Assembly (NCBI GenBank): GCA_000597885.1
Contig: CP004371.1
Span: 3,178,501 to 3,242,500 of the forward strand
DNA from: Flammeovirgaceae bacterium 311
GTDB lineage: Bacteria > Bacteroidota > Bacteroidia > Cytophagales > Cyclobacteriaceae
DNA length: 64,000 nucleotides
Direction of reading: 5' to 3'
Below the pieces are notes generated by a model. The model did not search any database. It saw nothing but the letters and a program-made list of their open reading frames with translations, and was not told the origin of the DNA. A program made the translations under genes and the position numbers. Positions 1 to 64,000 of this stretch are shown piece by piece; position 1 is the stretch's first letter; each line of letters opens with the position of its first letter.

Positions 1-722
1 TTTATAGTTCTCTACATTGTATTCATATCTGGTCACACATCTTCTATAATTGAAGAGCCAGGCGAAGAACCTTTCAACCTTCCATCTTCTTTTATAGCGC
101 CTTAATTTCCTGCCATCTTGCGTCTTTTTTTTGGTTCTGTTGCCCCTATGAGGAGCAATCATTTCAATGCCTTGCTGCCGTAAAGCTTCATCTAAAGGAT
201 CTGAATCATAGGCTTTATCACCAATAAGCCGCTCTGGCAGTTCTTCAATAAAGCGCTCCTCTATCACATTCTCCACGAGTTTTACTTCGTGGGGAGATGC
301 TGATTGGATTGAGACAGATAGTATAGTACCACCAGCATCTGTGACTGCCATGATCTTGGTCCCCTTTCCCCGTTTAGTCTTGCCAACAGAAGATCCCCCT
401 TTTTGGCCATGCAGAATGAGCCGTCAATAAAGCACTCGCTCAAATCCACACCGCCTCTTTCATGAAGATCTCTTGCCAGGGTCTCTACCACCTTCTGCAT
501 CACTCCCTGTTCTCGCCATTGCTGGAATCTCCTGTGACAGGTTTGATAAGGAGGATACATGGGAGGCAAATGGCTCCACTGTGCTCCTGTCTTCAAAATC
601 CAAAGTATTCCTTCCAGCACATCTCGCTTATCTCGCCAGGGTCTGCCTTTACCATCTGTCCTCTTTGGACCATCAGGAATCATGTCCTTTATCACTTCCC
701 ACTGCTTATCTGTCAACTTCAT
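1..722 (-). mobile_element. IS5-family (IS427-like) transposase, two frames, runs off left edge
   Basis: DDE transposase of an insertion sequence; it enters from the right, and its 3' end lies beyond base 1. The first frame starts at ATG 722 (MKLTDKQWEVIKDMIP) and carries the first catalytic Asp in CFIDGSF. The second half is open in the -1 frame down to base 1 and reads [15 protein letters not shown], then [11 protein letters not shown] (second Asp), then [17 protein letters not shown] (catalytic Glu). The frames join at A_AAG_GGG (402-396 on the minus strand), a canonical -1 slippery heptamer. IS5 elements of the IS427 group commonly express transposase by such frameshifting, so the element may be active rather than broken. 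The upstream ATG at 746 overlaps the methylase end and is less likely to be the start. Terminal repeats could not be defined because only one end is present. Confidence 0.9.
396..402 (-). promoter_or_regulatory. Probable programmed -1 frameshift site A_AAG_GGG
   Basis: The minus strand reads GCC AAA AAG GGG GAT. Slipping back one base on A_AAG_GGG continues as GGA TCT TCT GTT, giving the family-like sequence [15 protein letters not shown]. Without slipping, the first frame ends after a short non-homologous tail at 282. The seven bases fit the X_XXY_YYZ rule. No stimulating stem-loop was worked out. Confidence 0.65.
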
Positions 723-742
723 GAAAAATAAACAACGAGCTA

Positions 743-1594
743 TCAATTAAGATCCCTATTTATGAGATGGCTTCTAATAGGCTTCAAACTAGACTTTATG
801 TTTTCAAGAAGTGCAGCCTCATCATTAGTAAGATGATAATGGCTCCATTTTGAATCCTTGATATTAATAGTTGTCCTAACTGGTGAATCATTTAAGGTTT
901 TGCTACCCAACTGATCAATATTTTTATAGTACGTACCAGGTTCATTCGACTTTCTTTCTCCAATAAGAAGAATAGTATCTTGCCCTTTGCAGTCATGAAA
1001 AAGTAATTTACTGAAAGTAAAAACTTCCACTCTTTCGAACTCTTGAGTAACTAATTTTCTAAGCTCTTCTGCATATTTAACTTGTAGCAATTCAGATGGT
1101 AGGACAAATGCTAAAACGCCATCTTCGCTAGTATACTTTATGCACCTAACAAGAAAGGCAGTCCATATATTTTTAGGAGAATTTTTTGAAAGTCCTGCAT
1201 TAGAATGAATTTTTCGACACTCCTCAATTTGAGCCTCTTGCAGAAGAGTTTTTTTAATATAAGGAGGATTACCTATAACTAAATCAAAAGTCTCAAAATT
1301 AGCATTTTGATATTCAAGAAAATCTGAATTTACTCCTTCAAAAGAGTCAACAACTACTTTTTCTCGTATTTTCTCAAGCTCAAGATTATTGATTTCAACT
1401 GCTACTAATCGACTTATTTTTTTACCAATTTTATGATTCTTGTAAACAGAATCCACGAAAATCCCATCACCCGCGCTAGGTTCCAGTACAGAAATTGTTT
1501 TCTTTTTTGACAATTTATCAACAAGGCGCTCAACTAAAAAAGCAGCAACGTTGGAGGGAGTATAGAATGAGCCAGTACTTTTTTTTATAGTCAT
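743..1594 (-). pseudogene. N6-adenine DNA methyltransferase, 3' end lost at the IS element
   Basis: SAM-dependent DNA adenine methylase. The N-terminal catalytic half is intact: SAM-binding motif I, VLEPSAGDG (residues 36-44), and catalytic motif IV, NPPY (residues 109-112), in a gamma-class order. Eco57I-like enzymes normally continue after the LKPI segment into a target-recognition domain. Here the frame stops at 283 residues, right where the IS5 element begins, so the recognition domain is probably missing and the enzyme is inactive or non-specific. The ATG overlaps the HNH stop by four bases (ATGA type), showing translational coupling. It is the last gene of the cassette; the expected role is self-protection of a nuclease system. 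A naturally short methylase is the alternative. Confidence 0.8.
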
Positions 1595-2151
1595 TGTTGA
1601 GCCCTGAGATACTGTTTATACTCAATGTATTTGAAAGACACTTCACAAAACAAAGTCTTAATATCTTCATCGCCAGTCTTCTCGAAAAGCATTTTGAGTC
1701 TTTCCATTTTAATCTCTAATTGCTCAAGCATCCAAATGAGGCTATATCTCTTAAGGTATAATTTCAGCTTCCTATGCATATTAACTGCCCTGTCTGATGA
1801 GGGCTTTGGATGAATATTTCCAAGTTTATCCCTATATAAATGATCATTGAAGTCTTCATCACAGGGGTCTATACAGTTGCCTTCATCATTAGACTTAGCC
1901 CTATTAACATAGGAACAACAGTATATAAGGTTAGTATATTTCTTGCTTAGATTTGGATGAGTAGACTGGGGAAGGAAGTGATCAATTTGAAAAGAATGAA
2001 TTCCTCCGAACCAATGATCGAGGCAGTGTGTATAACCACATTTATTATTAAAGTCCTTTCTTAGATGTACCTTATAAGCCCTATAATTTGCTAGTTCAGC
2101 TCCAGTATAAGTCCGCACTGGAGCTAAGTCTCTAAAAGGATAATCAGCCAT
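1591..2151 (-). CDS. HNH endonuclease
   Basis: A 186-residue protein with an HNH nuclease core: a Cys pair in CGYTHC (residues 38-43), the metal and catalytic segment FQIDHFLPQS (54-63), the central Asn of YTNLIYCC (72-79) and a final NRAKSN (83-88). HNH domains cut DNA or RNA using one metal ion; this arrangement with paired cysteines is typical of nucleases in restriction and defence operons. A C-terminal helical segment rich in Leu, Lys and Glu may contact partners. It overlaps the receiver gene by 8 bases and the methylase by 4, so all three are probably translated together. It is the likely effector of the cassette. The target is unknown. Confidence 0.85.
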   Translation of the reverse strand: MADYPFRDLAPVRTYTGAELANYRAYKVHLRKDFNNKCGYTHCLDHWFGGIHSFQIDHFLPQSTHPNLSKKYTNLIYCCSYVNRAKSNDEGNCIDPCDEDFNDHLYRDKLGNIHPKPSSDRAVNMHRKLKLYLKRYSLIWMLEQLEIKMERLKMLFEKTGDEDIKTLFCEVSFKYIEYKQYLRAQQ

Positions 2152-2815
2152 TTTTATTATCTAGTTTAACAGTCAAGGCATCAACTTTAGCTAGCAATTC
2201 AGCTAAATGGCTTAATTCTGATTCTTTCTTAGAAACTTTGGGTACAGCTGATGTTTTATCAAGTGCTTTTTCTATAAAACTATCAAGGCTAATTAGCTCC
2301 TCTTCTTCTTGAGCATCCAACCTTCTCTTTTGAGCTTCATCAATTAAGAAAAGTAACCTTGCCTCTGCTCGTTCAACTTTAGCACGATAATGGGTAATTT
2401 GACTTTTAACTCTATCTAAAAAATTAGCCTTAGCTTTTGTGTCTTTTTCAGAACCATGTAAGATTCCTTTTATATAAACAAGGTTCACGTCTTCGCTTTG
2501 TCCAACAGCTTGATCATCGAAAGAAGTCATAACAAAGCAAGGAAATTCTTCACGCTCTGATAAAATCTTTTGAACGAGTGTTGCACCATTGTATGGAACA
2601 TTGAAGTCGATTGAATCTTTATACTCATTCAGCATAAAATCCGTCACAATAGCATCAGCCTTGAGGCTAAAAACCATTTCTATCATTTCATCTTCATTTT
2701 CCATAGGAAGAAGAGACTCAACAATAAACTCACCTTGAAGGTCCTTTTCCTCCACATAGTCCTTGAAGTTATCTATATCTTCTTTCTGCTCGTCTATGAA
2801 TAGAATTTTATACAT
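2144..2815 (-). CDS. Receiver-domain (response-regulator-like) protein without DNA-binding output
   Basis: A 223-residue protein whose first ~125 residues form a CheY-like receiver: acidic pair in LFIDEQKED (residues 5-13), phospho-acceptor Asp59 in IVTDFML, Thr/Ser in FVMTSF (94-99) and the conserved Lys116 in VYIKG. The rest is charged and helical, likely coiled coil, with no helix-turn-helix. It probably passes a phosphate signal to a protein partner rather than to a promoter. The start lies 4 bases after the end of the GHKL kinase gene and the end overlaps the HNH gene, so it sits between sensor and nuclease. The role as phosphorelay partner is inferred from this position and the intact receiver residues. 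Confidence 0.8.
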   Translation of the reverse strand: MYKILFIDEQKEDIDNFKDYVEEKDLQGEFIVESLLPMENEDEMIEMVFSLKADAIVTDFMLNEYKDSIDFNVPYNGATLVQKILSEREEFPCFVMTSFDDQAVGQSEDVNLVYIKGILHGSEKDTKAKANFLDRVKSQITHYRAKVERAEARLLFLIDEAQKRRLDAQEEEELISLDSFIEKALDKTSAVPKVSKKESELSHLAELLAKVDALTVKLDNKNG

Positions 2816-2819
2816 AGTT

Positions 2820-5392
2820 TTACTTTGAATATTTTGTTGGGAATGTCATACGAGCACCAAAACCGACCTCTGGAAATAATAGTCTTATTTCTCCATCATT
2901 TTCCTTAACAATCGACTTGACTAACCACATTCCTAATCCCGTACCTTCTTCTTCTCCTGTAAATGGATTTCTTTTAGTTGTGAACAAAGGCTCGAATATC
3001 TTATCAGGCTTTTCTATGTCAGGTGATAACCCAGGTCCACTATCGTAATAATCAATGAAAATATTTTTACCATTACTTTCTACCTTGATAGTCACAATTC
3101 TTTTTCTATTAAGAGTCGATTGATTGAATGCATCTATAGAATTACCAATAAATTATTAAAGATACTATCAAAATCAATCTCAAACACGCGCATCTCAACG
3201 GGATCTACTCTTGAGACATCAAATTCAATCCCTCTATTTTCAAGGATGGATAACCAGTCATTTCTGAAATCATTAAAGTATTTATGAAGGAAAAGCTGAT
3301 TCCTTTTTCTCTTATCTTTTCTAGCTGCTCCTAATGAGAAATTCAACCAATTTTGCAATTTAACATCTTGCTTTCTCATTTTTTCAAGCTGAACAAATGG
3401 ATTTTTCCTTTCTTCCGCGTCTGCGTATTCAGCTTCATTTATTTTGTTCGAAATTATTTTTTTGAGTTTCTCAACCCTTGAATTTAGCACATCATTAAGC
3501 TTACTTAGGTCATGGCTAAAGGATGCTAGAACGATACCACTGCTTGCTAGGCCTCGTAGAACTTTTTGTTCATCCTTGAGCTTTTCAATAACCTCATCCT
3601 TCTCCCTATTCAATTCCGCAAGGACAGTTAGTTCATCAGAAGTATTGGGTTCACTATTATTATTCTGCCCCTCTTCTCCACTTTTCTCCTGATCTTTTCT
3701 TTTCCGACTTTTCTCTAATATAGATTTAGCGAGCTCCTCAGCCTTTTCTTTATTAATCCGATCATAATGTTTCTCATTATAATATAAGCTTAGCTCTTTT
3801 GCGATAGTAGCTCGATCTTCCTCAAATAAGGCAATAATATTTGTTATAAGAAGTTTGAAAATCTGAAATGTTTTGTTCTCCTGCAAACCTTCACGACTAG
3901 ACTTATCCTCAAAATTCACGTTTGTCAATCTTGAAATTTTGATAGCTCCTGCAATGTTCTCTGGCTCTACTCTATAACCCCCGTCTTCCTTGCCTACACC
4001 TGCTGGACTTTGTGATTTCCTAGCTCCAAGCCCCAGCCAATCAAATGCAGAATCTTTAACCTCACCGTAGGGGCGAACTCTAAAGTTATCTCTGAACAAT
4101 TTTATCCCGCCGAACTTGGTAAGCCAATCTTTTCTAAAATTGGCCATAAACTTCCTATATGAAAATCTTTCCGCATCTAGGCTACTATAGCCTCTTTTCA
4201 TGAAATAAAAGGTGAATTCAAAGACACCAATATCATTAAAGACCCGATCATCATCAACTAATGAATAACCTGGCAACAACTGAGAAAACTTTTTTTCAGT
4301 AGACCAAAAGCCCTTTTGAAATTCAAGTTTTCTAAATGGAAAAGACATCATAGCCTCACGACTAAAAAAATCAGGATCAATCAATTCTAAGTCATACTCA
4401 TTTCTATAGATAGTAATCTTTACATTTTGATTTTCGTCAGCCTTAGCAATTATCTTATAGTCGAAGTCATCACAAATTGAACCCAAAACTTCTCCATACT
4501 TTTCAGGCTCCAGTGTACTGAAAAGGCAAATCTGGAAATCACTACTTTCTTTTGGAGGTACAAGAACTTCTAGATCTGAATATACCTGCTGAACATAGTA
4601 GTCATCCCAGTTTTCACGAAGTTCTGTTATTCTCAAAATCGTACCGTATCGAAATCCTTCATCCAATTCGATTTTTGATAAATCTAACCCATCAACAGAT
4701 AATGTTAATTCTTCTCTTAAAGAATCAGTATTGAATCCAATTAATTCTGCATTGACTCTATCAATTGTTTTAAAGTCACCTTCAAATTCATCCCAATTAA
4801 CTATCCATTTATAAGCATTAAAATTTGTTTCTACTCCATTTTCATCAGTATCAGGATCATGGTTTATTGGATTGAAGACAGTTGTCATTTCACACCGACT
4901 ACCCAACTTATCTAATGCGAATCTTCCAATCCCCTTAGCACCAGATTTAACACGATTACTTTTAGTGAAAATATCAAAAGCCTTATTATCAGTACCTATT
5001 GTCATCCAATGATCTCTTATTATATTCTGTGTCATTCCCTCTCCAGCATCAATTATATAAAGAGAATTAAGCTTATTGAGGGCTTTCTTCAGAGAAGCCT
5101 TAATTTGATCATCAAGATCCTCCCTTAATAGATATTTTTCTCCCTGATCCTGATATGCATTTTCGAGGAGTAATGAGGGGACACCTTTTTTCAATAGCTC
5201 GCTATACTTTGATCGACTTATTTCATTCTATAAAACAGCATATTGATTGTCAAAAAAAACGATACTAATATTACTATCTGCATCATATCCGTTTTTTACC
5301 AGTTCTATAATAGCACCTTTAGAAGATGCTATATTTTCTCTTCCTATTAACCGTGCAGTCCTTGCAGATACTTTAAAAGGTATTAAGCTCAT
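2820..5392 (-). pseudogene. Double GHKL ATPase / histidine kinase, broken by an amber codon and a frameshift
   Basis: Reading through two lesions gives one protein of about 857 residues. ATG 5392 opens a 54-residue N-terminus with a GHKL N-box, ELVKNGYDAD (residues 30-39). TAG at 5230-5228 interrupts it, and the same frame then continues with YIIDAGEGM and GAKGIGRFALDKLGS, an HSP90/MORC-type ATP site. Near 3500-3525 is SFSHDLSKL, resembling a kinase H-box, after a coiled coil. At about 3142 the frame shifts: GTAAT, where GTAAAT would restore NNLLVNSIDAF (second N-box), followed by DSGPGLS, FEPLFTTK and GTGLGMWLV of a histidine-kinase ATP lid. So there is an N-terminal MORC-like ATPase and a C-terminal kinase module. 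It leads the cassette. Sequencing error could explain one lesion, less easily both. The frame after the amber can restart at TTG 5194. Confidence 0.8.
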
Positions 5393-5801
5393 TCTGAAAT
5401 ACTGTTTTGAAAATTAGTCTTTTATCGACTTTACTGCAGTGTATTGCTTTTTACCAAAGCGGCCTCAATAAGATTCATCATAATTTACATAAGAACATCA
5501 TGATCATGCTATAAGACCATAAATTTAAACTAAGAACCAACTTACCGCATGACATAGTCAATTCCAAACAGACTACCTCAAATTAGCCTTCTTAACCAGA
5601 ATATGATGTTCGCATATGTTCTTTCAAAGAAGGTGTAGGCCTTCAACTAACCCTTAGCCTATATTAGGGCTATAAATAATCTAGCGACGATCAAATACTT
5701 TAAAAGTAAAAATAAAATCGCTTCAAGGTCATCAATATGTTTGCTATAAAATATGTATTCTAGAATTTCATACTAATAAACCAATATTTCCCATAAAGTA
5801 C

Positions 5802-5844
5802 TGTTCACGCTGTTCATCATCACACTGCATGAACAACATGAACA
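5802..5844. promoter_or_regulatory. Symmetric operator-like array of TGTTCA half-sites
   Basis: TGTTCAcgcTGTTCA, then 13 bases, then TGAACAacaTGAACA. The two 15-bp arms are inverted copies differing only in the central triplet. Half-sites recur every 9 bases within each arm. This layout suggests a binding site for a dimeric or tetrameric DNA-binding protein. It lies about 410 bp upstream of the GHKL gene start and could regulate the cassette or the island's own functions. Confidence 0.5.
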
Positions 5845-6169
5845 CCCTACACAACATCGTACTCCATCCTTTTAAGTATGGCAATACAGTCCTAATACTT
5901 ACTACACAAAACTGGCAAATTAATCATTCAATTTCCACTCTTGTTGGAGTATGTGCAGTTAGCATTTCTGCCATATATTAACACTCAAATCTGCTCGTTA
6001 AGGCTTGGTTACTATATCCTGATCTTATAGAGTAGATGAAGATAACAAAAATGGATAGTCAATTATAAACAATGGAAAAATTGGGGGATCAAGACCGGTC
6101 AGCACAAACATGACCTACAGCAACTCCTGAAAATTTTGGCGCAAGACCCAAAAATTATAAAGGCAATGA

Positions 6170-6367
6170 TGGCAATAGCGGGCAATGAAGAAGCAATTTC
6201 GGGCGCCTTCACAAGAGATCGCCCGAAATTTCAGAGAAAGTATTAGCAAGTTCGGTCAATCTACATGGAATACCGGCCCAACATCTGGCAATGGCGGGCA
6301 ATCTGCAGTTTTTAACTTGCAGTTTTTGAGTTTTGCGGCAGTTGAATCTGCAGTTTTTGAGTTTTAG
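6170..6367. repeat. Iteron-like direct repeats and a perfect 11-bp hairpin
   Basis: TGGCAATRGCGGGCAAT occurs at 6170-6186 and 6286-6302 with one difference. AATTTCGGGCG (6195-6205) pairs perfectly with CGCCCGAAATT (6220-6230) across a 14-base loop. TGCAGTTTTT occurs at 6304, 6318 and 6349; the last two copies both extend to TGCAGTTTTTGAGTTTT. The cluster lies just beyond the end of the RepA-like ATPase gene, where a mobile element could keep its origin or a transfer site. Confidence 0.5.
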
Positions 6368-6460
6368 GTACTCTTGATAAAGAAGTTGGGTTTGGCGCGC
6401 CTTCCAAGTAAACCCTTCTTCCTTCAATTATGGCCACTAAGTGGCCTGGCACTGGATCTT

Positions 6461-7567
6461 TTACGCTGCCCGTTTCACAGCCTCTTCTCTGTCCTGATCA
6501 GCGATAAGTTTCACCAGCTTGTTTACCTTACCAAGAGAGATGCTCATTTTCTCGACCATCTGACGTTGGCTGTAGCCATCCTTCATCATTTGCCGCACCA
6601 GACTCAGTTCTTCATCCCTGGTATTAGCACCTGTCTGCTGAAGGTGATGCCGCTCTGCTTCATAGGCCAGGAAATGAAATCCCAGAAAGGCATTCTCTTT
6701 TCTGATCTCACAGACGATGACGTTTTCCGCATCATAGCGCTTATCACTATTCCGCACCTTGATTTGCTTGATGTACCGCATACCCGAATCCTGCTGACTA
6801 CAACCAATGGTAAAGGCACTATCGGTCAGGTTCATCAACATTTTACTGCCTGCCAGATGGTTGTCCGTAATCGGCTGATTGGATTGTACCTTCGGCGTAT
6901 GTGCCAGTAAGAGAATGGAAATTTCATGCTCATCCTGAAACTGCTGCAGTCCCATCATCAGATCCCCGGCATCTGTTGTTTTCTCCAGGTCGTTCCGAAG
7001 CGCACTGATGTTGTCGAGAATGATCACTTCTACCTGATGCTGCCGGATATGGCTTTCAATTGCCCGCAACACAAGCTCCGTCATCGAATAGCCCTCCAGC
7101 AGCTTCTTGCGGTTGATCTCTGCCCGCAGAAAGTTATCACTGAAACGGTAAACCTGATTTCCTGCCGTGTATCTGATCTGGAACTGCTTGTCGGACAATT
7201 CGCAATCAATATATAGCACCTTTTTTGGAGTTGCCGTAACAGGCAGGGGCAGGGTAGCCTGACCTCTTGCCACCCCTTCTGCGATCTGCACTGCCAGGAT
7301 TGATTTTCCCAGGTTATTGCTGGCAAACAGAATCCCGACTTCACCTTCGTACCAGAGAGAGCCAAAGAGCATTTTAGGGTCCGGCCGTTTCAATGCTTCC
7401 TGCACCCAGGCATTCGCTTGTTTCACCGTCAGCATCTCCCCCATAACTCCTTCTGCATAGGCATTGGTCTCCTCTGGGGTAGTCGCCTTTTGTTTGGCAA
7501 GCAGTGCCTTCTTCAGCTTAGCGATCTCGATCTCTCTTTCAATATCACTAGCTTTATCAAGCCGCAT
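6461..7567 (-). CDS. RepA-like RecA-fold ATPase of the mobile element
   Basis: A 368-residue P-loop ATPase of the AAA_25/RepA type found in plasmid and integrative-element replication modules. Walker A is the variant ASNNLGKS (residues 82-89); Walker B is VIILDNIS with Asp185, followed by a LLLAHTPK sensor segment. The C-terminus has a helix-turn-helix-like stretch, DGYSQRQMVEKMS, which may bind DNA. Helicases of this family are hexamers that act at origins or load other factors. The start overlaps the HTH gene upstream by 11 bases, so the two are co-translated. The usual neighbouring primase and mobilisation genes are not visible, so the module may be reduced. Confidence 0.8.
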   Translation of the reverse strand: MRLDKASDIEREIEIAKLKKALLAKQKATTPEETNAYAEGVMGEMLTVKQANAWVQEALKRPDPKMLFGSLWYEGEVGILFASNNLGKSILAVQIAEGVARGQATLPLPVTATPKKVLYIDCELSDKQFQIRYTAGNQVYRFSDNFLRAEINRKKLLEGYSMTELVLRAIESHIRQHQVEVIILDNISALRNDLEKTTDAGDLMMGLQQFQDEHEISILLLAHTPKVQSNQPITDNHLAGSKMLMNLTDSAFTIGCSQQDSGMRYIKQIKVRNSDKRYDAENVIVCEIRKENAFLGFHFLAYEAERHHLQQTGANTRDEELSLVRQMMKDGYSQRQMVEKMSISLGKVNKLVKLIADQDREEAVKRAA

Positions 7568-7886
7568 AACGTGCCCTTTCTACTTTGTTAGCTTTCATCA
7601 GGGCAATTACACTCTCCTTGGAATAGTAGGTCTTCTTGCCCACCTTAGCATACACAAGCTCCCCATTCTTTCTGTGCGACCACAGGGATGTAGCTTTTTT
7701 CCCTAGTATCCGTTGTGCTTCCTTTTCTGTGATCCAGTCTTCTGTTTCACCGGTAGACGGTTTACCTGCATCAAGCTTAGTCGCCAACTTCTCTGCGACC
7801 CTATCAACCAATTGATCCAGCATCTCGCTGGTCATGGTCATAAGAACCACCGGCTCCCCATGACCCATCTTGAAAAACTCTTTCAT
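7557..7886 (-). CDS. Helix-turn-helix / excisionase-like protein
   Basis: A 109-residue protein. The N-terminal half has a helical MLDQLVDRVAEKLATKL segment; the C-terminal half has WITEKEAQRILGKKATSLW followed by a wing-like VGKKTYYSKESV, the pattern of MerR/excisionase-type winged helices. Proteins of this kind sit between integrase and replication genes in Bacteroidota mobile elements and often direct excision or regulate the module. It overlaps the ATPase gene by 11 bases. An internal Met within the first 20 residues could also be the start. Confidence 0.7.
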   Translation of the reverse strand: MKEFFKMGHGEPVVLMTMTSEMLDQLVDRVAEKLATKLDAGKPSTGETEDWITEKEAQRILGKKATSLWSHRKNGELVYAKVGKKTYYSKESVIALMKANKVERARYAA

Positions 7887-7999
7887 GGAGGCAAACCTAA
7901 ATGAAGAAAATCATTAGGCTGCCGCCCAAAAGCCTTTTTTTAGCAACTACTTTATAGCTATAATTGGTAAAGTTCAAAAAATTATGCTGGAAGAAAATT

Positions 8000-8040
8000 T
8001 TTTGAGTCGCACACTCAAAATTTGTGCTACAGCGCAAATT
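8000..8040. promoter_or_regulatory. Two adjacent inverted repeats between HTH and integrase genes
   Basis: TTTTGAGT (8000-8007) pairs with ACTCAAAA (8013-8020), and AATTTGTGC (8019-8027) pairs with GCGCAAATT (8032-8040) with one G-T pair. The two dyads touch in the ~200-bp gap downstream of the integrase and upstream of the HTH gene. They could be operators for the HTH protein, or a weak integrase terminator. Confidence 0.4.
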
Positions 8041-8090
8041 ATTGACGAAAAAGGATTTTTTTGAAACCCACCCTTCGGCACCCAAGCCTG

Positions 8091-9317
8091 TCATTCCACC
8101 CCATTTTCCTGTATAATTTCAGCTATTTTCTTACCAGCTTTTAGCAAAGACTGATTGGTGATCTTCGCATAAATCTGGGTAGTTTTTACATCGTTGTGTC
8201 CCAGCCATTTACTTACAATTTCAATGGGAACATCATTGGAAAGCAGTACAGTAGTAGCACAGGTATGACGGGCAATGTGATGCGTTAAGGGCTTATCAAT
8301 CCCTACCAGATCAGCAATCACCTTTAGATATGCATTTACTTTCTGGTTCGAAATTCGGGGCAGCACTTTGCCTGTAATCTTGCGCTCATCAGTATCATAT
8401 CGCTTGAATATCGCCACTGCAGGGGGCAAGAGCGGCACATTAACAGATTCGCCAGTCTTGTTCTGATAAAGCTGAAAACTGTAATTTCCCTCTTTGTCTT
8501 TCTGCACTTGTCTTGCCTGCATGTCAATGGCATCCTGGTAGCGCAATCCTGTATAAACGCTCCAAATGAAGATATCTCTTACCTTCTTTAGGCTGGCATT
8601 TCCGCCTAAGTCGTGCTTGATAAGTGACGACAGCTCTTGGGCAGTTAAATACTGACGATGAGTAGGTGCATTTTTTAACTGAAACCCGGCGTATGGATTT
8701 TTCACCAACAGCCCTTCTCTAACTGCCTGACTTAGAATAGCCCTGAATCGAGAGTGATGTTTATTTACCGAGTTACGTTTCAACTTACCTTCACCCTTGC
8801 CCACGGCCTTTTGCTGCAACAGGAAAGAGTCCAAATTTTGCAGAAAATTGTAGTCAATCTGATTGAGCAAAACATCCTCTCCATAGTTATGGTGAACCAG
8901 AAAAGAGTCCAGGTGATCAGAGAAATTATTGTAGCCCCAGATAGTACGCTGTGCATTTTCAGCATTCTGCTCTCTGACCTGGATGAATTTTTGGACATAC
9001 TCTTTCAGTAGGGTTCCTTTGGTTCCATCCTCACCTCTGATAAGCCGCTTGACTGCTTTAGCGGTAACATGCTTTTTATCCCGCTGCAGCTGGTCGATAA
9101 TGGTATGCACCTCATTCTCCTTATCAGATAGGCGCTTATTGAGGACGTTGTTGCCCTTTGTCCGTTGCAAGCCTTCTTCCCATAACTTTGGGTCCAGCTC
9201 AATGCCGGTGTATAGTTCCGTCTTCTCCCGGTTTACAATAATGCGCTGGTAAACCTTCGCTCTCTTTGAGCCTTCCACAGGCTTCAGGAAAAACTTATTG
9301 CTGTAGCTGACTGACAT
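8091..9317 (-). CDS. Tyrosine recombinase (island integrase)
   Basis: A 408-residue site-specific recombinase. It has an N-terminal arm-binding segment, a SAM-like core-binding domain (about 100-210) and a C-terminal catalytic domain with Arg259 in TGLRYQDA, Lys287, the HxxR pair His347/Arg350 in HIARHTCAT, His374 in LGHNDVKTT and nucleophile Tyr383 in QIYAKI. Full length and all catalytic residues are present. The order resembles phage-like and CTnDOT-type integrases of Bacteroidota. It begins about 150 bases from the 3' end of tRNA-Arg(CCU), the expected place for an integrase that uses a tRNA 3' end as its site. Confidence 0.93.
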   Translation of the reverse strand: MSVSYSNKFFLKPVEGSKRAKVYQRIIVNREKTELYTGIELDPKLWEEGLQRTKGNNVLNKRLSDKENEVHTIIDQLQRDKKHVTAKAVKRLIRGEDGTKGTLLKEYVQKFIQVREQNAENAQRTIWGYNNFSDHLDSFLVHHNYGEDVLLNQIDYNFLQNLDSFLLQQKAVGKGEGKLKRNSVNKHHSRFRAILSQAVREGLLVKNPYAGFQLKNAPTHRQYLTAQELSSLIKHDLGGNASLKKVRDIFIWSVYTGLRYQDAIDMQARQVQKDKEGNYSFQLYQNKTGESVNVPLLPPAVAIFKRYDTDERKITGKVLPRISNQKVNAYLKVIADLVGIDKPLTHHIARHTCATTVLLSNDVPIEIVSKWLGHNDVKTTQIYAKITNQSLLKAGKKIAEIIQENGVE

Positions 9318-9402
9318 ACTTGTTTCACTGTGCTATACCCAGTCCACCCCGGACTGAAACACATTTGAAACAAAGATAAAAAAATGGCGAATCTCCCAAA
9401 AG

Positions 9403-9439
9403 CAAAAACCTCCATAACAACATGCTATGAAGGTTTTTG
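9403..9439 (-). terminator. Hairpin terminator after tRNA-Arg
   Basis: On the minus strand CAAAAACCTTCATA pairs with TATGGAGGTTTTTG (one mismatch), and the T-rich end follows. It lies between the tRNA 3' end and the integrase start and should stop tRNA transcription. Confidence 0.6.
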
Positions 9440-9470
9440 GAAGTTGATGAAGCGCTCTGAAGGCGCTTAG

Positions 9471-9542
9471 TAGCCTCGACAGGAATCGAACCTGTATCAA
9501 AAGTTTAGGAAACTTCTATTCTATCCATTGAACTACGAGGCC
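9471..9542 (-). tRNA. tRNA-Arg (anticodon CCU)
   Basis: A complete cloverleaf can be folded: acceptor GGCCTCG with CGAGGCT, D stem GTTC/GAAT, anticodon stem GAAGT/ACTTT around loop TTCCTAA (anticodon CCT, reading AGG), T arm ACAGG-TTCGATT-CCTGT, discriminator A. The CCA end is not encoded. Its 3' end borders the mobile island, so part of it probably belongs to the attachment site; the tRNA itself is intact. Confidence 0.92.
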
Positions 9543-9573
9543 AGAAACTTCAGAGCTTAGAGCCCGGAAGTCG

Positions 9574-9606
9574 CAAATCTAAGTAATGCGTTCTTCTTCT
9601 GCAAAA
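9574..9606 (-). promoter_or_regulatory. Bacteroidota-type promoter for tRNA-Arg
   Basis: On the minus strand TTTTG (9606-9602) is followed after 20 bases by TAGATTTG (9581-9574), matching the TTTG-N19/20-TAnnTTTG pattern of the Bacteroidota housekeeping sigma factor. The tRNA begins 31 bases further. Confidence 0.7.
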
Positions 9607-9634
9607 AAGCCAGGCTCTTCTCAAAAGAAAACAC

Positions 9635-10855
9635 CTATTCCTCTTCACCATCTAAACTCCACTCCTCACCATCCATACTCCAGCTGCCTTCGTAAATCTG
9701 GGGCTGCAGGTAGTTGGGGTAAATCTCGTAATGCCGTTCCTTTACCTGCTCGTTTACTTTGCTCCGCAGGGACTCAATGTTCCGTTTCTCCAGTGCAGAA
9801 ATAAACACACGATCCACCACAGGTTGCTCGCTTTCTTCAGGTACGCCGGACTCCTGCAAATTCAGGCGCTCCTCTTCAGGCATGGCATCTACCTTGTTAT
9901 ATACCATGATCATGGGCTTGTCGCCGGCACCAATTTCTGCCAGGGTGCTGTTTACAATCTCTATCTGCTCATGGCTGGCAGGGTGGGAAATATCTACCAC
10001 ATGCAGCAGCAGATCGGCTTCACGGATCTCATCCAGCGTAGATTTAAAGCACTCTACCAGGGTGTGAGGCAGCTTGCGGATAAACCCTACCGTATCGGTT
10101 AACAGGAAGGGAATCTCGTTGATCACTACCTTGCGCACCGTAGAGTCTACCGTAGCAAACAGCTTGTTCTCGGCAAAAACATCTGACTTGGAAAGCAGGC
10201 GCATTAAGGTAGACTTGCCAACGTTGGTATAACCCACCAGGGCAACGCGTGCCAGCTGCTTGCGGCCTTTGCGCTGGGTCAGGCTCTGCTTCTCGATCTT
10301 ATCGAGCTTCTCGCGGAGAAATGCTATTTTATCGCGTACAATCCGGCGGTCAGTCTCCAGCTCTTTCTCACCAGGACCACGCATACCAATACCACCTTTT
10401 TGTTTGCTAAGGTGACTCCACATGCGGGTAAGCCTGGGCAATAAGTACTGGTACTGCGCCAGCTCTACCTGCGCTTTTGCCTGCGCAGTCTTGGCCCGGA
10501 TACTAAATATGTTCAGAATCAGGAGACTACGGTCTAAAATCTTACACTGCAATTCCTGCTCCAGGTTGCGCACCTGGGAAGGAGTTAGCTCATCATCAAA
10601 GATGACAATATCTGCTTCGTGCTCCTGCACAAAAGCTTTTATATCCTCCAGCTTACCCTTCCCTACAAAGGTTCGGGTATCTGGCCGGTCTAAGCGCTGG
10701 GTAAAGGTAGCCAGGGTCTGTACACCGGAGGTTTCCGCTAAAAAAGAGAGTTCCTCCAGGTATTCCTTGGCTTGCTCTGCCGATTGCCTGGGGGTTACCA
10801 GGGCTACCAGCACAGCTTTCTCTACCTTTGCAGCAGTTGAAATTGGTTCTATCAT
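9635..10855 (-). CDS. hflX: GTPase HflX
   Basis: A 406-residue ribosome-associated GTPase that splits stalled 70S ribosomes under stress. It has the N-terminal HflX domain (RTFVGKGKLEDIK, DDELTPSQVRNLE), the glycine-rich linker GGIGMRGPGEKELETDRR, and a G domain with GYTNVGKST (G1), DTVGFI (G3) and NKVD (G4). Length is normal for the family. The short acidic tail with a repeated SxDGEEW motif is not part of the conserved fold. It stands alone between the tRNA and the divergent polysaccharide genes. Confidence 0.95.
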   Translation of the reverse strand: MIEPISTAAKVEKAVLVALVTPRQSAEQAKEYLEELSFLAETSGVQTLATFTQRLDRPDTRTFVGKGKLEDIKAFVQEHEADIVIFDDELTPSQVRNLEQELQCKILDRSLLILNIFSIRAKTAQAKAQVELAQYQYLLPRLTRMWSHLSKQKGGIGMRGPGEKELETDRRIVRDKIAFLREKLDKIEKQSLTQRKGRKQLARVALVGYTNVGKSTLMRLLSKSDVFAENKLFATVDSTVRKVVINEIPFLLTDTVGFIRKLPHTLVECFKSTLDEIREADLLLHVVDISHPASHEQIEIVNSTLAEIGAGDKPMIMVYNKVDAMPEEERLNLQESGVPEESEQPVVDRVFISALEKRNIESLRSKVNEQVKERHYEIYPNYLQPQIYEGSWSMDGEEWSLDGEEE

Positions 10856-10966
10856 TAAATGTTATTTTCGTAATATTAAGCTAATAAAAACGTTAGTGCC
10901 AGCCGGCAAGTTCCTATCTTTCCACAATTTACAGTACAGGATAGCATAAATTGAAAGCTTCTTTTA

Positions 10967-10974
10967 TATTTTTG
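10967..10974 (+). promoter_or_regulatory. Possible -7 element TATTTTTG
   Basis: This matches TAnnTTTG about 65 bases upstream of the glycosyltransferase start, but the only nearby upstream TTG (10951) is spaced 13 bases away instead of 19-21. It could drive the polysaccharide genes. Confidence 0.3.
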
Positions 10975-11038
10975 CAGATACTGTATAATAAAAGCAGGCC
11001 CAACGGATGCAGCACTACCTGAAGAGTCTGCTCTACCT

Positions 11039-12148
11039 ATGAAGAAAGTTGCTATCGTCATCAATACCTCCTGGAACATCTTTAATTTTCGAATGAGCCT
11101 GGTAAAAGCCCTGCAGGATGAGGGGATGGAGGTATATGCTATTGCTCCGGAAGATAAATACTCACACCGCCTTACCGAAAAGGGATGTCATTATGTGCCG
11201 GTAGCCATGCAAAGCAGTGGCGCTAATCCTCTTCATGAAGCCGGTGTATTTTACAACCTCTACCAGGCTTATAAGCAGGTGCAGCCCGATGTGATCCTGC
11301 ACTACACCATCAAACCTAATTTATACGGCACTGTTGCTGCCCATTTACTGGGCATCCCCTGTATTAATAATGTGAGTGGACTGGGTACTGCTTTTCTAAG
11401 CAACTCCATGGTTGCCAAAGTTGCCCGCAGGCTGTACCGGGTTGCCTTCCGCTTTCCTAACAAGGTGTTTTTCCAGAATGCTGACGACCGCAACCTCTTC
11501 CTGAAATTTGGTATTGTAGCCCCTGAAATAACTGCAGTAATTCCCGGATCAGGCATCGATACCGTACGTTTTTCACCTAATGGTCAGCACGTTAACAAAG
11601 AATTTACGTTCCTGGTGATCTCCAGGCTGCTGTACGACAAAGGCCTGCTGGAGTATGCCGATGCTGTACGACTGTTAAAGCAAAAGGGAATCAGGGCAAA
11701 GTTTCAGCTTCTCGGCGCTGCCGACCCCGGTCACAGAAGGGGCATTCCGCTGGAGACCCTAAATGAGTGGATAGACGAAAAGCTCATTGATTATTTGGGC
11801 ACTACAGATGATGTTCTGCCTCTTATTCATAAGGCTGATTGTGTGGTACTCCCCTCCTACCGGGAAGGAACACCGCGCACCCTGCTGGAAGCTGCCAGCG
11901 CCGCCAAGCCTATTGTGGCTACCGATGTAGCAGGTTGTAACAACGTAGTTACTGATGGGTACAATGGTTTTCTGTGCAAACACCACGATGCTGAAGATCT
12001 TGCAGACAAAATGCTGAAGATGTATGAACTGGATGACGAACAGCGCAAAACGCTGGCACAAAACAGCCGCCGCACCGCAGTAGACAGATTTGATGAAAAG
12101 ATCGTAATCAGACATTACATGGACGCTATTCGTGAAATCAATCCCTGA
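11039..12148 (+). CDS. GT4-family glycosyltransferase (GT-B fold)
   Basis: A 369-residue sugar transferase for polysaccharide assembly. The N-terminal Rossmann half starts MKKVAIVINTSWN; the hinge and donor site read FLVISRLLYDKGLLEY; the C-terminal half has the GT4 EX7E element in SYREGTPRTLLEAAS. No membrane segment, so it acts at the inner leaflet on a lipid-linked acceptor. It is followed by rfbC and the export genes on the same strand. The sugar and linkage cannot be read from the sequence. Confidence 0.88.
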   Translation: MKKVAIVINTSWNIFNFRMSLVKALQDEGMEVYAIAPEDKYSHRLTEKGCHYVPVAMQSSGANPLHEAGVFYNLYQAYKQVQPDVILHYTIKPNLYGTVAAHLLGIPCINNVSGLGTAFLSNSMVAKVARRLYRVAFRFPNKVFFQNADDRNLFLKFGIVAPEITAVIPGSGIDTVRFSPNGQHVNKEFTFLVISRLLYDKGLLEYADAVRLLKQKGIRAKFQLLGAADPGHRRGIPLETLNEWIDEKLIDYLGTTDDVLPLIHKADCVVLPSYREGTPRTLLEAASAAKPIVATDVAGCNNVVTDGYNGFLCKHHDAEDLADKMLKMYELDDEQRKTLAQNSRRTAVDRFDEKIVIRHYMDAIREINP

Positions 12149-12210
12149 ATTTTGAATAAACAAGCAACTCTTTTTAATTAGCAGATTAACACCTATAGCT
12201 ATAGTATAGT

Positions 12211-12756
12211 ATGCGCGCAGTATTAACCCCGATAGAAGGATTAGTCGAAATATACCCTAAAGTGCTCTTTGACGACAGGGGTTTCTTTTTTGAATCCTTT
12301 CACCAGAAAAAGCTGAAAGAGTTTGGCGTAAAGGACCTGTTCCTGCAGGACAACCAGTCTTTCTCTAAAAAAGGGGTATTGCGGGGCATACATTTTCAGA
12401 AAGGCGCCAGCCAGCAAAGCAAGCTCGTCAGGGTAATAAAAGGAAAAGTGCTGGATGTTGCAGTAGACCTAAGACCCAATTCGCCAACCTTTGGCAAGTA
12501 CCACAGCACTATCCTGGACGACCAGGAGCACAAGCAGTTTTACATGCCCGAGGGCTTCGGCCATGGCTTTCTGGCCCTGGAAGATACCATACTACTTTAT
12601 AAATGTAACGACTATTACAGTCCGGCTGATGAAGGCGGCATCATCTGGAACGATCCACAGCTCAACATCGACTGGGGAGCCGAAGCGCCTGTCATTTCAG
12701 ATAAAGACCTGAAACTGCCTACTTTTAAAGAGTTCACTGATCAGCTGCAGCTTTGA
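12211..12756 (+). CDS. rfbC: dTDP-4-dehydrorhamnose 3,5-epimerase
   Basis: A 181-residue cupin enzyme that epimerises dTDP-4-keto-6-deoxyglucose at C3 and C5 in dTDP-L-rhamnose synthesis. Diagnostic segments are FDDRGFFFESF near residue 20, the catalytic His in LRGIHFQ, KVLDVAVDLRPNSPTFGKY and MPEGFGHGFLAL with the second conserved His. Length is typical. The other three rhamnose genes (rfbA, B, D) are not here, so they must lie elsewhere. Its stop overlaps the TTG start of the exporter gene (TTGA). Confidence 0.93.
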   Translation: MRAVLTPIEGLVEIYPKVLFDDRGFFFESFHQKKLKEFGVKDLFLQDNQSFSKKGVLRGIHFQKGASQQSKLVRVIKGKVLDVAVDLRPNSPTFGKYHSTILDDQEHKQFYMPEGFGHGFLALEDTILLYKCNDYYSPADEGGIIWNDPQLNIDWGAEAPVISDKDLKLPTFKEFTDQLQL

Positions 12757-13544
12757 GACCATCCATAATTCATATTGTTCCCCTTCTTCTGATCCTGTTC
12801 AGTAGCTGCAGAGTCTATAAACAGGACATCATGTTTCAAATGACAGGGGATGACTACGCCCGGCTGAAAGGTGAAATGATAGAGGCTGAACGCACCTATA
12901 CCATTCAACCTAACGACCTGCTGGAGATAGATGTCTACACCAATAAAGGTGAACGCATCATCGATCCTGATTTTGAGCTGGCCAGAGAGCTTGGCGGAGG
13001 CAATATGCAGCAGCAACGGATGCGACAGCAGCCTCAGTACCTGGTGCAGCCCAATGGCGAGGTTGTTCTGCCCATGGTTGGGAACACAGCACTGGCCGGG
13101 TACAGCTTAAGGCAGGCCGATAGTGTGCTGGCCCTTGCCTTCAGTAGTTTTTACAAAAGTCCTTTTGTATTTACCCGCTATGTCAACAAACGGATTGTTG
13201 TGCTTGGCTCTACAGGCGGGCAGGTAATTCCGCTTACCAACCAGAACATGAATTTGCTGGAGGTAATTGCGCTGGCAGGTGGTATCAGCAGAGATGGAAA
13301 AGCGCATAACATCCGTTTAATAAGAGGTGATCTAAACAATCCGCATGTGCAGCTTATCGATCTTACAACAATAGAAGGGATGCGGCAGGCTTCTTTACAG
13401 GTGCAGTCTGGCGATATTGTTTATATTGAACCCATCAGAAGGCTGTTGCCGGAAACTATTCGGGATGTTGCTCCTGTTCTGGGTCTGATCTCCAATGTGA
13501 TCGGTTTAACACTCGTGATTATAAGCCTTAGCAACAACAATTAG
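12753..13544 (+). CDS. Wza-like polysaccharide export lipoprotein
   Basis: A 263-residue outer-membrane export protein. TTG at 12753 overlaps the rfbC stop and gives a signal peptide ending in the lipobox LFSSC. The Poly_export domain follows (YTIQPNDLLEIDVY, near residue 50; VQPNGEVVLPMVGN), then an SLBB-like domain (VVLGSTGGQVIP, NLLEVIALAGG), and the C-terminus is a hydrophobic segment (VLGLISNVIGLTLVIISL) that could cross the outer membrane as in Wza. It pairs with the tyrosine kinase downstream. Confidence 0.9.
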   Translation: MRPSIIHIVPLLLILFSSCRVYKQDIMFQMTGDDYARLKGEMIEAERTYTIQPNDLLEIDVYTNKGERIIDPDFELARELGGGNMQQQRMRQQPQYLVQPNGEVVLPMVGNTALAGYSLRQADSVLALAFSSFYKSPFVFTRYVNKRIVVLGSTGGQVIPLTNQNMNLLEVIALAGGISRDGKAHNIRLIRGDLNNPHVQLIDLTTIEGMRQASLQVQSGDIVYIEPIRRLLPETIRDVAPVLGLISNVIGLTLVIISLSNNN

Positions 13545-13568
13545 CTATCTGTAGCAGGAGGAGGAATT

Positions 13569-15929
13569 TTGAAAGAAGATACTACATATGTTGAATACAC
13601 AGATGCTCCGGATGAACAGCCTGAAGGAGGTCCGCTTCAAAGTATTGACTTTGACAAGCTATTTAGTGTCTTAAAAAAGAGCCTGCCCATTATTGTTGTG
13701 ATCTTTTTGGTCTGCAACATGGGCGCTTATCTATACATACGCTATACCAAACCTCTTTTCCAGTCAAATTCCGAACTACAGCTTACCGAAAACAAACCGG
13801 CAGCCAGCTTTGGTTTTGTTGATTCCGACAAGGCTACCATGGAGGGCATGTCTAGCGAGATAGAGCTCATCAAGTCAAAGCTGTTTCTGAACAAGGTATT
13901 GTCGGCCCTGGACCTGGATGTAAGCTACTTTACACAGGGTAAAATACTGGACGATGAGAAATATCGTTCTGCCCCTTTTAAAGTAGACTACCTGCTTAAG
14001 GATGAGCGATTCTTTAATCAGAAAATCTATGTTAACATCCACGATCTTCAGGAGTACACCCTTAGCTATTTCCAGGGCGAAAATGAAGTAAGCAATCGCT
14101 ACCGCTTTGGACAGGCTGTAGAAACAGGCTCCTTCAACCTGACGCTCACGCTTCTTGAGGGCACCACCGGCGATGCCATTAACAGTAACTACTACTTTAT
14201 CATCAACAGCGATCAGTCACTGATCGATTATCTGAGTACTAACTTAACGGTTACGATACTCAATCCAAATGCCAAAACCATCAAAATCTCTTTAACTGAT
14301 TATAACCCTTATAAAGCAAGGGTAGTGGTAGATGCGGTAAGTAACATGTATCTTACCTATAAAGAGGAAGAGCAAATCAAGGCGAATAATCAGAAAATTG
14401 CTTTTCTGAATACGCTGGTGGAAGATGCTGAAAGTAAGCTGGAAGGCTACGAAACTTATTTCGAAGATTTCACCATCAGCCAGCGAACCACCAACCTGAA
14501 CAAGGATATCAGCAACACCATTCTGCTGCTGGAAAGTGTAGACAGCCAGCGGGTGGCCACACGCCGCCAGCTGAACAACCTCACCAACCTCTCCTCCCGC
14601 ATTAAATCAGAAGATACTTATTTCGCACAGTCCCTGGTAAACCGGGCAGGCGATGATTTCCCGGCTGATATTAAAACTTTGCTGGATCAGCTGAACAAAC
14701 TGATCTCTGAAAAAGAAGTACTGCTGGAGCATTACAATGAGAATACTCAGGCGGCTCAGATGAAGATCAAGCAGGTTTCCATGATCAAGGAAGATTTACT
14801 TGCGGCCCTTCAGCTATACGAAAGCGACCTTAGGAAACAGGTAGATGACCTGCAGTTCCGGCACAGGGAGTTACTCAGCAGCTTTGTACAACTACCTTCC
14901 AAAGGAACAGAATTCAGCAAATCGCAAAGAGACTATAACCAGCTGCTGGAGGTATTGCTGAACCTGCAAAGCAAAAAAATAGAATTCGAGATTGCCAACG
15001 CCGGTTCAACCACCGATTATAAGATTCTTTCTTCGGCCAGCATGCCGGGAGCCCCTATTTCTCCTGATAAATATTTGTTCCATGGCATTGGTTTAGCCGC
15101 AGGGCTCATGCTAAGCTTGCTGTTTGTTGGCGGGCGTTATATGCTCGATAACAAAGTGAATGGTGTGGCTGAGGTGGAGCGCCTGGCCAATGTGCCGGTG
15201 TTAGGGGCCGTACCTTTAACACTTAGTAAGCTGGCCACTGCCCGCATGGTGATTACCGATAACCCTAAATCTGCCTTTAGCGAATCCATGCGTGCCATCA
15301 GAACCAATATGGAGTTCCTGGGGGCCCGCCAGAATAACCGCATTATATCGGTAACCTCCACGATAAGTGGTGAGGGTAAAACCTTTATTGCCACAAATCT
15401 TGCCGGCATTATTGCTTTATCTAAAAAGAGGGTAATTGTGCTGGACCTTGACATGCGCAAACCTAAGGTTCACCTGGCTTTCGAAGGCGAAAATGCCTCT
15501 GCCGGCCTAAGCACTATCCTGATTGGCAGACACAGCCTGGAGGAGAGCATACGCAAAACTTCTATCCCTAATTTAGACTATATTCCTGCAGGGCCAACCC
15601 CGCCAAACCCTTCGGAATTGGTTATGAACGGTGATTTTGATGCGCTGCTGTTAAGATTAAAGGACCTATACGATGTAATTGTAATGGATACGCCGCCTGT
15701 AGGTTTGGTGACAGATGGTATTCTGATTATGAAGAAGGCCGACCTGCCACTCTACGTGTTCAAAGCAAATTATTCTCGTAAGCTGTACTTTAAAACCCTC
15801 AACAGGTTGGCAACTGTTAACCAGTTTAATAACTTAGCGGTAATTCTGAACGGCGTGAGCCGAAACAAAGGCTATGGATATGGATATGGCTACGGCTATG
15901 GCGATACCGGGGGCTATTACGAAGAATAA
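13569..15929 (+). CDS. Wzc-like polysaccharide co-polymerase / BY-kinase
   Basis: A 786-residue inner-membrane autokinase controlling polysaccharide chain length and export. The start is TTG 13569, preceded by a strong Shine-Dalgarno AGGAGGAGG, unusual for Bacteroidota. Order: first membrane segment near residues 38-58 (IIVVIFLVCNMGAYLYI), a long periplasmic coiled-coil Wzz domain, a second membrane segment near 500, then the kinase with Walker A ISGEGKTF (about residue 597), Walker A' VIVLDLDMRKPK and Walker B VIVMDTPP. The C-terminus is a Tyr/Gly tail (GYGYGYGYGYGDTGGYYEE) that supplies autophosphorylation sites. Its phosphatase is encoded next. Confidence 0.93.
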   Translation: MKEDTTYVEYTDAPDEQPEGGPLQSIDFDKLFSVLKKSLPIIVVIFLVCNMGAYLYIRYTKPLFQSNSELQLTENKPAASFGFVDSDKATMEGMSSEIELIKSKLFLNKVLSALDLDVSYFTQGKILDDEKYRSAPFKVDYLLKDERFFNQKIYVNIHDLQEYTLSYFQGENEVSNRYRFGQAVETGSFNLTLTLLEGTTGDAINSNYYFIINSDQSLIDYLSTNLTVTILNPNAKTIKISLTDYNPYKARVVVDAVSNMYLTYKEEEQIKANNQKIAFLNTLVEDAESKLEGYETYFEDFTISQRTTNLNKDISNTILLLESVDSQRVATRRQLNNLTNLSSRIKSEDTYFAQSLVNRAGDDFPADIKTLLDQLNKLISEKEVLLEHYNENTQAAQMKIKQVSMIKEDLLAALQLYESDLRKQVDDLQFRHRELLSSFVQLPSKGTEFSKSQRDYNQLLEVLLNLQSKKIEFEIANAGSTTDYKILSSASMPGAPISPDKYLFHGIGLAAGLMLSLLFVGGRYMLDNKVNGVAEVERLANVPVLGAVPLTLSKLATARMVITDNPKSAFSESMRAIRTNMEFLGARQNNRIISVTSTISGEGKTFIATNLAGIIALSKKRVIVLDLDMRKPKVHLAFEGENASAGLSTILIGRHSLEESIRKTSIPNLDYIPAGPTPPNPSELVMNGDFDALLLRLKDLYDVIVMDTPPVGLVTDGILIMKKADLPLYVFKANYSRKLYFKTLNRLATVNQFNNLAVILNGVSRNKGYGYGYGYGYGDTGGYYEE

Positions 15930-15943
15930 GATCAGCAATTACC

Positions 15944-16684
15944 TTGTTCAATCTCTTTAAAAAACATCATAAGCACACCAATGTGCTGCCGCTGCAGGCA
16001 GACATCCACTCGCATTTGCTTCCGGGACTGGATGATGGCGTACAAAGCGTAGAGGAATCTGTACAGTTGTTGCGCGGGTTTAGTGAGCTGGGCTACAAAC
16101 ACCTGGTAATCACACCGCATATTTTAAGCGACTTTTACCCAAATACTCCAAACGGCATTAAAAAACAGCTGAATGCCATAAGGGCTGCAGCTGAAAAAGA
16201 AGGACTGGAGCTCAGGCTGGAGGCCGCTGCAGAATATTACCTCGATGAGGTTTTCTTTAAAAGCCTGGAGGCCGACGAAGACTTGCTCAGCTTTGGAGAT
16301 AAATACATACTCTTCGAAACTGGTTTTGTAAATCAGCCGGCAATCTTGTTTGATGCTATCTTTAAGATGAAGGCCAGGGGCTTTCAACCAATTTTAGCCC
16401 ACCCCGAGCGTTATGAGTACATGTACCATAATTATGAGCTGGCCCAGGAACTGATAGACAGGGGTGCTTTGCTGCAGCTTAACCTTAATTCAATTTCCGG
16501 CTATTATTCTGTTCCCGCCCGGAAGGTAAGTGAGTGGCTGATAGACAAGAAAATGATCCATTTTGTTGGCACCGACTGCCACAACCAAAAGCATTTTAAC
16601 CTGCTGAAAGAATCAATCAAATTGCCTTATTTTGACAAGCTGCTCAAGCTGGACTTGTTAAATAACACCCTGCTGGAGGCATGA
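15944..16684 (+). CDS. PHP-family tyrosine-protein phosphatase (CpsB/YwqE type)
   Basis: A 246-residue metal-dependent phosphatase expected to dephosphorylate the adjacent kinase. PHP motifs: DIHSHLLPGLDDG (residues 19-31), ITPHIL, a conserved Glu region AAEYYLDE, ILAHPERY and GTDCHN near the end, which together bind the metal cluster. The start is TTG 15944, since no ATG gives the first motif; it begins 15 bases after the kinase stop. The stop overlaps the next ATG (ATGA). Confidence 0.9.
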   Translation: MFNLFKKHHKHTNVLPLQADIHSHLLPGLDDGVQSVEESVQLLRGFSELGYKHLVITPHILSDFYPNTPNGIKKQLNAIRAAAEKEGLELRLEAAAEYYLDEVFFKSLEADEDLLSFGDKYILFETGFVNQPAILFDAIFKMKARGFQPILAHPERYEYMYHNYELAQELIDRGALLQLNLNSISGYYSVPARKVSEWLIDKKMIHFVGTDCHNQKHFNLLKESIKLPYFDKLLKLDLLNNTLLEA

Positions 16685-17661
16685 TTTTCGTTACCGGTGC
16701 CAGTGGACTTATTGGCTCTCATCTTATTAGCAGACTTATAACAGAAGGTTATGCCGTGCGGGCATTGCGGCGCGCCAGCTCCGATATTTCACTCCTGGAG
16801 GATGTTTCCGCCCATATTGACTGGGTAGAAGCTGATTTACTGGATACCAGCCTGCTGTACGAATACCTGAAAGGCTGCCGGCAGGTGCTGCATTGCGCCG
16901 GAATGGTTTCCTTCTCGGCTAAAGATAAAGACCTGCTCTACCAGACAAATGTAGAAGGCACTGCTGCCCTGGTAAACAGCTCACTGGCGGCTGGCATACA
17001 GCAATTTATTCACATTAGCTCTGTGGCAGCCATTGGCCGGGTAAAACGTAGCAGTGTGGTGAATGAAGAACAAAAATGGGAAAAATCCAGCCTCAACAGC
17101 TGGTATGGCGAAACAAAGTACCTGGGAGAGCTTGAAGTATGGAGAGCTCATACCGAAGGCATGCCCTGCATCATCTTCAATCCATCTACAGTACTTGGCC
17201 CCGGCCCCATGCATCGCTCCAGCACACAGCTGTTTAATTATGTGCTTAAGAAAAACAGGTTTTATCCGCCCGGCTTAATGAATTGGGTGGATGTAAGAGA
17301 TGTAGCTGATCTGGTAATAGCAGCCCTGCAACCTGAAGCCCCGGCCGGCGAAAGATATATAATTTCGGCAGGTGCTGTACGTTATGAGGTACTGTTCAGG
17401 CAAATGGCTGATTGTCTGGGGGTACCGCCACCACAAATCAAAACTAATTCGGTCCTCACAAGTGGTGCATATTACCTGGAAAAGATTCGTTCCCAATTCG
17501 GACGAAAATCTCCTATGATTACAAAAGAAACAGTAAAATTGAGTAATATGGAGATAGAATTTAACAATTTAAAGGTAAGCAAACAGTTTAATCATACCTT
17601 CCGCTCCTTGCATGAGACGATTCAGTGGTGTTGCCAAGAGCTTCAAAGCTATATACTATAA
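16681..17661 (+). CDS. NAD(P)-dependent sugar epimerase / dehydratase (extended SDR)
   Basis: A 326-residue Rossmann enzyme: nucleotide-binding VTGASGLIGSHL at residues 4-15, ADLLD after the third strand, catalytic Ser in HISSVAAIG and the YxxxK pair in YGETKYLGE. This is the extended short-chain dehydrogenase fold of nucleotide-sugar epimerases and dihydroflavonol-reductase-like proteins. Overlap with the phosphatase gene by four bases ties it to the polysaccharide operon. The substrate is not evident. Confidence 0.85.
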   Translation: MIFVTGASGLIGSHLISRLITEGYAVRALRRASSDISLLEDVSAHIDWVEADLLDTSLLYEYLKGCRQVLHCAGMVSFSAKDKDLLYQTNVEGTAALVNSSLAAGIQQFIHISSVAAIGRVKRSSVVNEEQKWEKSSLNSWYGETKYLGELEVWRAHTEGMPCIIFNPSTVLGPGPMHRSSTQLFNYVLKKNRFYPPGLMNWVDVRDVADLVIAALQPEAPAGERYIISAGAVRYEVLFRQMADCLGVPPPQIKTNSVLTSGAYYLEKIRSQFGRKSPMITKETVKLSNMEIEFNNLKVSKQFNHTFRSLHETIQWCCQELQSYIL

Positions 17662-17750
17662 TATTTGCTATTATATTACGCCTCCTGTTATTCTTGGCAA
17701 GCTTTATGTTATTTAGTATGACAGTAGCGGCATGAAAAGGCTGAAATAGT

Positions 17751-19148
17751 ATGGCAGAGAATTATAAGAGAAGACAGGAGGAAAAAGCATTAATAGAGCG
17801 TTTTGAGAACGTTCTGGAAGATGATAGCTACACCTACTTTGAAGTAGAGGAGTACGAGACCATCGTAAACCACTATATTAAAAAAAGCAAGTGGCAGCAA
17901 GCTGTTAAAGCTTGTAAGCTGGCGTCAGAACAGTTCCCTCTTTCTACAGAAGTATTAAGTCTGAAAATCCAGATTCTTACCCGCCTTCAGAAATACGAAG
18001 AGGCGCTGGAATTGCTGGAAGAAGCAGTGGCACTTCAGCCAACCGATCCGGAAGTGATGAGCATGAAAGCAAACGTGCTGTCGCTTAGTGGTCGTCATGA
18101 TGATGCCATCGGACTTTACGAAAGGTCCCTGATATTTTCAGCAGATAAAGATGATGTCTATTATAACATAGGCCTTACCTACCAGAGTACCGGTAGGTAT
18201 GAAGAGGCCATTAACCATTACAAACAGGCAATCGAGGCTAATATAAACCACGAAAATGCACTCTATGAGCTTGCATACTGTCTGGATGTAACCGGTAAGC
18301 TGGAATCAAGCCTTGCCTATTATCAGAAGTTCATAGACCGCGATCCTTTCTCATTCTATGCCTGGTACAATATTGGTATCATCTACAACAAGCTTGGCCG
18401 CTACGAAGAGGCCGTACATGCCTATGAGTATGCAACGGCCATCAACGAAAAATTTGCTTCGGCTCATTTTAACATGGGCAACTCGCTCATGAACCTGGGC
18501 AGGTACGAGCAGGCACTGGAATCTTACAAGAACACGCACAAATGGGAAGGCCCCAGCGCAGAAACCTACTGCTGCATTGGCTCCGCATACGAAAAGCTGG
18601 GCCAGTTCGATGGCGCTATTAAGTACTACCAGAAATCTACCAAGGCAGATGCTACTTACGACAGGGCCTGGTTTGGCATTGGTTATTGCCTGTGTAAACA
18701 AAACCGCCATTTCGAGGCAGTATACTTCTTTACCAAAGCCCTTAAGTACGATGCAGAAAATGGCCAGTACTGGCTGTCGCTGGCCGATGCCGAGTACCGT
18801 GCAGGCAACTTAATGTCGAGCTTTGAAGCCTACCAGGCTGCCAGCCAGTACGATGGTGGCAACCTGGCCGTGTGGCTGGAGTGGTCTAATGTATACTTCG
18901 ATCTGCACGAGTACGATAAGGCTTTCGTGATCATAAAAGCCGGCATGGATGAGCTTCCTGAGAACGCCGATCTGCAATACCGGGCAGTAGTTTATCTTAT
19001 ATCTGCGGGTAAATACAAAGAGGCCTTTAATTTTCTGGAAAATGCTTTAATTTTGGACTTCGATAAGCACAGCGTTCTGTTTGACTTCTTCAAAAAACCA
19101 GAAGTACAAAAGGCGCTGTACAAGATCATCGATCAGTACCGAAATTAA
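17751..19148 (+). CDS. Tetratricopeptide-repeat protein
   Basis: A 465-residue soluble protein made of about ten TPR units, for example EEALELLEEAVALQPTDPE, EEAINHYKQAIEANINHEN and FDGAIKYYQKSTKADATYD. TPR arrays are protein-binding scaffolds; no enzymatic domain or signal peptide is visible. It lies 90 bases after the SDR gene and 9 bases before the ComA-like gene, so it may be co-expressed with the latter. The partner is unknown. Confidence 0.88.
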   Translation: MAENYKRRQEEKALIERFENVLEDDSYTYFEVEEYETIVNHYIKKSKWQQAVKACKLASEQFPLSTEVLSLKIQILTRLQKYEEALELLEEAVALQPTDPEVMSMKANVLSLSGRHDDAIGLYERSLIFSADKDDVYYNIGLTYQSTGRYEEAINHYKQAIEANINHENALYELAYCLDVTGKLESSLAYYQKFIDRDPFSFYAWYNIGIIYNKLGRYEEAVHAYEYATAINEKFASAHFNMGNSLMNLGRYEQALESYKNTHKWEGPSAETYCCIGSAYEKLGQFDGAIKYYQKSTKADATYDRAWFGIGYCLCKQNRHFEAVYFFTKALKYDAENGQYWLSLADAEYRAGNLMSSFEAYQAASQYDGGNLAVWLEWSNVYFDLHEYDKAFVIIKAGMDELPENADLQYRAVVYLISAGKYKEAFNFLENALILDFDKHSVLFDFFKKPEVQKALYKIIDQYRN

Positions 19149-19157
19149 AGAGACCAG

Positions 19158-19919
19158 ATGAATTACGAGCTTGGGCAAATCCCTTACAGAACCCTAAAGC
19201 CCAGGGACTATGGTTTTACCATGGCCATGGATAAAGGTTTAAGTACCAGGGAGGCGGAAGATTTCTTGAGTGTAGCCAGCAATTACGTAGATATTGTAAA
19301 ACTTGGATGGGCTACTTCTTTTGTAACCCCCAACCTGGATGAAAAGCTTCAGGTGTTCAGGGAAGCAAACATACCAGTATACTTTGGTGGCACCCTCTTT
19401 GAGGCATTCATAGTCCGCAATAAATTCGACGACTACCGGCGAATTCTGGATAAGTACAAAATGGAGTATGCCGAAGTCTCGGATGGCTCCATTGAATTGC
19501 CCCACGATAAAAAATGTGAGTACATCAGCCAGCTGGCAACACAGGTTACGGTACTATCTGAGGTAGGCTCTAAAGATGCCGATAAGATCATTCCGCCCTA
19601 CAAGTGGATTGCCCTGATGAAAGCCGAGATGGAAGCCGGTGCCTGGAAGGTGATTGGCGAAGCCCGCGAGGGTGGTAATGTTGGCCTTTTCCGCAGTACA
19701 GGCGAGGTGCGTTCCGGCCTGGTAGAAGAAATTTTAACGCAGATTCCTTTTGAAAAAATTATTTGGGAAGCCCCGCAGAAATCGCAGCAAGTGTGGTTTA
19801 TTAAGCTCCTGGGTACTAATGTAAATTTAGGAAATATTGCTCCAAACGAAATTATTCCACTGGAAACCATTCGTTTAGGGCTAAGGGGTGATACTTTCAA
19901 TGATTTTCTTACTGAATAA
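19158..19919 (+). CDS. ComA-like phosphosulfolactate synthase
   Basis: A 253-residue TIM-barrel protein matching the (2R)-phospho-3-sulfolactate synthase family, which adds sulfite to phosphoenolpyruvate. Recognisable parts: KPRDYGFTMAMDKGLS near the start, YVDIVKLGWATS, PVYFGGTLFEAF, EVSDGSIELP, EVGSKD, KVIGEAREGGNVG and FEKIIWEAPQKSQQ. In methanogens this is the first step to coenzyme M; in Bacteroidota the product is unsettled and could feed sulfonate or sulfonolipid precursors (inference). No other coenzyme-M genes are adjacent. It is probably co-transcribed with the TPR gene. Confidence 0.87.
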   Translation: MNYELGQIPYRTLKPRDYGFTMAMDKGLSTREAEDFLSVASNYVDIVKLGWATSFVTPNLDEKLQVFREANIPVYFGGTLFEAFIVRNKFDDYRRILDKYKMEYAEVSDGSIELPHDKKCEYISQLATQVTVLSEVGSKDADKIIPPYKWIALMKAEMEAGAWKVIGEAREGGNVGLFRSTGEVRSGLVEEILTQIPFEKIIWEAPQKSQQVWFIKLLGTNVNLGNIAPNEIIPLETIRLGLRGDTFNDFLTE

Positions 19920-19951
19920 GGCAAAAACTAAATAAAGAATATTACGTTCTT

Positions 19952-19978
19952 AAGCCTGGATATTCTTCCGGGCTTTTT
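19952..19978 (+). terminator. Terminator after the ComA-like gene
   Basis: AAGCCTGGA and TTCCGGGCTT form a stem (one G-T pair) followed by TTTT, about 30 bases after the stop. Confidence 0.65.
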
Positions 19979-20029
19979 ATTTGCCATTCAAAAGCATCCG
20001 GCACATTAGTTATTAATTGTTATGTTAGC

Positions 20030-20059
20030 TTTGCAATTGCTGGTTATCCGGTACGTTTG
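20030..20059 (+). promoter_or_regulatory. Promoter for popT-aroE
   Basis: TTTG (20030-20033), 18 bases, then TACGTTTG (20052-20059): a near-consensus Bacteroidota promoter 40 bases upstream of the DUF368 start codon. Confidence 0.55.
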
Positions 20060-20100
20060 CAGGGCATTCTGCGCGTTTTGCCGGGCATTCGGCTTTTTTT

Positions 20101-21042
20101 ATGAGAACGATCAAAGACTACGCACTCCTTTACCTCAAGGGCGCCGGCATGGGCGCCGCCGATGTTGTACCCGGCGTATCCGGCGGCACAATTGCCTTTA
20201 TCACCGGCATTTATGAAGAGTTGCTGAACAGCATCAAATCTTTTAACCTGGATGCCCTGCAGATATTAAAAAAGGGACACTTTAAGGAATTCTGGCAACA
20301 CATAAACGGAACTTTCCTGCTGGTACTCATTGCTGGCGTTTTTACCAGCCTGCTTACGCTTTCCCGCCTTATTACCTGGCTGCTGGCCACCTACCCCATC
20401 CAGCTCTGGTCTTTCTTCTTTGGTCTCATCATTATTTCTGCCATACTGGTTACCAAAGAAATAAGAAAATGGAGTGGGGCTGTGGTAATAGCAGGCATTC
20501 TGGGTATTGCCATTGCCTACATCATTACAGTAGTGAGTCCCGGACAAACACCTGATGCCCTCTGGTTTGTGTTTATTGCAGGAGCTATTGCCATTTGCGC
20601 CATGATTCTGCCTGGCATATCAGGTTCTTTTATTTTGCTGCTGCTGGTAAAGTACGAGTTTATCCTGAATGCGGTAAAAGAGCTGAACCTCCCCGTGATC
20701 ATTGTGTTTGGCCTTGGCTGCGTAACCGGTTTATTAAGCTTTGCCCGCGTTGTTTCCTGGCTGCTGGATCGCTACTATAATGTTGCCGTTGCCCTGCTGG
20801 CAGGCTTTATGATTGGCTCACTAAACAAGGTATGGCCCTGGAAGGTGGTAACAGAATTCTACATGGACAGCAAAGGAGTACAAAAGCCCCTTGTGACTGA
20901 AAGTGTCTGGCCTACTGAATTTGCCATCAGCACCGGTCAGCAGCCACATGTGCTGTGGGCCGTGCTTTTTGCAGCCCTGGGCATTCTGCTGGTGGTAGGC
21001 ATAGAGAAAGTTTCAAAATACAGCGTAAGTCCTGATCATTAA
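20101..21042 (+). CDS. DUF368 / PopT-family undecaprenyl-phosphate translocase
   Basis: A 313-residue polytopic membrane protein of the DUF368 family, shown in other bacteria to return the C55-phosphate carrier lipid to the cytoplasmic leaflet. Signature duplicated motif: MGAADVVPGVSGGTIAF near residue 17 and ICAMILPGISGSFILLLL in the second half. About eight hydrophobic segments. It recycles the carrier used for peptidoglycan and surface glycans, which fits the polysaccharide genes upstream. Its stop overlaps the aroE ATG (TAATG). Confidence 0.88.
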   Translation: MRTIKDYALLYLKGAGMGAADVVPGVSGGTIAFITGIYEELLNSIKSFNLDALQILKKGHFKEFWQHINGTFLLVLIAGVFTSLLTLSRLITWLLATYPIQLWSFFFGLIIISAILVTKEIRKWSGAVVIAGILGIAIAYIITVVSPGQTPDALWFVFIAGAIAICAMILPGISGSFILLLLVKYEFILNAVKELNLPVIIVFGLGCVTGLLSFARVVSWLLDRYYNVAVALLAGFMIGSLNKVWPWKVVTEFYMDSKGVQKPLVTESVWPTEFAISTGQQPHVLWAVLFAALGILLVVGIEKVSKYSVSPDH

Positions 21043-21791
21043 TGCGAAAGTTCGGTCTTATCGGATACCCGCTCGGCCATAGCTTTTCAAAAGGCTACTT
21101 TACCGAAAAATTTAAAAAGGAGGGCATTGCTGATGCTTCCTACGAGCTGTATCCGCTGCAGCACATCGCCGAATTCCCGGAGCTGCTGGCGCAAAATCAG
21201 GAGCTGCTTGGCATTAATGTAACCATTCCTTATAAAGAGCAGGTGATTCCCTACCTGAACAGCCTGCACGAAAGTGCGCAGAAGGTGGGAGCCGTTAATG
21301 TTATTAAGCGGGAGGGCCGGCAGCTCATCGGTTACAATTCCGACTACTTTGGCTTTAAACTGTCGCTGCAGCAGTGGCTTGGCCATACATTACCCCATCT
21401 GCAGGCCCTGGTGCTTGGCACTGGTGGCGCTGCCAAAGCTGTGGCAGCAGCACTCCAGGATCTTGGTATACCCTTTCAGTTGGTTTCACGCCAGGCTGCA
21501 GAGAATACCCTTAGCTACACACAACTGCATCAGCAGCCTCAGTTATTGCAGCAATACCGGTTGCTAATCAATACCACTCCCCTGGGTATGCAGCCCAATT
21601 TAGCTTCGTGTCCCGATCTGCCCTACGATCAGCTGGGCGTACAGCATGCGCTTTACGACCTGGTATACAACCCTGCTGAAACCCGGTTTATGAAAGAAGG
21701 CATCAGCAGAGGAGCCCAGGCTAAAAACGGCTTACAAATGCTCCACCTGCAGGCAGAAAAAGCCTGGGAGATCTGGAACGGCAATGCATAA
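21042..21791 (+). CDS. aroE: Shikimate dehydrogenase
   Basis: A 249-residue NADPH enzyme of aromatic amino-acid synthesis reducing 3-dehydroshikimate. Motifs: shikimate-binding GYPLGHSFSKGYF (residues 8-20), catalytic Lys in NVTIPYKEQ, YNSDYFGF, the NADP loop LGTGGAAKAV and INTTPLGM. The C-terminal NGLQMLHLQAEKAWEIW is also typical. Translation is coupled to the upstream membrane protein through TAATG. Confidence 0.95.
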   Translation: MRKFGLIGYPLGHSFSKGYFTEKFKKEGIADASYELYPLQHIAEFPELLAQNQELLGINVTIPYKEQVIPYLNSLHESAQKVGAVNVIKREGRQLIGYNSDYFGFKLSLQQWLGHTLPHLQALVLGTGGAAKAVAAALQDLGIPFQLVSRQAAENTLSYTQLHQQPQLLQQYRLLINTTPLGMQPNLASCPDLPYDQLGVQHALYDLVYNPAETRFMKEGISRGAQAKNGLQMLHLQAEKAWEIWNGNA

Positions 21792-21809
21792 GCAGGTTTA
21801 GCAGTATAA

Positions 21810-22223
21810 CTACCCGCCCAGCAGCCATGCATAGGCATCTTCATAGTTAGAAAACACCTCTATTTCCAGCTGTCCATATTTTTCAATCTTGTTTACCCGG
21901 CGTACGGTAGCCTGTGCAAAAATATCTTTGGCGAGTTTTACCGCTATCTTTCTTAAACCCACACGTTCTAAAGAAAAATGCCCCTCCTCTACCAGATATT
22001 GCTGTACCTCTGGCGAAAGAACTTTTAGCTCTGTGTGGTCATTCAGGTTATTCCTGACCCCATGCTCCCGAATAAAATCAGTCTTAAAATCAAGTGTTGA
22101 CCGCACCTGCTCTAAGGCTAACGCCCCCTTCCACTTAGTAATGATCACCTTATGCTCCTCATCAAAGCTAACTTCTGAAAAGCTCTCTTGTAATAATATT
22201 TTTGGAGGAGTATTGAAGTGCAT
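21810..22223 (-). CDS. STAS/SpoIIAA-like small protein
   Basis: A 137-residue soluble protein with alternating strands and helices: IITKWKGALALEQVRS, then RNNLNDHTELKVLSPEVQQ and a C-terminal LEIEVFSNYEDAYAWL. The pattern resembles STAS-like proteins common in Cytophagales, with no assigned activity. It faces aroE and has its own upstream region. Function unknown. Confidence 0.6.
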   Translation of the reverse strand: MHFNTPPKILLQESFSEVSFDEEHKVIITKWKGALALEQVRSTLDFKTDFIREHGVRNNLNDHTELKVLSPEVQQYLVEEGHFSLERVGLRKIAVKLAKDIFAQATVRRVNKIEKYGQLEIEVFSNYEDAYAWLLGG

Positions 22224-22483
22224 AGACCGTAGAATAAAAAAATGTTTGCAGCTGTATTGAAATTTGAATTAAGTGAATTACAAAATAAATCTATATCCGT
22301 TAATCTTTGTTAAAACACTGGCTACTACTTCGCTAATATTTATGCTGCAGAGGCAAATAAGGCACTTATAAACTTAGTTTTATGTTGATAAAGGGTTAGG
22401 GTAAAATTAGCGTAATGATTGTATAAGGCCTACTGCCATTTTCCCTATTTTTAAAACAAAGCCAGGAGCTATCTAGAACACCT

Positions 22484-24514
22484 ATGAATTTTCAGCTTAT
22501 CTCTGAGTATCAACCTACAGGCGATCAACCCAAAGCCATTGTTCAGCTGGTGGAAGGTTTAACCGCTGGTGAACCTGCACAAACACTACTTGGGGTTACC
22601 GGTTCCGGTAAAACCTTTACCATGGCAAATGTAATCAGCCAGCTAAACAAGCCAACACTGGTACTAAGCCACAATAAAACACTCGCCGCACAACTTTACA
22701 GTGAATTCAAGCAGTTCTTCCCGAACAATGCGGTGGAGTACTTTATCTCCTATTACGATTACTACCAGCCTGAGGCTTTTCTTCCTACCACCAATACCTA
22801 CATCGAGAAAGACCTCTCTATTAACGAAGAAATTGAAAAGCTGCGCTTAAGCGCCACCTCTGCCCTGCTAAGCGGCCGGCAGGATGTGCTGGTGGTAGCC
22901 TCTGTGTCCTGTATCTACGGCATGGGTAACCCCGAGGATTTTGCAAAAAGCGTTGTACGCATACAGGAGGGAGACCGTATTGCCCGCTCCCAGTTCCTGT
23001 TCGCCCTGGTAGATATTCTGTACCACCGCACCGAAGCAGAATTTAAGCGCGGCAGCTTTCGGGTAAAAGGCGATACGGTAGATATTTTTGTAGCCTATGC
23101 CGATTTTGCCTACCGCATTATTTTCTGGGGCGATGAAATTGAATCTATTCAGCGTATAGATCCGGAGACTGGCAAAAAACTGGGCGATGAAAAGATCATC
23201 TCTATTTTCCCGGCAAACCTGTTTGTAACAGGCAAAGATGTGGCGCAGCAGGCCATTAAAGAAATACAGTACGATATGGTAGCGCAGGTAGAGCTTTTTG
23301 AAAAAGACCGCCGTTTCCTGGAGGCCCAGCGCATTAAAGAACGCACAGAATTTGATCTGGAGATGATCCGGGAGCTGGGCTTCTGCTCTGGCATTGAGAA
23401 CTACAGCCGCTACTTCGACCGGCGTACGCCGGGTTCGCGCCCGTTCTGCCTGCTCGATTATTTTCCCGATGATTACCTGATGATCATCGATGAGAGCCAC
23501 GTAACCGTACCACAGGTACGTGCCATGTGGGGTGGCGACCGGGCCCGTAAAATTAACCTGGTGGATTATGGTTTCAGGCTGCCATCGGCACTGGATAACC
23601 GCCCGCTTACCTTTAATGAGTTTGAGGAGATCATTAACCAGGTAGTGTTTGTAAGTGCCACCCCGGCAGATTATGAACTGCGCAAATCAGAGGGCGTGGT
23701 CATTGAGCAGATCATACGTCCTACAGGCCTGCTCGATCCAGTCATAGATGTACGCCCCAGCATTAATCAGATAGACGATCTGCTGGAAGAAATACACCTG
23801 CGCACTGAGCGGAAGGAACGCGTACTGGTTACTACCCTTACCAAGCGCATGGCCGAGGAGCTTACCAAATACCTGGATCGTGCCGGTGTGCGCTGCCGCT
23901 ACATCCACTCTGAGGTGCAAACCCTGGAGCGGGTAGAAATTCTGCGCGACCTGCGCCTGGGCGAGTTTGATGTGCTGGTGGGTGTAAACCTGCTGCGGGA
24001 GGGCCTGGATTTGCCGGAGGTATCGTTGGTAGCCATTCTGGATGCCGATAAAGAAGGCTTTTTACGCAATGTACGCTCGCTGGTACAAACCATTGGCCGC
24101 GCCGCCCGTAATGCAAATGGTATGGTGATTATGTATGCCGATAAAGTAACAGAATCGATGCAGACAGCCATAGACGAAACCAATCGCCGCCGGACTATTC
24201 AGATGGAGTACAACGAAGCCAACGGTATTACCCCAACAACAGTGTACAAATCACGCGAAGCCATCATGGAGCAAGTCTCTGTGGCCGATGTACGCAAAAA
24301 AGAAGCCAAGAAAGCCTACATCGAACCTGATACGCTCTCGCTTGCAGCCGACCCTGTAGTAGCCTATATGAAACCCGAGCAGCTGGATAAGCTGCTGAAA
24401 GAAACCCAGCGTAAAATGGAGAAGGCAGCCAAAGAACTAGACTTTATGGAAGCTGCCCGCCTCCGCGATGAGCTTATGGAAATAAAAAAACTAAAAGAGG
24501 AAAAAGCATCTTAA
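22484..24514 (+). CDS. uvrB: Excinuclease ABC subunit B
   Basis: A 676-residue damage-verification helicase of nucleotide excision repair, working between UvrA and UvrC. Walker [12 protein letters not shown] (about residue 38), beta-hairpin [12 protein letters not shown] (about 92), DEXX-box [24 protein letters not shown], helicase motif QTIGRAARN and the C-terminal UVR motif [20 protein letters not shown], which contacts UvrC. Length and start ([17 protein letters not shown]) are normal. Confidence 0.98.
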
Positions 24515-24521
24515 TTGAATT

Positions 24522-25010
24522 ATGCAGCGAACCTCTTTTTTTTCATCTATTTCCGGCCTTCTGCTCATGTTGCTTCTCCTGCCAGCACTGCAGCTGAAAG
24601 CACAAACTAACCCATTTGCACCACCAGGCACGCGCAGCCTCCACGTCTATACAGATGTTTTCAAGACCAACTTCGAAGGGCCTTTTCGTAAATTGCAGGG
24701 AGGCGTCGAAGTAGGTTATCTGGTCAATAATAAACTTCAGTTTACCGCAGGCATGGAGTTCTGGAACGAAGAACCCACCCCTATGGCAATTATTGGCAAT
24801 CGCTTTTATCCTTTTGGAGCGGCTTTTGTGCGTTACCGGGCCCTTGTTGGCCGCAGTGCCGATGTGGCATTAGGCTTTGGCTACAACCTTAAAATCAGTG
24901 ATAAATTTGTACTTGAAGCTGCCAGCGATTATTATCTGGATGAACGTGAAATAGGTTTCAGGCTGGGTTTTGGCTACAGGTGGAGAAAGACAGCACAGCC
25001 CACTTATTGA
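24522..25010 (+). CDS. Small secreted or outer-membrane barrel-like protein
   Basis: A 162-residue protein with a signal peptide (hydrophobic core SGLLLMLLLLPALQL, cleavage near LKAQT). The rest alternates aromatic and polar strands (FRKLQGGVEVGYLVNNKLQF, IGFRLGFGYRW), as in small eight-stranded barrels. It starts 7 bases after uvrB, but functional linkage is doubtful. No family recognised. Confidence 0.65.
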   Translation: MQRTSFFSSISGLLLMLLLLPALQLKAQTNPFAPPGTRSLHVYTDVFKTNFEGPFRKLQGGVEVGYLVNNKLQFTAGMEFWNEEPTPMAIIGNRFYPFGAAFVRYRALVGRSADVALGFGYNLKISDKFVLEAASDYYLDEREIGFRLGFGYRWRKTAQPTY

Positions 25011-25230
25011 GTCTTTTTGAAGGGGGTCTTTTCTTAAGTTATTGTTTACTGCACCAGCAGTTCCTCCTGTTTAGATGTTTTTTCACATGTGCCGCCTACC
25101 GGCTCCTATTGCTAGACATTGCTTTTGCAGCCTCTACCTTTTTGACCTTTTTGCTGTTCTTTGGGCAGTAAGAAATCTGCCAGCTCATTCGGAAATATCA
25201 GACATAGCCTAATCTAAGGCTGCTATCACT

Positions 25231-27516
25231 TTATCTCCCTGCCTCATGCAGTGGAGGAGTCACATAGGTCTGCAGAGCAGCTTTCGGATCTTTATCACGG
25301 TCAAACCGGCTTAGCAGCAGCGGGAGTATCACCAGGTAGCTGTACAAAGAGCCTGCTATAGCCAGCGCTGTAAGGGAGCCAAAGAGCATGACTGTTTTAA
25401 GCGAAGCAAAAATCATCAGGCTGTAACCAAAAAAGAGAATTAGACTGGTTAACACCATAGCAGCCCCTACGTAGTCAATTGTACCACTCTGTGCCGCAAT
25501 GCCATTCTTTCCTGCTTTACGCAGTTGCTGGTAACGGTGTATAAAGTGCAGGGTATCATCGATGCAAAAGCTTAGCACAATAGCAGCAATACTGGCAGTG
25601 GCTACATCCAGGGTAATGCCCAGCCAGCCCATAGCCCCCAACATCAGCACAATGGGAAAAATATTGGGCACCACCGACAACAATGCCAGGCGTAAGCGCC
25701 TTATGAAAAGCCATACCAGGCCAAATACCAACAGCAGCGCCAGCAATAAACTATAAACCTGAGATTGCGTTGCGTAATTAACAATACCGGCATACATGGG
25801 CTGATAACCTCCTGCTTTAACCGTTGCTACTTTTCCAAGCGTTGCCTGGGCAATAGACATGAGCGTATCCATCTTGGCATTCAATTCCGAAGCCGATACC
25901 ATACGGCCAGATACAGTTATTCTGCCTGTATTGCTGGCATCGTGCAGGTAATGGCGAACCAGTACAGGGAAATGGGTACGCAACTGCTTGTCGGCCTGCA
26001 GCAGGCCCGATTTATAGCGCAGCAGCTGTTTACTCTTTTCGCCGTACTGGCTTTCCAGACCTGCTTTGTAGAGGCTGGCAAAACCAAATACCCTCCCTAT
26101 GCCTGCCAGTGTTTTAGCGGAGTCGGCAAAGGCCAGTGCCGCCTGCACCAGTTCGGGAGAATGGAGCTGCAGACTGCCCCTCGGCTGTACCATAAGCTCC
26201 AGGGGTAAATAATTTCCCCAGCTTTTTTCGATAACAGCATGGTCATGCACCACCCTGTGCGCTTCCGGAAAGTATCCCAGTGTATAGGTATCGGTTTTTA
26301 ACCGGCCAATACCCAACAAACATACAAGCACCATGATGGCGGATAAAGCCCCAAAAACGCCCTTCCGAGCCAGTACTGCACGATGCAGACCCGAAAGCAC
26401 CTCTTGGGTATAGGTGCTTACCTGCTGTGCCGGGCTGGCCAGGGGTAATATCACAAGCCCCAGCAGGTAGGTGCACAGCAGGCTTAGGAAAATACCCAGA
26501 GCTGCAAAAATGCCGAAACCCTTTAAAATAGCCATTGGACTGATCAGCAGGGCCAGAAAGCCTGCCATGGTGGTAAGTGTGGTAAAGAGACAGGGCTTCC
26601 ACATCTTTTCCAGAGCCCTTAAGGCAACTTCTTTTTTATCTGTGGACTCTGCTGCCTGCAGGTTACGTTCATTTACCACATGTATTACGTCCAGGATGCC
26701 CAGCAAAACAATAATGCTGGGAATTAGCGTCGTCATCAGGTTGAGGCGGTAGCCGAGGCTACCGTAGAGGCCCAGGGTAAGCCAGGTTGCAATTCCCACC
26801 GTTGCCAGTGCATACACCAGCACCCGTACACTTCTGTAGATATAAAGGATCAGCAGAAACATGGCTCCATAGCCCAGTGCCAGAAAAAAACCGAAATCCT
26901 GCTGGGAGAGGGTATTTAGGCCGGCAAAGATCACCCCTATTCCACCAAAGTGGGTATTTTTCTGCGGCAGGTGGCTGGCCACAGTGGCCTGTACCTTTTC
27001 CAGTATCGCCCCACGCCGGTCATCGAAATCAGGCAGCGCTTTGAGCACCACCAGAAAACGGGCTGCTTTGTAGTCAGGAGTAAAGAGCTGCTCCTTTAGC
27101 AGCGGGTTCTCCTCCAGCTTCTTTTTCACCTCCTGCGGGCTCACATCCGGGCGAAGCAGCGGCCCCGGGCTGGCACCGAAAAAACCCCTGGCACCCACTT
27201 GCGCATTGCCCGGCCCCAGCACCTCCTCTACTTCCGGCAGGGCCTGCAGGGCTTTGGTAAGGGCAGTAAAAGCCGAAAAGTAGTCAGGGGTTAACAAGCC
27301 CTGCTCCTCTTTCACCAGCAGAATAACCACCTCATCATTGCCAAAACGGCTTTTAAAATCCTGGTACGCCAGCAGGGCAGGATCATCTTCCAGAAACCAG
27401 GCCTTTAGGCTATTATCTACCTGCACCGCCCGCTTAATGCCTGGCCACAGCAGCACACAAGCCAGCAGCAGGGCACCGAGTAAAAAATAACGGTAACGAT
27501 ATAAGCCAGATATCAT
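25231..27516 (-). CDS. MMPL/RND-superfamily exporter
   Basis: A 761-residue inner-membrane transporter with the duplicated RND layout: TM1 (YFLLGALLLACVLLWPGI), a periplasmic loop, six TM segments, a second loop and six more TMs. The intramembrane acidic positions occur in VLLGILDVIHVVNE and VLSFCIDDTLHFIHRY, the likely proton relay. It resembles HAE3/HpnN-type proteins that move lipids or hydrophobic compounds rather than the tripartite drug pumps. It is divergent from the UbiA gene with only 45 bases between, so both probably share a control region. Likely role: export of the product of the neighbouring cluster (inference). Confidence 0.88.
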   Translation of the reverse strand: MISGLYRYRYFLLGALLLACVLLWPGIKRAVQVDNSLKAWFLEDDPALLAYQDFKSRFGNDEVVILLVKEEQGLLTPDYFSAFTALTKALQALPEVEEVLGPGNAQVGARGFFGASPGPLLRPDVSPQEVKKKLEENPLLKEQLFTPDYKAARFLVVLKALPDFDDRRGAILEKVQATVASHLPQKNTHFGGIGVIFAGLNTLSQQDFGFFLALGYGAMFLLILYIYRSVRVLVYALATVGIATWLTLGLYGSLGYRLNLMTTLIPSIIVLLGILDVIHVVNERNLQAAESTDKKEVALRALEKMWKPCLFTTLTTMAGFLALLISPMAILKGFGIFAALGIFLSLLCTYLLGLVILPLASPAQQVSTYTQEVLSGLHRAVLARKGVFGALSAIMVLVCLLGIGRLKTDTYTLGYFPEAHRVVHDHAVIEKSWGNYLPLELMVQPRGSLQLHSPELVQAALAFADSAKTLAGIGRVFGFASLYKAGLESQYGEKSKQLLRYKSGLLQADKQLRTHFPVLVRHYLHDASNTGRITVSGRMVSASELNAKMDTLMSIAQATLGKVATVKAGGYQPMYAGIVNYATQSQVYSLLLALLLVFGLVWLFIRRLRLALLSVVPNIFPIVLMLGAMGWLGITLDVATASIAAIVLSFCIDDTLHFIHRYQQLRKAGKNGIAAQSGTIDYVGAAMVLTSLILFFGYSLMIFASLKTVMLFGSLTALAIAGSLYSYLVILPLLLSRFDRDKDPKAALQTYVTPPLHEAGR

Positions 27517-27561
27517 GAACAGCCAGGGGAAAGTTTCTCTAAAATAGCTAAATTTCAGGAT

Positions 27562-28449
27562 ATGAACCCTAAAGCCTTACCCGCTTATTTAGCAGAACGC
27601 TTTCCTCCAATCAACATGGCACTTTTCGCCATTTTGTTTATAACGGTGCATGCTGTTGCGGCCTACTACTCAGGTGGTGCAGTAGCGGCCGGAATTGGCT
27701 GGATGGAAGTTTTTGGCATCATAGCCACTATTTCATTTTTCTTCAGGCTGCGGGTGTTCGATGAAATTAAAGATTACCAGCTCGATGCTATTAACCATCC
27801 CCACCGCGTATTGCAGTCAGGGCGCATTAGTCTGCGGGAGCTGATGCTTATTTCTCTGGCAGGTACGGCTCTTGAAATCGCCTGGTCCTTGATGATGGGC
27901 CTGCCCGCTCTGCTGTGCTGGTTGTTGGCTGTGGGCTATAGCCTGCTGATGCGCTACGAGTTCTTTGTAGGCCATTTCCTGAAAAAGCGCCTGCTGCTCT
28001 ATGCCATCACGCATATGCTGGTAATGCCTCTGCTGATTCTCTGGGTCTGGTGGGCCTATGTGCCCGCCTACCGTGAAGGTTTACTGCTTTTGGCGCTGCT
28101 TAGCCTGCTAGCTGGCTTTTCCTTTGAGCTGGCACGTAAAATTCATGAACCCGCCGCTGAACGCCCACTCGTCGATTCTTACTCCAAATCAATGGGCTAT
28201 ACAGCTTCTATTATCACGGTGCTGATCGTTTTGCTGGGTGGGGTGCTGGTGCAAACCTATCTGCTCAATACCTTACAAGCCCCTTTATGGCCCTATTTAC
28301 TTATTCTGGGGCTATACTGGGCCACCTTTGCCCTTTATGGCTACACGCTTAGAAAGCCTAAAGAAAAAAGGCTCCGTATTGCCGAAAAGCTGGTATCCCT
28401 CTTCATGCTGGGCAGCTACCTATCCATCATTATAGTAGTAATTCTGTAA
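27562..28449 (+). CDS. UbiA-family membrane prenyltransferase
   Basis: A 295-residue polytopic protein with about eight membrane helices. The first metal-diphosphate motif is FDEIKDYQLD (Asp67, Asp71, Asp75), followed by HPHRVLQSGRIS; the second, weaker motif region is ELARKIHEPAAERPLVDSYSK (about 189-209). UbiA enzymes transfer an isoprenyl chain from its diphosphate to an aromatic, lipid or other acceptor. The second motif is less acidic than in UbiA or MenA, so the acceptor may differ. It leads a three-gene operon; the next gene begins 6 bases after its stop. Quinone synthesis is unlikely given the neighbours. Confidence 0.85.
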   Translation: MNPKALPAYLAERFPPINMALFAILFITVHAVAAYYSGGAVAAGIGWMEVFGIIATISFFFRLRVFDEIKDYQLDAINHPHRVLQSGRISLRELMLISLAGTALEIAWSLMMGLPALLCWLLAVGYSLLMRYEFFVGHFLKKRLLLYAITHMLVMPLLILWVWWAYVPAYREGLLLLALLSLLAGFSFELARKIHEPAAERPLVDSYSKSMGYTASIITVLIVLLGGVLVQTYLLNTLQAPLWPYLLILGLYWATFALYGYTLRKPKEKRLRIAEKLVSLFMLGSYLSIIIVVIL

Positions 28450-28455
28450 ATCGCC

Positions 28456-31023
28456 ATGCTGGTTTATGCCCAAAAGCCCCCTCACTCCGCCACCATCGGT
28501 GGCAAAGCCAAAGGCTTGTACCAGCTGCGGGCGCTTGGCCAGCCGGTGCCAGATTTTCTACTTGTGCCTGCAGAAAATTTTGATCCTCTGATTGCCCAAA
28601 GCCCCAGGGGTGAAGAACACCTGCCAGCCCTTCGGCAAAGCCTGCTGGATTACCGCCTACCGGCTGCTGACCTTCAGGAGCTTGAAAAAATCTTAAAAAG
28701 CTGGGATTTTCCTGCCATGCCTGTGGTGGTGCGTTCTTCCGTAGCCGATGAGGATGGCGAACAACATGCCTTCCCGGGTATGATGGACAGCTTCATGAAC
28801 CTTAACAGCTTAGCGGCTGTAGCAGCCGCCATTGGCAAATGTGCTGCCAGCGCCTACTCCGACCGCGCCCTTGCCTACCGCCGGCAAAAAGGTTTATCTG
28901 AGGCTGCAAGGCCTGCTGTACTCATTCAGCAGCAGGTAAACGCAAGCGTAAGCGGCGTGATGTTTACCACATTTCCGCAATATCCGCAGGAGCTGGCCAT
29001 CCATGTCCTCTGGGGCTTTGGCGAAAGCCTGGTGGGCGGCAAAGCCCAGGCCGATGAATTCTATTTCTTGAAGCAGAAGGGAGATCTGCATCGCCAGCAA
29101 TTAGCCCAAAAAGAGCTCGCACTGCAGGCCCATCAGAACGGAGGTTTAAGCGAGGTGTCCGTTGCCGAAGAAAAACAGCTGCAAGCCTGCCTCAATCCAA
29201 AGCAGCTACAGCAGCTATTTAGCATTGGCCGGTTACTCGAAAAGCATTTTTCCCGGCCGCAGGATGTAGAGTTTGCCCTGCAGGGAGATCAGCTCTACCT
29301 CCTACAGTGCCGACCCATTACCCAGGCTATTCCCGAGCTAATTGTTTACGACAACTCCAACATACAGGAGAGCTATTGCGGCGTTACCACCCCACTTACC
29401 TTTAGCTTTGCCAGCCGGGCTTATGCCACCGTATACCGGCAAACCATGCAGGTGCTGGGCCTGCCACAGGCTAAAATAGAGGAGCAGGAGCCAGTGGTAA
29501 CCAATCTGTTGGGGCTGGTAAAGGGCAGAATTTACTACAACATCAACAACTGGTACCGCGGACTTCAGCTACTGCCATCCTTTAAACAAAATAAGGATGA
29601 TATGGAGCGGATGATGGGGGTACAGGAGCCGGTAGATTTTATAGAAGACCGTGAAAAAACCCTGGGCCAGAAGCTGAAGCTGCTGCCTGGCCTGTTGTTA
29701 AATCTCTGGCGGCTGTGGCGCAGCTTTGGCAAACTCCACAGCCTGGTGCCGCAGTTTCATGCCCATTTTCAGGGCTGCTACCATAAGTTTTACCAGCAGC
29801 CGCTGCACACCTTATCCTCCAGCACCCTCATTGCTCAAAAGGAACAGTTAGATGCGAAGCTGCTCCGCAACTGGACTACCCCTATTATCAACGACTTTTG
29901 GGTAATGATGAGCAACGGCAGTGTCAGGCGTAAGCTTACCAAAGCAGGCATCAATAATTCAGAAGAGTTTTTAAGCCGCTACCTGTCGGGCGATCAGGAG
30001 ATTGAAAGTACACAGCCCACCAAGGCCATGCTGGCACTGGCACGGCAAGCCTGGCAACAACCCCAGCTGCAGGCGCTAATTATTTCCCTGCCGGAAAACC
30101 TGCATCAGCAGCTTGCACTGAAATATCCCGGCTTCTATCAGCAGGTAAACCATTTTATTGAGCAGTATGGCGATAGAACCGTTGGGGAGCTAAAGCTGGA
30201 AACTACCACCATGCGCATACAGCCGCAGATCTTTTATAAGTACCTGCGCAATTACCTCCACCAGCAGGTACCAGCAGAATGGGCAAGCTCTTCCAAACTA
30301 GCCACCATTGCAAAAAAAGAGCTGGAGAGTGCACTGCAAAATCGCTCTCCCCTTTTTCGCAGAAAGGTTTGGAAAAGTCTGGCAAAGCTGCAGCAGGCCA
30401 TTCGCTACCGGGAATCGCTGCGACTGGAGCGCACACTTCTGTTTGGCATGTACCGTGCTTTATACCTGACCATGGGCGCCAGGCTGGCTGCCACCGGAGC
30501 TTTAGTAGCTGCTGAAGATGTTTTTTACCTGACAGAACAGGAAATACTAGAGGCGCTGCAAGGCTCTTTCAGCTCCCCAATGCAGCTCATTCAGCAAAGG
30601 AAAGAAGAATTTGCTCAATATAAACAGCTGGAGGTGCCGGCGCGGGTGGTAGTTCCATCGCCTCCCGCTGAGCCTACCACCCAAACAGCTGAAAACCCCC
30701 AGCTGCTGCTGGGGGCAGGTTGCTATCCGGGTACCGTAAGCGGAGAGCTTATTGTTATCAAAGACCCTACTGATAGCCTCGATGTACGGGATAAGATTAT
30801 CTGTGCACTACGAACCGATCCGGGTTGGGCGGCACTGTTCCCGGCTTGCAGAGGGGTGCTCATTGAAAAAGGATCTTCCCTGTCACATTCTGTGATTTTG
30901 CTGCGGGAGCTGGGCATCCCTACCATCATCAACATACCGGGTCTCACACAAAAGCTGCAGTCGGGGCAGCAGGTAACAATGAATGGCAGCGAGGGCCGCA
31001 TAACTATTATTGACCATGCCTAA
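28456..31023 (+). CDS. Dikinase-family phosphotransferase resembling rifampicin phosphotransferase / PEP synthase
   Basis: An 855-residue enzyme with an N-terminal ATP-grasp PPDK/PEP-synthase domain (GGKAKGLYQL near 15; VVRSSVADEDGEQHAFPG near 91; GFGESLVGGKAQADEF), a middle region of about 450 residues unlike any domain I can name, and a C-terminal swivelling phosphohistidine domain (EKGSSLSHSVILLRELGIPT, His near 811). The PEP/pyruvate TIM barrel of true PEP synthase is absent. This order and length match rifampicin phosphotransferases, which move the beta-phosphate of ATP through His to a small-molecule hydroxyl. The middle region would hold the acceptor. The acceptor here is probably an intermediate of this cluster. 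The stop overlaps the next gene by 14 bases. Confidence 0.83.
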   Translation: MLVYAQKPPHSATIGGKAKGLYQLRALGQPVPDFLLVPAENFDPLIAQSPRGEEHLPALRQSLLDYRLPAADLQELEKILKSWDFPAMPVVVRSSVADEDGEQHAFPGMMDSFMNLNSLAAVAAAIGKCAASAYSDRALAYRRQKGLSEAARPAVLIQQQVNASVSGVMFTTFPQYPQELAIHVLWGFGESLVGGKAQADEFYFLKQKGDLHRQQLAQKELALQAHQNGGLSEVSVAEEKQLQACLNPKQLQQLFSIGRLLEKHFSRPQDVEFALQGDQLYLLQCRPITQAIPELIVYDNSNIQESYCGVTTPLTFSFASRAYATVYRQTMQVLGLPQAKIEEQEPVVTNLLGLVKGRIYYNINNWYRGLQLLPSFKQNKDDMERMMGVQEPVDFIEDREKTLGQKLKLLPGLLLNLWRLWRSFGKLHSLVPQFHAHFQGCYHKFYQQPLHTLSSSTLIAQKEQLDAKLLRNWTTPIINDFWVMMSNGSVRRKLTKAGINNSEEFLSRYLSGDQEIESTQPTKAMLALARQAWQQPQLQALIISLPENLHQQLALKYPGFYQQVNHFIEQYGDRTVGELKLETTTMRIQPQIFYKYLRNYLHQQVPAEWASSSKLATIAKKELESALQNRSPLFRRKVWKSLAKLQQAIRYRESLRLERTLLFGMYRALYLTMGARLAATGALVAAEDVFYLTEQEILEALQGSFSSPMQLIQQRKEEFAQYKQLEVPARVVVPSPPAEPTTQTAENPQLLLGAGCYPGTVSGELIVIKDPTDSLDVRDKIICALRTDPGWAALFPACRGVLIEKGSSLSHSVILLRELGIPTIINIPGLTQKLQSGQQVTMNGSEGRITIIDHA

Positions 31024-32095
31024 ACTGGAACGAATCCCCTTTGCAGGCAAGCTTCCCGAAAGCTACTTTGCGATTCCGGAGCGTATTTATGCCTCGCTGC
31101 CCTATCGCCCCGAAGAAGAGGCAGCTACTGTGCTACAGCTGCTGCAGCTGGAAAGCAGCAGGCATGAACTGCTGCTCTACACCGATCATGAAAACATACG
31201 GATGCTGGGAATCTTTCCGCATGGGGAAGCAGAAGCTTTTTTTGGCTTTTGGGAAACCACCCCCGATCTGGAGAAAAACCGGGAAGCCTTTGCCCTGCTG
31301 GAAGCCGATGCTGCGCAAAGAGGCCGGCAGCTGCTCAGCGGTCCGCAGCATTTCAACACTTTTCACCGCTACCGGCTGCGGCTGGCAAAAGAAACGCCCA
31401 CCTGGCAAATGTTTGATCGGGAACCGGTAAATCCACCCTATTACCCACAGCTGCTGGAAAACCTGGGCTTCCGGCAAAAGCTTCTGTTTGAAAGCCGCCT
31501 GATCCGATCTGGCGATATTCCAAAAGTATACCAGGATAAAAAGTTATTCCTGGACACCCTGGCCCAGTTACCATTTGCTTGTATACCCCTGAACCCCAAC
31601 AGCTGGCAGGAACGGGAGGAAGAAATTTTTAAACTGGTGCATGCCATCTTTAGTCAGAACCCAGGCTACCGTTCCATTACCTTTAAGGAATTTCGTCTGC
31701 TTTATAACCTGCAGTGGGCCCAAAAGCTGTGCCCCCACAGCTCGGTGCTGTTTCAGGAAAAAAGCTCTGGCAGACTGGCAGCCATGAGCTTTTGCCACCC
31801 CAACTACCGTTCTTTGCCAGCCCCGCATACCCATACCCCCGGCTTTGCACAGGACTTTAACAGACTTCACAAGAAAACGCTGCTGGCAAAATCGGTAGGC
31901 GTACACCCTGACTACAGACAGCAGGGCCTGATGTCGTACCTGGCAGCTTATGCAATGCTTTCGTTCCAGGAGCTTTACGAAGAGGTATTATTTTGCCTGA
32001 TGCGTTCAGACAATTTCTCCCTCCACTTCACCAACGACCTGCCCTACGAGCAGGTCCAGTATGCGCTCTATCAGAAAACAATTCTTACCCCATAG
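31010..32095 (+). CDS. GNAT-like acyltransferase
   Basis: A 361-residue protein. The middle has GPQHFNTFHRYRL followed by NPPYYPQLLENLGF, a signature of a GNAT-related family in which a P-x-Y-Y-P-x-L motif precedes the C-terminal lobe. That lobe carries an acyl-CoA pyrophosphate loop, VGVHPDYRQQGLMSYL. It may acylate an amino or hydroxyl group of the pathway intermediate. Starts at 31010 or ATG 31016 both overlap the upstream gene, so the two are coupled. The 3' end overlaps the convergent kinase gene by 11 bases. Confidence 0.7.
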   Translation: MTMPKLERIPFAGKLPESYFAIPERIYASLPYRPEEEAATVLQLLQLESSRHELLLYTDHENIRMLGIFPHGEAEAFFGFWETTPDLEKNREAFALLEADAAQRGRQLLSGPQHFNTFHRYRLRLAKETPTWQMFDREPVNPPYYPQLLENLGFRQKLLFESRLIRSGDIPKVYQDKKLFLDTLAQLPFACIPLNPNSWQEREEEIFKLVHAIFSQNPGYRSITFKEFRLLYNLQWAQKLCPHSSVLFQEKSSGRLAAMSFCHPNYRSLPAPHTHTPGFAQDFNRLHKKTLLAKSVGVHPDYRQQGLMSYLAAYAMLSFQELYEEVLFCLMRSDNFSLHFTNDLPYEQVQYALYQKTILTP

Positions 32096-33260
32096 TAACA
32101 GCGGCTTTGTTCACTTGCTCCAGGGTGTTAAAATAGCTGTTTACAACACGTGGCAGAAAAGGATAGGGGCTTACACTATGCGCCATCATGTACATGCCTA
32201 TGCGGTGCAGGCCAAAATCGAGGGCGGCCAGGGCAAAGCCTCTTTTAAACTGTTCCGCATCACTATACTGGCCGGTAAGGCGGTGCAGTGCCTCACGGTA
32301 AAACTCCAGGTAAGGCAGGCGCAGCGCATAACGGTCTTCGTCGAGCACAAAGCTTAAAAACTCTACCACATCGTACTGGGGCACATGGTAAGTAGCCAGC
32401 TCCCAATCGTAGAGGCAAAGACGCAGCTCTGCGCCCGCCTCTTTAAAGCAGGTATTCCTGGGGTTAAAATCGTTATGTACCAGCGTCTTTGGCATAGCCT
32501 CCAGCTCCTGCCAGTATTGAGGAATATTATTGATAGTCAGTCGAAGCTGCGAGCAGCGCTCTGGTGTGTAGAGCAGCGGAAACTTGCTGCCTGCATTCTC
32601 CAGCAGGGCCTGCCAGAGGGGGCGCAGCTCCAGCATATAATTTTTAGATGGTGCATCATCCCAGTAGCGGTCATTGATGGGCAGTGGCCTGTTCAGGTGC
32701 CGGGCGTGCCATTGGCTCATTTGCAGCAGCGATTGCTTTATGTAAGCATCGCTCCACCGCTGGGGTTCCATTACCGAGTTCAGCAGCGTTACCTCCTGCA
32801 GATACTCCATCAAGATAATGTATACCTCCTCTTCATGATTTACATAGAAACCAAAGATATCAGGCTGCAAAGCAGAGGGCAGCTGCTTATACACCTCCAC
32901 CTCCCGCATATGGGTGTACTGAAAGCCTGTTAATTTTTTATACTGCTGGTATACACTGTGCAGTTCTTCTCCGCAGGCAGTAGCCAGTGACGCCAGCATA
33001 TCTACTATTTCACGACCATGGGGTTTGATTTTCATCACCATGTTTCGCACCTGTTCTTTTCCTGATTCCTGGTAGGTTACCCGCAGGCCCACATGCCCTA
33101 GAGGCCGCTCCGACCGCCCGGCGGTGAGCACCGACAGAATGCTGGCAGAATTGTCTACTGCTAAAAGCTGGACATCCTTTACCTGAATAGCGCTATGGGG
33201 GCGATGCTCGTGCATCAGCTGTTCAATAAACTGGGGGCTGGTGAAATGATAGAGCTGCAT
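32085..33260 (-). CDS. APH-fold small-molecule kinase
   Basis: A 391-residue protein-kinase-like phosphotransferase of the aminoglycoside/choline kinase class. Nucleotide Lys in NMVMKIKP (near 77), helix-C Glu in MREVEVY (near 120), Brenner motif VHNDFNPRN (261-269, catalytic Asp264, metal Asn269) and the metal Asp285 in CLYDWELAT. All catalytic positions are present, so it should be active. It follows the BtaA-like gene by 12 bases, last in a three-gene operon. It may phosphorylate the metabolite made here, or give self-resistance; the sequence does not separate these. Confidence 0.83.
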   Translation of the reverse strand: MQLYHFTSPQFIEQLMHEHRPHSAIQVKDVQLLAVDNSASILSVLTAGRSERPLGHVGLRVTYQESGKEQVRNMVMKIKPHGREIVDMLASLATACGEELHSVYQQYKKLTGFQYTHMREVEVYKQLPSALQPDIFGFYVNHEEEVYIILMEYLQEVTLLNSVMEPQRWSDAYIKQSLLQMSQWHARHLNRPLPINDRYWDDAPSKNYMLELRPLWQALLENAGSKFPLLYTPERCSQLRLTINNIPQYWQELEAMPKTLVHNDFNPRNTCFKEAGAELRLCLYDWELATYHVPQYDVVEFLSFVLDEDRYALRLPYLEFYREALHRLTGQYSDAEQFKRGFALAALDFGLHRIGMYMMAHSVSPYPFLPRVVNSYFNTLEQVNKAAVTMG

Positions 33261-33272
33261 GGTTTTATAGGT

Positions 33273-34391
33273 TTAGGAGATGGGGTAAAGCTGAATAGGC
33301 ACAGGCACTGTTTCCAGTACCCGCACATTACGGAAATAGAAACATGCCTCTTGTTGCGAGAGGGTATGAGATAAGGAGCCTTGCAGCCACCGGGTCTGTC
33401 CGTTGCAGGCACCCTGGTTTTGCAGCAGGTTCCAGTACACTACCCGAAGCTGGCGTCCGTTTTTCCCAAACAGCGCCTGGCACACCCGCTGAAACTCTTC
33501 GGGGCTGGTGTATTCAAAAATATTTGACAAGCTGGCTTTGGTAACAGAAGCTCCGGCTGCGGAAAGCAGATAGTCTACCGCTTCGCCCTCCACAATCTCC
33601 AGCTTATGCAGCTGCGCCTGCAGGAGGGCATAGTTTTCCTGGCGGTAACAGGGCGGCAGAATGGTTTCGGGCAAGCCCTCCGGACCAAAGAAAAAGAAAC
33701 GGAAGAAGAAGTTGTCCTTTACCAGCACTGATGAGAGCTGCTGGAGCAGGCGCAGGTAAAAGCTTTCACCGCCCGACTCGCCGGCGTATTTGAACAGCTT
33801 AGGGTCTCGGCCTTTGCTTAGGTTTTGTTCATCAAAATAATCGATGAAGCGCGATCGGAAATCAGTAACATGCAGCGCTTGCAGAAAATACTGTCGCTGC
33901 TCCGCTACCTCATTAAAATTGAGCAGTTGCCGCAGCTTTTCCTGCAAATTGGCCGGAAGTGTGTGGTAAAAGCCATTTAGATACGATTCTAATTTACCGG
34001 CTGCCAGTAATCCTTCGGGATGCTCTCTAAAGAATGTTAACCAGTAGCTAAGGTCGTTGGGCAACAGGCTGCTTTGCACATTTTGCCAGGCAGCTGCCAC
34101 GGCGGCTTTTCCTTCCAGCCCCAGCAAATCCCGAAACACTCCATGTTCCTGCGACTGTATAACGCTTTTTTTGAACTGCAGCAGGCGGTTTTGTACCGGG
34201 TTAAGATCAATAGCAGTCAGCTGATGTGGATTTTTCAGGAGCGCGTTCAACACATTGCAGCCGGCAGCCGTAATCACCAGCACCTGATCATGTGGCTTTA
34301 TATCGAGCCCCCGGTATAGTGTTGTGCTTCCCTCCCATACCAGTGAGTAGCGAATCCTGTCCAAGGCTACATTATAAAATTCTGATCGCAT
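33273..34391 (-). CDS. BtaA-like (DUF3419) S-adenosylmethionine 3-amino-3-carboxypropyl transferase
   Basis: A 372-residue protein with the BtaA family pattern: YSLVWEGSTTLYRGLDI near residue 15, SAM-binding LVITAAGCNVLN (38-49), AIDLNPVQN (60-68), and later KDNFFFRFFFFG and LSNIFEYTSPEEF. BtaA uses SAM as an aminocarboxypropyl donor to make diacylglyceryl-homoserine, the precursor of betaine lipids. The N-methyltransferase BtaB is not adjacent, so the product, if a lipid, may stay a homoserine ether or be changed by the kinase, ligase or GNAT. It starts one base after the ligase stop. The acceptor is not proven. Confidence 0.85.
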   Translation of the reverse strand: MRSEFYNVALDRIRYSLVWEGSTTLYRGLDIKPHDQVLVITAAGCNVLNALLKNPHQLTAIDLNPVQNRLLQFKKSVIQSQEHGVFRDLLGLEGKAAVAAAWQNVQSSLLPNDLSYWLTFFREHPEGLLAAGKLESYLNGFYHTLPANLQEKLRQLLNFNEVAEQRQYFLQALHVTDFRSRFIDYFDEQNLSKGRDPKLFKYAGESGGESFYLRLLQQLSSVLVKDNFFFRFFFFGPEGLPETILPPCYRQENYALLQAQLHKLEIVEGEAVDYLLSAAGASVTKASLSNIFEYTSPEEFQRVCQALFGKNGRQLRVVYWNLLQNQGACNGQTRWLQGSLSHTLSQQEACFYFRNVRVLETVPVPIQLYPIS

Positions 34392-34392
34392 A

Positions 34393-35832
34393 TCAGCTTA
34401 GGTCTGAGTAAAGAATTTTTGAATGATGCCTGCCATCCATGGGAAAATGGTTCCTGAAATGCAGTGCAAGAATGATGCCTTTTGGAAAATGGCCATTCAG
34501 CACTTTCAGGAGCTTTTCCCGCTCTGCATTCCCCAGCACAAAAATCTCAAACCCCTCTGCGAGCGATCGGGCAGCAGCATTTTCCACCCCCTCCTGATGT
34601 AGAAGCAGATGCTCTATCTGATAATGTTGAACGCCCCCATGCAACTTTTCATTGCCTTTGCGCCCCGTTAAAAACAAAATACCGTGTTCGTCTACATAGC
34701 CATAGTCGCCCGTCTGCAGCCAGCCATTAGCATCGGCAGGCACTACATGAGGCCCTCGCACCAGTACTTCTCCAACTGTGTAACCCTGCTCTGCTATCTT
34801 TCCGATAGGCAGCAGGCACCCCTCAATATCCCTACAGAACGGGCCAACGGCATAGCCCAGCTGTGGCGGGTACATTACAACGGCATTATACTTCCGAACA
34901 GCAATCGGTTCTGCTTCGGAAGATCCATAGATTACATAAAGATCTGCTTCAGGGAAGGCTTTATGGAGCCTTTGCAGCAGATGATCCGGCACCGGAGAGC
35001 CTCCAATACCCAGAGCCAAAACTGCAGGCAGGGTTAAAGATTGCTCCTCAAGATAATTTACTAATGTACGGAAGTAATAAACATTGCCCGTAAGTGTCTG
35101 TACCTTTTCCTGCAGCAGCTGTTGCACAAGCCTGGCCGGATCCATGCGTCGTATATCAAATCCAGGCAGGGCGGGCAGGATGCTAAGCACACCAATCGAA
35201 AGGTTATGAAGCAGAATGTTGGGGAAAAGCGGAAAATCGCGCTGCCGGAGCCGGGGCGGAAACTGGTTTTTCAATACCTCATGCTGTGCCTGCAACACCT
35301 GATGCGAACGATAGATTGCCTTTGCCTGCCCGGTAGAACCAGAGCTGTGGGAGATAAGGGCTGCCTGACTTCCATTGACTTTCACGGGCTGCAGCACTGA
35401 CATGTCCCCTATCACCGGCTCTTTCAGCAGCAGTTGCCGTACCCCTAATACCTTCAGCAGCAGGCGAGGCCCAAGGGGCAAAGGCTTCTGCAGCAACACT
35501 TCTTTAATGTGATGGCGCTTCAGGAGCGAAAGCAGCTGTGAGGGGACAGCTCCTGCAGGCGGAAGTACAGGTACTGCACCAGCGGCCATCACTGCCAATA
35601 TGCCACAGATGAGTTTGATCCCTACCGGGAGCGCCAGCAGTACCTTTTGACCTACTGCAATTTTCTGTTCTTTCAGCAGCTGCTGATAGGTGGCAACACT
35701 ATCAAGAATATCTCTTCCTGTAAAAGAATCCGTCAGAACGTCTTCTTCTGCCTCTTTGGGCCAGCGAATATAAACCTGCTCCGGTTGCTGGTTTAAGGTC
35801 CTGTAAATATTCTCGTAGAAGTTCTGCAGCAT
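34393..35832 (-). CDS. AMP-forming acyl/aryl ligase (ANL superfamily)
   Basis: A 479-residue adenylating enzyme: A3 P-loop HSSGSTGQAKA (162-172), A5 VIYGSSEAEPIA, A7 LQTGDYGYVDEHG, A8 LTGRKGNEKLHGG and the terminal catalytic Lys472 in GRHHSKIL. It would activate a carboxylic acid as an acyl-AMP and pass it to CoA, a carrier or an amine. Shorter than most acyl-CoA synthetases (~520-550). No carrier protein or condensing enzyme is nearby, so it is not a normal NRPS/PKS module. First gene of the minus-strand operon; the next gene starts one base after its stop. Confidence 0.83.
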   Translation of the reverse strand: MLQNFYENIYRTLNQQPEQVYIRWPKEAEEDVLTDSFTGRDILDSVATYQQLLKEQKIAVGQKVLLALPVGIKLICGILAVMAAGAVPVLPPAGAVPSQLLSLLKRHHIKEVLLQKPLPLGPRLLLKVLGVRQLLLKEPVIGDMSVLQPVKVNGSQAALISHSSGSTGQAKAIYRSHQVLQAQHEVLKNQFPPRLRQRDFPLFPNILLHNLSIGVLSILPALPGFDIRRMDPARLVQQLLQEKVQTLTGNVYYFRTLVNYLEEQSLTLPAVLALGIGGSPVPDHLLQRLHKAFPEADLYVIYGSSEAEPIAVRKYNAVVMYPPQLGYAVGPFCRDIEGCLLPIGKIAEQGYTVGEVLVRGPHVVPADANGWLQTGDYGYVDEHGILFLTGRKGNEKLHGGVQHYQIEHLLLHQEGVENAAARSLAEGFEIFVLGNAEREKLLKVLNGHFPKGIILALHFRNHFPMDGRHHSKILYSDLS

Positions 35833-36010
35833 TCAGGCATAGGGCATAGGATATTAAATGTAACAAAAGAAAAAGACCTGAAAAACCAAAAATGCTGAAT
35901 TAGCATACATGCACCAACGGCAGATAATAGCGATCACTCCTCCATCTCTGTATTATGGATGTTTTCACTCATAAAACCATAGCCTTTGAGCAACCGCAAT
36001 GGGAGTAACT

Positions 36011-36049
36011 AAATATTAAAGCCACCTTTGAAAGGTGGCTTTAATATTT
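36011..36049. terminator. Perfect 19-bp inverted repeat (bidirectional terminator)
   Basis: AAATATTAAAGCCACCTTT and its exact inverted copy flank a single central G. It lies 20 bases after the S41 peptidase stop on the minus strand. The GC core and A/T-rich flanks suit a two-way terminator. Confidence 0.7.
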
Positions 36050-36070
36050 GTGGAATGACAGAAAAGACGG

Positions 36071-37111
36071 TTACTCTGCTGCCAGATGCTGAATGGCTTT
36101 TTCCAGGGCTTCATCCTTTCCGGCTTTTACCTCTTCCGGCTTATTCTCCCACAGAAGAGTTGGGACCAAACCTTTACCTTCGTGGCTCCTGCCGCTGGCA
36201 TCTCTGAAATCGCCCACAGAAAGACTGAAGATCCAGCCGTTGTAGAGCTGCCGGCTTGGATTATCAGAAAAAGCACCGGCAGTTGTATCGCCTGCCTGCA
36301 CCACCTGGGGGAGCTCGAGCATTGCCAGCGAAAAGGTCTCGGCACCGCTTCCGGTAAAACGGGTAGTTAACAGCACGACAGGCTTATCCCTTAACTCTCC
36401 ACCACCCAATGGTTCTACCCACCAGCTGGTCCAGTCGGTAAAATCAGTAAGATTGGGGCCTGAACGTTTACGGGTTTTCATGTAGAGGTACTTCTCATGG
36501 GCAAAATACCCGGCCAGCTGCTGCCCTACAGGATCCTGTCCGCCCGGCGCATCGCGGATATCCAGCACAATGCCTTTTGCTTTTTTTAGAGCAGGTGCTA
36601 TTTCATTCATGGCTTCATCAACATCAGCAATCTTTACCATAAAATGATCTACATGTATGTAACCAATGCTGTCTGACAACCAGCCCCAGTCAAATACCTG
36701 CCCTGCCTGATTGTGAGAGTATAGATAGTTTTCCTTAACCACATCAAAGCTATAATCCTCCTGGTGACTAATACCATTCTCCAGATCCACACTCCAGCGA
36801 GCTAAGGCAGGATTGGTAGGAAAAAGCGTAACGTGTGCATCATTCAATATTGCCAGCATGCTGGTAGTTACAGTATAAAACTGTTCCTCCGACATGCCCT
36901 CATGCACCTGCGGCCTGTAGACCGCATATACTGAATCCCAGTTTATTTTTTTTACCTCAAAAAGACCATAATAGTCGTGAAAGTCCTGCCACAGCAACTC
37001 AAAATTACTAACCGGATCTTTTTTCAGAGGCGGTTCATTTACCAAACTGTCTTCACAGGAACAAAGGGCAAATCCGAATAAGATGCCTATTATTAAAAAT
37101 ATATTTTTCAT
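36071..37111 (-). CDS. S41-family peptidase lipoprotein
   Basis: A 346-residue C-terminal-processing-type serine peptidase. The N-terminus is a lipoprotein signal with lipobox ALCSC. The S41 core shows GIVLDIRDAPGGQDPVG, VVLLTTRFTGSGAETFSLAM (Ser in the SGAE block) and GAFSDNPSRQL. No PDZ domain is obvious, so it resembles Tsp/TRI-like small S41 proteins rather than CtpA. Probably periplasm-facing or surface-anchored. Six bases separate it from the upstream gene, which also encodes an exported protein. Confidence 0.83.
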   Translation of the reverse strand: MKNIFLIIGILFGFALCSCEDSLVNEPPLKKDPVSNFELLWQDFHDYYGLFEVKKINWDSVYAVYRPQVHEGMSEEQFYTVTTSMLAILNDAHVTLFPTNPALARWSVDLENGISHQEDYSFDVVKENYLYSHNQAGQVFDWGWLSDSIGYIHVDHFMVKIADVDEAMNEIAPALKKAKGIVLDIRDAPGGQDPVGQQLAGYFAHEKYLYMKTRKRSGPNLTDFTDWTSWWVEPLGGGELRDKPVVLLTTRFTGSGAETFSLAMLELPQVVQAGDTTAGAFSDNPSRQLYNGWIFSLSVGDFRDASGRSHEGKGLVPTLLWENKPEEVKAGKDEALEKAIQHLAAE

Positions 37112-37117
37112 GACAGA

Positions 37118-37960
37118 TTACTTTTTAGGAAACAGGTAGAGAAATGAAATATTGTAGGCACTTTCGGCCATGGTAAAGGGGCGGGGGTCTTTTTCGCGTA
37201 ACCAGTTAAGCTGATAGCTGGCCGCTGCAGTAGTACGGAGCCCCATACGGTACTGGTACTGCACCTCTGCCTGTACCCCCTGCAGTTTGTTGAGGGTTTG
37301 CCAGCGGGTGTTATGCTTCAGGAAAGCACCCTCCAGGTTTTCATTAGGCTGTGTGAGTGTGCCATGATAGGGCGGGCGGGTAACCAATCCTAAAACAGCG
37401 GTAGAAATGTTTGCCTCGAACTGATGGCGTGTAGCCGCAGCATAGGTTACACGCAGCTGTGGGCTTAGCGATACCATGTTCATTAAACCGGCAGTTACAA
37501 ATCCCTGCGGATACAGTAACTGCTCAGTAATGGCAGCGCCGGCAGAAAACTGCAGCTTATCAGAATTACCCAGGGCATACCAGTAGCCTAGTTTAACAGT
37601 AGGAGATATTATGCTCCCTCTGGTGGGCACCTTTGTTTCCTTAACAGAACTATCTTCTTCCAGCTCCTTAAAATAAACATAGTCGTTGGGATAGGCAGCT
37701 GGAAAATAGCTACCCAGGTTACCCTGCAGGCTTAGCTCTACCCGGGAACGCCCACCGGTGTACAGAAACTGTAAACCTACCCGCCTGTAATTTCCCTTGT
37801 ACAACAGTGGGCTCACGGCCCTGTCTACCATAGAAAAGGTACTAATGCCAAGCTGGAGGCCTACCTGGTATTTTGGGGGTTTGAAAAAACTTTCCTTCTC
37901 CTGTGCATGGCTACTCACTACCAGCAAGCAGCAACATAATGCAATCCATGTGGCTTTCAT
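37118..37960 (-). CDS. Predicted outer-membrane barrel protein
   Basis: A 280-residue protein with a signal peptide (WIALCCCLLVVSSHA-QE). The body has alternating strands with aromatic ends, for example VGLQFLYTGGRSRVELSLQG and TVKLGYWYALGNSDKLQF, and ends in a strand of the type YNISFLYLF. No family name recognised. It shares an operon with the S41 lipoprotein downstream. Confidence 0.65.
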   Translation of the reverse strand: MKATWIALCCCLLVVSSHAQEKESFFKPPKYQVGLQLGISTFSMVDRAVSPLLYKGNYRRVGLQFLYTGGRSRVELSLQGNLGSYFPAAYPNDYVYFKELEEDSSVKETKVPTRGSIISPTVKLGYWYALGNSDKLQFSAGAAITEQLLYPQGFVTAGLMNMVSLSPQLRVTYAAATRHQFEANISTAVLGLVTRPPYHGTLTQPNENLEGAFLKHNTRWQTLNKLQGVQAEVQYQYRMGLRTTAAASYQLNWLREKDPRPFTMAESAYNISFLYLFPKK

Positions 37961-38022
37961 AAAAATAAATTATACTGCAAAGAAAGGGGCTGGAACAGCC
38001 AGAATCGTCCGATCCGAACGGA

Positions 38023-39216
38023 TCAGACCTCTACCGACGCTTTCGCACCTTGTTTCTGGTAGAATTGGGAGGGGGTTTGGCCGGTAGTTTTCTTGAACAC
38101 AGCGTTGAAGGTAGACTTTGAGTTAAAGCCTGCCTCATGTGCCAGGGCCAGCAGGGTGTAATGGCCGTATTGCGGCGAGGCAGCCAACTCCTGAAATTCT
38201 GCCACACGGTATTCGTTTACAAAGTCATAGAACTTCTTCTGTATAACGCCGTTCAGCACGGCCGATACCTGGTAGCGGGGCATCTCCAGGTGCTGCGACA
38301 ACTTTACAAGATCAAGCTCAGGATCCAGGTACAGTTTATCCTCTTCCATGGCTTTGCGGATTAGCGCAGCCTGTTCTGCAAGCAGAGTATCCACAACAGC
38401 AAGAGGCACCGGTGCAGAATCTTTCAGGCCTGTTGGTTCACTGGCATCCCCTGCACTTTTCACCGCTGCGGGGGGATCCAGTGTACCCAGCATAGGATCT
38501 GCTCTGAAAAGCAGTGGCTGACCCAGTGCTTTGTACCCAATCCAGTACAGCAACACTACCACCCCAAGAAAATGATAAGGATACACGGCCGACAGGAGCG
38601 GCCAGCCCCATTTGCGGGAATAGAAGACCAGGATCGAAAATGCCAGGATCAGAAACACTCCCCACAACAGGTCCCGTAACCACAGCAGGCGCATGTGTTG
38701 CTCATCGCTGTAGAGCGAGTGAAGGCGCTGAACGTATACTCTCAGCCGCCATAAGCTGGCTGCCAGAAAAACAACATGCACCACATTGGTTGTCTGGTTC
38801 ATCCAGCCAAAATCATCGCGAAGCACCTGCTCATTATTGCTTAGATAAGCAATTTTAGCCTCTGCAGGCAGCAGGTAGTAAGGCAACATAATGCCAACAA
38901 ACAGTGCAAAAGGCAAAAACAGCAGCAGGTAGCGCCATCGCCATCTAAAACGAGGATCAGTAAGCGAGGTAGTCAGCAGGAAGATCAGCGGCCCATAGAG
39001 CAGGGGCATTGTCCAGGTAATACGGCTAAGATGAGGGTACTTCAGAAAAAAGGTGGCATTATCATTTCCTACCAGCACCAGGTGCAGCGCCATCAGGCCA
39101 AGCAGTGTACCCAGTATACGGTTGTTACGCTTGTTGGTACCTCTTGAAAAAAGTAAAAGCGCCAGCAGAATCCCCTGCCCTGCCCCTATGAATAAGATAA
39201 TGTCCAGAAGATTCAT
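38023..39216 (-). CDS. Membrane-anchored AraC-family regulator
   Basis: A 397-residue protein. The N-terminal half has about seven hydrophobic helices (DIILFIGAGQGILLALLLF at the start). A linker leads to a C-terminal AraC/XylS DNA-binding domain (YQVSAVLNGVIQKKFYDFV, then LALAHEAGFNSKSTFNAVFK and TTGQTPSQFY). This sensor-with-AraC form is frequent in Bacteroidota; it would sense a signal in the membrane and bind DNA directly. Targets could include the barrel/S41 operon it faces (inference). Confidence 0.85.
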   Translation of the reverse strand: MNLLDIILFIGAGQGILLALLLFSRGTNKRNNRILGTLLGLMALHLVLVGNDNATFFLKYPHLSRITWTMPLLYGPLIFLLTTSLTDPRFRWRWRYLLLFLPFALFVGIMLPYYLLPAEAKIAYLSNNEQVLRDDFGWMNQTTNVVHVVFLAASLWRLRVYVQRLHSLYSDEQHMRLLWLRDLLWGVFLILAFSILVFYSRKWGWPLLSAVYPYHFLGVVVLLYWIGYKALGQPLLFRADPMLGTLDPPAAVKSAGDASEPTGLKDSAPVPLAVVDTLLAEQAALIRKAMEEDKLYLDPELDLVKLSQHLEMPRYQVSAVLNGVIQKKFYDFVNEYRVAEFQELAASPQYGHYTLLALAHEAGFNSKSTFNAVFKKTTGQTPSQFYQKQGAKASVEV

Positions 39217-39353
39217 CTTATACTAAAGATACACAAATGGCAGGTAATATTTTTCGTTAGCAGTTGCCATTATTTACCAGAAGCGATTAGTGCAACATAT
39301 CATTCAGCAGAAGAAACATAAAAAATTACTACCGAAAGAGCCTGACCACAAAA

Positions 39354-39378
39354 AAAGCCACCCTGCTTGGGTGGCTTT
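39354..39378 (-). terminator. Terminator after sod
   Basis: AAAGCCACCC and GGGTGGCTTT flank a 5-base loop; on the minus strand the stem is followed by TTTTTT. It lies 40 bases after the superoxide dismutase stop. Confidence 0.75.
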
Positions 39379-39417
39379 CGATGGTTTGCCGCGTTTCGTC
39401 GGCAGATAGGTTTTTGA

Positions 39418-40029
39418 CTATCGGTTACGGGCTTGCTCAAAGCGGCGGTTCACCGCCTCCCAGTTTACTACATTCCACCAGTTGCCAACGTAGTCAACGC
39501 GCTTGTTCTGGTACTTCAGGTAGTAAGCATGCTCCCATACATCAAGACCCAGAATAGGCGTGCCTTTTTTGTCGGCTACATCCATCAGGGGGTTATCCTG
39601 ATTAGGAGTAGAGGTTACATCTACTTCTCCGTTGCCGGTAACGATCAGCCATGCCCAGCCAGAACCAAAACGGGTAGCTGCTGCATTGCTGAATTCTTCC
39701 TTGAATTTATCAAAGGAACCGAATTTCTTGTTGATGGCTTCTGCCACTGCGCCGGTAGGCTGGCCACCGCCATTAGGGCTCATTACTTCCCAGAACAGGT
39801 TGTGGTTGTAGTAGCCACCGCCATTGTTGCGCACAGCATTGTTGCCGCTTACATTCTTCAGAATTTCTTCAATGGATTTATTTTCCATATCAGTGCCCTG
39901 AATAGCTTTATTCAGGTTGTCGGTGTAGCCTTTGTGGTGACGTCCGTGGTGGATCTCCATGGTTTGCTGGTCAATGTTTGGTTCCAGCGCATTAGATGGG
40001 TACGGCAGGTTAGGTAATTCGAATGCCAT
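39418..40029 (-). CDS. Fe/Mn superoxide dismutase
   Basis: A 203-residue enzyme converting superoxide to peroxide and oxygen. Metal ligands are in the expected order: His in [12 protein letters not shown] (near 27), His in [11 protein letters not shown] (near 76), and Asp and His in [12 protein letters not shown] (near 167-171). GSGWAWLIV is also diagnostic. Cytoplasmic, no signal peptide. Metal preference (Fe, Mn or cambialistic) cannot be decided safely. Monocistronic, with its own terminator. Confidence 0.95.
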
Positions 40030-40229
40030 AGTTTAAAAAGGTATTTAAAGGTTAAACAATGTTAATTGTGTACAAGGTACAAATTATCTGATTTCGTGAA
40101 ATTTATAGAATATTAAATAACCATCAAGAACCGGCATGATAAAATCCGGCTGCTCATAAAAATCATAGTATCTGGTACTTGAATACAAATACTCTCTGTG
40201 TTATTATTCAATAATTCTACATCCTGTCA

Positions 40230-40694
40230 TTAGAGGGAGCTGCGTCCGTTCTTTCGCAATTTTATAAAAAATTCATCAAGCAACGCACGGCATTCTGCTG
40301 CCATTAACCCCCCTTTTACTTCTGTTTTGGGGTGCAGCATAGGCACGCCCAGCTGGGCAAAGCCGCGCTTCTCATCAGTGGCTCCCCAAACTATCTTGCC
40401 TACCTGCGACCAGTACAGGGCCCCGGCACACATAGGGCAGGGCTCCAGGCTTACATAAAGCGTGCAGTCCTGCAGATACTTTGCGCCCAGGTAGTTGGCT
40501 GCCGCTGTAATGGCCAGCATTTCGGCATGGGCTGTTACATCCTGCAGGCGCTCGGTTTGGTTATAAGCCCTGGCAATAATGCGCCCCCGGCTTACTACTA
40601 CGGCTCCTACAGGTATTTCTCCCTCCTGAGCAGCATAAGAGGCCTGCTTTAAGGCCTCCCGCATATACTGCTCATCAGTATTAACCTGTAGCAT
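40230..40694 (-). CDS. tadA: tRNA adenosine(34) deaminase
   Basis: A 154-residue zinc deaminase that converts A34 to inosine in tRNA-Arg(ACG). The zinc and catalytic motif is TAHAEMLAI (HAE, with the proton-shuttling Glu), and the Cys pair is EPCPMCAGAL. Start MLQVNTDEQYMREALKQA is typical. One base separates it from the upstream exported protein gene, so both may be in one transcript. Confidence 0.93.
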   Translation of the reverse strand: MLQVNTDEQYMREALKQASYAAQEGEIPVGAVVVSRGRIIARAYNQTERLQDVTAHAEMLAITAAANYLGAKYLQDCTLYVSLEPCPMCAGALYWSQVGKIVWGATDEKRGFAQLGVPMLHPKTEVKGGLMAAECRALLDEFFIKLRKNGRSSL

Positions 40695-40695
40695 G

Positions 40696-41277
40696 CTATA
40701 GTGTTTTCTTTAATCTGATAGATTCCATCACCGCTTCGGCAACAGGCGACCACTGCTGCTGCTGGTTGGCCGGTGCTGTAAGGGTAAATACCACTACTTT
40801 ACCATTTACCAGCCCATAGGCAATATTGGTGTACACCTGCATGGGCTTGGTTTTCCTGAGGGTATTTTCCTGCTCTGTATCGGCTACCGTGCCTACATAT
40901 TCAAAAACGGCAAAAGGTACACCTTTGATCTCCTGAATTTCTTCCCTGATCCACTGTATATCGCTGTAAAGTGTGGAAAGTGAGGCTTTATAGAAATCCT
41001 TTACCAGTGGCAAATCAAAATGCTGCCATTGGTTTGTAGAGAGGTTTACACTGAAATCAACCTGCTTGCTGGGGTTTGAGTAGAGCGCCAGCGGCTTGCG
41101 CGACGAAACATATTTTGCCATCATCTCCTGCTCGCTTACCGGCGTAAACTCTGCCGGCAATGATACGGTAATGGCATCGTGTACTTTTGTTTTTACCAGT
41201 TTGGTATTTTGTGCTGCCGCCTCAAAGTAGAGCACCAGCGCAACCAGTGCCATGCATAACACCTGTATGTTTTTCAT
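40696..41277 (-). CDS. Exported hypothetical protein
   Basis: A 193-residue protein with a signal peptide (VLCMALVALVLYFEAAAQN). The mature part is predicted alpha/beta, with HDAITVSLPAEFTPVSEQEM and AYGLVNGKVVVFTLTAP, recalling the periplasmic PsbP/DUF1795-like fold that holds small lipoprotein-like proteins. No catalytic residues are evident. Adjacent to tadA. Confidence 0.6.
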   Translation of the reverse strand: MKNIQVLCMALVALVLYFEAAAQNTKLVKTKVHDAITVSLPAEFTPVSEQEMMAKYVSSRKPLALYSNPSKQVDFSVNLSTNQWQHFDLPLVKDFYKASLSTLYSDIQWIREEIQEIKGVPFAVFEYVGTVADTEQENTLRKTKPMQVYTNIAYGLVNGKVVVFTLTAPANQQQQWSPVAEAVMESIRLKKTL

Positions 41278-41386
41278 AATTCGAAATTAGCTCTTTCAGC
41301 TCTTTAACGTGCAAACTCCGGGCCATATTCTTTCGTTCCGCAGCGGTATTTCTGGGCTTTGCCTTACGTTTCTGCTCCTAATCACT

Positions 41387-41394
41387 TATTTTTG
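41387..41394 (+). promoter_or_regulatory. Possible -7 element upstream of aspS
   Basis: TATTTTTG lies 28 bases upstream of the aspS ATG. A TTTG at 41358 is 25 bases away, longer than the usual 19-21, so support is partial. Confidence 0.35.
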
Positions 41395-41421
41395 AGCCCT
41401 ACGAAACATTAGCGCCATATT

Positions 41422-43176
41422 ATGCTACGCACCCATACCAACGGCGAGCTCCGCCTCGAAGATAAAGGAAAAGAAGTTACCCTCAGCGGCTGGGCCCAAA
41501 CCATCCGCAACAAAGGTTCTGTGATCTGGATAGACCTGCGCGACCGCTGGGGCCTTACCCAGCTTATTTTTGAGGAGGGTGTATCGGACCCCAAACTGCT
41601 GCAGCAGGCCGCCGAAGTAGGCCGCGAATGGGTACTGCAGGTAAGCGGCGAGGTAATTGAACGCTACAACAAAAACCCAAACATGCCCACGGGCGATATT
41701 GAAATACGGGTAAAAGCGCTGGTGGTGCTGAACAAAGCCAAAACGCCACCCTTCCAGATTGAAGATGAAACCGATGGCGGTGAAGAACTGCGCGCCAAGT
41801 ACCGCTACCTGGACCTGCGCCGCACCCCCGTACGTAATAACCTCATCCTGCGCCATAAGCTGGCCCAGGAAACCCGCCGCTACCTCGACAGCCAGCTGTT
41901 TATTGAGGTTGAAACTCCCGTGCTCATCAAAAGCACTCCGGAAGGTGCCCGCGACTTTGTGGTGCCAAGCCGCATGAACCCGGGCGAGTTTTACGCCCTG
42001 CCCCAGTCACCCCAGACCTTTAAGCAGCTCCTGATGGTTAGCGGCTTTGACCGCTACTTCCAGATTGTAAAATGTTTCCGCGACGAAGACCTGCGTGCCG
42101 ACCGCCAGCCGGAATTTACGCAGATAGACTGCGAAATGGCTTTCGTTACCCAGGAGGATATTCTGAACACCTTCGAGGGACTGATCCGCCACCTGTTCCA
42201 GACTGTAAAAGGTATCGACATTGGCGAAGTACCTCGCATGACCTACGATGAAGCCATGCGCCGCTTTGGTTCCGATAAGCCTGACCTCCGCTTCGGCATG
42301 GAATTTACAGAGCTGAACGACGTGGCCCAGAATAAAGGATTCCAGGTATTTGACCAGGCAGAGCTGGTGGTAGGTATTGCCGCGCCCGGTATTGCAGAGT
42401 ATACCCGCAAGCAGCTGGATGCCCTTACCGATTATGTAAAGCGCCCTCAGATAGGCATGAAAGGCCTGGTATGGGTACGCTATAACAGCGATGGCACTTT
42501 AAAATCAAGTGTAGACAAGTTCTATGCGGAAGAAGACCTGAAAGCCTGGGCACAGAAAATGGGCGCCCAGCCCGGCGACCTGCTGCTGGTGTTAAGCGGC
42601 GAAAGGGACAAAACCCGCAAAGCCCTTAGCGAACTGCGTCTGCACCTCGGCAACGAGCTTGGCCTGCGCAAAAACGACGAGTTTAAGCCCCTCTGGGTGC
42701 TGGACTTTCCGCTATTGGAGTGGGACGAGGAGACGAAACGCTACCACGCCATGCACCACCCCTTTACCTCGCCCAAACCAGAGGACATGGGCAAGCTGGA
42801 GAGCGATCCGGGGGCAGTACGTGCCAATGCGTATGACCTTGCCATGAATGGCGTGGAAATTGGCGGCGGCTCTATCCGTATTCACGACAGAGCTACGCAG
42901 GCGCGTATGTTCAAGCTGCTTGGCTTTAGCGAAGAAGAAGCCCGGAAGCAGTTCGGCTTCCTGATGGAAGCATTCGAATACGGCGCTCCTCCGCATGGTG
43001 GCATTGCCTTTGGCTTCGACCGCCTCTGCTCGCTCATGGGTGGCCAGCAAAGCATCCGCGATTTCATTGCCTTCCCAAAAAACAACAGCGGCCGCGATGT
43101 AATGATCGATACGCCTTCTAGTATCTCTGAAGAGCAGTTGAGGGAACTGGAGCTGGCGGTTAAGAGGAGTAATTAA
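41422..43176 (+). CDS. aspS: Aspartyl-tRNA synthetase
   Basis: A 584-residue class IIb synthetase. N-terminal OB fold for anticodon binding ([20 protein letters not shown]), motif 2 [18 protein letters not shown], the bacterial GAD insertion in the middle ([14 protein letters not shown]), and motif 3 [13 protein letters not shown]. Charges tRNA-Asp; whether it also charges tRNA-Asn cannot be told from the sequence alone. Full length, normal start. Confidence 0.97.
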
Positions 43177-43185
43177 ATAATACAG

Positions 43186-43215
43186 GAGCCTCTGTTTATT
43201 CAGAGGCTCTTTTTT
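43186..43215 (+). terminator. Terminator after aspS
   Basis: GAGCCTCTG - 6-base loop - CAGAGGCTC followed by TTTTTT, ten bases past the stop: a classic intrinsic terminator. Confidence 0.85.
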
Positions 43216-43346
43216 GTGCCCCTATAAAACAAAAGCTGCCGGTTTGGTAGAATCACAGCTTCTGCATATTTCCAAACCTTCTGTTGTAGGCTCTATATTA
43301 AAAGCTAAAAATTTATCTCTATAAGCTTAACCATTTTACGCCTTTC

Positions 43347-43979
43347 ATGATGAATAAGTGTTTTTTCTTCCTGATCAGCTTCCTGCTCTTCTGTTTCAGC
43401 ATTTCAACTTCCAAAGCGCAAACCGCAAATTTTATGGTAAAAGCAGGAATTGGCTGGGCTACTATTCTGAATTCACCTCAAAGCGATGAGAATGGTTTTA
43501 AACCTGAGAGCCGTTTAGCTGCTCATTTGGGTGTTGGAATAAGAAAAAGTTATACAGATAAAATAGGTGTACAAGGCGAACTCCTCTTTCTACAACAAGG
43601 GGCCAATCTTGCTAAAGATGATTCACTGACCTTAAACTTTAATTCAGCAGGATTATCAGCGCTGGTGTTTTATAAAATTGTACCTGCACTGGAACTGGAG
43701 ATAGGAGTACAACCTACCTATACATTTTCTCTTAAAAACAACTATGACAAGGACTTAAGTAATGTGTGGACTAACTGGCGCTTTGATGGGGCCTTGCTGC
43801 TAGGCATGCGATACCTGATTACGGATAGCTTTGCCATCGCCCCCCGAATCAGGTATGGCGTACGACCAATAAAAACCAACTTCTTCTACACCACTGATGG
43901 AGTATCATATATTACAGTTGAAAACCGATACAACCACTTTAATGCCGGCATTTCTTTTGAATACATCTTTGGCAATTAA
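43347..43979 (+). CDS. PorT-like outer-membrane barrel protein
   Basis: A 210-residue protein with a signal peptide (FFFLISFLLFCFSISTSKA) and an eight-stranded-barrel pattern: KAGIGWATILNS, GVGIRKSYTDKIGVQGELLF, ALVFYKIVPALELEIGVQPT, ending with HFNAGISFEYIF (terminal aromatic). This is the outer-membrane-protein beta-barrel (PorT-like) family, abundant and diverse in Cytophagales. Specific role unknown. Convergent with the mannonate dehydratase gene. Confidence 0.75.
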   Translation: MMNKCFFFLISFLLFCFSISTSKAQTANFMVKAGIGWATILNSPQSDENGFKPESRLAAHLGVGIRKSYTDKIGVQGELLFLQQGANLAKDDSLTLNFNSAGLSALVFYKIVPALELEIGVQPTYTFSLKNNYDKDLSNVWTNWRFDGALLLGMRYLITDSFAIAPRIRYGVRPIKTNFFYTTDGVSYITVENRYNHFNAGISFEYIFGN

Positions 43980-43986
43980 TACACAT

Positions 43987-44030
43987 AAAGAAAAGACCCG
44001 CTACCTTTGTAGACAGCGGGCCTTTTCTTT
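43987..44030. terminator. Bidirectional terminator between convergent genes
   Basis: AAAGAAAAGACCCGCT pairs with AGCGGGCCTTTTCTTT around a short loop (one mismatch). A-rich and T-rich sides let it work in both directions. Confidence 0.8.
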
Positions 44031-44050
44031 ACCAAACCGGCCTGATGCAT

Positions 44051-45241
44051 CTAGAGATCTGTAAGAGCTCTGCTTATTCCCAATTCCAGCCCTCTTAATT
44101 CTGCCAGACCACGGAGGCGGCCGATGGCGGAGTAGCCGGGGTTTACCTGCTTCTTCAGATCGTCGAGCATCTGGTGGCCGTGGTCTGGGCGCATGGGCAG
44201 GCGCCTGTCCGCACGGCCCTGGGTTGCACGTTTCTGCTGCTCTTCCAGCAGGGCTTTGATCACGCTGTACATGTCTACGTCGCCTGTGAGATGGTCTGCT
44301 TCGTAGAAGTTGCCTTCATAATCACGGGTGGTGCTGCGCAGGTGCACAAAGTTAATGCGATGACCCAGTCGTTTCACCATACCCGGCAGGTCATTATCGG
44401 CGCGTACGCCAAAGGAGCCGGTGCAGAAGCAAAGGCCATTATTAGGGCTGTCGGCCACAGCGAGCAGCTCCTCCACATCTTTTTCGGTAGAGACTATCCT
44501 GGGCAGGCCCAGGATCGGGTATGGCGGATCATCAGGGTGGATGGCCATCCGCACTCCTGCCTCTTCTGCCACAGGAATGATCTGCTGCAGGAAGTAGGCC
44601 AGGTTTTGTTTCAGGGCTGCCGCATCAATGTCCTGATAGGTATCCAGCACCAGCTGAAACTGCTGCAGGGTATAGCCCGCTTCTGCGCCTGGTAAACCTG
44701 CAATAATGTTGGTTACTAACTGATTTGTCTGCTCTTCTGACAGCTGCTCCAGGTACTCTCTGGCCTGCTGCTGCCGGGCTTCGGTATAATCAGCCTCAGC
44801 CCCGGGTCTTTTTAACAGATAGAGATCAAAGGCAGCAAAGGCAGTGGTATCGAAACGAAGTGCTTTGGAACCATCGGGCAGCTCATAGGCCAGGTCGGTG
44901 CGGGTCCAGTCCAGCACGGGCATAAAATTGTAGCAGACGGTATCGATACCGCACTGGCCCAGGTTGCGGATGCTTTGCTGGTAGTTCCGGATATACTGCT
45001 GGTAATTTCCGGAGCGGGTCTTGATGTTTTCATGCACGGGAATGCTCTCTACCACAGACCAGCTGAGGCCTGCGGCTTCCAGTGCGTTTTTTCTTTTCAT
45101 GATTTCCTCCACCTCCCACACCTGTCCGTTGGGAATGTGGTGCAGGGCAGTTACAACGCCGGTGGCGCCTGCCTGCTTAATGTCGGGAAGACTAACAGGA
45201 TCGTTGGGGCCATACCAGCGCCAGGTTTGTTCCATACTCAT
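44051..45241 (-). CDS. uxuA: D-mannonate dehydratase
   Basis: A 396-residue TIM-barrel enzyme converting D-mannonate to 2-keto-3-deoxygluconate in hexuronate catabolism. Recognisable: [59 protein letters not shown] (metal His), [23 protein letters not shown] and [12 protein letters not shown] short duplication [15 protein letters not shown] lies near residue 80. Other uronate genes are not adjacent; a Gfo/Idh oxidoreductase follows upstream on the same strand. Confidence 0.95.
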
Positions 45242-45467
45242 CGTAAGCTCTTTATTTTTGTGTATTGCTGTGACCGCCTCCGCTTTTCGGTCCCACTTTT
45301 CACTGCTGTAGCCATGCCTGCAGCATCAATCACAATTGCTTTGTTCTAAACCCATCCTATTTGTGCATGTACCTGGCAATTGCTTCTTCTGTATGCGGTG
45401 GCTCTACAGCACTTGTAGTTTTGATCAGCGCTCAAGTTAAGCTATTAAAAATTTATCTCTATCCTGC

Positions 45468-46454
45468 TCAGTACTGCTTTTTTTCTGTGAAAGCATCTAT
45501 CAGGCGCATTACTTCTACCGCCTCACTGGCAGGACAGGGATTTTCATGCCTGCCCAGAAAATAGCCAACAGCTTTCTCAATCATGGGCTGCTGTATGTAA
45601 GTAGGATTGTTGAAGCTGAAAGATTGCTCCTGACCGTTTTGCCACAGCACCACTTTTGCCTCCCCAAAAAAGGAAAAGGAGATTTTGCCCTGTGTACCTA
45701 TGATGTCGCAGCGATCGGCTGCCGCTGCTTCGGGAGCTGCAAAGCTCCACAGGCCCCGGAAATGGATACCGTTCCGGAAGTGGATAAGCCCACTTACAAA
45801 ATCATCGGCCTCTGATGTTTTTAACTGGTTGGCGGCATAACCCGTTGCCTCCCCTACTGCACCGAAATAATGCAGCATGAGGTCCAGCTGATGTGGGGCC
45901 AGGTCGTGGAATAAGCCTCCGCCGGAAACGGCAGGATTGATGCGCCAGTTTGTTTCAGTGGCAGCCACCACACCAGATTTCGGAGGTTGTAACAACAGCA
46001 GGTCGGCAAAAAGAGGCTTACCGATTTCATTGCTTTCCAGCAGCTCTTTTACCTTTTTGAAGAGGGGCAGTTCACGCCTGTAGTGAGCTATTACTAACTT
46101 ACCACTGCTGTCTTTTGCTTTTTCCTCTATTCTGCCGGCACCTTCGCTGTTCAGGGCCATTGGTTTCTCCAGGTACACATGCTTGCCTACGGCCAGTGCA
46201 GCATTGGCATAAGCCTCATGCGAAGAAGGAGGAGTGGCTACATAAATGGCATTGATTTCCGGGTCATGGATCAGGGCATCAGCCTGGTTATACCACTTTG
46301 GCACCCCATGGCGGGCGGCAAAATCGGCGGCCTTTTCGGCATCACGCCGCATTACTGCCACCAGTCGTGAGTTTAGGGCCTGCCGAAAGGCCGGGCCGCT
46401 CTTTCGCTCTGCCACATCGCCACAGCCAATGATGCCCCATCTGATTTCTTCCAT
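45468..46454 (-). CDS. Gfo/Idh/MocA-family oxidoreductase
   Basis: A 328-residue NAD(P)-dependent sugar oxidoreductase. Rossmann start WGIIGCGDVAERKSGPAF (residues 6-23), conserved EKPMALN at the catalytic Lys, then the alpha/beta domain with GGGLFHDLAPHQLDLMLHYF, whose His and Asp are typical. Oxidises or isomerises a sugar or cyclitol; substrate unknown. It may work with the uxuA product line, 230 bases away on the same strand. Confidence 0.88.
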   Translation of the reverse strand: MEEIRWGIIGCGDVAERKSGPAFRQALNSRLVAVMRRDAEKAADFAARHGVPKWYNQADALIHDPEINAIYVATPPSSHEAYANAALAVGKHVYLEKPMALNSEGAGRIEEKAKDSSGKLVIAHYRRELPLFKKVKELLESNEIGKPLFADLLLLQPPKSGVVAATETNWRINPAVSGGGLFHDLAPHQLDLMLHYFGAVGEATGYAANQLKTSEADDFVSGLIHFRNGIHFRGLWSFAAPEAAAADRCDIIGTQGKISFSFFGEAKVVLWQNGQEQSFSFNNPTYIQQPMIEKAVGYFLGRHENPCPASEAVEVMRLIDAFTEKKQY

Positions 46455-46617
46455 AATTTTGTATACCTGTTAAAGTTCAGGAATCTATGATTGCCTTAGA
46501 TTTGAAATTTGACTAGTTAAAGGCAATATTTCAAGGGTAACTATTTTTTTTATCCCCGGGAAAAAGCCCTGATTTTTTCTTTTACATAAATGGTAACAGC
46601 GCCCCGGCCAGTCTCCT

Positions 46618-46625
46618 TATCTTTG
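46618..46625 (+). promoter_or_regulatory. -7 element TATCTTTG next to the hydrolase start
   Basis: TATCTTTG matches TAnnTTTG and ends six bases before ATG 46632. If used, the mRNA would be almost leaderless, and the upstream in-frame ATG at 46590 would not be transcribed. No convincing -33 TTTG is seen. Confidence 0.35.
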
Positions 46626-46631
46626 CCCCCT

Positions 46632-47741
46632 ATGAAAATTCTTGGCAAAGTTGTACTGGGCATGCTCATCTTTGTGGCTTTGCTGGTCGTAATAACTTTT
46701 ATGGTCCGTTACCTGCACAAACCTTTTGGCCGCCCTCCTCAGGCAGAGGCTTACCAACACCTCTCCTACTATCAGGATGGTAAATTTCAGAACCCGGTAG
46801 AAACACCCATGCTCAAAATTACAGAGAGTTGGCCGGTGATGAAGCGTTATATGGCCCGCGATGTGGAAAAAATACCAGCTCCCAACTATCGCTTTAGCGA
46901 ACAGCGCCTGCCGGGCGGTGATAGTGCTTCCGGAGTGCAGCTTAACTGGCTGGGGCATGCCGGGGTACTCATCCGCTCGGGCAACACCTACCTGCTTACC
47001 GATCCGGTGCTGGTAGAACGTGCCTCACCCTTTGCCTTTGTGGGGCCGCAGCGGTTTTTCCCTTCACCTATTACGCCGGAAGATCTGCCCGAGCTGGAGG
47101 GCGTTATTATCTCGCACGACCATTACGACCACCTGGGCTATGAATCCATTTTGGCCATACAGCATAAGGTGAAGCACTTTTTTGTTCCGCTGGGCGTAGG
47201 CGAAACCCTGCGCTATTGGGGTATCCCTGAAGATAAAATTGTGGAGATGGACTGGTGGCAAGCTTATGAGAGCGCTGATTATAAGATTACAGCTGCTCCG
47301 GCACGCCATTTCTCCGGCCGTTTCCTTAGCCAGAATAATACCTTCTGGGCCTCCTATGCCATAGAACTGGGTGGCCAAAAGATCTACTTTGGTGGCGACT
47401 CAGGCTACTTTGGCGGCTACCCCGAAATTGGCAAAAGGCTGGGGCCATTCGACCTCTCGCTGATGCCCATTGGGGCCTATGACTATGCATGGGCCAACAT
47501 TCACCTCAACCCACAGGAAGCCATACAGGCACACCAGGAAGTGCAGGGCGGCATACTTTTGCCTACCCACTGGGGCACTTTCGACCTGGCCCTGCACAGC
47601 TGGTATGAGCCAATGGAGCTCCTGGTAGCAGAAAGTAAACAGGCGGGTGTACCGCTGCTGGCACCAATGCCGGGGCAATGGGTTACTCCTTCGGCACAAA
47701 CAGATGCCCGGTGGTGGCAGCAATACAGAAGCAGCCAATAA
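46632..47741 (+). CDS. NAPE-PLD-like metallo-beta-lactamase-fold hydrolase
   Basis: A protein of about 369 residues anchored by one N-terminal membrane segment (VVLGMLIFVALLVVITFMV). The catalytic domain has NWLGHAGVLIRSGN, TDPVLVERASPF, FVGPQRFFPSP, the zinc motif ISHDHYDHLG (HxHxDH), ARHFSGR, YFGGDSGY and a final His in LPTHWGTFD. The DP-x5-RASP-x4-GP-x-R spacing is that of N-acyl-phosphatidylethanolamine phospholipase D-like proteins, so a phospholipid-like phosphodiester is the probable substrate (inference). ATG 46632 is preferred over 46590 because it begins right before the membrane segment. Confidence 0.85.
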   Translation: MKILGKVVLGMLIFVALLVVITFMVRYLHKPFGRPPQAEAYQHLSYYQDGKFQNPVETPMLKITESWPVMKRYMARDVEKIPAPNYRFSEQRLPGGDSASGVQLNWLGHAGVLIRSGNTYLLTDPVLVERASPFAFVGPQRFFPSPITPEDLPELEGVIISHDHYDHLGYESILAIQHKVKHFFVPLGVGETLRYWGIPEDKIVEMDWWQAYESADYKITAAPARHFSGRFLSQNNTFWASYAIELGGQKIYFGGDSGYFGGYPEIGKRLGPFDLSLMPIGAYDYAWANIHLNPQEAIQAHQEVQGGILLPTHWGTFDLALHSWYEPMELLVAESKQAGVPLLAPMPGQWVTPSAQTDARWWQQYRSSQ

Positions 47742-47853
47742 ATGGTTGCACTTTGGTTATTGCCTTTTACAATGGTTTTTTAGCATAAAATCCATAAAAT
47801 TACTTTTACCGGAAATTTTTTTTCCTTTAATTAGAATATATTTTTTTTATTCT

Positions 47854-48447
47854 ATGAATGTCCGGCAAAGTATCTACCTCCTCCTGATCTCTGGTTTGCT
47901 ACTCATGGCATCTGCTATGCCCGCACTGGGGCAGGTATCATTCGGACTCAGACTTACCTCCGGCGCCCAGATCAGTTACTTTCAGGCGTGGAATCATCAT
48001 AGTGTAGGCACCTATACCCGGATGGGACTGGGGGCATTTATGAGAGTTCCCTTAAAAGAAAAAGTAGTACTGCAACCCGAGCTCAACTACCTAACTTATC
48101 CTTCTGCCTCCCTGGAGTCTCATACCATAAGTTTACCCATACTACTAACCTTTAGAATTAGCTCCGATATTGAGATTGAAGCCGGGCCCTCGCTGCTAAG
48201 AGATTTTCGCTTTGGTAATTCTTCTGATGTTAATCCCTACCTGAATGTAGGCGCCAATACCGGCATTAACTTCTGGTTCAGTAAGCACTGGTCCGGGAAC
48301 GTACGCTTCACCTATGAACTGATCAGGAGAACTATTGATGATTATTTGCCGGCTGATTATGAAGATCCTCTTCTAAAAACTGAAGGTCCCGAACCCGGGT
48401 ACCGGGATATGCTGCTCACCACTTCTGTCAGGTATACTTTCAGGTAA
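47854..48447 (+). CDS. Outer-membrane barrel protein (PorT-like)
   Basis: A 197-residue protein. ATG 47854 is chosen because it begins a clean signal peptide (SIYLLLISGLLLMASAMPALG-QV); an open frame upstream overlaps the hydrolase and is unlikely. Strands: VSFGLRLTSGAQISYF, TRMGLGAFMRVPLKEKVVLQ, ISLPILLTFRISSDIEIEAG, ending SVRYTFR with a terminal aromatic. Same broad family as the barrel at 43347. Function unknown. Confidence 0.7.
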   Translation: MNVRQSIYLLLISGLLLMASAMPALGQVSFGLRLTSGAQISYFQAWNHHSVGTYTRMGLGAFMRVPLKEKVVLQPELNYLTYPSASLESHTISLPILLTFRISSDIEIEAGPSLLRDFRFGNSSDVNPYLNVGANTGINFWFSKHWSGNVRFTYELIRRTIDDYLPADYEDPLLKTEGPEPGYRDMLLTTSVRYTFR

Positions 48448-48516
48448 TTTGCTGCGGCTCTGAAAATCACTTTTTCAGTGCAATTTGGAAGAATTTACTT
48501 TTTCTTATCTTCCATC

Positions 48517-49161
48517 ATGAAAAGCTCAAACATGTTTACCCGGCCCTTGCGCCTGATTAGGCTGCACTGGCGGCGGCTGCTTAGCGAACTTCTGGTGGTG
48601 TTTGTTGGTGTGTATGGGGCGTTTATGCTTAACAATTACCGGGAAAAACAGCATGTGCAGCAGCAAAGAGTAAACTATCTTGAAAGCTTTAAAGAAGAGC
48701 TGGTAAACGTAGAGAAGCTTACCGACAACCTGGCCATAGTTTCAGATACGCTGCTTACGCGTTACAAGCGGGCTATTGCAAACGGTGAACGTCCCATGCT
48801 GAATGTGCATCTCGACCTTGTATATCCAATTAATATGTTGATTATCCGCTCTGCCTTCAATGAGCAGCACTTTGAAGCAATCGGCAGCGAATATGTAGCA
48901 AAGATCAGCAACGGCTCTAATATCATTTCTCTGCTGCAGGAACGTGTAGAGATGTTTCATGACAAAAGCCGTGATTTACTGATCTATACAGGAGGCGACC
49001 CTGATGTGCTTTATGATAAAAATGGCACCTTAAAGCCCGCCTATCAATGGTACCTGCAGGACCTGGCCTATTTTAAAGTTGTTAGCAGACAGCTTCAGCA
49101 GGTTATTGAAAAAGAAGCAATTCCTGATATTGAACGCCTTATCCAGCAAAAAGAAGAATGA
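48517..49161 (+). CDS. Single-pass membrane protein of unknown function
   Basis: A 214-residue protein. After a basic N-terminus it has one membrane segment (LLSELLVVFVGVYGAFML) followed by NNYREKQHVQQQRVNYLESF and a mostly helical periplasmic part. This layout is common in Bacteroidota proteins of the DUF6090-like type. ATG 48517 is chosen because it precedes the basic stretch. The end overlaps the next ATG by four bases (ATGA). Confidence 0.6.
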   Translation: MKSSNMFTRPLRLIRLHWRRLLSELLVVFVGVYGAFMLNNYREKQHVQQQRVNYLESFKEELVNVEKLTDNLAIVSDTLLTRYKRAIANGERPMLNVHLDLVYPINMLIIRSAFNEQHFEAIGSEYVAKISNGSNIISLLQERVEMFHDKSRDLLIYTGGDPDVLYDKNGTLKPAYQWYLQDLAYFKVVSRQLQQVIEKEAIPDIERLIQQKEE

Positions 49162-49520
49162 ACCCCGAAAGCCTGCGAGAATACTGCATCAGCCTCCCCG
49201 CCGTTACAGAAGAGTTTCCCTTCGATGAGCAAACGCTGGTGTTTAAAGTAAAAGGAAAAATATTCGCCCTCACCAATGTTGATGCGTTTACCTCCATTAA
49301 CCTGAAATGTGATCCCGAACGGGCAGTGGAACTGCGGGAGCAGCATGAGAGTATTCTGCCAGGATACCACATGAACAAAAAGCACTGGAACACGGTGCTG
49401 CTCGATGGCTCCATTCCAGATACGATGTTAAAAGAATTAATACTCCACTCCTATAACATGGTGGTGGCCGGCATGCCTAAAAAGTTAAGAGAGGAATTGG
49501 CAGCCGGAGGTGCCTCCTGA
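49158..49520 (+). CDS. MmcQ/YjbR-family DNA-binding-like protein
   Basis: A 120-residue protein matching the YjbR/MmcQ double-wing fold: LREYCISLPAVTEEFPFDEQ, then VFKVKGKIFALTN, INLKCDPERAVEL, ILPGYHMNKKHWNTV, and the final LILHSYNMVVAGMPKKLREEL. Structures of this family resemble the DNA-binding CyaY-like fold, but no function is settled. Translationally coupled to the membrane protein upstream. Confidence 0.88.
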   Translation: MNPESLREYCISLPAVTEEFPFDEQTLVFKVKGKIFALTNVDAFTSINLKCDPERAVELREQHESILPGYHMNKKHWNTVLLDGSIPDTMLKELILHSYNMVVAGMPKKLREELAAGGAS

Positions 49521-49554
49521 GCCATTGAATAAGGCACCCCGCACAAATATCCCC

Positions 49555-50772
49555 TTAATTATTCACCGGCTGCTGCAAAAAGAGCTTGTCTGGTCCGCGG
49601 AAGTTGGCAAAGTAGATGTCGGGAAGGCCATCGCCGTTAAAGTCAGCTATTTCTACACTTATACCCATGGCCCTGAAGGCTGCAGGGAACACCTCATCCG
49701 TAACGTCTTTGAAAAAACCTTTACCATCGTTCAGGTAGATGCGTGGCTGCTCAAAGGTGGCAACCACCAGGTCCAGGTCACCATCGCCATCCAGGTCGGC
49801 AAAATTAGCATCTAAGAGGCTATGGGTGGAGGTAAAGCCCAGGCGCTTTTCGGTTTCATCTACAAACCGCTCACCTCTGCGCATGAGCATACGCTGAATG
49901 GGCATCTGTTTCTGAAACATAAATACGTTGGCAAAGAACAGATCTGCCTGGCCATCACCATCTATATCAACAAAATTAACATCACGGCTTTCTCCATTGG
50001 CCTGAAGCTCAGAAGCGATGTAGGCTGAGGTGACATCGGTAAAATTCCCTTTGCCATCGTTTTGCAGGAGGTAGTTTTCCCGCTCATTGCCCACCACCAG
50101 GTCCAGGTCGCCGTCGCCGTCAAAATCAAAGGCATCCAGGTCCTGGGTAATATCTTCGCGGGTGGGCAGCCGTTTTGCTGTTTCATCTATGAACCGAGCT
50201 TTGCCGGCATTGCGCAGGTATACGTTCTGCCCGTTGTTGCCAATGATTACATCTGTCAGCCCGTCGCCATCAAAATCATGAGAGACTAATGCATTGGAGG
50301 TGCCGCTAACAGGGATGCGTTCTGTGGCATTGACAAAGTAGCCTTTATCATCATTGATATAAAACTCGTTGGTCTGGTTATCTTCCGCTACAAAGAGCAG
50401 GTCCAGGTCACCATCGCCATCAAAATCGGCAATGGCAACCTCTTCGGTATCACCATAGGGATAATACGGATAAGGCTTTGGTGTTACTGGGGCTGCCAGG
50501 TAAGGCAGCCGGTGGCTGCCATCACCAAACTTACCCTTGCCGTCGTTGATCAGGATTACGTTCTTCACAAACTCCATGGCAAGCACCAGGTCCAGGTCCC
50601 CATCTTCGTCAATATCCACCGCCTTTGCATCCATGGAGTTCAGCGACTTCTTCACCGCCTCCGGCAGATGCGTTTCGCTGGCATCGGTAAACTGCAGGAG
50701 TGCCTTCTGGGCAAAAGCAGCAGGAGCTGCAAGTAAGGTCAGGCAAAGCAACAAGAATGGGGCCTTATGCAT
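49555..50772 (-). CDS. FG-GAP/VCBS repeat secreted protein
   Basis: A 405-residue protein with a signal peptide (PFLLLCLTLLAAPAAFA-QK) and seven repeats with calcium-binding DxDxDGxxD motifs, e.g. DIDEDGDLDLVLAME, DFDGDGDLDLLFVAE, DFDGDGLTDVIIGNN and DFNGDGLPDIYFANF. Seven repeats suit one integrin-like beta-propeller. No sorting tail is visible. Likely surface or secreted, binding a ligand or partner; the ligand is unknown. Confidence 0.88.
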   Translation of the reverse strand: MHKAPFLLLCLTLLAAPAAFAQKALLQFTDASETHLPEAVKKSLNSMDAKAVDIDEDGDLDLVLAMEFVKNVILINDGKGKFGDGSHRLPYLAAPVTPKPYPYYPYGDTEEVAIADFDGDGDLDLLFVAEDNQTNEFYINDDKGYFVNATERIPVSGTSNALVSHDFDGDGLTDVIIGNNGQNVYLRNAGKARFIDETAKRLPTREDITQDLDAFDFDGDGDLDLVVGNERENYLLQNDGKGNFTDVTSAYIASELQANGESRDVNFVDIDGDGQADLFFANVFMFQKQMPIQRMLMRRGERFVDETEKRLGFTSTHSLLDANFADLDGDGDLDLVVATFEQPRIYLNDGKGFFKDVTDEVFPAAFRAMGISVEIADFNGDGLPDIYFANFRGPDKLFLQQPVNN

Positions 50773-50900
50773 AATAATTAATTTATATTAAGAGGAAGAT
50801 GGACATAGTGCTTTTCCCAAACCAGTAGTTTCTTTTGAATGGTTTAAAGTTTAGGGAGTGGAATTTGAAATTCCACAGCAAAAGAGACTGCTTGCCTGCT

Positions 50901-51638
50901 TTAATTTTCTTTACTGCTGCTTGCGGTGAGCGGTACTCCTATATACATACCTAAACGCCATCCGTTCCAGCCTGGCACTACTTCTTCATTGTTTTTCCCA
51001 GGATTTACCAGTTTTGTATCTCTGTCTCCTTTTAAGCTAAAGCCCTCACTCAGGCTTAAACAGACTCCCGCCTGTGCACCAAGCCTGATTATTCCTATTT
51101 TCCGCTCCAGTGCTATGTATGGTTGCACCGCACCACCCCAGGCATAAAAAGTATAGCCCTCACTGGCGGTGCCAGCGCCGGTTAGGTTTACTTCTCCTTC
51201 GTAAATCAATTTACTAAACAACAGGCTTGCTTCTAGGCCTAACCAGCCATCAAACCTTTTTGGTAGTGCATGATGGCTTTCCACCACAACTCCAATTCTT
51301 CTATAACGCAGAAGCAGGTCTTCCCTGTAAGAACCTGAATAATCAGCATATCCTACTCGGCCACCGGTAGATCCCATCTCTGCTACAATGCCAAAATGGT
51401 TGTCCACCTCTGATTTAAACATGTACCTAAGGCTATAATTGAAGTAGGCAGGAAAACGCTCTGTTGCCTGTACATTGATACCTATCTCCTGCATGCTATT
51501 CTCCTGCAACGCTTTCATATCACCCATAGAATAGCTTCCATAGCCTGCACCGAGCCTGATTTCTGCCGGGGTCTGTGCCTTTACAGCGGCACCAAATATC
51601 AGCAGAAAGCCTGCAGCTAAAGTCATTATATTATTCAT
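50901..51638 (-). CDS. Outer-membrane barrel-like protein
   Basis: A 245-residue protein with a signal peptide (LAAGFLLIFGAAVKAQT). The body alternates strands (RLGAGYGSYSMGD, AYFNYSLRYMFKSEVDNHF, RLGAQAGVCLSLSEGFSL) and ends near GWRLGMYIGVPL. It overlaps the lipoprotein gene upstream by four bases (ATGA), so the two products probably work as a pair at the outer membrane. Family not recognised. Confidence 0.65.
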   Translation of the reverse strand: MNNIMTLAAGFLLIFGAAVKAQTPAEIRLGAGYGSYSMGDMKALQENSMQEIGINVQATERFPAYFNYSLRYMFKSEVDNHFGIVAEMGSTGGRVGYADYSGSYREDLLLRYRRIGVVVESHHALPKRFDGWLGLEASLLFSKLIYEGEVNLTGAGTASEGYTFYAWGGAVQPYIALERKIGIIRLGAQAGVCLSLSEGFSLKGDRDTKLVNPGKNNEEVVPGWNGWRLGMYIGVPLTASSSKEN

Positions 51639-53425
51639 TGCAAAGGCAGATAGCGGTTGTTACCGAACAGTTTGTGATTGAGCAAAGAAATACTGACTTG
51701 TCCTGCAGTTTTTATTTTCATGATTTGCTTTCCACTACTGAGGTCATACAGGTGATAGTTCTCATGTGAGTGCCCTCCCAAATATCCGGTTGCCGGATCA
51801 ATCATAATATCATATACTGGCAGCGAGGCACTAAATTCCTTTAGCTTGGTACCATTGGTGGTACTGTAAACAAATATGGTCTGATCTTCAGAAACAATTA
51901 TCCAGGGTTCTGATGGATGATAGGCAATATTAATCTTCCTTACAGGTGAATATAGAATTTCCCATTTATTGCCGATGTAAATATAAAGCCTTCCGGAATG
52001 ATAAATCACGTTCCCGTCCTGGCTAATACCAGCCTCTTCAGAATAATAACTTGTCTGCTGTGTTAATAGCAGTTTTGAAGACTGGAAATCATAGACATAG
52101 TGATACCACTCGTAAAAGGATTTGCTATCCTGTATCACCAGGCGGCCATTATTACTTATCTCGAAGGAACTTATGCCGCTAACTGCTTCTCCGGTTATAT
52201 CACTAATGGTATAAGCATGGAGTACCTCCAGCGAGGCAGGATCTAATTGCCAGATATAGGGGTATAGCGTTGCATAGATTTGCTTACCATCCGGAGAAAC
52301 TGTAAGCTGGAGAGAAGCTGCTGAATTATCGGTAGTGAATTCCTTTTCCTTTAGAAAGTTCAGGCTGGCACCATCCCGCATCACAACCTTATTATCCACT
52401 ACACCATAATAAGCATCTGCACTTTTCCCATAGTGAAAGTCTCTATAGGTTTTAAAAGCCTGTCCATACTGCACCTTGATACTACTCTGCTCATAACCGT
52501 TATAGAAAGGACCAGGTTTGGGATCTGTGATCAGGTGGTATTCAGTTTCAGCACCAAAACCATTAAAAGGCACAATAGCAATTCTATTTAACGAATCTGA
52601 AGACGTAAATAAGTCAGTCTGATAATCACTATCACGCTGTATTTTATACTGGTTCAGATTATTCCTGAACTTGGTTGCGGTATATTTTATTGAAATGGTT
52701 GTGTCATCATTATAGTAAGCCTTTATGATGGTTGGCACTGGTTCATAGAAAGAACGTCTTTGAGGATCAGCACTTACTTTATTACTTTGATCAACTACTG
52801 AAAGTAAATAGAATCTCATGTTGCCAACATATGAGGAGTCAATCCACTCAGTGGTATTCTGATTAGTGATGACAATACTTTTTGCTCCTCCGCCTCCTTC
52901 TTTGAGCAGGCGGTACTCCCTGAAATTTGGAAGTTTGTATTTCTCCCACTGAATAACCAGCTGCCCATCTCTTTCAAAAATATTGGTGATAGACACTGCA
53001 GGGGGAGGCCCATTATGAATAATCACTACCCAAGTTTTCTGTACAATTATGCCTTCAGCTCCCATCACATCTGCCAGGCTGCCTGTTCCGGAATTAGCAG
53101 TAGCAGTAAGGGTTAATTGATAAGTGCCATTTCTATGATCTGTAGATATAAAGTTGAAGTCATCGCTGTTATGGTAGCCTTCTTTTAGCAGCCTCTGCCC
53201 CAGGAGCAGCCTGGTATTTACTAGTGTTCTCCCCGGTAGTTCTACATTATATTTAAGGGATATATTACCCTGAATAAAAACTGTGTCTGCTGCTAAGTTC
53301 AGGTCGATACTTCCAAATACTATAACAGTTGGATCTACCTCTTCAAATGGGCTTCCATCAGGCGTAAACTCGCAGGCAGTCAAATAAAGGCAAAGCAGGA
53401 GGGAGAGCTTCAGTATATGCTTCAT
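51635..53425 (-). CDS. Large lipoprotein with a beta-propeller-like C-terminus
   Basis: A 596-residue lipoprotein: signal with lipobox LTACE. The N-terminal half resembles fibronectin-III-like modules (PPAVSITNIFERDGQLVIQW). The C-terminal half contains WD40/YVTN-like strands with repeated variants of VSPDGKQIYATLYPYIWQLD, SSFEISNNGRLVIQDSK and ISQDGNVIYHSGRLYIY. Likely surface-exposed and involved in binding. Coupled to the barrel protein downstream. Confidence 0.65.
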   Translation of the reverse strand: MKHILKLSLLLCLYLTACEFTPDGSPFEEVDPTVIVFGSIDLNLAADTVFIQGNISLKYNVELPGRTLVNTRLLLGQRLLKEGYHNSDDFNFISTDHRNGTYQLTLTATANSGTGSLADVMGAEGIIVQKTWVVIIHNGPPPAVSITNIFERDGQLVIQWEKYKLPNFREYRLLKEGGGGAKSIVITNQNTTEWIDSSYVGNMRFYLLSVVDQSNKVSADPQRRSFYEPVPTIIKAYYNDDTTISIKYTATKFRNNLNQYKIQRDSDYQTDLFTSSDSLNRIAIVPFNGFGAETEYHLITDPKPGPFYNGYEQSSIKVQYGQAFKTYRDFHYGKSADAYYGVVDNKVVMRDGASLNFLKEKEFTTDNSAASLQLTVSPDGKQIYATLYPYIWQLDPASLEVLHAYTISDITGEAVSGISSFEISNNGRLVIQDSKSFYEWYHYVYDFQSSKLLLTQQTSYYSEEAGISQDGNVIYHSGRLYIYIGNKWEILYSPVRKINIAYHPSEPWIIVSEDQTIFVYSTTNGTKLKEFSASLPVYDIMIDPATGYLGGHSHENYHLYDLSSGKQIMKIKTAGQVSISLLNHKLFGNNRYLPLQ

Positions 53426-53644
53426 GAATACAAAGAGCAGATAACTATTTAACTTTTCAGCCGGGGAAACATAACAATATAAGTATGAAAGAATGGCTAA
53501 ACAAGTGACTGTAAGTAAATAATCAACAGGTACAGCAGAATGAGAAAAGTGATCCTACAGCTGCCCCTATTGCTAATAAAAGCACTGAAAACTTGAGAAA
53601 AGGCTGCGTCTGTTATATATAATTTTTAGCATAGAAACCTGATC

Positions 53645-55567
53645 CTATACCCCTACACCCACCTCTCCCATTACCCTTTTCCACCAGTGCTGGAAAACGA
53701 TGAGGGCCCAGATGCGGGCGTGGGCGTCGCCGGGGTTACCGGAGAAGAGCTGCTGCTTCAGGGCACGAATGGCATTTACATCAAAAACGCCCTGTGCTTC
53801 CACAAACTCATCATTCAGCCAATGGCTTTCTATTTTGCTGCGCAGCTCTGTCTGGAACCACCTGAGCAGGGGCACCTCAAAGCCGTGCTTGGGGCGCTGG
53901 TAGAGTTCTGGTGGCAGCAGCTGCCTGAAGGCATCCTGCACAATGCGCTTTTTCATCTGCCGGTTAATCTTACTTTCGGCAGGCAGGCTAAAAGCAAAGC
54001 TTACCACCTCATGGTCGAGGAAAGGCACCCGCACCTCCAGGCCATTGGCCATGCTCATCAGGTCTACTTTGGTGAGCATATCATAGGGTAGCACCAATTG
54101 TACATCAGTATAGAGAATTTCATTGATGCCCCCGCCTTTGGGCAGATACCGGAGAATATCATTTTTATACTGCTCGTACAGGCCCTGGTTAAGCTGCTGC
54201 CTGCTGCTGGCAGATAGCAGGCTTAGGCTCTCCTGGCTGCTGGCAAAGGTGGCCCAGCGCCAGTAGCGCTCCTTTAGCGGCAGCTGCATGCCCTCGGCAA
54301 AACGCTGAAACTGCCGGAATTTATTGGATAAACTGCCGCTGCGTGATTTTGGCAGGGCTTTCCAGAGGGGCAACAGGGCACTTACTGCGTTCTCGGCCAT
54401 GCCGGGATTGAGGGTACGCCAGAAGGCCATGTGCTTGTTGTAGCCGCTGAAGAGTTCATCGGCTCCATCGCCGCTAAGGGCTACGGTGGCTATTTTTTTG
54501 GTGCGCTTGCTTAGGATGTATACCGGAATGGCCGAGGAATCAGCAAAGGGCTCATCGAGGTAATCGAGCACATCGTGCAGGTGCTCGTACAAGTCGTGAT
54601 TGCTAAGGCTGAACACGGTATGCTCGGTTTTGTGCATATCGGCTACCAGGCGGGCATAGCGTGTCTCGTCGAAGAAAGGTTCGTCTTTATACCCAATGCT
54701 GAATGTATTGAGCTTTTCCACATGGCGCGCTGCCAGGGCGGTAATAACGCTGCTGTCGATGCCTCCGCTTAAGAACGATCCCAGGGGCACATCGGCAATC
54801 AGGCGGCGCTGCACCGATAGCTCCATGAGCTCGCGTAGTTTTTCCTGCTGCTGTTCGTAGCTCCATTTTTGGGGGTTGAGGTTTTGCGGATCATAGGGTA
54901 CCTGCCACCATTCTTTTATCGTAAGCTCGCCCCCTTTCAGGAACATGGAATGGCCTGGCAGCAGCTTGTGCACGCCCTTGAGCAGGCTATGTGGTGCCGG
55001 TATGTAATTCAGCTGCAGGTAGAGGTGCAGTGTTTCAAAATCGAGCTGGCGGGGCAGGCCATAGGCCAGCAGCGATTTCATTTCCGAGGCAAACACAAAG
55101 CGGTCGTTATCGCGGTACCACAAAATGGGCTTTATGCCCATGCGGTCGCGGGCAATAAACAGGCTTTCCTCTTCCTGATCGTACACGGCAAAGCCAAAAA
55201 AGCCATTGAGTTTGGGCAGCATACTTTCCCCCCATTCCTTATAGCCTTTCAGCAGCACTTCTGTATCGGTGCCGGAGTGAAAAGTATATCCCCTGGCTTC
55301 CAGCTCCTGCCGCAGTGCCTGAAAGTTGTAGATCTCCCCGTTGAAGACAATGGTATAGCGTCCGCTCTCTTCATACATTGGCTGGTGCCCATCGGGTGTT
55401 GGGTCCAGAATAGAGAGACGGCGGTGACCCAGGCCGCAAAAATGGCCAAGGTGCGTTCCCCGGTCGTCGGGTCCGCGAAAAGAAAGGGCATCTGTTGCCT
55501 GGCCCAGGTGTATCAGGCTGATACGGCCAATTTCATTAAAAGCGTAAGCTCCGGTAATCCCACACAT
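53645..55567 (-). CDS. asnB: Asparagine synthase (glutamine-hydrolysing)
   Basis: A 640-residue two-domain enzyme. Class II glutamine amidotransferase: catalytic Cys2 (MCGITGAY), FRGPDDRG, RLSILD, VFNGEIYNF. Synthetase domain: P-loop LSGGIDSSVI, FSIGYKDEPFFDETRYA, ALSGDGADELFSGYNKH and VRVPFLDHEVV. It makes Asn from Asp, or amidates a surface-glycan precursor; enzymes of this length also occur in polysaccharide clusters. It is divergent from the NlpC/P60 gene. Confidence 0.92.
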   Translation of the reverse strand: MCGITGAYAFNEIGRISLIHLGQATDALSFRGPDDRGTHLGHFCGLGHRRLSILDPTPDGHQPMYEESGRYTIVFNGEIYNFQALRQELEARGYTFHSGTDTEVLLKGYKEWGESMLPKLNGFFGFAVYDQEEESLFIARDRMGIKPILWYRDNDRFVFASEMKSLLAYGLPRQLDFETLHLYLQLNYIPAPHSLLKGVHKLLPGHSMFLKGGELTIKEWWQVPYDPQNLNPQKWSYEQQQEKLRELMELSVQRRLIADVPLGSFLSGGIDSSVITALAARHVEKLNTFSIGYKDEPFFDETRYARLVADMHKTEHTVFSLSNHDLYEHLHDVLDYLDEPFADSSAIPVYILSKRTKKIATVALSGDGADELFSGYNKHMAFWRTLNPGMAENAVSALLPLWKALPKSRSGSLSNKFRQFQRFAEGMQLPLKERYWRWATFASSQESLSLLSASSRQQLNQGLYEQYKNDILRYLPKGGGINEILYTDVQLVLPYDMLTKVDLMSMANGLEVRVPFLDHEVVSFAFSLPAESKINRQMKKRIVQDAFRQLLPPELYQRPKHGFEVPLLRWFQTELRSKIESHWLNDEFVEAQGVFDVNAIRALKQQLFSGNPGDAHARIWALIVFQHWWKRVMGEVGVGV

Positions 55568-55668
55568 ATGGGCATAAATATAACCAAATTTTTAGGCAAA
55601 CACTTACGAAATGGCTTGACCCGGCGTTGCCTAAAATAGTATCTTGCAATTCTAAACCCAGCAGGCTT

Positions 55669-56232
55669 ATGCACCACTATCAGCTACGTTCCCTACTAGG
55701 CGCATTGATGCTGCTCATACTACTTGCCTCCTGCAGTAGTCAGCGGGTCGCCAGCTCTTCGCCGGCAGGCAAACATAAAAAGCGTACCACACAGCGCGCT
55801 GCTGCCCCTGCCCGTACCACAAAACGTGCCGCAGCTGCTGCACCAGAAAAAAGCGAACGGGTAGTAGTTGCTGCCCGCAGCTTCCTGGGTACCCCCTATC
55901 GTTATGGTGGTATCGATAAAAAAGGAATTGACTGCTCCGGCTTGCTGGTGTGTTCTTTTCGCGAGGTTGACGTAAGCCTGCCACGGACATCCGATCAGCA
56001 AAGCGGCTACGGAAAGGCGGTAAGCATATATGAATTAAAGCCCGGCGACCTGGTGTTCTTTTCCTCCAAGAAAGGACGAGGCAAGGTATCGCATGCAGGC
56101 ATGGTCACTGAGGTACGCGGCAAGGATGAGGTGATGTTCATTCATGCCAGCAGCAGTAAGGGAGTGGTGGAAAGCAACCTGTTAAGCCCTTATTATCGAA
56201 ACATATTTGTAAAAGCGCGTCGGCCATTTTGA
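55669..56232 (+). CDS. NlpC/P60 cell-wall peptidase lipoprotein
   Basis: About 188 residues. ATG 55669 gives a lipoprotein signal (LLGALMLLILLASCSS, lipobox LASC). After a basic Ala/Arg/Lys linker comes NlpC/P60: FLGTPYRYGGIDKKGIDCSG with the catalytic Cys, then SHAGMVTEV (His) and EVMFIHASS (third polar residue). It would cut gamma-D-Glu-diamino acid bonds in peptidoglycan stem peptides in the periplasm. The frame reaches 55627, but that start lacks a signal peptide. Confidence 0.88.
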   Translation: MHHYQLRSLLGALMLLILLASCSSQRVASSSPAGKHKKRTTQRAAAPARTTKRAAAAAPEKSERVVVAARSFLGTPYRYGGIDKKGIDCSGLLVCSFREVDVSLPRTSDQQSGYGKAVSIYELKPGDLVFFSSKKGRGKVSHAGMVTEVRGKDEVMFIHASSSKGVVESNLLSPYYRNIFVKARRPF

Positions 56233-56258
56233 AAATATTGATCCAGCCATTATATTTG
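56227..56258 (+). promoter_or_regulatory. Consensus promoter for tRNA-Ala
   Basis: TTTTG (56227-56231), 19 bases, then TATATTTG (56251-56258): an excellent match to the Bacteroidota housekeeping promoter. The tRNA starts 38 bases after it. It overlaps the end of the NlpC/P60 gene. Confidence 0.75.
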
Positions 56259-56295
56259 CATTCGCAATTGAGGAACGCTCAACTGCAAAGTTCAA

Positions 56296-56369
56296 GGGGG
56301 ATTAGCTCAGCTGGCTAGAGCGCTTCCATGGCATGGAAGAGGTCATCGGTTCGACTCCGATATTCTCCA
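56296..56369 (+). tRNA. tRNA-Ala (anticodon GGC)
   Basis: A complete cloverleaf: acceptor GGGGGAT with ATTCTCC including the G3-U70 pair that identifies tRNA-Ala, D arm GCTC/GAGC, anticodon stem CTTCC/GGAAG around ATGGCAT (anticodon GGC), T arm ATCGG-TTCGACT-CCGAT, discriminator A. CCA is not encoded. Confidence 0.95.
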
Positions 56370-56376
56370 CTTATTT

Positions 56377-56407
56377 AAAAAACCCGACAGTTTCTGTCGG
56401 GTTTTTT
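56377..56407 (+). terminator. Terminator after tRNA-Ala
   Basis: AAAAAACCCGACAG and CTGTCGGGTTTTTT are perfect 14-bp arms around a three-base loop, eight bases after the tRNA. Confidence 0.9.
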
Positions 56408-57093
56408 GTTTATGTACAGCACCTATATAATCTGGATCAATCAATATTCTAGGGAGTAAAAGAACCGCCGCCCCGCCTCCTGGCGGGTGGCAATCTTCCT
56501 GAAGCCTCCTGGCTTCAATTTTTGGATAGATGAACTAGCGTATTGATCTTGAGGTAAAAGTGATTTTGCATATTAAAAACAATAAAATAGGTTAATGAGA
56601 AGCCAGAAGGCTTCAGGAAAGCTGCCACCCGCCAGGAGGCAGGGCGGCGGACTCCAGGTGGGTGGCGGAAAAGGATGCTGATCATCCTCAAAACATTCTG
56701 ATTCCTACCCGAAACAACCTATATTAATCATAGCCTGCCTTAAGATTTTAGAGTTGATCGTGATTTCTCCGTTCCCTCTCCCGGTTCTGACTATTTCTTC
56801 ATTGGTTTAAACCAGCCAGTTATTTCCGGCCCTTTTTTAACCGCTCAACATGCCACAAAACCAATAAAATTATTTTGCTAATAAATTAAACTAAATTGAT
56901 AGCCATTGTTGTACCTTTGTTCTAAGTTTATTGCTTTAGATATTAAAGATTTTTTAAAAGCCATACTGCCAAACAGTTATAGCTTTGCCAATAAGGGAAA
57001 ACCTTCCTCTTCTCCTGATTTTTATTGCCTGGCTTTCTGCCTAAGTAGTACTTTTTCAAACACTATATTTTAAACACCTAACCATTTACCACC
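56408..57093. other. Gene-free stretch containing a nested inverted repeat
   Basis: No coding frame is supported here. It carries the 186-bp repeat element at 56465-56650, and further right a TACCTTTG (56912-56919) that could be the -7 element of the lipoprotein gene at 57094, although its upstream partner is not clear. Confidence 0.5.
56465..56650. repeat. MITE/REP-like inverted repeat with nested hairpins
   Basis: Arms 56465-56516 and 56599-56650 are inverted copies, 52 bases long with 5 mismatches, around an 82-base A/T-rich centre. The left arm itself holds two perfect hairpins with the same loop: CCCGCC-TCCT-GGCGGG and GAAGCC-TCCT-GGCTTC. It has no gene. Size and form suggest a miniature transposable or REP-type element, but no target duplication was found. 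Confidence 0.7.
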
Positions 57094-57630
57094 ATGCGTA
57101 AGCTTAATGCGCTGCTCTACCTGTTCCTGATAAGCCTGGTGTCACTCACCGCCTGTACCGACGATGATGATGATGCAGAACCAGGCGTTGCACCGAAAAC
57201 CTTCAACATCAATGGCAAAACCCGCAGCCTCAACATTGCTGGTGCGCTTGATTTAAGTGGCCTGAGCAACGATTCTGATACTTATGTGCTGGTACTCACC
57301 ACCACTACTGAAGATCATCATGTAACCATCGGGCTGAATGCGCCCCAAAACAGCACCTCCCTGGCAGGCACCTACACTGCCTATACACAAGGCAATGAAA
57401 CAGCTCCCAATACCTTCAGCTACGCCTACATTGGTTTAGACTGTACAGATGATCCTGATAACGAAGATGAACTTCTTTGCCAGGAAGAGTATGAAACAGC
57501 ACAACCACCAGCCGGCAGCGTAACCATAACAGAAGATGGAAATGATTATATAGTTGATTTTGACATCACCTTTGAAAATAATCAGAGAGGCCGCGGCAAC
57601 TACAGAGGGCCTGTCGTGATCATAGAATAA
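57094..57630 (+). CDS. Small lipoprotein of unknown function
   Basis: A 178-residue lipoprotein: signal LYLFLISLVSLTAC with lipobox LTAC, followed by an acidic TDDDDDAEPG tether. The rest is predicted beta-rich (YVLVLTTTTEDHHVTIGLN, GSVTITEDGNDYIVDFDITF), like a small sandwich domain common in Bacteroidota surface lipoproteins. The Asp stretch after the Cys may matter for its final location, but no surface-export signal can be claimed. Confidence 0.7.
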   Translation: MRKLNALLYLFLISLVSLTACTDDDDDAEPGVAPKTFNINGKTRSLNIAGALDLSGLSNDSDTYVLVLTTTTEDHHVTIGLNAPQNSTSLAGTYTAYTQGNETAPNTFSYAYIGLDCTDDPDNEDELLCQEEYETAQPPAGSVTITEDGNDYIVDFDITFENNQRGRGNYRGPVVIIE

Positions 57631-57728
57631 TATTAACAGCAGCCTTGCAGTGTATGGCTTTAGATCCGGAAAGTGTCCATGTTAAACCAATCCCTTTCTG
57701 AAATCGAGGCTAAATCAGCTGTATCATA

Positions 57729-57772
57729 AAACAGAAACAGCCCTGGAGTTATTTCCAGGGCTGTTTCTGTTT
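57729..57772. terminator. Bidirectional terminator between convergent genes
   Basis: AAACAGAAACAGCCCTGGA and its exact inverted copy flank a six-base loop; placed between the lipoprotein gene and the OmpA/PD40 gene. Confidence 0.85.
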
Positions 57773-57788
57773 ATCCTTCTATTCCAAA

Positions 57789-59207
57789 TTACTTCACCAC
57801 CATGATGGTTACCCTTCGGTTCTGGCGGCGGCCTTCCGGGGTGTCGTTCGTTGCGGCAGGCTCGTCTTCGCCTTTGCCCTCGGTATTTACCCGTTCCTGC
57901 GCCAGGCCGGCGTTGCGCAAGAACTCTTCTGCCGATTGGGCCCTGCTTACAGACAGGCGCTTGTTGTAGGATTCAGAACCAATGGCATCGGTATGGCCGG
58001 TAAGACCTACTTTTATGTCATTGCCGTTAGTGTATTTCTGAAACAGCTCCCGCAGCTTAATTTGTGCCTCCGGCGATAGCTGATAAGAATCAAAGGCAAA
58101 GTAGATGCTAACAGTAAGCGGATATACATCTTCCACCACAATGGCTTCTTTTTTATTATCCGTCAGGTCGGCCATGCTGTTGTCTTCGTCAGTTGGCTTC
58201 AGGCTATCCAGCTCACTTTCGGTAAGTTCCTGAAATACGATGGGCACTGCCTGCTCCTTTTGCTCCATTGGACGGGCAATGCGTGTCTGGTAAATATCCG
58301 ACATGCCGCCTTCGCGGTTGCTGACAAAGAAAGCAGTGCTATCAGTATACAGGGCAAAGCCTGCATCGAAACCTTTGGAGTTAACGGGTTTGCCCAGGTT
58401 AACAGGCTTGCCCCAGTTGGTCCAGCTCTCGTCCTGGCGTGTCGACATAAAAATATCTGCATCGCCATAGCCGCCATGCCCGTTGCTGGAGAAATAAAGC
58501 GTTTGCTTATCGGCAGAGAGGTAAGGGAAAGCCTCAAAACCCGGGGTGTTAATCTTAGCACCCATGTTTTGCAGGTCACTCCAGCGGCCATTGCCCTGGC
58601 GCACGGCTATGAACAGGTCTTCGTCGCCGGGATGGCCGCGCTGCTTCATGCTCACGATCATCACTTCTTCATCGGGCGAAAGGTAAGCATTATAAAAAAA
58701 GCCTTCCTTTTTCATTTTTGGCATCTTCAGTTCTTTCGGAAACCCCCAGCGGTTATCGGAAAGATCTGCATAGCTCACACCGGACTTAAAGCTGGGCCCG
58801 TTACCGTACTGGTTGAGCAGGTATACACGGTTCCCTTCTTCGCTAAAACCCAGCACTGCATTATTGCCCTTGTTATTCAGGCTTAAGATGCTGTTTTTAG
58901 GACTCTGCCAGCTGCCATCTTCGTTCCGGTTAGCATACCAGATATCGTGGCCCGATAGCCTGCCTCCCGTGTTTTCAGGGTGTAATACCCGCACAAAGAA
59001 AAGCATTTTGCCATCCTGAGAAAGAACAGGCATTGTTTCCTCTACATCAGAATTGATGCCTTCAGGAAGCTTTTTGGGTATTTCAAATACATGAGTTTGT
59101 GGTGGCACCACCACGGCTTTAGGAGCAGCCGATTGTGCAAAGGCCGTGCCGGCAGTAAGCCATAGCAGGCCAAGGCCAAGTATATTTTTTATTGCTGATT
59201 TCTTCAT
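57789..59207 (-). CDS. PD40 repeat - OmpA-family protein (PorE/SprE-like context)
   Basis: A 472-residue periplasmic or outer-membrane-associated protein with a signal peptide (GLGLLWLTAGTAFA-QS). The N-terminal part has PD40/WD40-like strands (MPVLSQDGKMLFFVR, AYLSPDEEVMIVS, FPYLSADKQTLYFSSNGHG). The C-terminus is OmpA-type peptidoglycan binding (VSIYFAFDSYQLSPEAQ, LTGHTDAIGSESYNKRLS, NRRVTIMVVK). Such proteins anchor T9SS-linked machinery to peptidoglycan. It lies 6 bases downstream of the PorP/SprF-like gene. Confidence 0.88.
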   Translation of the reverse strand: MKKSAIKNILGLGLLWLTAGTAFAQSAAPKAVVVPPQTHVFEIPKKLPEGINSDVEETMPVLSQDGKMLFFVRVLHPENTGGRLSGHDIWYANRNEDGSWQSPKNSILSLNNKGNNAVLGFSEEGNRVYLLNQYGNGPSFKSGVSYADLSDNRWGFPKELKMPKMKKEGFFYNAYLSPDEEVMIVSMKQRGHPGDEDLFIAVRQGNGRWSDLQNMGAKINTPGFEAFPYLSADKQTLYFSSNGHGGYGDADIFMSTRQDESWTNWGKPVNLGKPVNSKGFDAGFALYTDSTAFFVSNREGGMSDIYQTRIARPMEQKEQAVPIVFQELTESELDSLKPTDEDNSMADLTDNKKEAIVVEDVYPLTVSIYFAFDSYQLSPEAQIKLRELFQKYTNGNDIKVGLTGHTDAIGSESYNKRLSVSRAQSAEEFLRNAGLAQERVNTEGKGEDEPAATNDTPEGRRQNRRVTIMVVK

Positions 59208-59213
59208 GACCGA

Positions 59214-60224
59214 TTACCAAAAATAAGTGTTCACACGATAGCCTTTTCTAAAGAAGCGGTAGCCCAGCACCACTTCGTGGTTGTTGTTATGAGCAGCATC
59301 GAATTCAAACGCATTTTGCTCATAGGCATAGCCCATGCTTATGCGGTCGCTTAGCAAAAGGCCAACCATCATTCCAAAGGCTTCTTTGTTGCGGTAAGAG
59401 GCTCCAGCCCAGATCAGCTCCTTGTACTTAAACTTTACATTTCCATATACCGAAGCCTCGCGCAGACGGTCGTATGCCATCAGGATACTTGGCTGCAGGC
59501 GCAGGTTAGGGCTTAGGTAAAGCTGATAGCCTGCATTGATGGTGTGCGCCACGTAATTTACAGGCTCCTGGTACATATCGTCGTTGGTATTCTTCAGGAA
59601 AGCCAGGCGGGTGGTGCTGTAGCCGGCATAGAAACGGCTGCCATAAATGGCTACACCGGTATTGATGGCCAGCTCACGCTTACTTGCATACTCTGAGCTA
59701 AGATGCTGGTAAATGTAATCCTTGGTGTGCCGCACATAGTAGGTACCTGCAGAAAGGTAGGTGTTCATATACGCCACCCCTACACCGGCCGACATGCTTA
59801 CACGGCGGCTCAAAGGCAGGTGATAGGCGTAGGTAAGTGAACCCTGGTCGTCTTTAGACATACCATTGGTTACATAACCATAGTAACCACCCAGGCCATG
59901 GCGCGCGTTCAGCTTGCGGTATTCCTTATTCGAAAGGTTATCTTCATAAGCTTCGGGCCGGCTGATGCGGATAGAATTCAGACGGATATCAGGTTTGTAA
60001 AAACTACCATTGAAGCTTACAAAGCTCTGGGAAGGCGCAAACTCTGAGCCGGCCCATACCTTGCGGTAACCCGCATTTATCTGCCAGTATTTTTCAATAC
60101 CTGTAAAGGCGGCGTTCAGGGCCTGGGGATTCTGAAAAAACTGGGCCAGCTCGTACTGTTGCTGTGCTGCTGCCGGAGCAGCCAAAGCAACCATCATAAC
60201 AAGAATCAGATATATCTTTTTCAT
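59214..60224 (-). CDS. PorP/SprF-family type IX secretion protein
   Basis: A 336-residue outer-membrane protein with a signal peptide (LVMMVALAAPAAA-QQ). Family hallmarks: YELAQFFQNPQALNAAFTG at the mature start and WQINAGYRKVW, repeated strands to the end (HEVVLGYRFF). In Bacteroidota, PorP/SprF-like proteins help secrete or anchor proteins with a type-B (CHU_C) tail. Here it is directly downstream of such a protein (21-base gap), which supports a dedicated partner role. Confidence 0.9.
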   Translation of the reverse strand: MKKIYLILVMMVALAAPAAAQQQYELAQFFQNPQALNAAFTGIEKYWQINAGYRKVWAGSEFAPSQSFVSFNGSFYKPDIRLNSIRISRPEAYEDNLSNKEYRKLNARHGLGGYYGYVTNGMSKDDQGSLTYAYHLPLSRRVSMSAGVGVAYMNTYLSAGTYYVRHTKDYIYQHLSSEYASKRELAINTGVAIYGSRFYAGYSTTRLAFLKNTNDDMYQEPVNYVAHTINAGYQLYLSPNLRLQPSILMAYDRLREASVYGNVKFKYKELIWAGASYRNKEAFGMMVGLLLSDRISMGYAYEQNAFEFDAAHNNNHEVVLGYRFFRKGYRVNTYFW

Positions 60225-60245
60225 AGGAGTAATCTTTTTTGGCGT

Positions 60246-63200
60246 TTAGCGTGCAATGGTAATGTGGCCCTGGCGCTTGTCTTTGCCCTCGTTGAACATG
60301 ATCTGGAAAGTGTAGGTACCATCAGGCAGCGGCGTACCGTTCAGGGTACCATCCCATTCTTTACCCGGTCCATAGGTGTTAGAGGTGAAGATCACGCGTC
60401 CGCGGTTATCGAACACTCTTACCTGGTGCTTCTGGAATTCTTCCAGTCCAAATATGTTCCAGGTATCGTTATCGCCATCACCGTTAGGGGTGATCAGGGT
60501 TGGGATATCAAGCATGTCTCTAAGTTTGATCACCACATGCACGGTAATGAACACAGGCTCACGAGGGTTTTGATCGGTATTGCAGTAAGCAAGATCGTTG
60601 ATCTGGATCTTGAAGGTGGTTTCGCCATACTGGTTGTCGGCAGGCGTTACCCACAGGCGCCATTCGTTATCCTGGCCTCTCACCAGCTCTACTTTGCTGA
60701 TCATGCTGGCATCTACCTCTACCAATGTTAGCTGTAGTACCTCTGCTCCTTCTATTGCAGCTTTGGCATCGTCGGTTACGGTAAACTCGTAGTGCGGCTC
60801 GCTTGGGTCGGGCTGCTGGTTCATATAGAAGGTAAGCGTTACCTCATCTTCAGCAACTGTTGGCAGGGCGTTGTTGCAGATTACTTTCACGATAAAGTCA
60901 TCCATATGCACCAGGCCTTCGGCATCTGTAATGGTGGCGGTTACCGGGTATTCGTTGCCTTCCTCGCCCAGCGGAGCCGTACCAATGGCGCGGATAATGC
61001 GGTTGCCGTTATCATCTGTAGTAACTACAAGACTTAACCAGGCAGGCGCACCCTCCAGGGTAATGGTAATTTCCTCGTTGGTTGGGGTATCGTTCAGGTC
61101 TACATCTGTATACACTGCAGGATGCAGCTCATGTACACCTGCTATCTCTACCTCGAACACGATCTCTTCCAGGTCGCCGTGCGGGGCATCGTTTACCGGC
61201 TCTATGTACACCATAAAGGTTTGGCTGGAAGTAAGGTCGCCGTCGGTGGCAGTAATGGTAAACTCAATTCCCTCCGGGGCGTTGGCATCCTGTACCGACT
61301 CGAAAGTTACCTCTCCGGTAGCAGCATCAAAGCTCCTGATGGTGATTTTCTCGTGCGTCAGCGGGCTAAGGCTGTAGGTGTAGGCTTCATCTGCCTCCCA
61401 GTTGTTATGGATGGCAAGTGTAACTACTGCTATGGTGGTATCACCAAAATCTTCTTTCAGCCTGATGTCTTCTGCCAGGATTTCAAAGGCAGGTGCATCG
61501 TTTACCGGCACAACTCTTACCAACAGTTCTATGGGTTCGGAGTAAGCGGTGCCATCAAAAGCCCTGATGGTAAGCGGTGCTTCTCCAATAGCGTCTGTTA
61601 CCGAAGTAGCGCTAAAGGTACCGTTGCTGAACTGCAGGTTAATAAAGCCCAGCGATGCAGGATCTGGTGTAATCTCATAGGTTATGGTTTCATTAACCTC
61701 GTCGGCAGGTGGAGTAGCCACAGTTACAGGGCGGGTTTCGTTGCCTGCAAAATCTTCCTGCATTACCCATGGAGAAACAATGCTGATGACCGGCGCATCG
61801 TTTACCGGCACAATCTGTACCGTAAAGGTTTGCTCAGTGATGTTGTTCTCTGCACTGCCATCGTTAGCCCGTACCGTAAAGGTGAAAGGCGTGGGCTGGT
61901 TCTGGTCTTTTACAGACTTCAGCACAATTTCGCCGGTAGCAGCATTGATGCTGATGTTTACCCAGCTTACACTGGCAGGCGACAGGCTGAAAGTAACGTC
62001 AGTAAGCTGATTATCGGAATCTTTCAGATCCACAATGTTGATGATCACATCTTCAGGAAAATCTTCCGGACGTACAATAGCGGTCTGGCTTAAGGAGAAG
62101 GAAGGCCCATCGTTTACCGGCAGTACGGTCACGATCAGCTCTTCGGTTTCGCTTTCGGCCTGGCTGCCATTAGAGCCTTCCTTACTGGTAGCCCTGATGC
62201 CCAAGGGAAACTTGCCTACAAAATCAAGCGGAGGCAGTATGCTAAGGCTGGCCAGCTGAGCTGGTGTTAGTTGCCAGAGTCCGTTGCCCAGGTCGGTGCC
62301 CGCAGAAAGCCTGGCGCCTACAGGAACACTTTCTACCAGGTAGTGTGTGATTGTTTCTGAACCGTCTGTGTCTACAAGCGCTGCAGAGAATTCAAGGCCA
62401 ATCCAGGTATCTTCCGGTCCAAAGGCATCTTCTGTAGTAACCAGTGGCTTGTCGGCCACGGCTTCTACTGTTAGGGTAAACTGCTTGCTACTTTCCTGGC
62501 CCAGGTTATCTTTTACCTTCACGGTAATCACAGTGCTGCCATGGCGGTGCAGGGCTGGCGTAATTACCAGGCTTCTGTTCTGGCCAGAGCCGGTAATACT
62601 GAATGAAGCTTCTGGCGCAAGTGCTGCATCATCAGCGCTAACCCTTACCTGAAGCTCTGTGGCAGGCGTACCGGCATCAGAAATGGTAATGGTAATGGGT
62701 GCTGTAGGCACATCTTCCAGGGTATGCACACTGCTGCTGCCTATGGCAATAGAAGGCGCTAAGTTATCTACGATAAAGGTTTCGCTGGGACCGGCACCGG
62801 GAGCAGGGTTGTTCACCAGGTCGGTTGCTGTGCCAGGCTTAATGCTGATGCCTATGGTACCATTGCCACTGATGTCGCTAATGGTTACCAAAAGCTCATT
62901 TGCTTTATCAGTAGGGGTAACTGTTACGGTAGTTGCAGTAGCGGTTTCCGTTTTGTTCAGGATGATATCGGCAGGCGTTAAATTGATATTGGTAGCGCCG
63001 TAATAAGTTACAGTATAAGTAACAGGTCCATTTTGTGTAATAGGCACAGAAGGAGCGCTGATCACAATAATAGGAGCTTCATCATCTACTACCGTTACTG
63101 CAAAGGAGCACACAGATACATTTCCGGCTGCATCAACTGCTTCGTACACCACATTGGTGGTACCAGACGGGAAGAAGCTTCCGGAAGCCAGGCCTGATTT

Positions 63201-64000
63201 CAGCAGTGGCGTTACACTGCCGCTGCAGTTATCCTGAGCTGTTATGGCTGCATACGTAACCGTTGCGCCATTCTTACCAGGTTCAATATCCACAATGATA
63301 TCGGCAGGGCAGGCTATTACCGGGCCTTTATCATCTACTACAGTCACTTTAAAGCTGCACTCGGTAGCATTACCTTTTGCATCGGTAATGGTAAACTTAT
63401 TAAGTGTTTCGCCGAGGGGGTAAGATGCTCCGGAAGGCAAACCGGCAGTTTGTACAATGGTAGCACCGGAACAGTTGTCAGAGAAAGGAATGCTATAAGT
63501 TACCACAGCACTGCAGGCAGTTGCACTGGCACTCTGTATGATATCTGAAGGGCAGCTCACAACAGGAGGAGCAACGTCTTTAACAAGAACGTTGGTAGTA
63601 CATTTAGACCAGTTTCCAGATCTGTCCTTAAACTCCCAGGTAACAGCGGTGGTACCGGCAGGGAAGGTTCCGGAAGGATTTGCGGTTCCGGTGCGGTCGT
63701 TTGTAATGTAAACCACACCACCCCATTTGTTATCCGTATTGTCTGTGAAGGTTGGATAAGGTATGGTTACATAGGCCTCACAATTGCTGGTGCTGTTTTC
63801 GAAAACAATATCTCCGGGGCAATACCCAACCGGTGCAATGTTATCTACTACAACATAATGACTTGGGCCGGCAGCAGCAGCTTCGTTACCGGCTTCATCT
63901 GTTGCTGTACCAGCTGCAACGCTGATTCTCAGCACACCGTTGCCGGATATATTTTCTATGGAAACGATGCGCTGGGTATTAGAAGTACCTGTAACGATCA
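60246..64000 (-). CDS. Giant HYR/cadherin-like surface protein with CHU_C sorting tail (partial)
   Basis: At least ~1,250 residues; the frame is open to the right edge, so the N-terminus is missing. The visible part has HYR-type domains (ISCPADIIV..., DNCSGSVTPL, TNVVYEAVDAAGNVSVC) and then cadherin/dystroglycan-like repeats (VNDAPVISIVSPWVMQEDF, VNDAPAFEILAEDI, VNDAPHGDLEEIVFE). It ends in a gliding-motility/CHU_C domain (PTLITPNGDGDNDTWNIFG, VRVFDNRGRVIFTS, WDGTLNGTPLPDGTYTFQIM), the type-B T9SS sorting signal. Secreted and surface-attached adhesin-like protein; partners are the two genes downstream. Confidence 0.92.
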   Translation of the reverse strand, partial: IVTGTSNTQRIVSIENISGNGVLRISVAAGTATDEAGNEAAAAGPSHYVVVDNIAPVGYCPGDIVFENSTSNCEAYVTIPYPTFTDNTDNKWGGVVYITNDRTGTANPSGTFPAGTTAVTWEFKDRSGNWSKCTTNVLVKDVAPPVVSCPSDIIQSASATACSAVVTYSIPFSDNCSGATIVQTAGLPSGASYPLGETLNKFTITDAKGNATECSFKVTVVDDKGPVIACPADIIVDIEPGKNGATVTYAAITAQDNCSGSVTPLLKSGLASGSFFPSGTTNVVYEAVDAAGNVSVCSFAVTVVDDEAPIIVISAPSVPITQNGPVTYTVTYYGATNINLTPADIILNKTETATATTVTVTPTDKANELLVTISDISGNGTIGISIKPGTATDLVNNPAPGAGPSETFIVDNLAPSIAIGSSSVHTLEDVPTAPITITISDAGTPATELQVRVSADDAALAPEASFSITGSGQNRSLVITPALHRHGSTVITVKVKDNLGQESSKQFTLTVEAVADKPLVTTEDAFGPEDTWIGLEFSAALVDTDGSETITHYLVESVPVGARLSAGTDLGNGLWQLTPAQLASLSILPPLDFVGKFPLGIRATSKEGSNGSQAESETEELIVTVLPVNDGPSFSLSQTAIVRPEDFPEDVIINIVDLKDSDNQLTDVTFSLSPASVSWVNISINAATGEIVLKSVKDQNQPTPFTFTVRANDGSAENNITEQTFTVQIVPVNDAPVISIVSPWVMQEDFAGNETRPVTVATPPADEVNETITYEITPDPASLGFINLQFSNGTFSATSVTDAIGEAPLTIRAFDGTAYSEPIELLVRVVPVNDAPAFEILAEDIRLKEDFGDTTIAVVTLAIHNNWEADEAYTYSLSPLTHEKITIRSFDAATGEVTFESVQDANAPEGIEFTITATDGDLTSSQTFMVYIEPVNDAPHGDLEEIVFEVEIAGVHELHPAVYTDVDLNDTPTNEEITITLEGAPAWLSLVVTTDDNGNRIIRAIGTAPLGEEGNEYPVTATITDAEGLVHMDDFIVKVICNNALPTVAEDEVTLTFYMNQQPDPSEPHYEFTVTDDAKAAIEGAEVLQLTLVEVDASMISKVELVRGQDNEWRLWVTPADNQYGETTFKIQINDLAYCNTDQNPREPVFITVHVVIKLRDMLDIPTLITPNGDGDNDTWNIFGLEEFQKHQVRVFDNRGRVIFTSNTYGPGKEWDGTLNGTPLPDGTYTFQIMFNEGKDKRQGHITIAR

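What the first reader, a model, noticed from the sequence alone, without database searches (positions are those of the whole stretch)
25231..35832. Candidate novel biosynthetic cluster for an exported prenylated/lipid-like compound
Seven genes in a compact block: MMPL exporter, UbiA prenyltransferase, Rph/PEP-synthase-like dikinase, GNAT, APH kinase, BtaA-like aminocarboxypropyl transferase and AMP ligase. The three plus-strand genes are separated by 6 bases or overlap by up to 14; the three minus-strand genes are 1-12 bases apart; the two operons overlap tail to tail. No ketosynthase, NRPS or terpene cyclase is present, so usual cluster finders might miss it. Each enzyme fits a different modification of one hydrophobic scaffold (inference).
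Basis: partly seen in the sequence, partly recalled or inferred. Interest (0 to 1): 0.85.

Follow-up and report, generated by a model that had tools for sequence, protein, structure and literature searches.

The report
Conserved lipid-making gene cluster, product unknown
Seven neighbouring genes in this bacterium form a real, inherited-together pathway that probably makes and exports an unusual membrane-type lipid, and a six-enzyme core of the same kind turns up in distant bacteria, but the molecule itself is not known.

Summary
Observation confirmed: seven intact genes at 25231-35832, spaced as described. In one sample of 241 genomes of the order, close relatives of GNAT and UbiA occur in the same 7 genomes, and class-1 DUF3419 and APH in those 7 plus one. 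In all 7 the six enzymes lie together; 5 of 7 also have the MMPL. Hymenobacter has all seven in one direction.

Beyond that, this is a divergent branch of a wider pathway: UbiA, PEP-synthase-like enzyme, DUF3419, kinase, GNAT, AMP ligase. The core is complete in 18 of 21 second-branch Bacteroidota loci and on a Roseinatronobacter (Alphaproteobacteria) plasmid. There a membrane CTP-transferase-like protein stands where the window has an APH kinase, and Bacteroidota loci usually add an HMG-CoA reductase, mostly in genomes without a recognised mevalonate decarboxylase.

Best reading: an exported membrane-type amphiphile with a SAM-derived aminocarboxypropyl group. "Lipid-type" is likely; prenylation, step order and product are inference. 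My ten searches of open papers turned up no description.

The parts
25231..27516 (-). MMPL/RND-type exporter, 761 aa; accessory part
   Evidence: PF03176 4e-24. Orthologue (over 850 bits) beside the cluster in 5 of 7 class-1 genomes; best 158.6 bits elsewhere in G366, no match in G264 (81% complete). A 39%-identical relative is in second-branch cluster L038.
27562..28449 (+). UbiA-superfamily membrane transferase, 295 aa (core)
   Evidence: PF01040 6.9e-14. R-[VIC]-x-DExKD and E-x2-R-K in 30 of 30 cluster UbiA sequences; same columns invariant in a 10-row alignment. Orthologue in 7 of 241 order genomes.
28456..31023 (+). PEP-synthase/Rph-like two-domain ATP enzyme (PPDK_N + phosphohistidine domain, no PEP-barrel hit), 855 aa (core)
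   Evidence: PF01326 1.1e-58, PF00391 3.3e-17. Closest solved chains 5fbs, 5hv2, deposited as phosphoenolpyruvate synthase (rifamycin phosphotransferases by recall). VRSS and SSLSHS motifs present.
31010..32095 (+). Tandem-GNAT-fold N-acyl (or aminoacyl) transferase candidate, 361 aa (core); start may be ATG at 31016
   Evidence: Weak Pfam GNAT hits; structure matches tandem GNATs. Orthologue in 7 of 241 genomes.
32085..33260 (-). APH/EcKL/choline-kinase-like kinase, 391 aa (core kinase of this branch)
   Evidence: PF01636 2.4e-10, PF02958 2.8e-05. HND-x4-N-type and DWE motifs invariant in 8 sequences. Its family profile hits the APH half of three HMGR-APH fusions at 2e-33 to 1.8e-40.
33273..34391 (-). 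DUF3419 (BtaA-family) SAM-dependent transferase, 372 aa (core)
   Evidence: PF11899 1.5e-39; only DUF3419 match in this genome. Predicted structure (pLDDT 82.4) gives only weak PDB matches, E 0.0099 or worse, several of them SAM methyltransferases.
34393..35832 (-). AMP-forming acyl ligase, PRK09274/OleC-like, 479 aa (core)
   Evidence: PF00501 2.2e-25; best NCBIfam NF006754 3.7e-54, far below its cut-off. P-loop, YGSSE and C-terminal Lys motifs present.

Best explanation
A single biosynthetic pathway, inherited as a unit, for a membrane-type amphiphile. Shown: the unit, its conservation, its parts and the presence of a different kinase-type gene in each branch. Inferred (general knowledge of the families): UbiA joins a prenyl or similar hydrophobic chain to an acceptor; the kinase (APH here, a membrane CTP-transferase/lipid-kinase-like protein elsewhere) phosphorylates an alcohol of the acceptor or chain; the Rph-like enzyme uses ATP through its phosphohistidine domain for a second phosphoryl transfer or for a condensation as in PigC; DUF3419 adds 3-amino-3-carboxypropyl from SAM to a hydroxyl, as BtaA does to diacylglycerol; the ligase activates a fatty acid (or the carboxylate just added) and the GNAT puts an acyl or aminoacyl group on the amine; MMPL moves the lipid to the outer face. 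I put about 0.75 on 'lipid-type product', about 0.5 on DUF3419 acting as an aminocarboxypropyl transferase, and about 0.15 on the whole order given here.
For: Co-occurrence in the same 241 genomes: GNAT 7, UbiA 7, APH 8 = the same 7 + G327, DUF3419 over 500 bits 7 (the profile contains these rows) with G327's copy joining them in the tree. Six enzymes adjacent in all 7; one codirectional run in Hymenobacter sp. BT190. Same core in 18 of 21 second-branch loci, in L139 and on a Roseinatronobacter plasmid. Five shared families divide into the same two branches, distance correlations 0.76-0.91 within class 1. Lipid head-group genes in L112 and L125.
Against: No product, substrate or activity is known for any of these proteins. 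The UbiA second site is changed, so the donor may not be a prenyl diphosphate. APH, GNAT, Rph-like and MMPL families also serve drug resistance. The lipid head-group genes were found in single sister loci only. DUF3419 also occurs without the core (L039, L041, L120, L137, L140). PEPS and ligase were checked only inside fetched loci.
Confidence: 0.55

Rival explanations
1. A betaine-lipid (DGTS/DGHS) operon: DUF3419 is BtaA and makes diacylglyceryl-homoserine, the other genes are accessories.
For: DUF3419 is the BtaA family (name by recall). Of the 4 library papers that hold 'DUF3419', 3 concern algae or betaine lipids by title and abstract and 1 anther smut (listing only).
Against: No methyltransferase among the seven genes or in the labelled core of the sister clusters (flanking ORFs not all scanned); UbiA, Rph-like enzyme, GNAT and ligase are not needed for betaine lipid, yet go with DUF3419.
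Confidence: 0.1
2. A bacterial archaeal-type ether-lipid route: UbiA acts as DGGGP synthase on GGGP and the rest builds the head group.
For: Weak UbiA similarity to DGGGP-synthase models; CarS-like gene in L125, CdsA-like and CDP-alcohol phosphotransferase genes in L112; GGGP-synthase relatives common in these genomes; passages of PMC7852524 describe such a potential in the FCB group.
Against: GGGP synthase is in 54 of 57 genomes with or without the cluster, and none of those matches lies in a fetched cluster stretch (positions); the best UbiA model is NF010118, not DGGGP synthase; the second motif is changed.
Confidence: 0.15
3. A drug-modification and efflux island: Rph-like, APH, GNAT and MMPL are all resistance families.
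For: Closest solved chains of the PEPS (5fbs, 5hv2) are, by recall, rifamycin phosphotransferases although deposited as PEP synthase; APH, GNAT and MMPL families.
Against: Does not explain UbiA, DUF3419 and the acyl ligase, kept in the same unit across branches and phyla; in the second branch no APH-profile hit lies in the fetched loci and a membrane CTP-transferase-like protein is there instead.
Confidence: 0.07
4. Secondary metabolite, not a membrane lipid: a small exported meroterpenoid or prenylated amino-acid signal.
For: Patchy distribution (7 of 241; two same-genus genomes lack DUF3419), a plasmid-borne copy, an exporter in 5 of 7, an adenylating ligase.
Against: Phospholipid-type genes in two sister loci and the CTP-transferase-like protein; no carrier-protein or oxygenase domain among the seven genes.
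Confidence: 0.2
5. Unrelated neighbours brought together by chance.
For: None found beyond the two facing transcription units.
Against: The same 7 of 241 genomes for separately searched genes and conserved adjacency despite rearrangement.
Confidence: 0.01

Closest known systems
BtaA / BtaAB betaine-lipid synthesis (DUF3419, PF11899)
   Same: Same family; RYxxxWE motif in 31 of 32 sequences tested.
   Different: No methyltransferase among the seven genes; lies in a UbiA/Rph-like/GNAT/ligase unit; window protein 25-29% identical to three second-branch members. Activity untested.
Rph rifamycin phosphotransferase / PigC-RedH condensing enzymes (PPDK_N + PEP-utilizers)
   Same: Two-domain architecture with ATP domain and phosphohistidine domain.
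   Different: The NCBIfam matches shown are all below their cut-offs; substrate unknown.
UbiA prenyltransferases (MenA, BchG, DGGGP synthase, EboC)
   Same: Superfamily and first Asp motif.
   Different: E-x2-R-K at the second site in 30 of 30; below all NCBIfam cut-offs.
OleC beta-lactone synthetase / PRK09274 ligases
   Same: Among the best-scoring ligase families.
   Different: Scores far below cut-offs; none of the seven genes is a thiolase, hydrolase or reductase by Pfam.
Bacterial ceramide synthase (bCerS), a GNAT-type N-acyltransferase (recalled)
   Same: Only my recollection that bCerS is GNAT-like; no sequence comparison made.
   Different: Not tested; no bCerS sequence was at hand.
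FCB-group archaeal-type lipid genes, Villanueva et al. 2020 (PMC7852524, passages read)
   Same: UbiA-superfamily enzyme in FCB-group bacteria.
   Different: The passages read do not mention this gene cluster.

Membership tests
BtaA betaine-lipid pathway | DUF3419 domain | tested here: met
   PF11899 136.8 bits vs cut-off 28.2.
BtaA betaine-lipid pathway | BtaB N-methyltransferase nearby or fused | tested here: not met
   No methyltransferase in the seven genes nor in the labelled core of 21 second-branch loci (flanking ORFs not all scanned).
BtaA betaine-lipid pathway | transfers aminocarboxypropyl from SAM to diacylglycerol | not testable with these tools
   Needs an assay.
UbiA prenyltransferase | UbiA profile and first Asp-rich motif | tested here: met
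   PF01040 52.2 bits vs 34.2; motif 30 of 30.
UbiA prenyltransferase | second Asp-rich motif for diphosphate-bound metal | tested here: not met
   E-x2-R-K in 30 of 30, same columns in the 10-row alignment; that this is the site of the second motif is recalled.
Rph/PEP-synthase-like dikinase | ATP-binding domain and catalytic-His domain | tested here: met
   PF01326, PF00391; [SG]SxLSHS in 29 of 31 PEPS sequences, VRSS in 27 of 31, three of the four misses being split or contig-end ORFs.
PEP synthase proper | PEP/pyruvate-binding barrel | tested here: not met
   No PEP-barrel Pfam hit.
OleC beta-lactone synthetase | above NCBIfam cut-off | tested here: not met
   81.3 bits vs 900 and 51.3 vs 850.
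Archaeal-type ether-lipid route | GGGP synthase tracks the cluster | tested here: not met
   54 of 57 genomes regardless of the cluster.
Bacterial ceramide synthase | sequence relation to bCerS | not tested
   No bCerS reference at hand; only the tandem-GNAT fold was shown.

The most novel reading that the evidence does not exclude
A previously undescribed, cross-phylum pathway for a new class of membrane amphiphile, built by an unusual UbiA-type enzyme with a changed metal site, an Rph-like ATP enzyme and a BtaA-family transferase. In most Bacteroidota versions mevalonate is diverted from isoprenoid synthesis to become a building block of the lipid: the cluster's HMG-CoA reductase is mostly an orphan in MEP-pathway genomes, and in a third kind of locus it is fused to the same kind of APH kinase that the window carries.
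Probability: 0.3. Interest if true: 0.85.

Novelty: new variant of a known kind. Interest (0 to 1): 0.62.

Why it matters
If right, a lipid pathway found in scattered Bacteroidota and at least one alphaproteobacterium has gone unnamed although its six enzymes go together in the genomes sampled. It bears on three open points: what Rph-like two-domain enzymes do outside drug resistance, what DUF3419 proteins outside betaine-lipid synthesis transfer, and why MEP-pathway Bacteroidota keep an HMG-CoA reductase. The Roseinatronobacter plasmid operon (six codirectional overlapping genes, about 8 kb) is a convenient unit for expression.

Tried and rejected
Rejected or weakened: chance neighbours; plain betaine-lipid operon; GGGP synthase as a tracking partner (54 of 57); HMGR as an obligatory part (no match in 4 of 7 class-1 genomes). 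The window genome's own HMGR (G000:C1:357578) has an extra N-terminal domain and I saw no cluster gene among its neighbour ORFs, by inspection of their first residues only. The DUF3419 fold search gave nothing below E 0.001. Solved-structure searches gave no useful relative for APH, GNAT (56), DUF3419 (57) or the CTP-transferase-like protein (81). Calling that protein lipid-kinase-like rests on recalled motifs plus PF01148 hits in 6 of 18 members at E up to 1, best 2.4e-4. Whether the GNAT is related to ceramide synthase was left untested. DUF3419 hits on rhizobial plasmids and the low-scoring DUF3419 hits were not followed. Literature: searches, judged from listings and from passages of four papers, gave no description of this cluster; only open-licence PMC papers are held.
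Full report
Observation. The seven ORFs are intact at the stated coordinates and spacing and belong to the families named. The GNAT is weak by sequence; its predicted structure matches tandem-GNAT proteins. MMPL is divergent from UbiA with 45 bp between, so the layout is one divergent exporter gene plus two facing three-gene units. Cluster GC is 0.515 against 0.464 for the rest of the window.

Is it a unit? The one relative found by the genome-contig scan is Hymenobacter sp. BT190, which has all seven genes at 50-62% identity in one codirectional run: ligase, DUF3419, APH, UbiA, PEPS, GNAT, MMPL. I then searched one sample of 241 genomes of the order. GNAT: 7 of 241 at 349 bits or more, next best 32. 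UbiA: the same 7 at 269 bits or more, next 83.5. APH: the same 7 plus G327 at 350 bits or more, next 101.5. DUF3419: the same 7 above 500 bits, but the profile contains those seven rows, so that threshold is partly by construction; G327 (429 bits) scores like second-branch members yet joins class 1 in the tree. G327 shows only APH and DUF3419 side by side in 20 kb. MMPL is adjacent in 5 of 7. PEPS and ligase were not searched genome-wide. Two sampled genomes of the window's own genus have no DUF3419 match, so the cluster is patchy.

A wider pathway. Weaker DUF3419 hits led to a second branch, roughly 21-39% identical to the window gene by gene. From the lists I fetched 20 stretches, chosen mainly for contig length, besides 6 fetched for family hits. 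Second-branch loci are L037, L038, L040 and L102-L119 (21). Dropped before the count: L101 (class-1-like pair), L039, L041 and L120 (DUF3419 without the core) and L042 (3.5-kb contig with DUF3419 and PEPS). The core UbiA, PEPS, DUF3419, CTP-transferase-like protein, GNAT, ligase is complete in 18 of 21; L037 and L108 are cut by contig ends and L117 lacks the CTP-transferase-like gene. An HMG-CoA reductase lies next to the core in 18 of 21 (not L040, L108, L117). Of six stretches fetched later, L139 has the full core and L138 has HMGR, UbiA and PEPS up to its contig ends, while L137 and L140 hold DUF3419 without any core gene and L135, L136 are of the third kind below. The six-gene core, codirectional and overlapping, without HMGR or MMPL, is on plasmid NZ_CP121116.1 of Roseinatronobacter sp. 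S2, an alphaproteobacterium; its six proteins match profiles of the Bacteroidota genes at 2.4e-39 or better in that six-protein comparison.

Trees (FastTree). UbiA, PEPS, DUF3419, GNAT and ligase each place the class-1 rows together behind a long branch (support 1.0 on it), with L101 inside class 1 in the DUF3419 tree. The GNAT tree lacks L035, whose GNAT ORF my ORF picker lost. L108's divergent GNAT and ligase fall next to class 1 in those two trees. Pairwise distances correlate between families: 0.76-0.91 within class 1, 0.44-0.81 within class 2; no formal congruence test was run.

Kinase exchange. Class 1 has an APH-type kinase where the second branch and the plasmid have a small membrane protein with weak PF01148 (CTP_transf_1) hits (6 of 18 members) and motifs that I recall from dolichol and phytol kinases. 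A third kind of locus (L125 in G605, L135 in G185, L136 in G195) has an HMGR fused to an APH domain, recognised by the class-1 APH profile at 2e-33 to 1.8e-40, with a PEPS within about 3 kb; L125 also has CarS-like, acyltransferase, methyltransferase and desaturase genes. G605, whose second-branch cluster lacks the CTP-transferase-like gene, is one of these. I read this as non-orthologous replacement of one kinase step; that is inference.

HMGR. I chose a panel of 57 genomes: 7 class-1, G327, 28 with the second branch (21 confirmed by neighbourhood, G089 partly, 6 by DUF3419 score alone) and 21 without a match to the DUF3419 profile. HMGR is in 28 of 28, 3 of 7 class-1, 1 of 1 (G327) and 7 of 21 negatives. 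Diphosphomevalonate decarboxylase above 150 bits is in 4 of 28 second-branch, 0 of 7 class-1 and 1 of 21 negative genomes. Those four second-branch genomes carry a further, lower-scoring HMGR of 279-298 bits besides the cluster copy; the negative one (G375) has only that lower-scoring type. DXR is in 24 of 28 second-branch genomes; it is missing from three of the four decarboxylase genomes and from G089, which is 82% complete. So the cluster HMGR is mostly an orphan in MEP-pathway genomes. Against a strict link: a cluster-like HMGR (376.6 bits) is in G376, which has no DUF3419 match, and L040's genome has its HMGR elsewhere. TIGR01240 may miss unusual decarboxylases, and other mevalonate routes were not searched. 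The window's branch does not depend on HMGR.

Mechanism. See the best explanation. UbiA keeps R-[VIC]-x-D-E-x-K-D and has E-x2-R-K at the second site in 30 of 30 sequences. The PEPS has ATP and phosphohistidine motifs and no PEP-barrel hit, like Rph and PigC. BtaA as an aminocarboxypropyl transferase is stated in passages of PMC10491745. Substrates and order are inference.

Literature. Ten searches of the open-licence library gave no description of this cluster, judged from the listings and from passages of PMC11334938, PMC7852524, PMC12419801 and PMC10491745. Subscription papers are not held, so absence from print is not established.

Check against calls. On re-reading I corrected the DXR count (24, not 25, of 28), the identity range of the second branch and the HMGR statement for G375, and added the loci that lack the core. 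None of these changes moved the odds.

Noticed in passing
window 1-9542: Low-GC start (0.358 in 1-6000) with an Eco57I/N6-type DNA methylase, an AAA protein and a phage-type integrase (8091-9317) beside tRNA-Arg (9470-9542): looks like an integrated island at a tRNA gene.
   Followed up: partly
L125 (G605:C27), L135 (G185:C19), L136 (G195:C234): HMG-CoA reductase fused to an APH kinase domain, with an Rph-like PEPS within about 3 kb and (L125) a CarS-like gene: a third, related lipid-type locus.
   Followed up: partly
G000:C1:357578-358687 (L121): The window's genome has DXR and no decarboxylase match, yet carries an HMG-CoA reductase with a separate N-terminal domain (PF25653); HMGRs of similar score and length occur in cluster-negative genomes.
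   Followed up: partly
L039 1581-3656: A 691-aa ORF with DUF3419 similarity, next to a GNAT related to the window's (33% over 99 residues) and a gene that looks like a diacylglycerol kinase (recalled).
   Followed up: no
L032 10526-13132: The PEPS gene of G366 lies in two ORFs, broken by an in-frame stop: decay or a draft-assembly error.
   Followed up: no
L112 8794-10121 and 12856-13437: CdsA-like and CDP-alcohol phosphotransferase genes inside a second-branch cluster, plus a Polyketide_cyc2 (SRPBCC) gene between GNAT and ligase.
   Followed up: partly
window 60246-63935: 1229-aa protein with HYR repeats and a CHU_C type IX secretion signal, fitting a Bacteroidota host.
   Followed up: no
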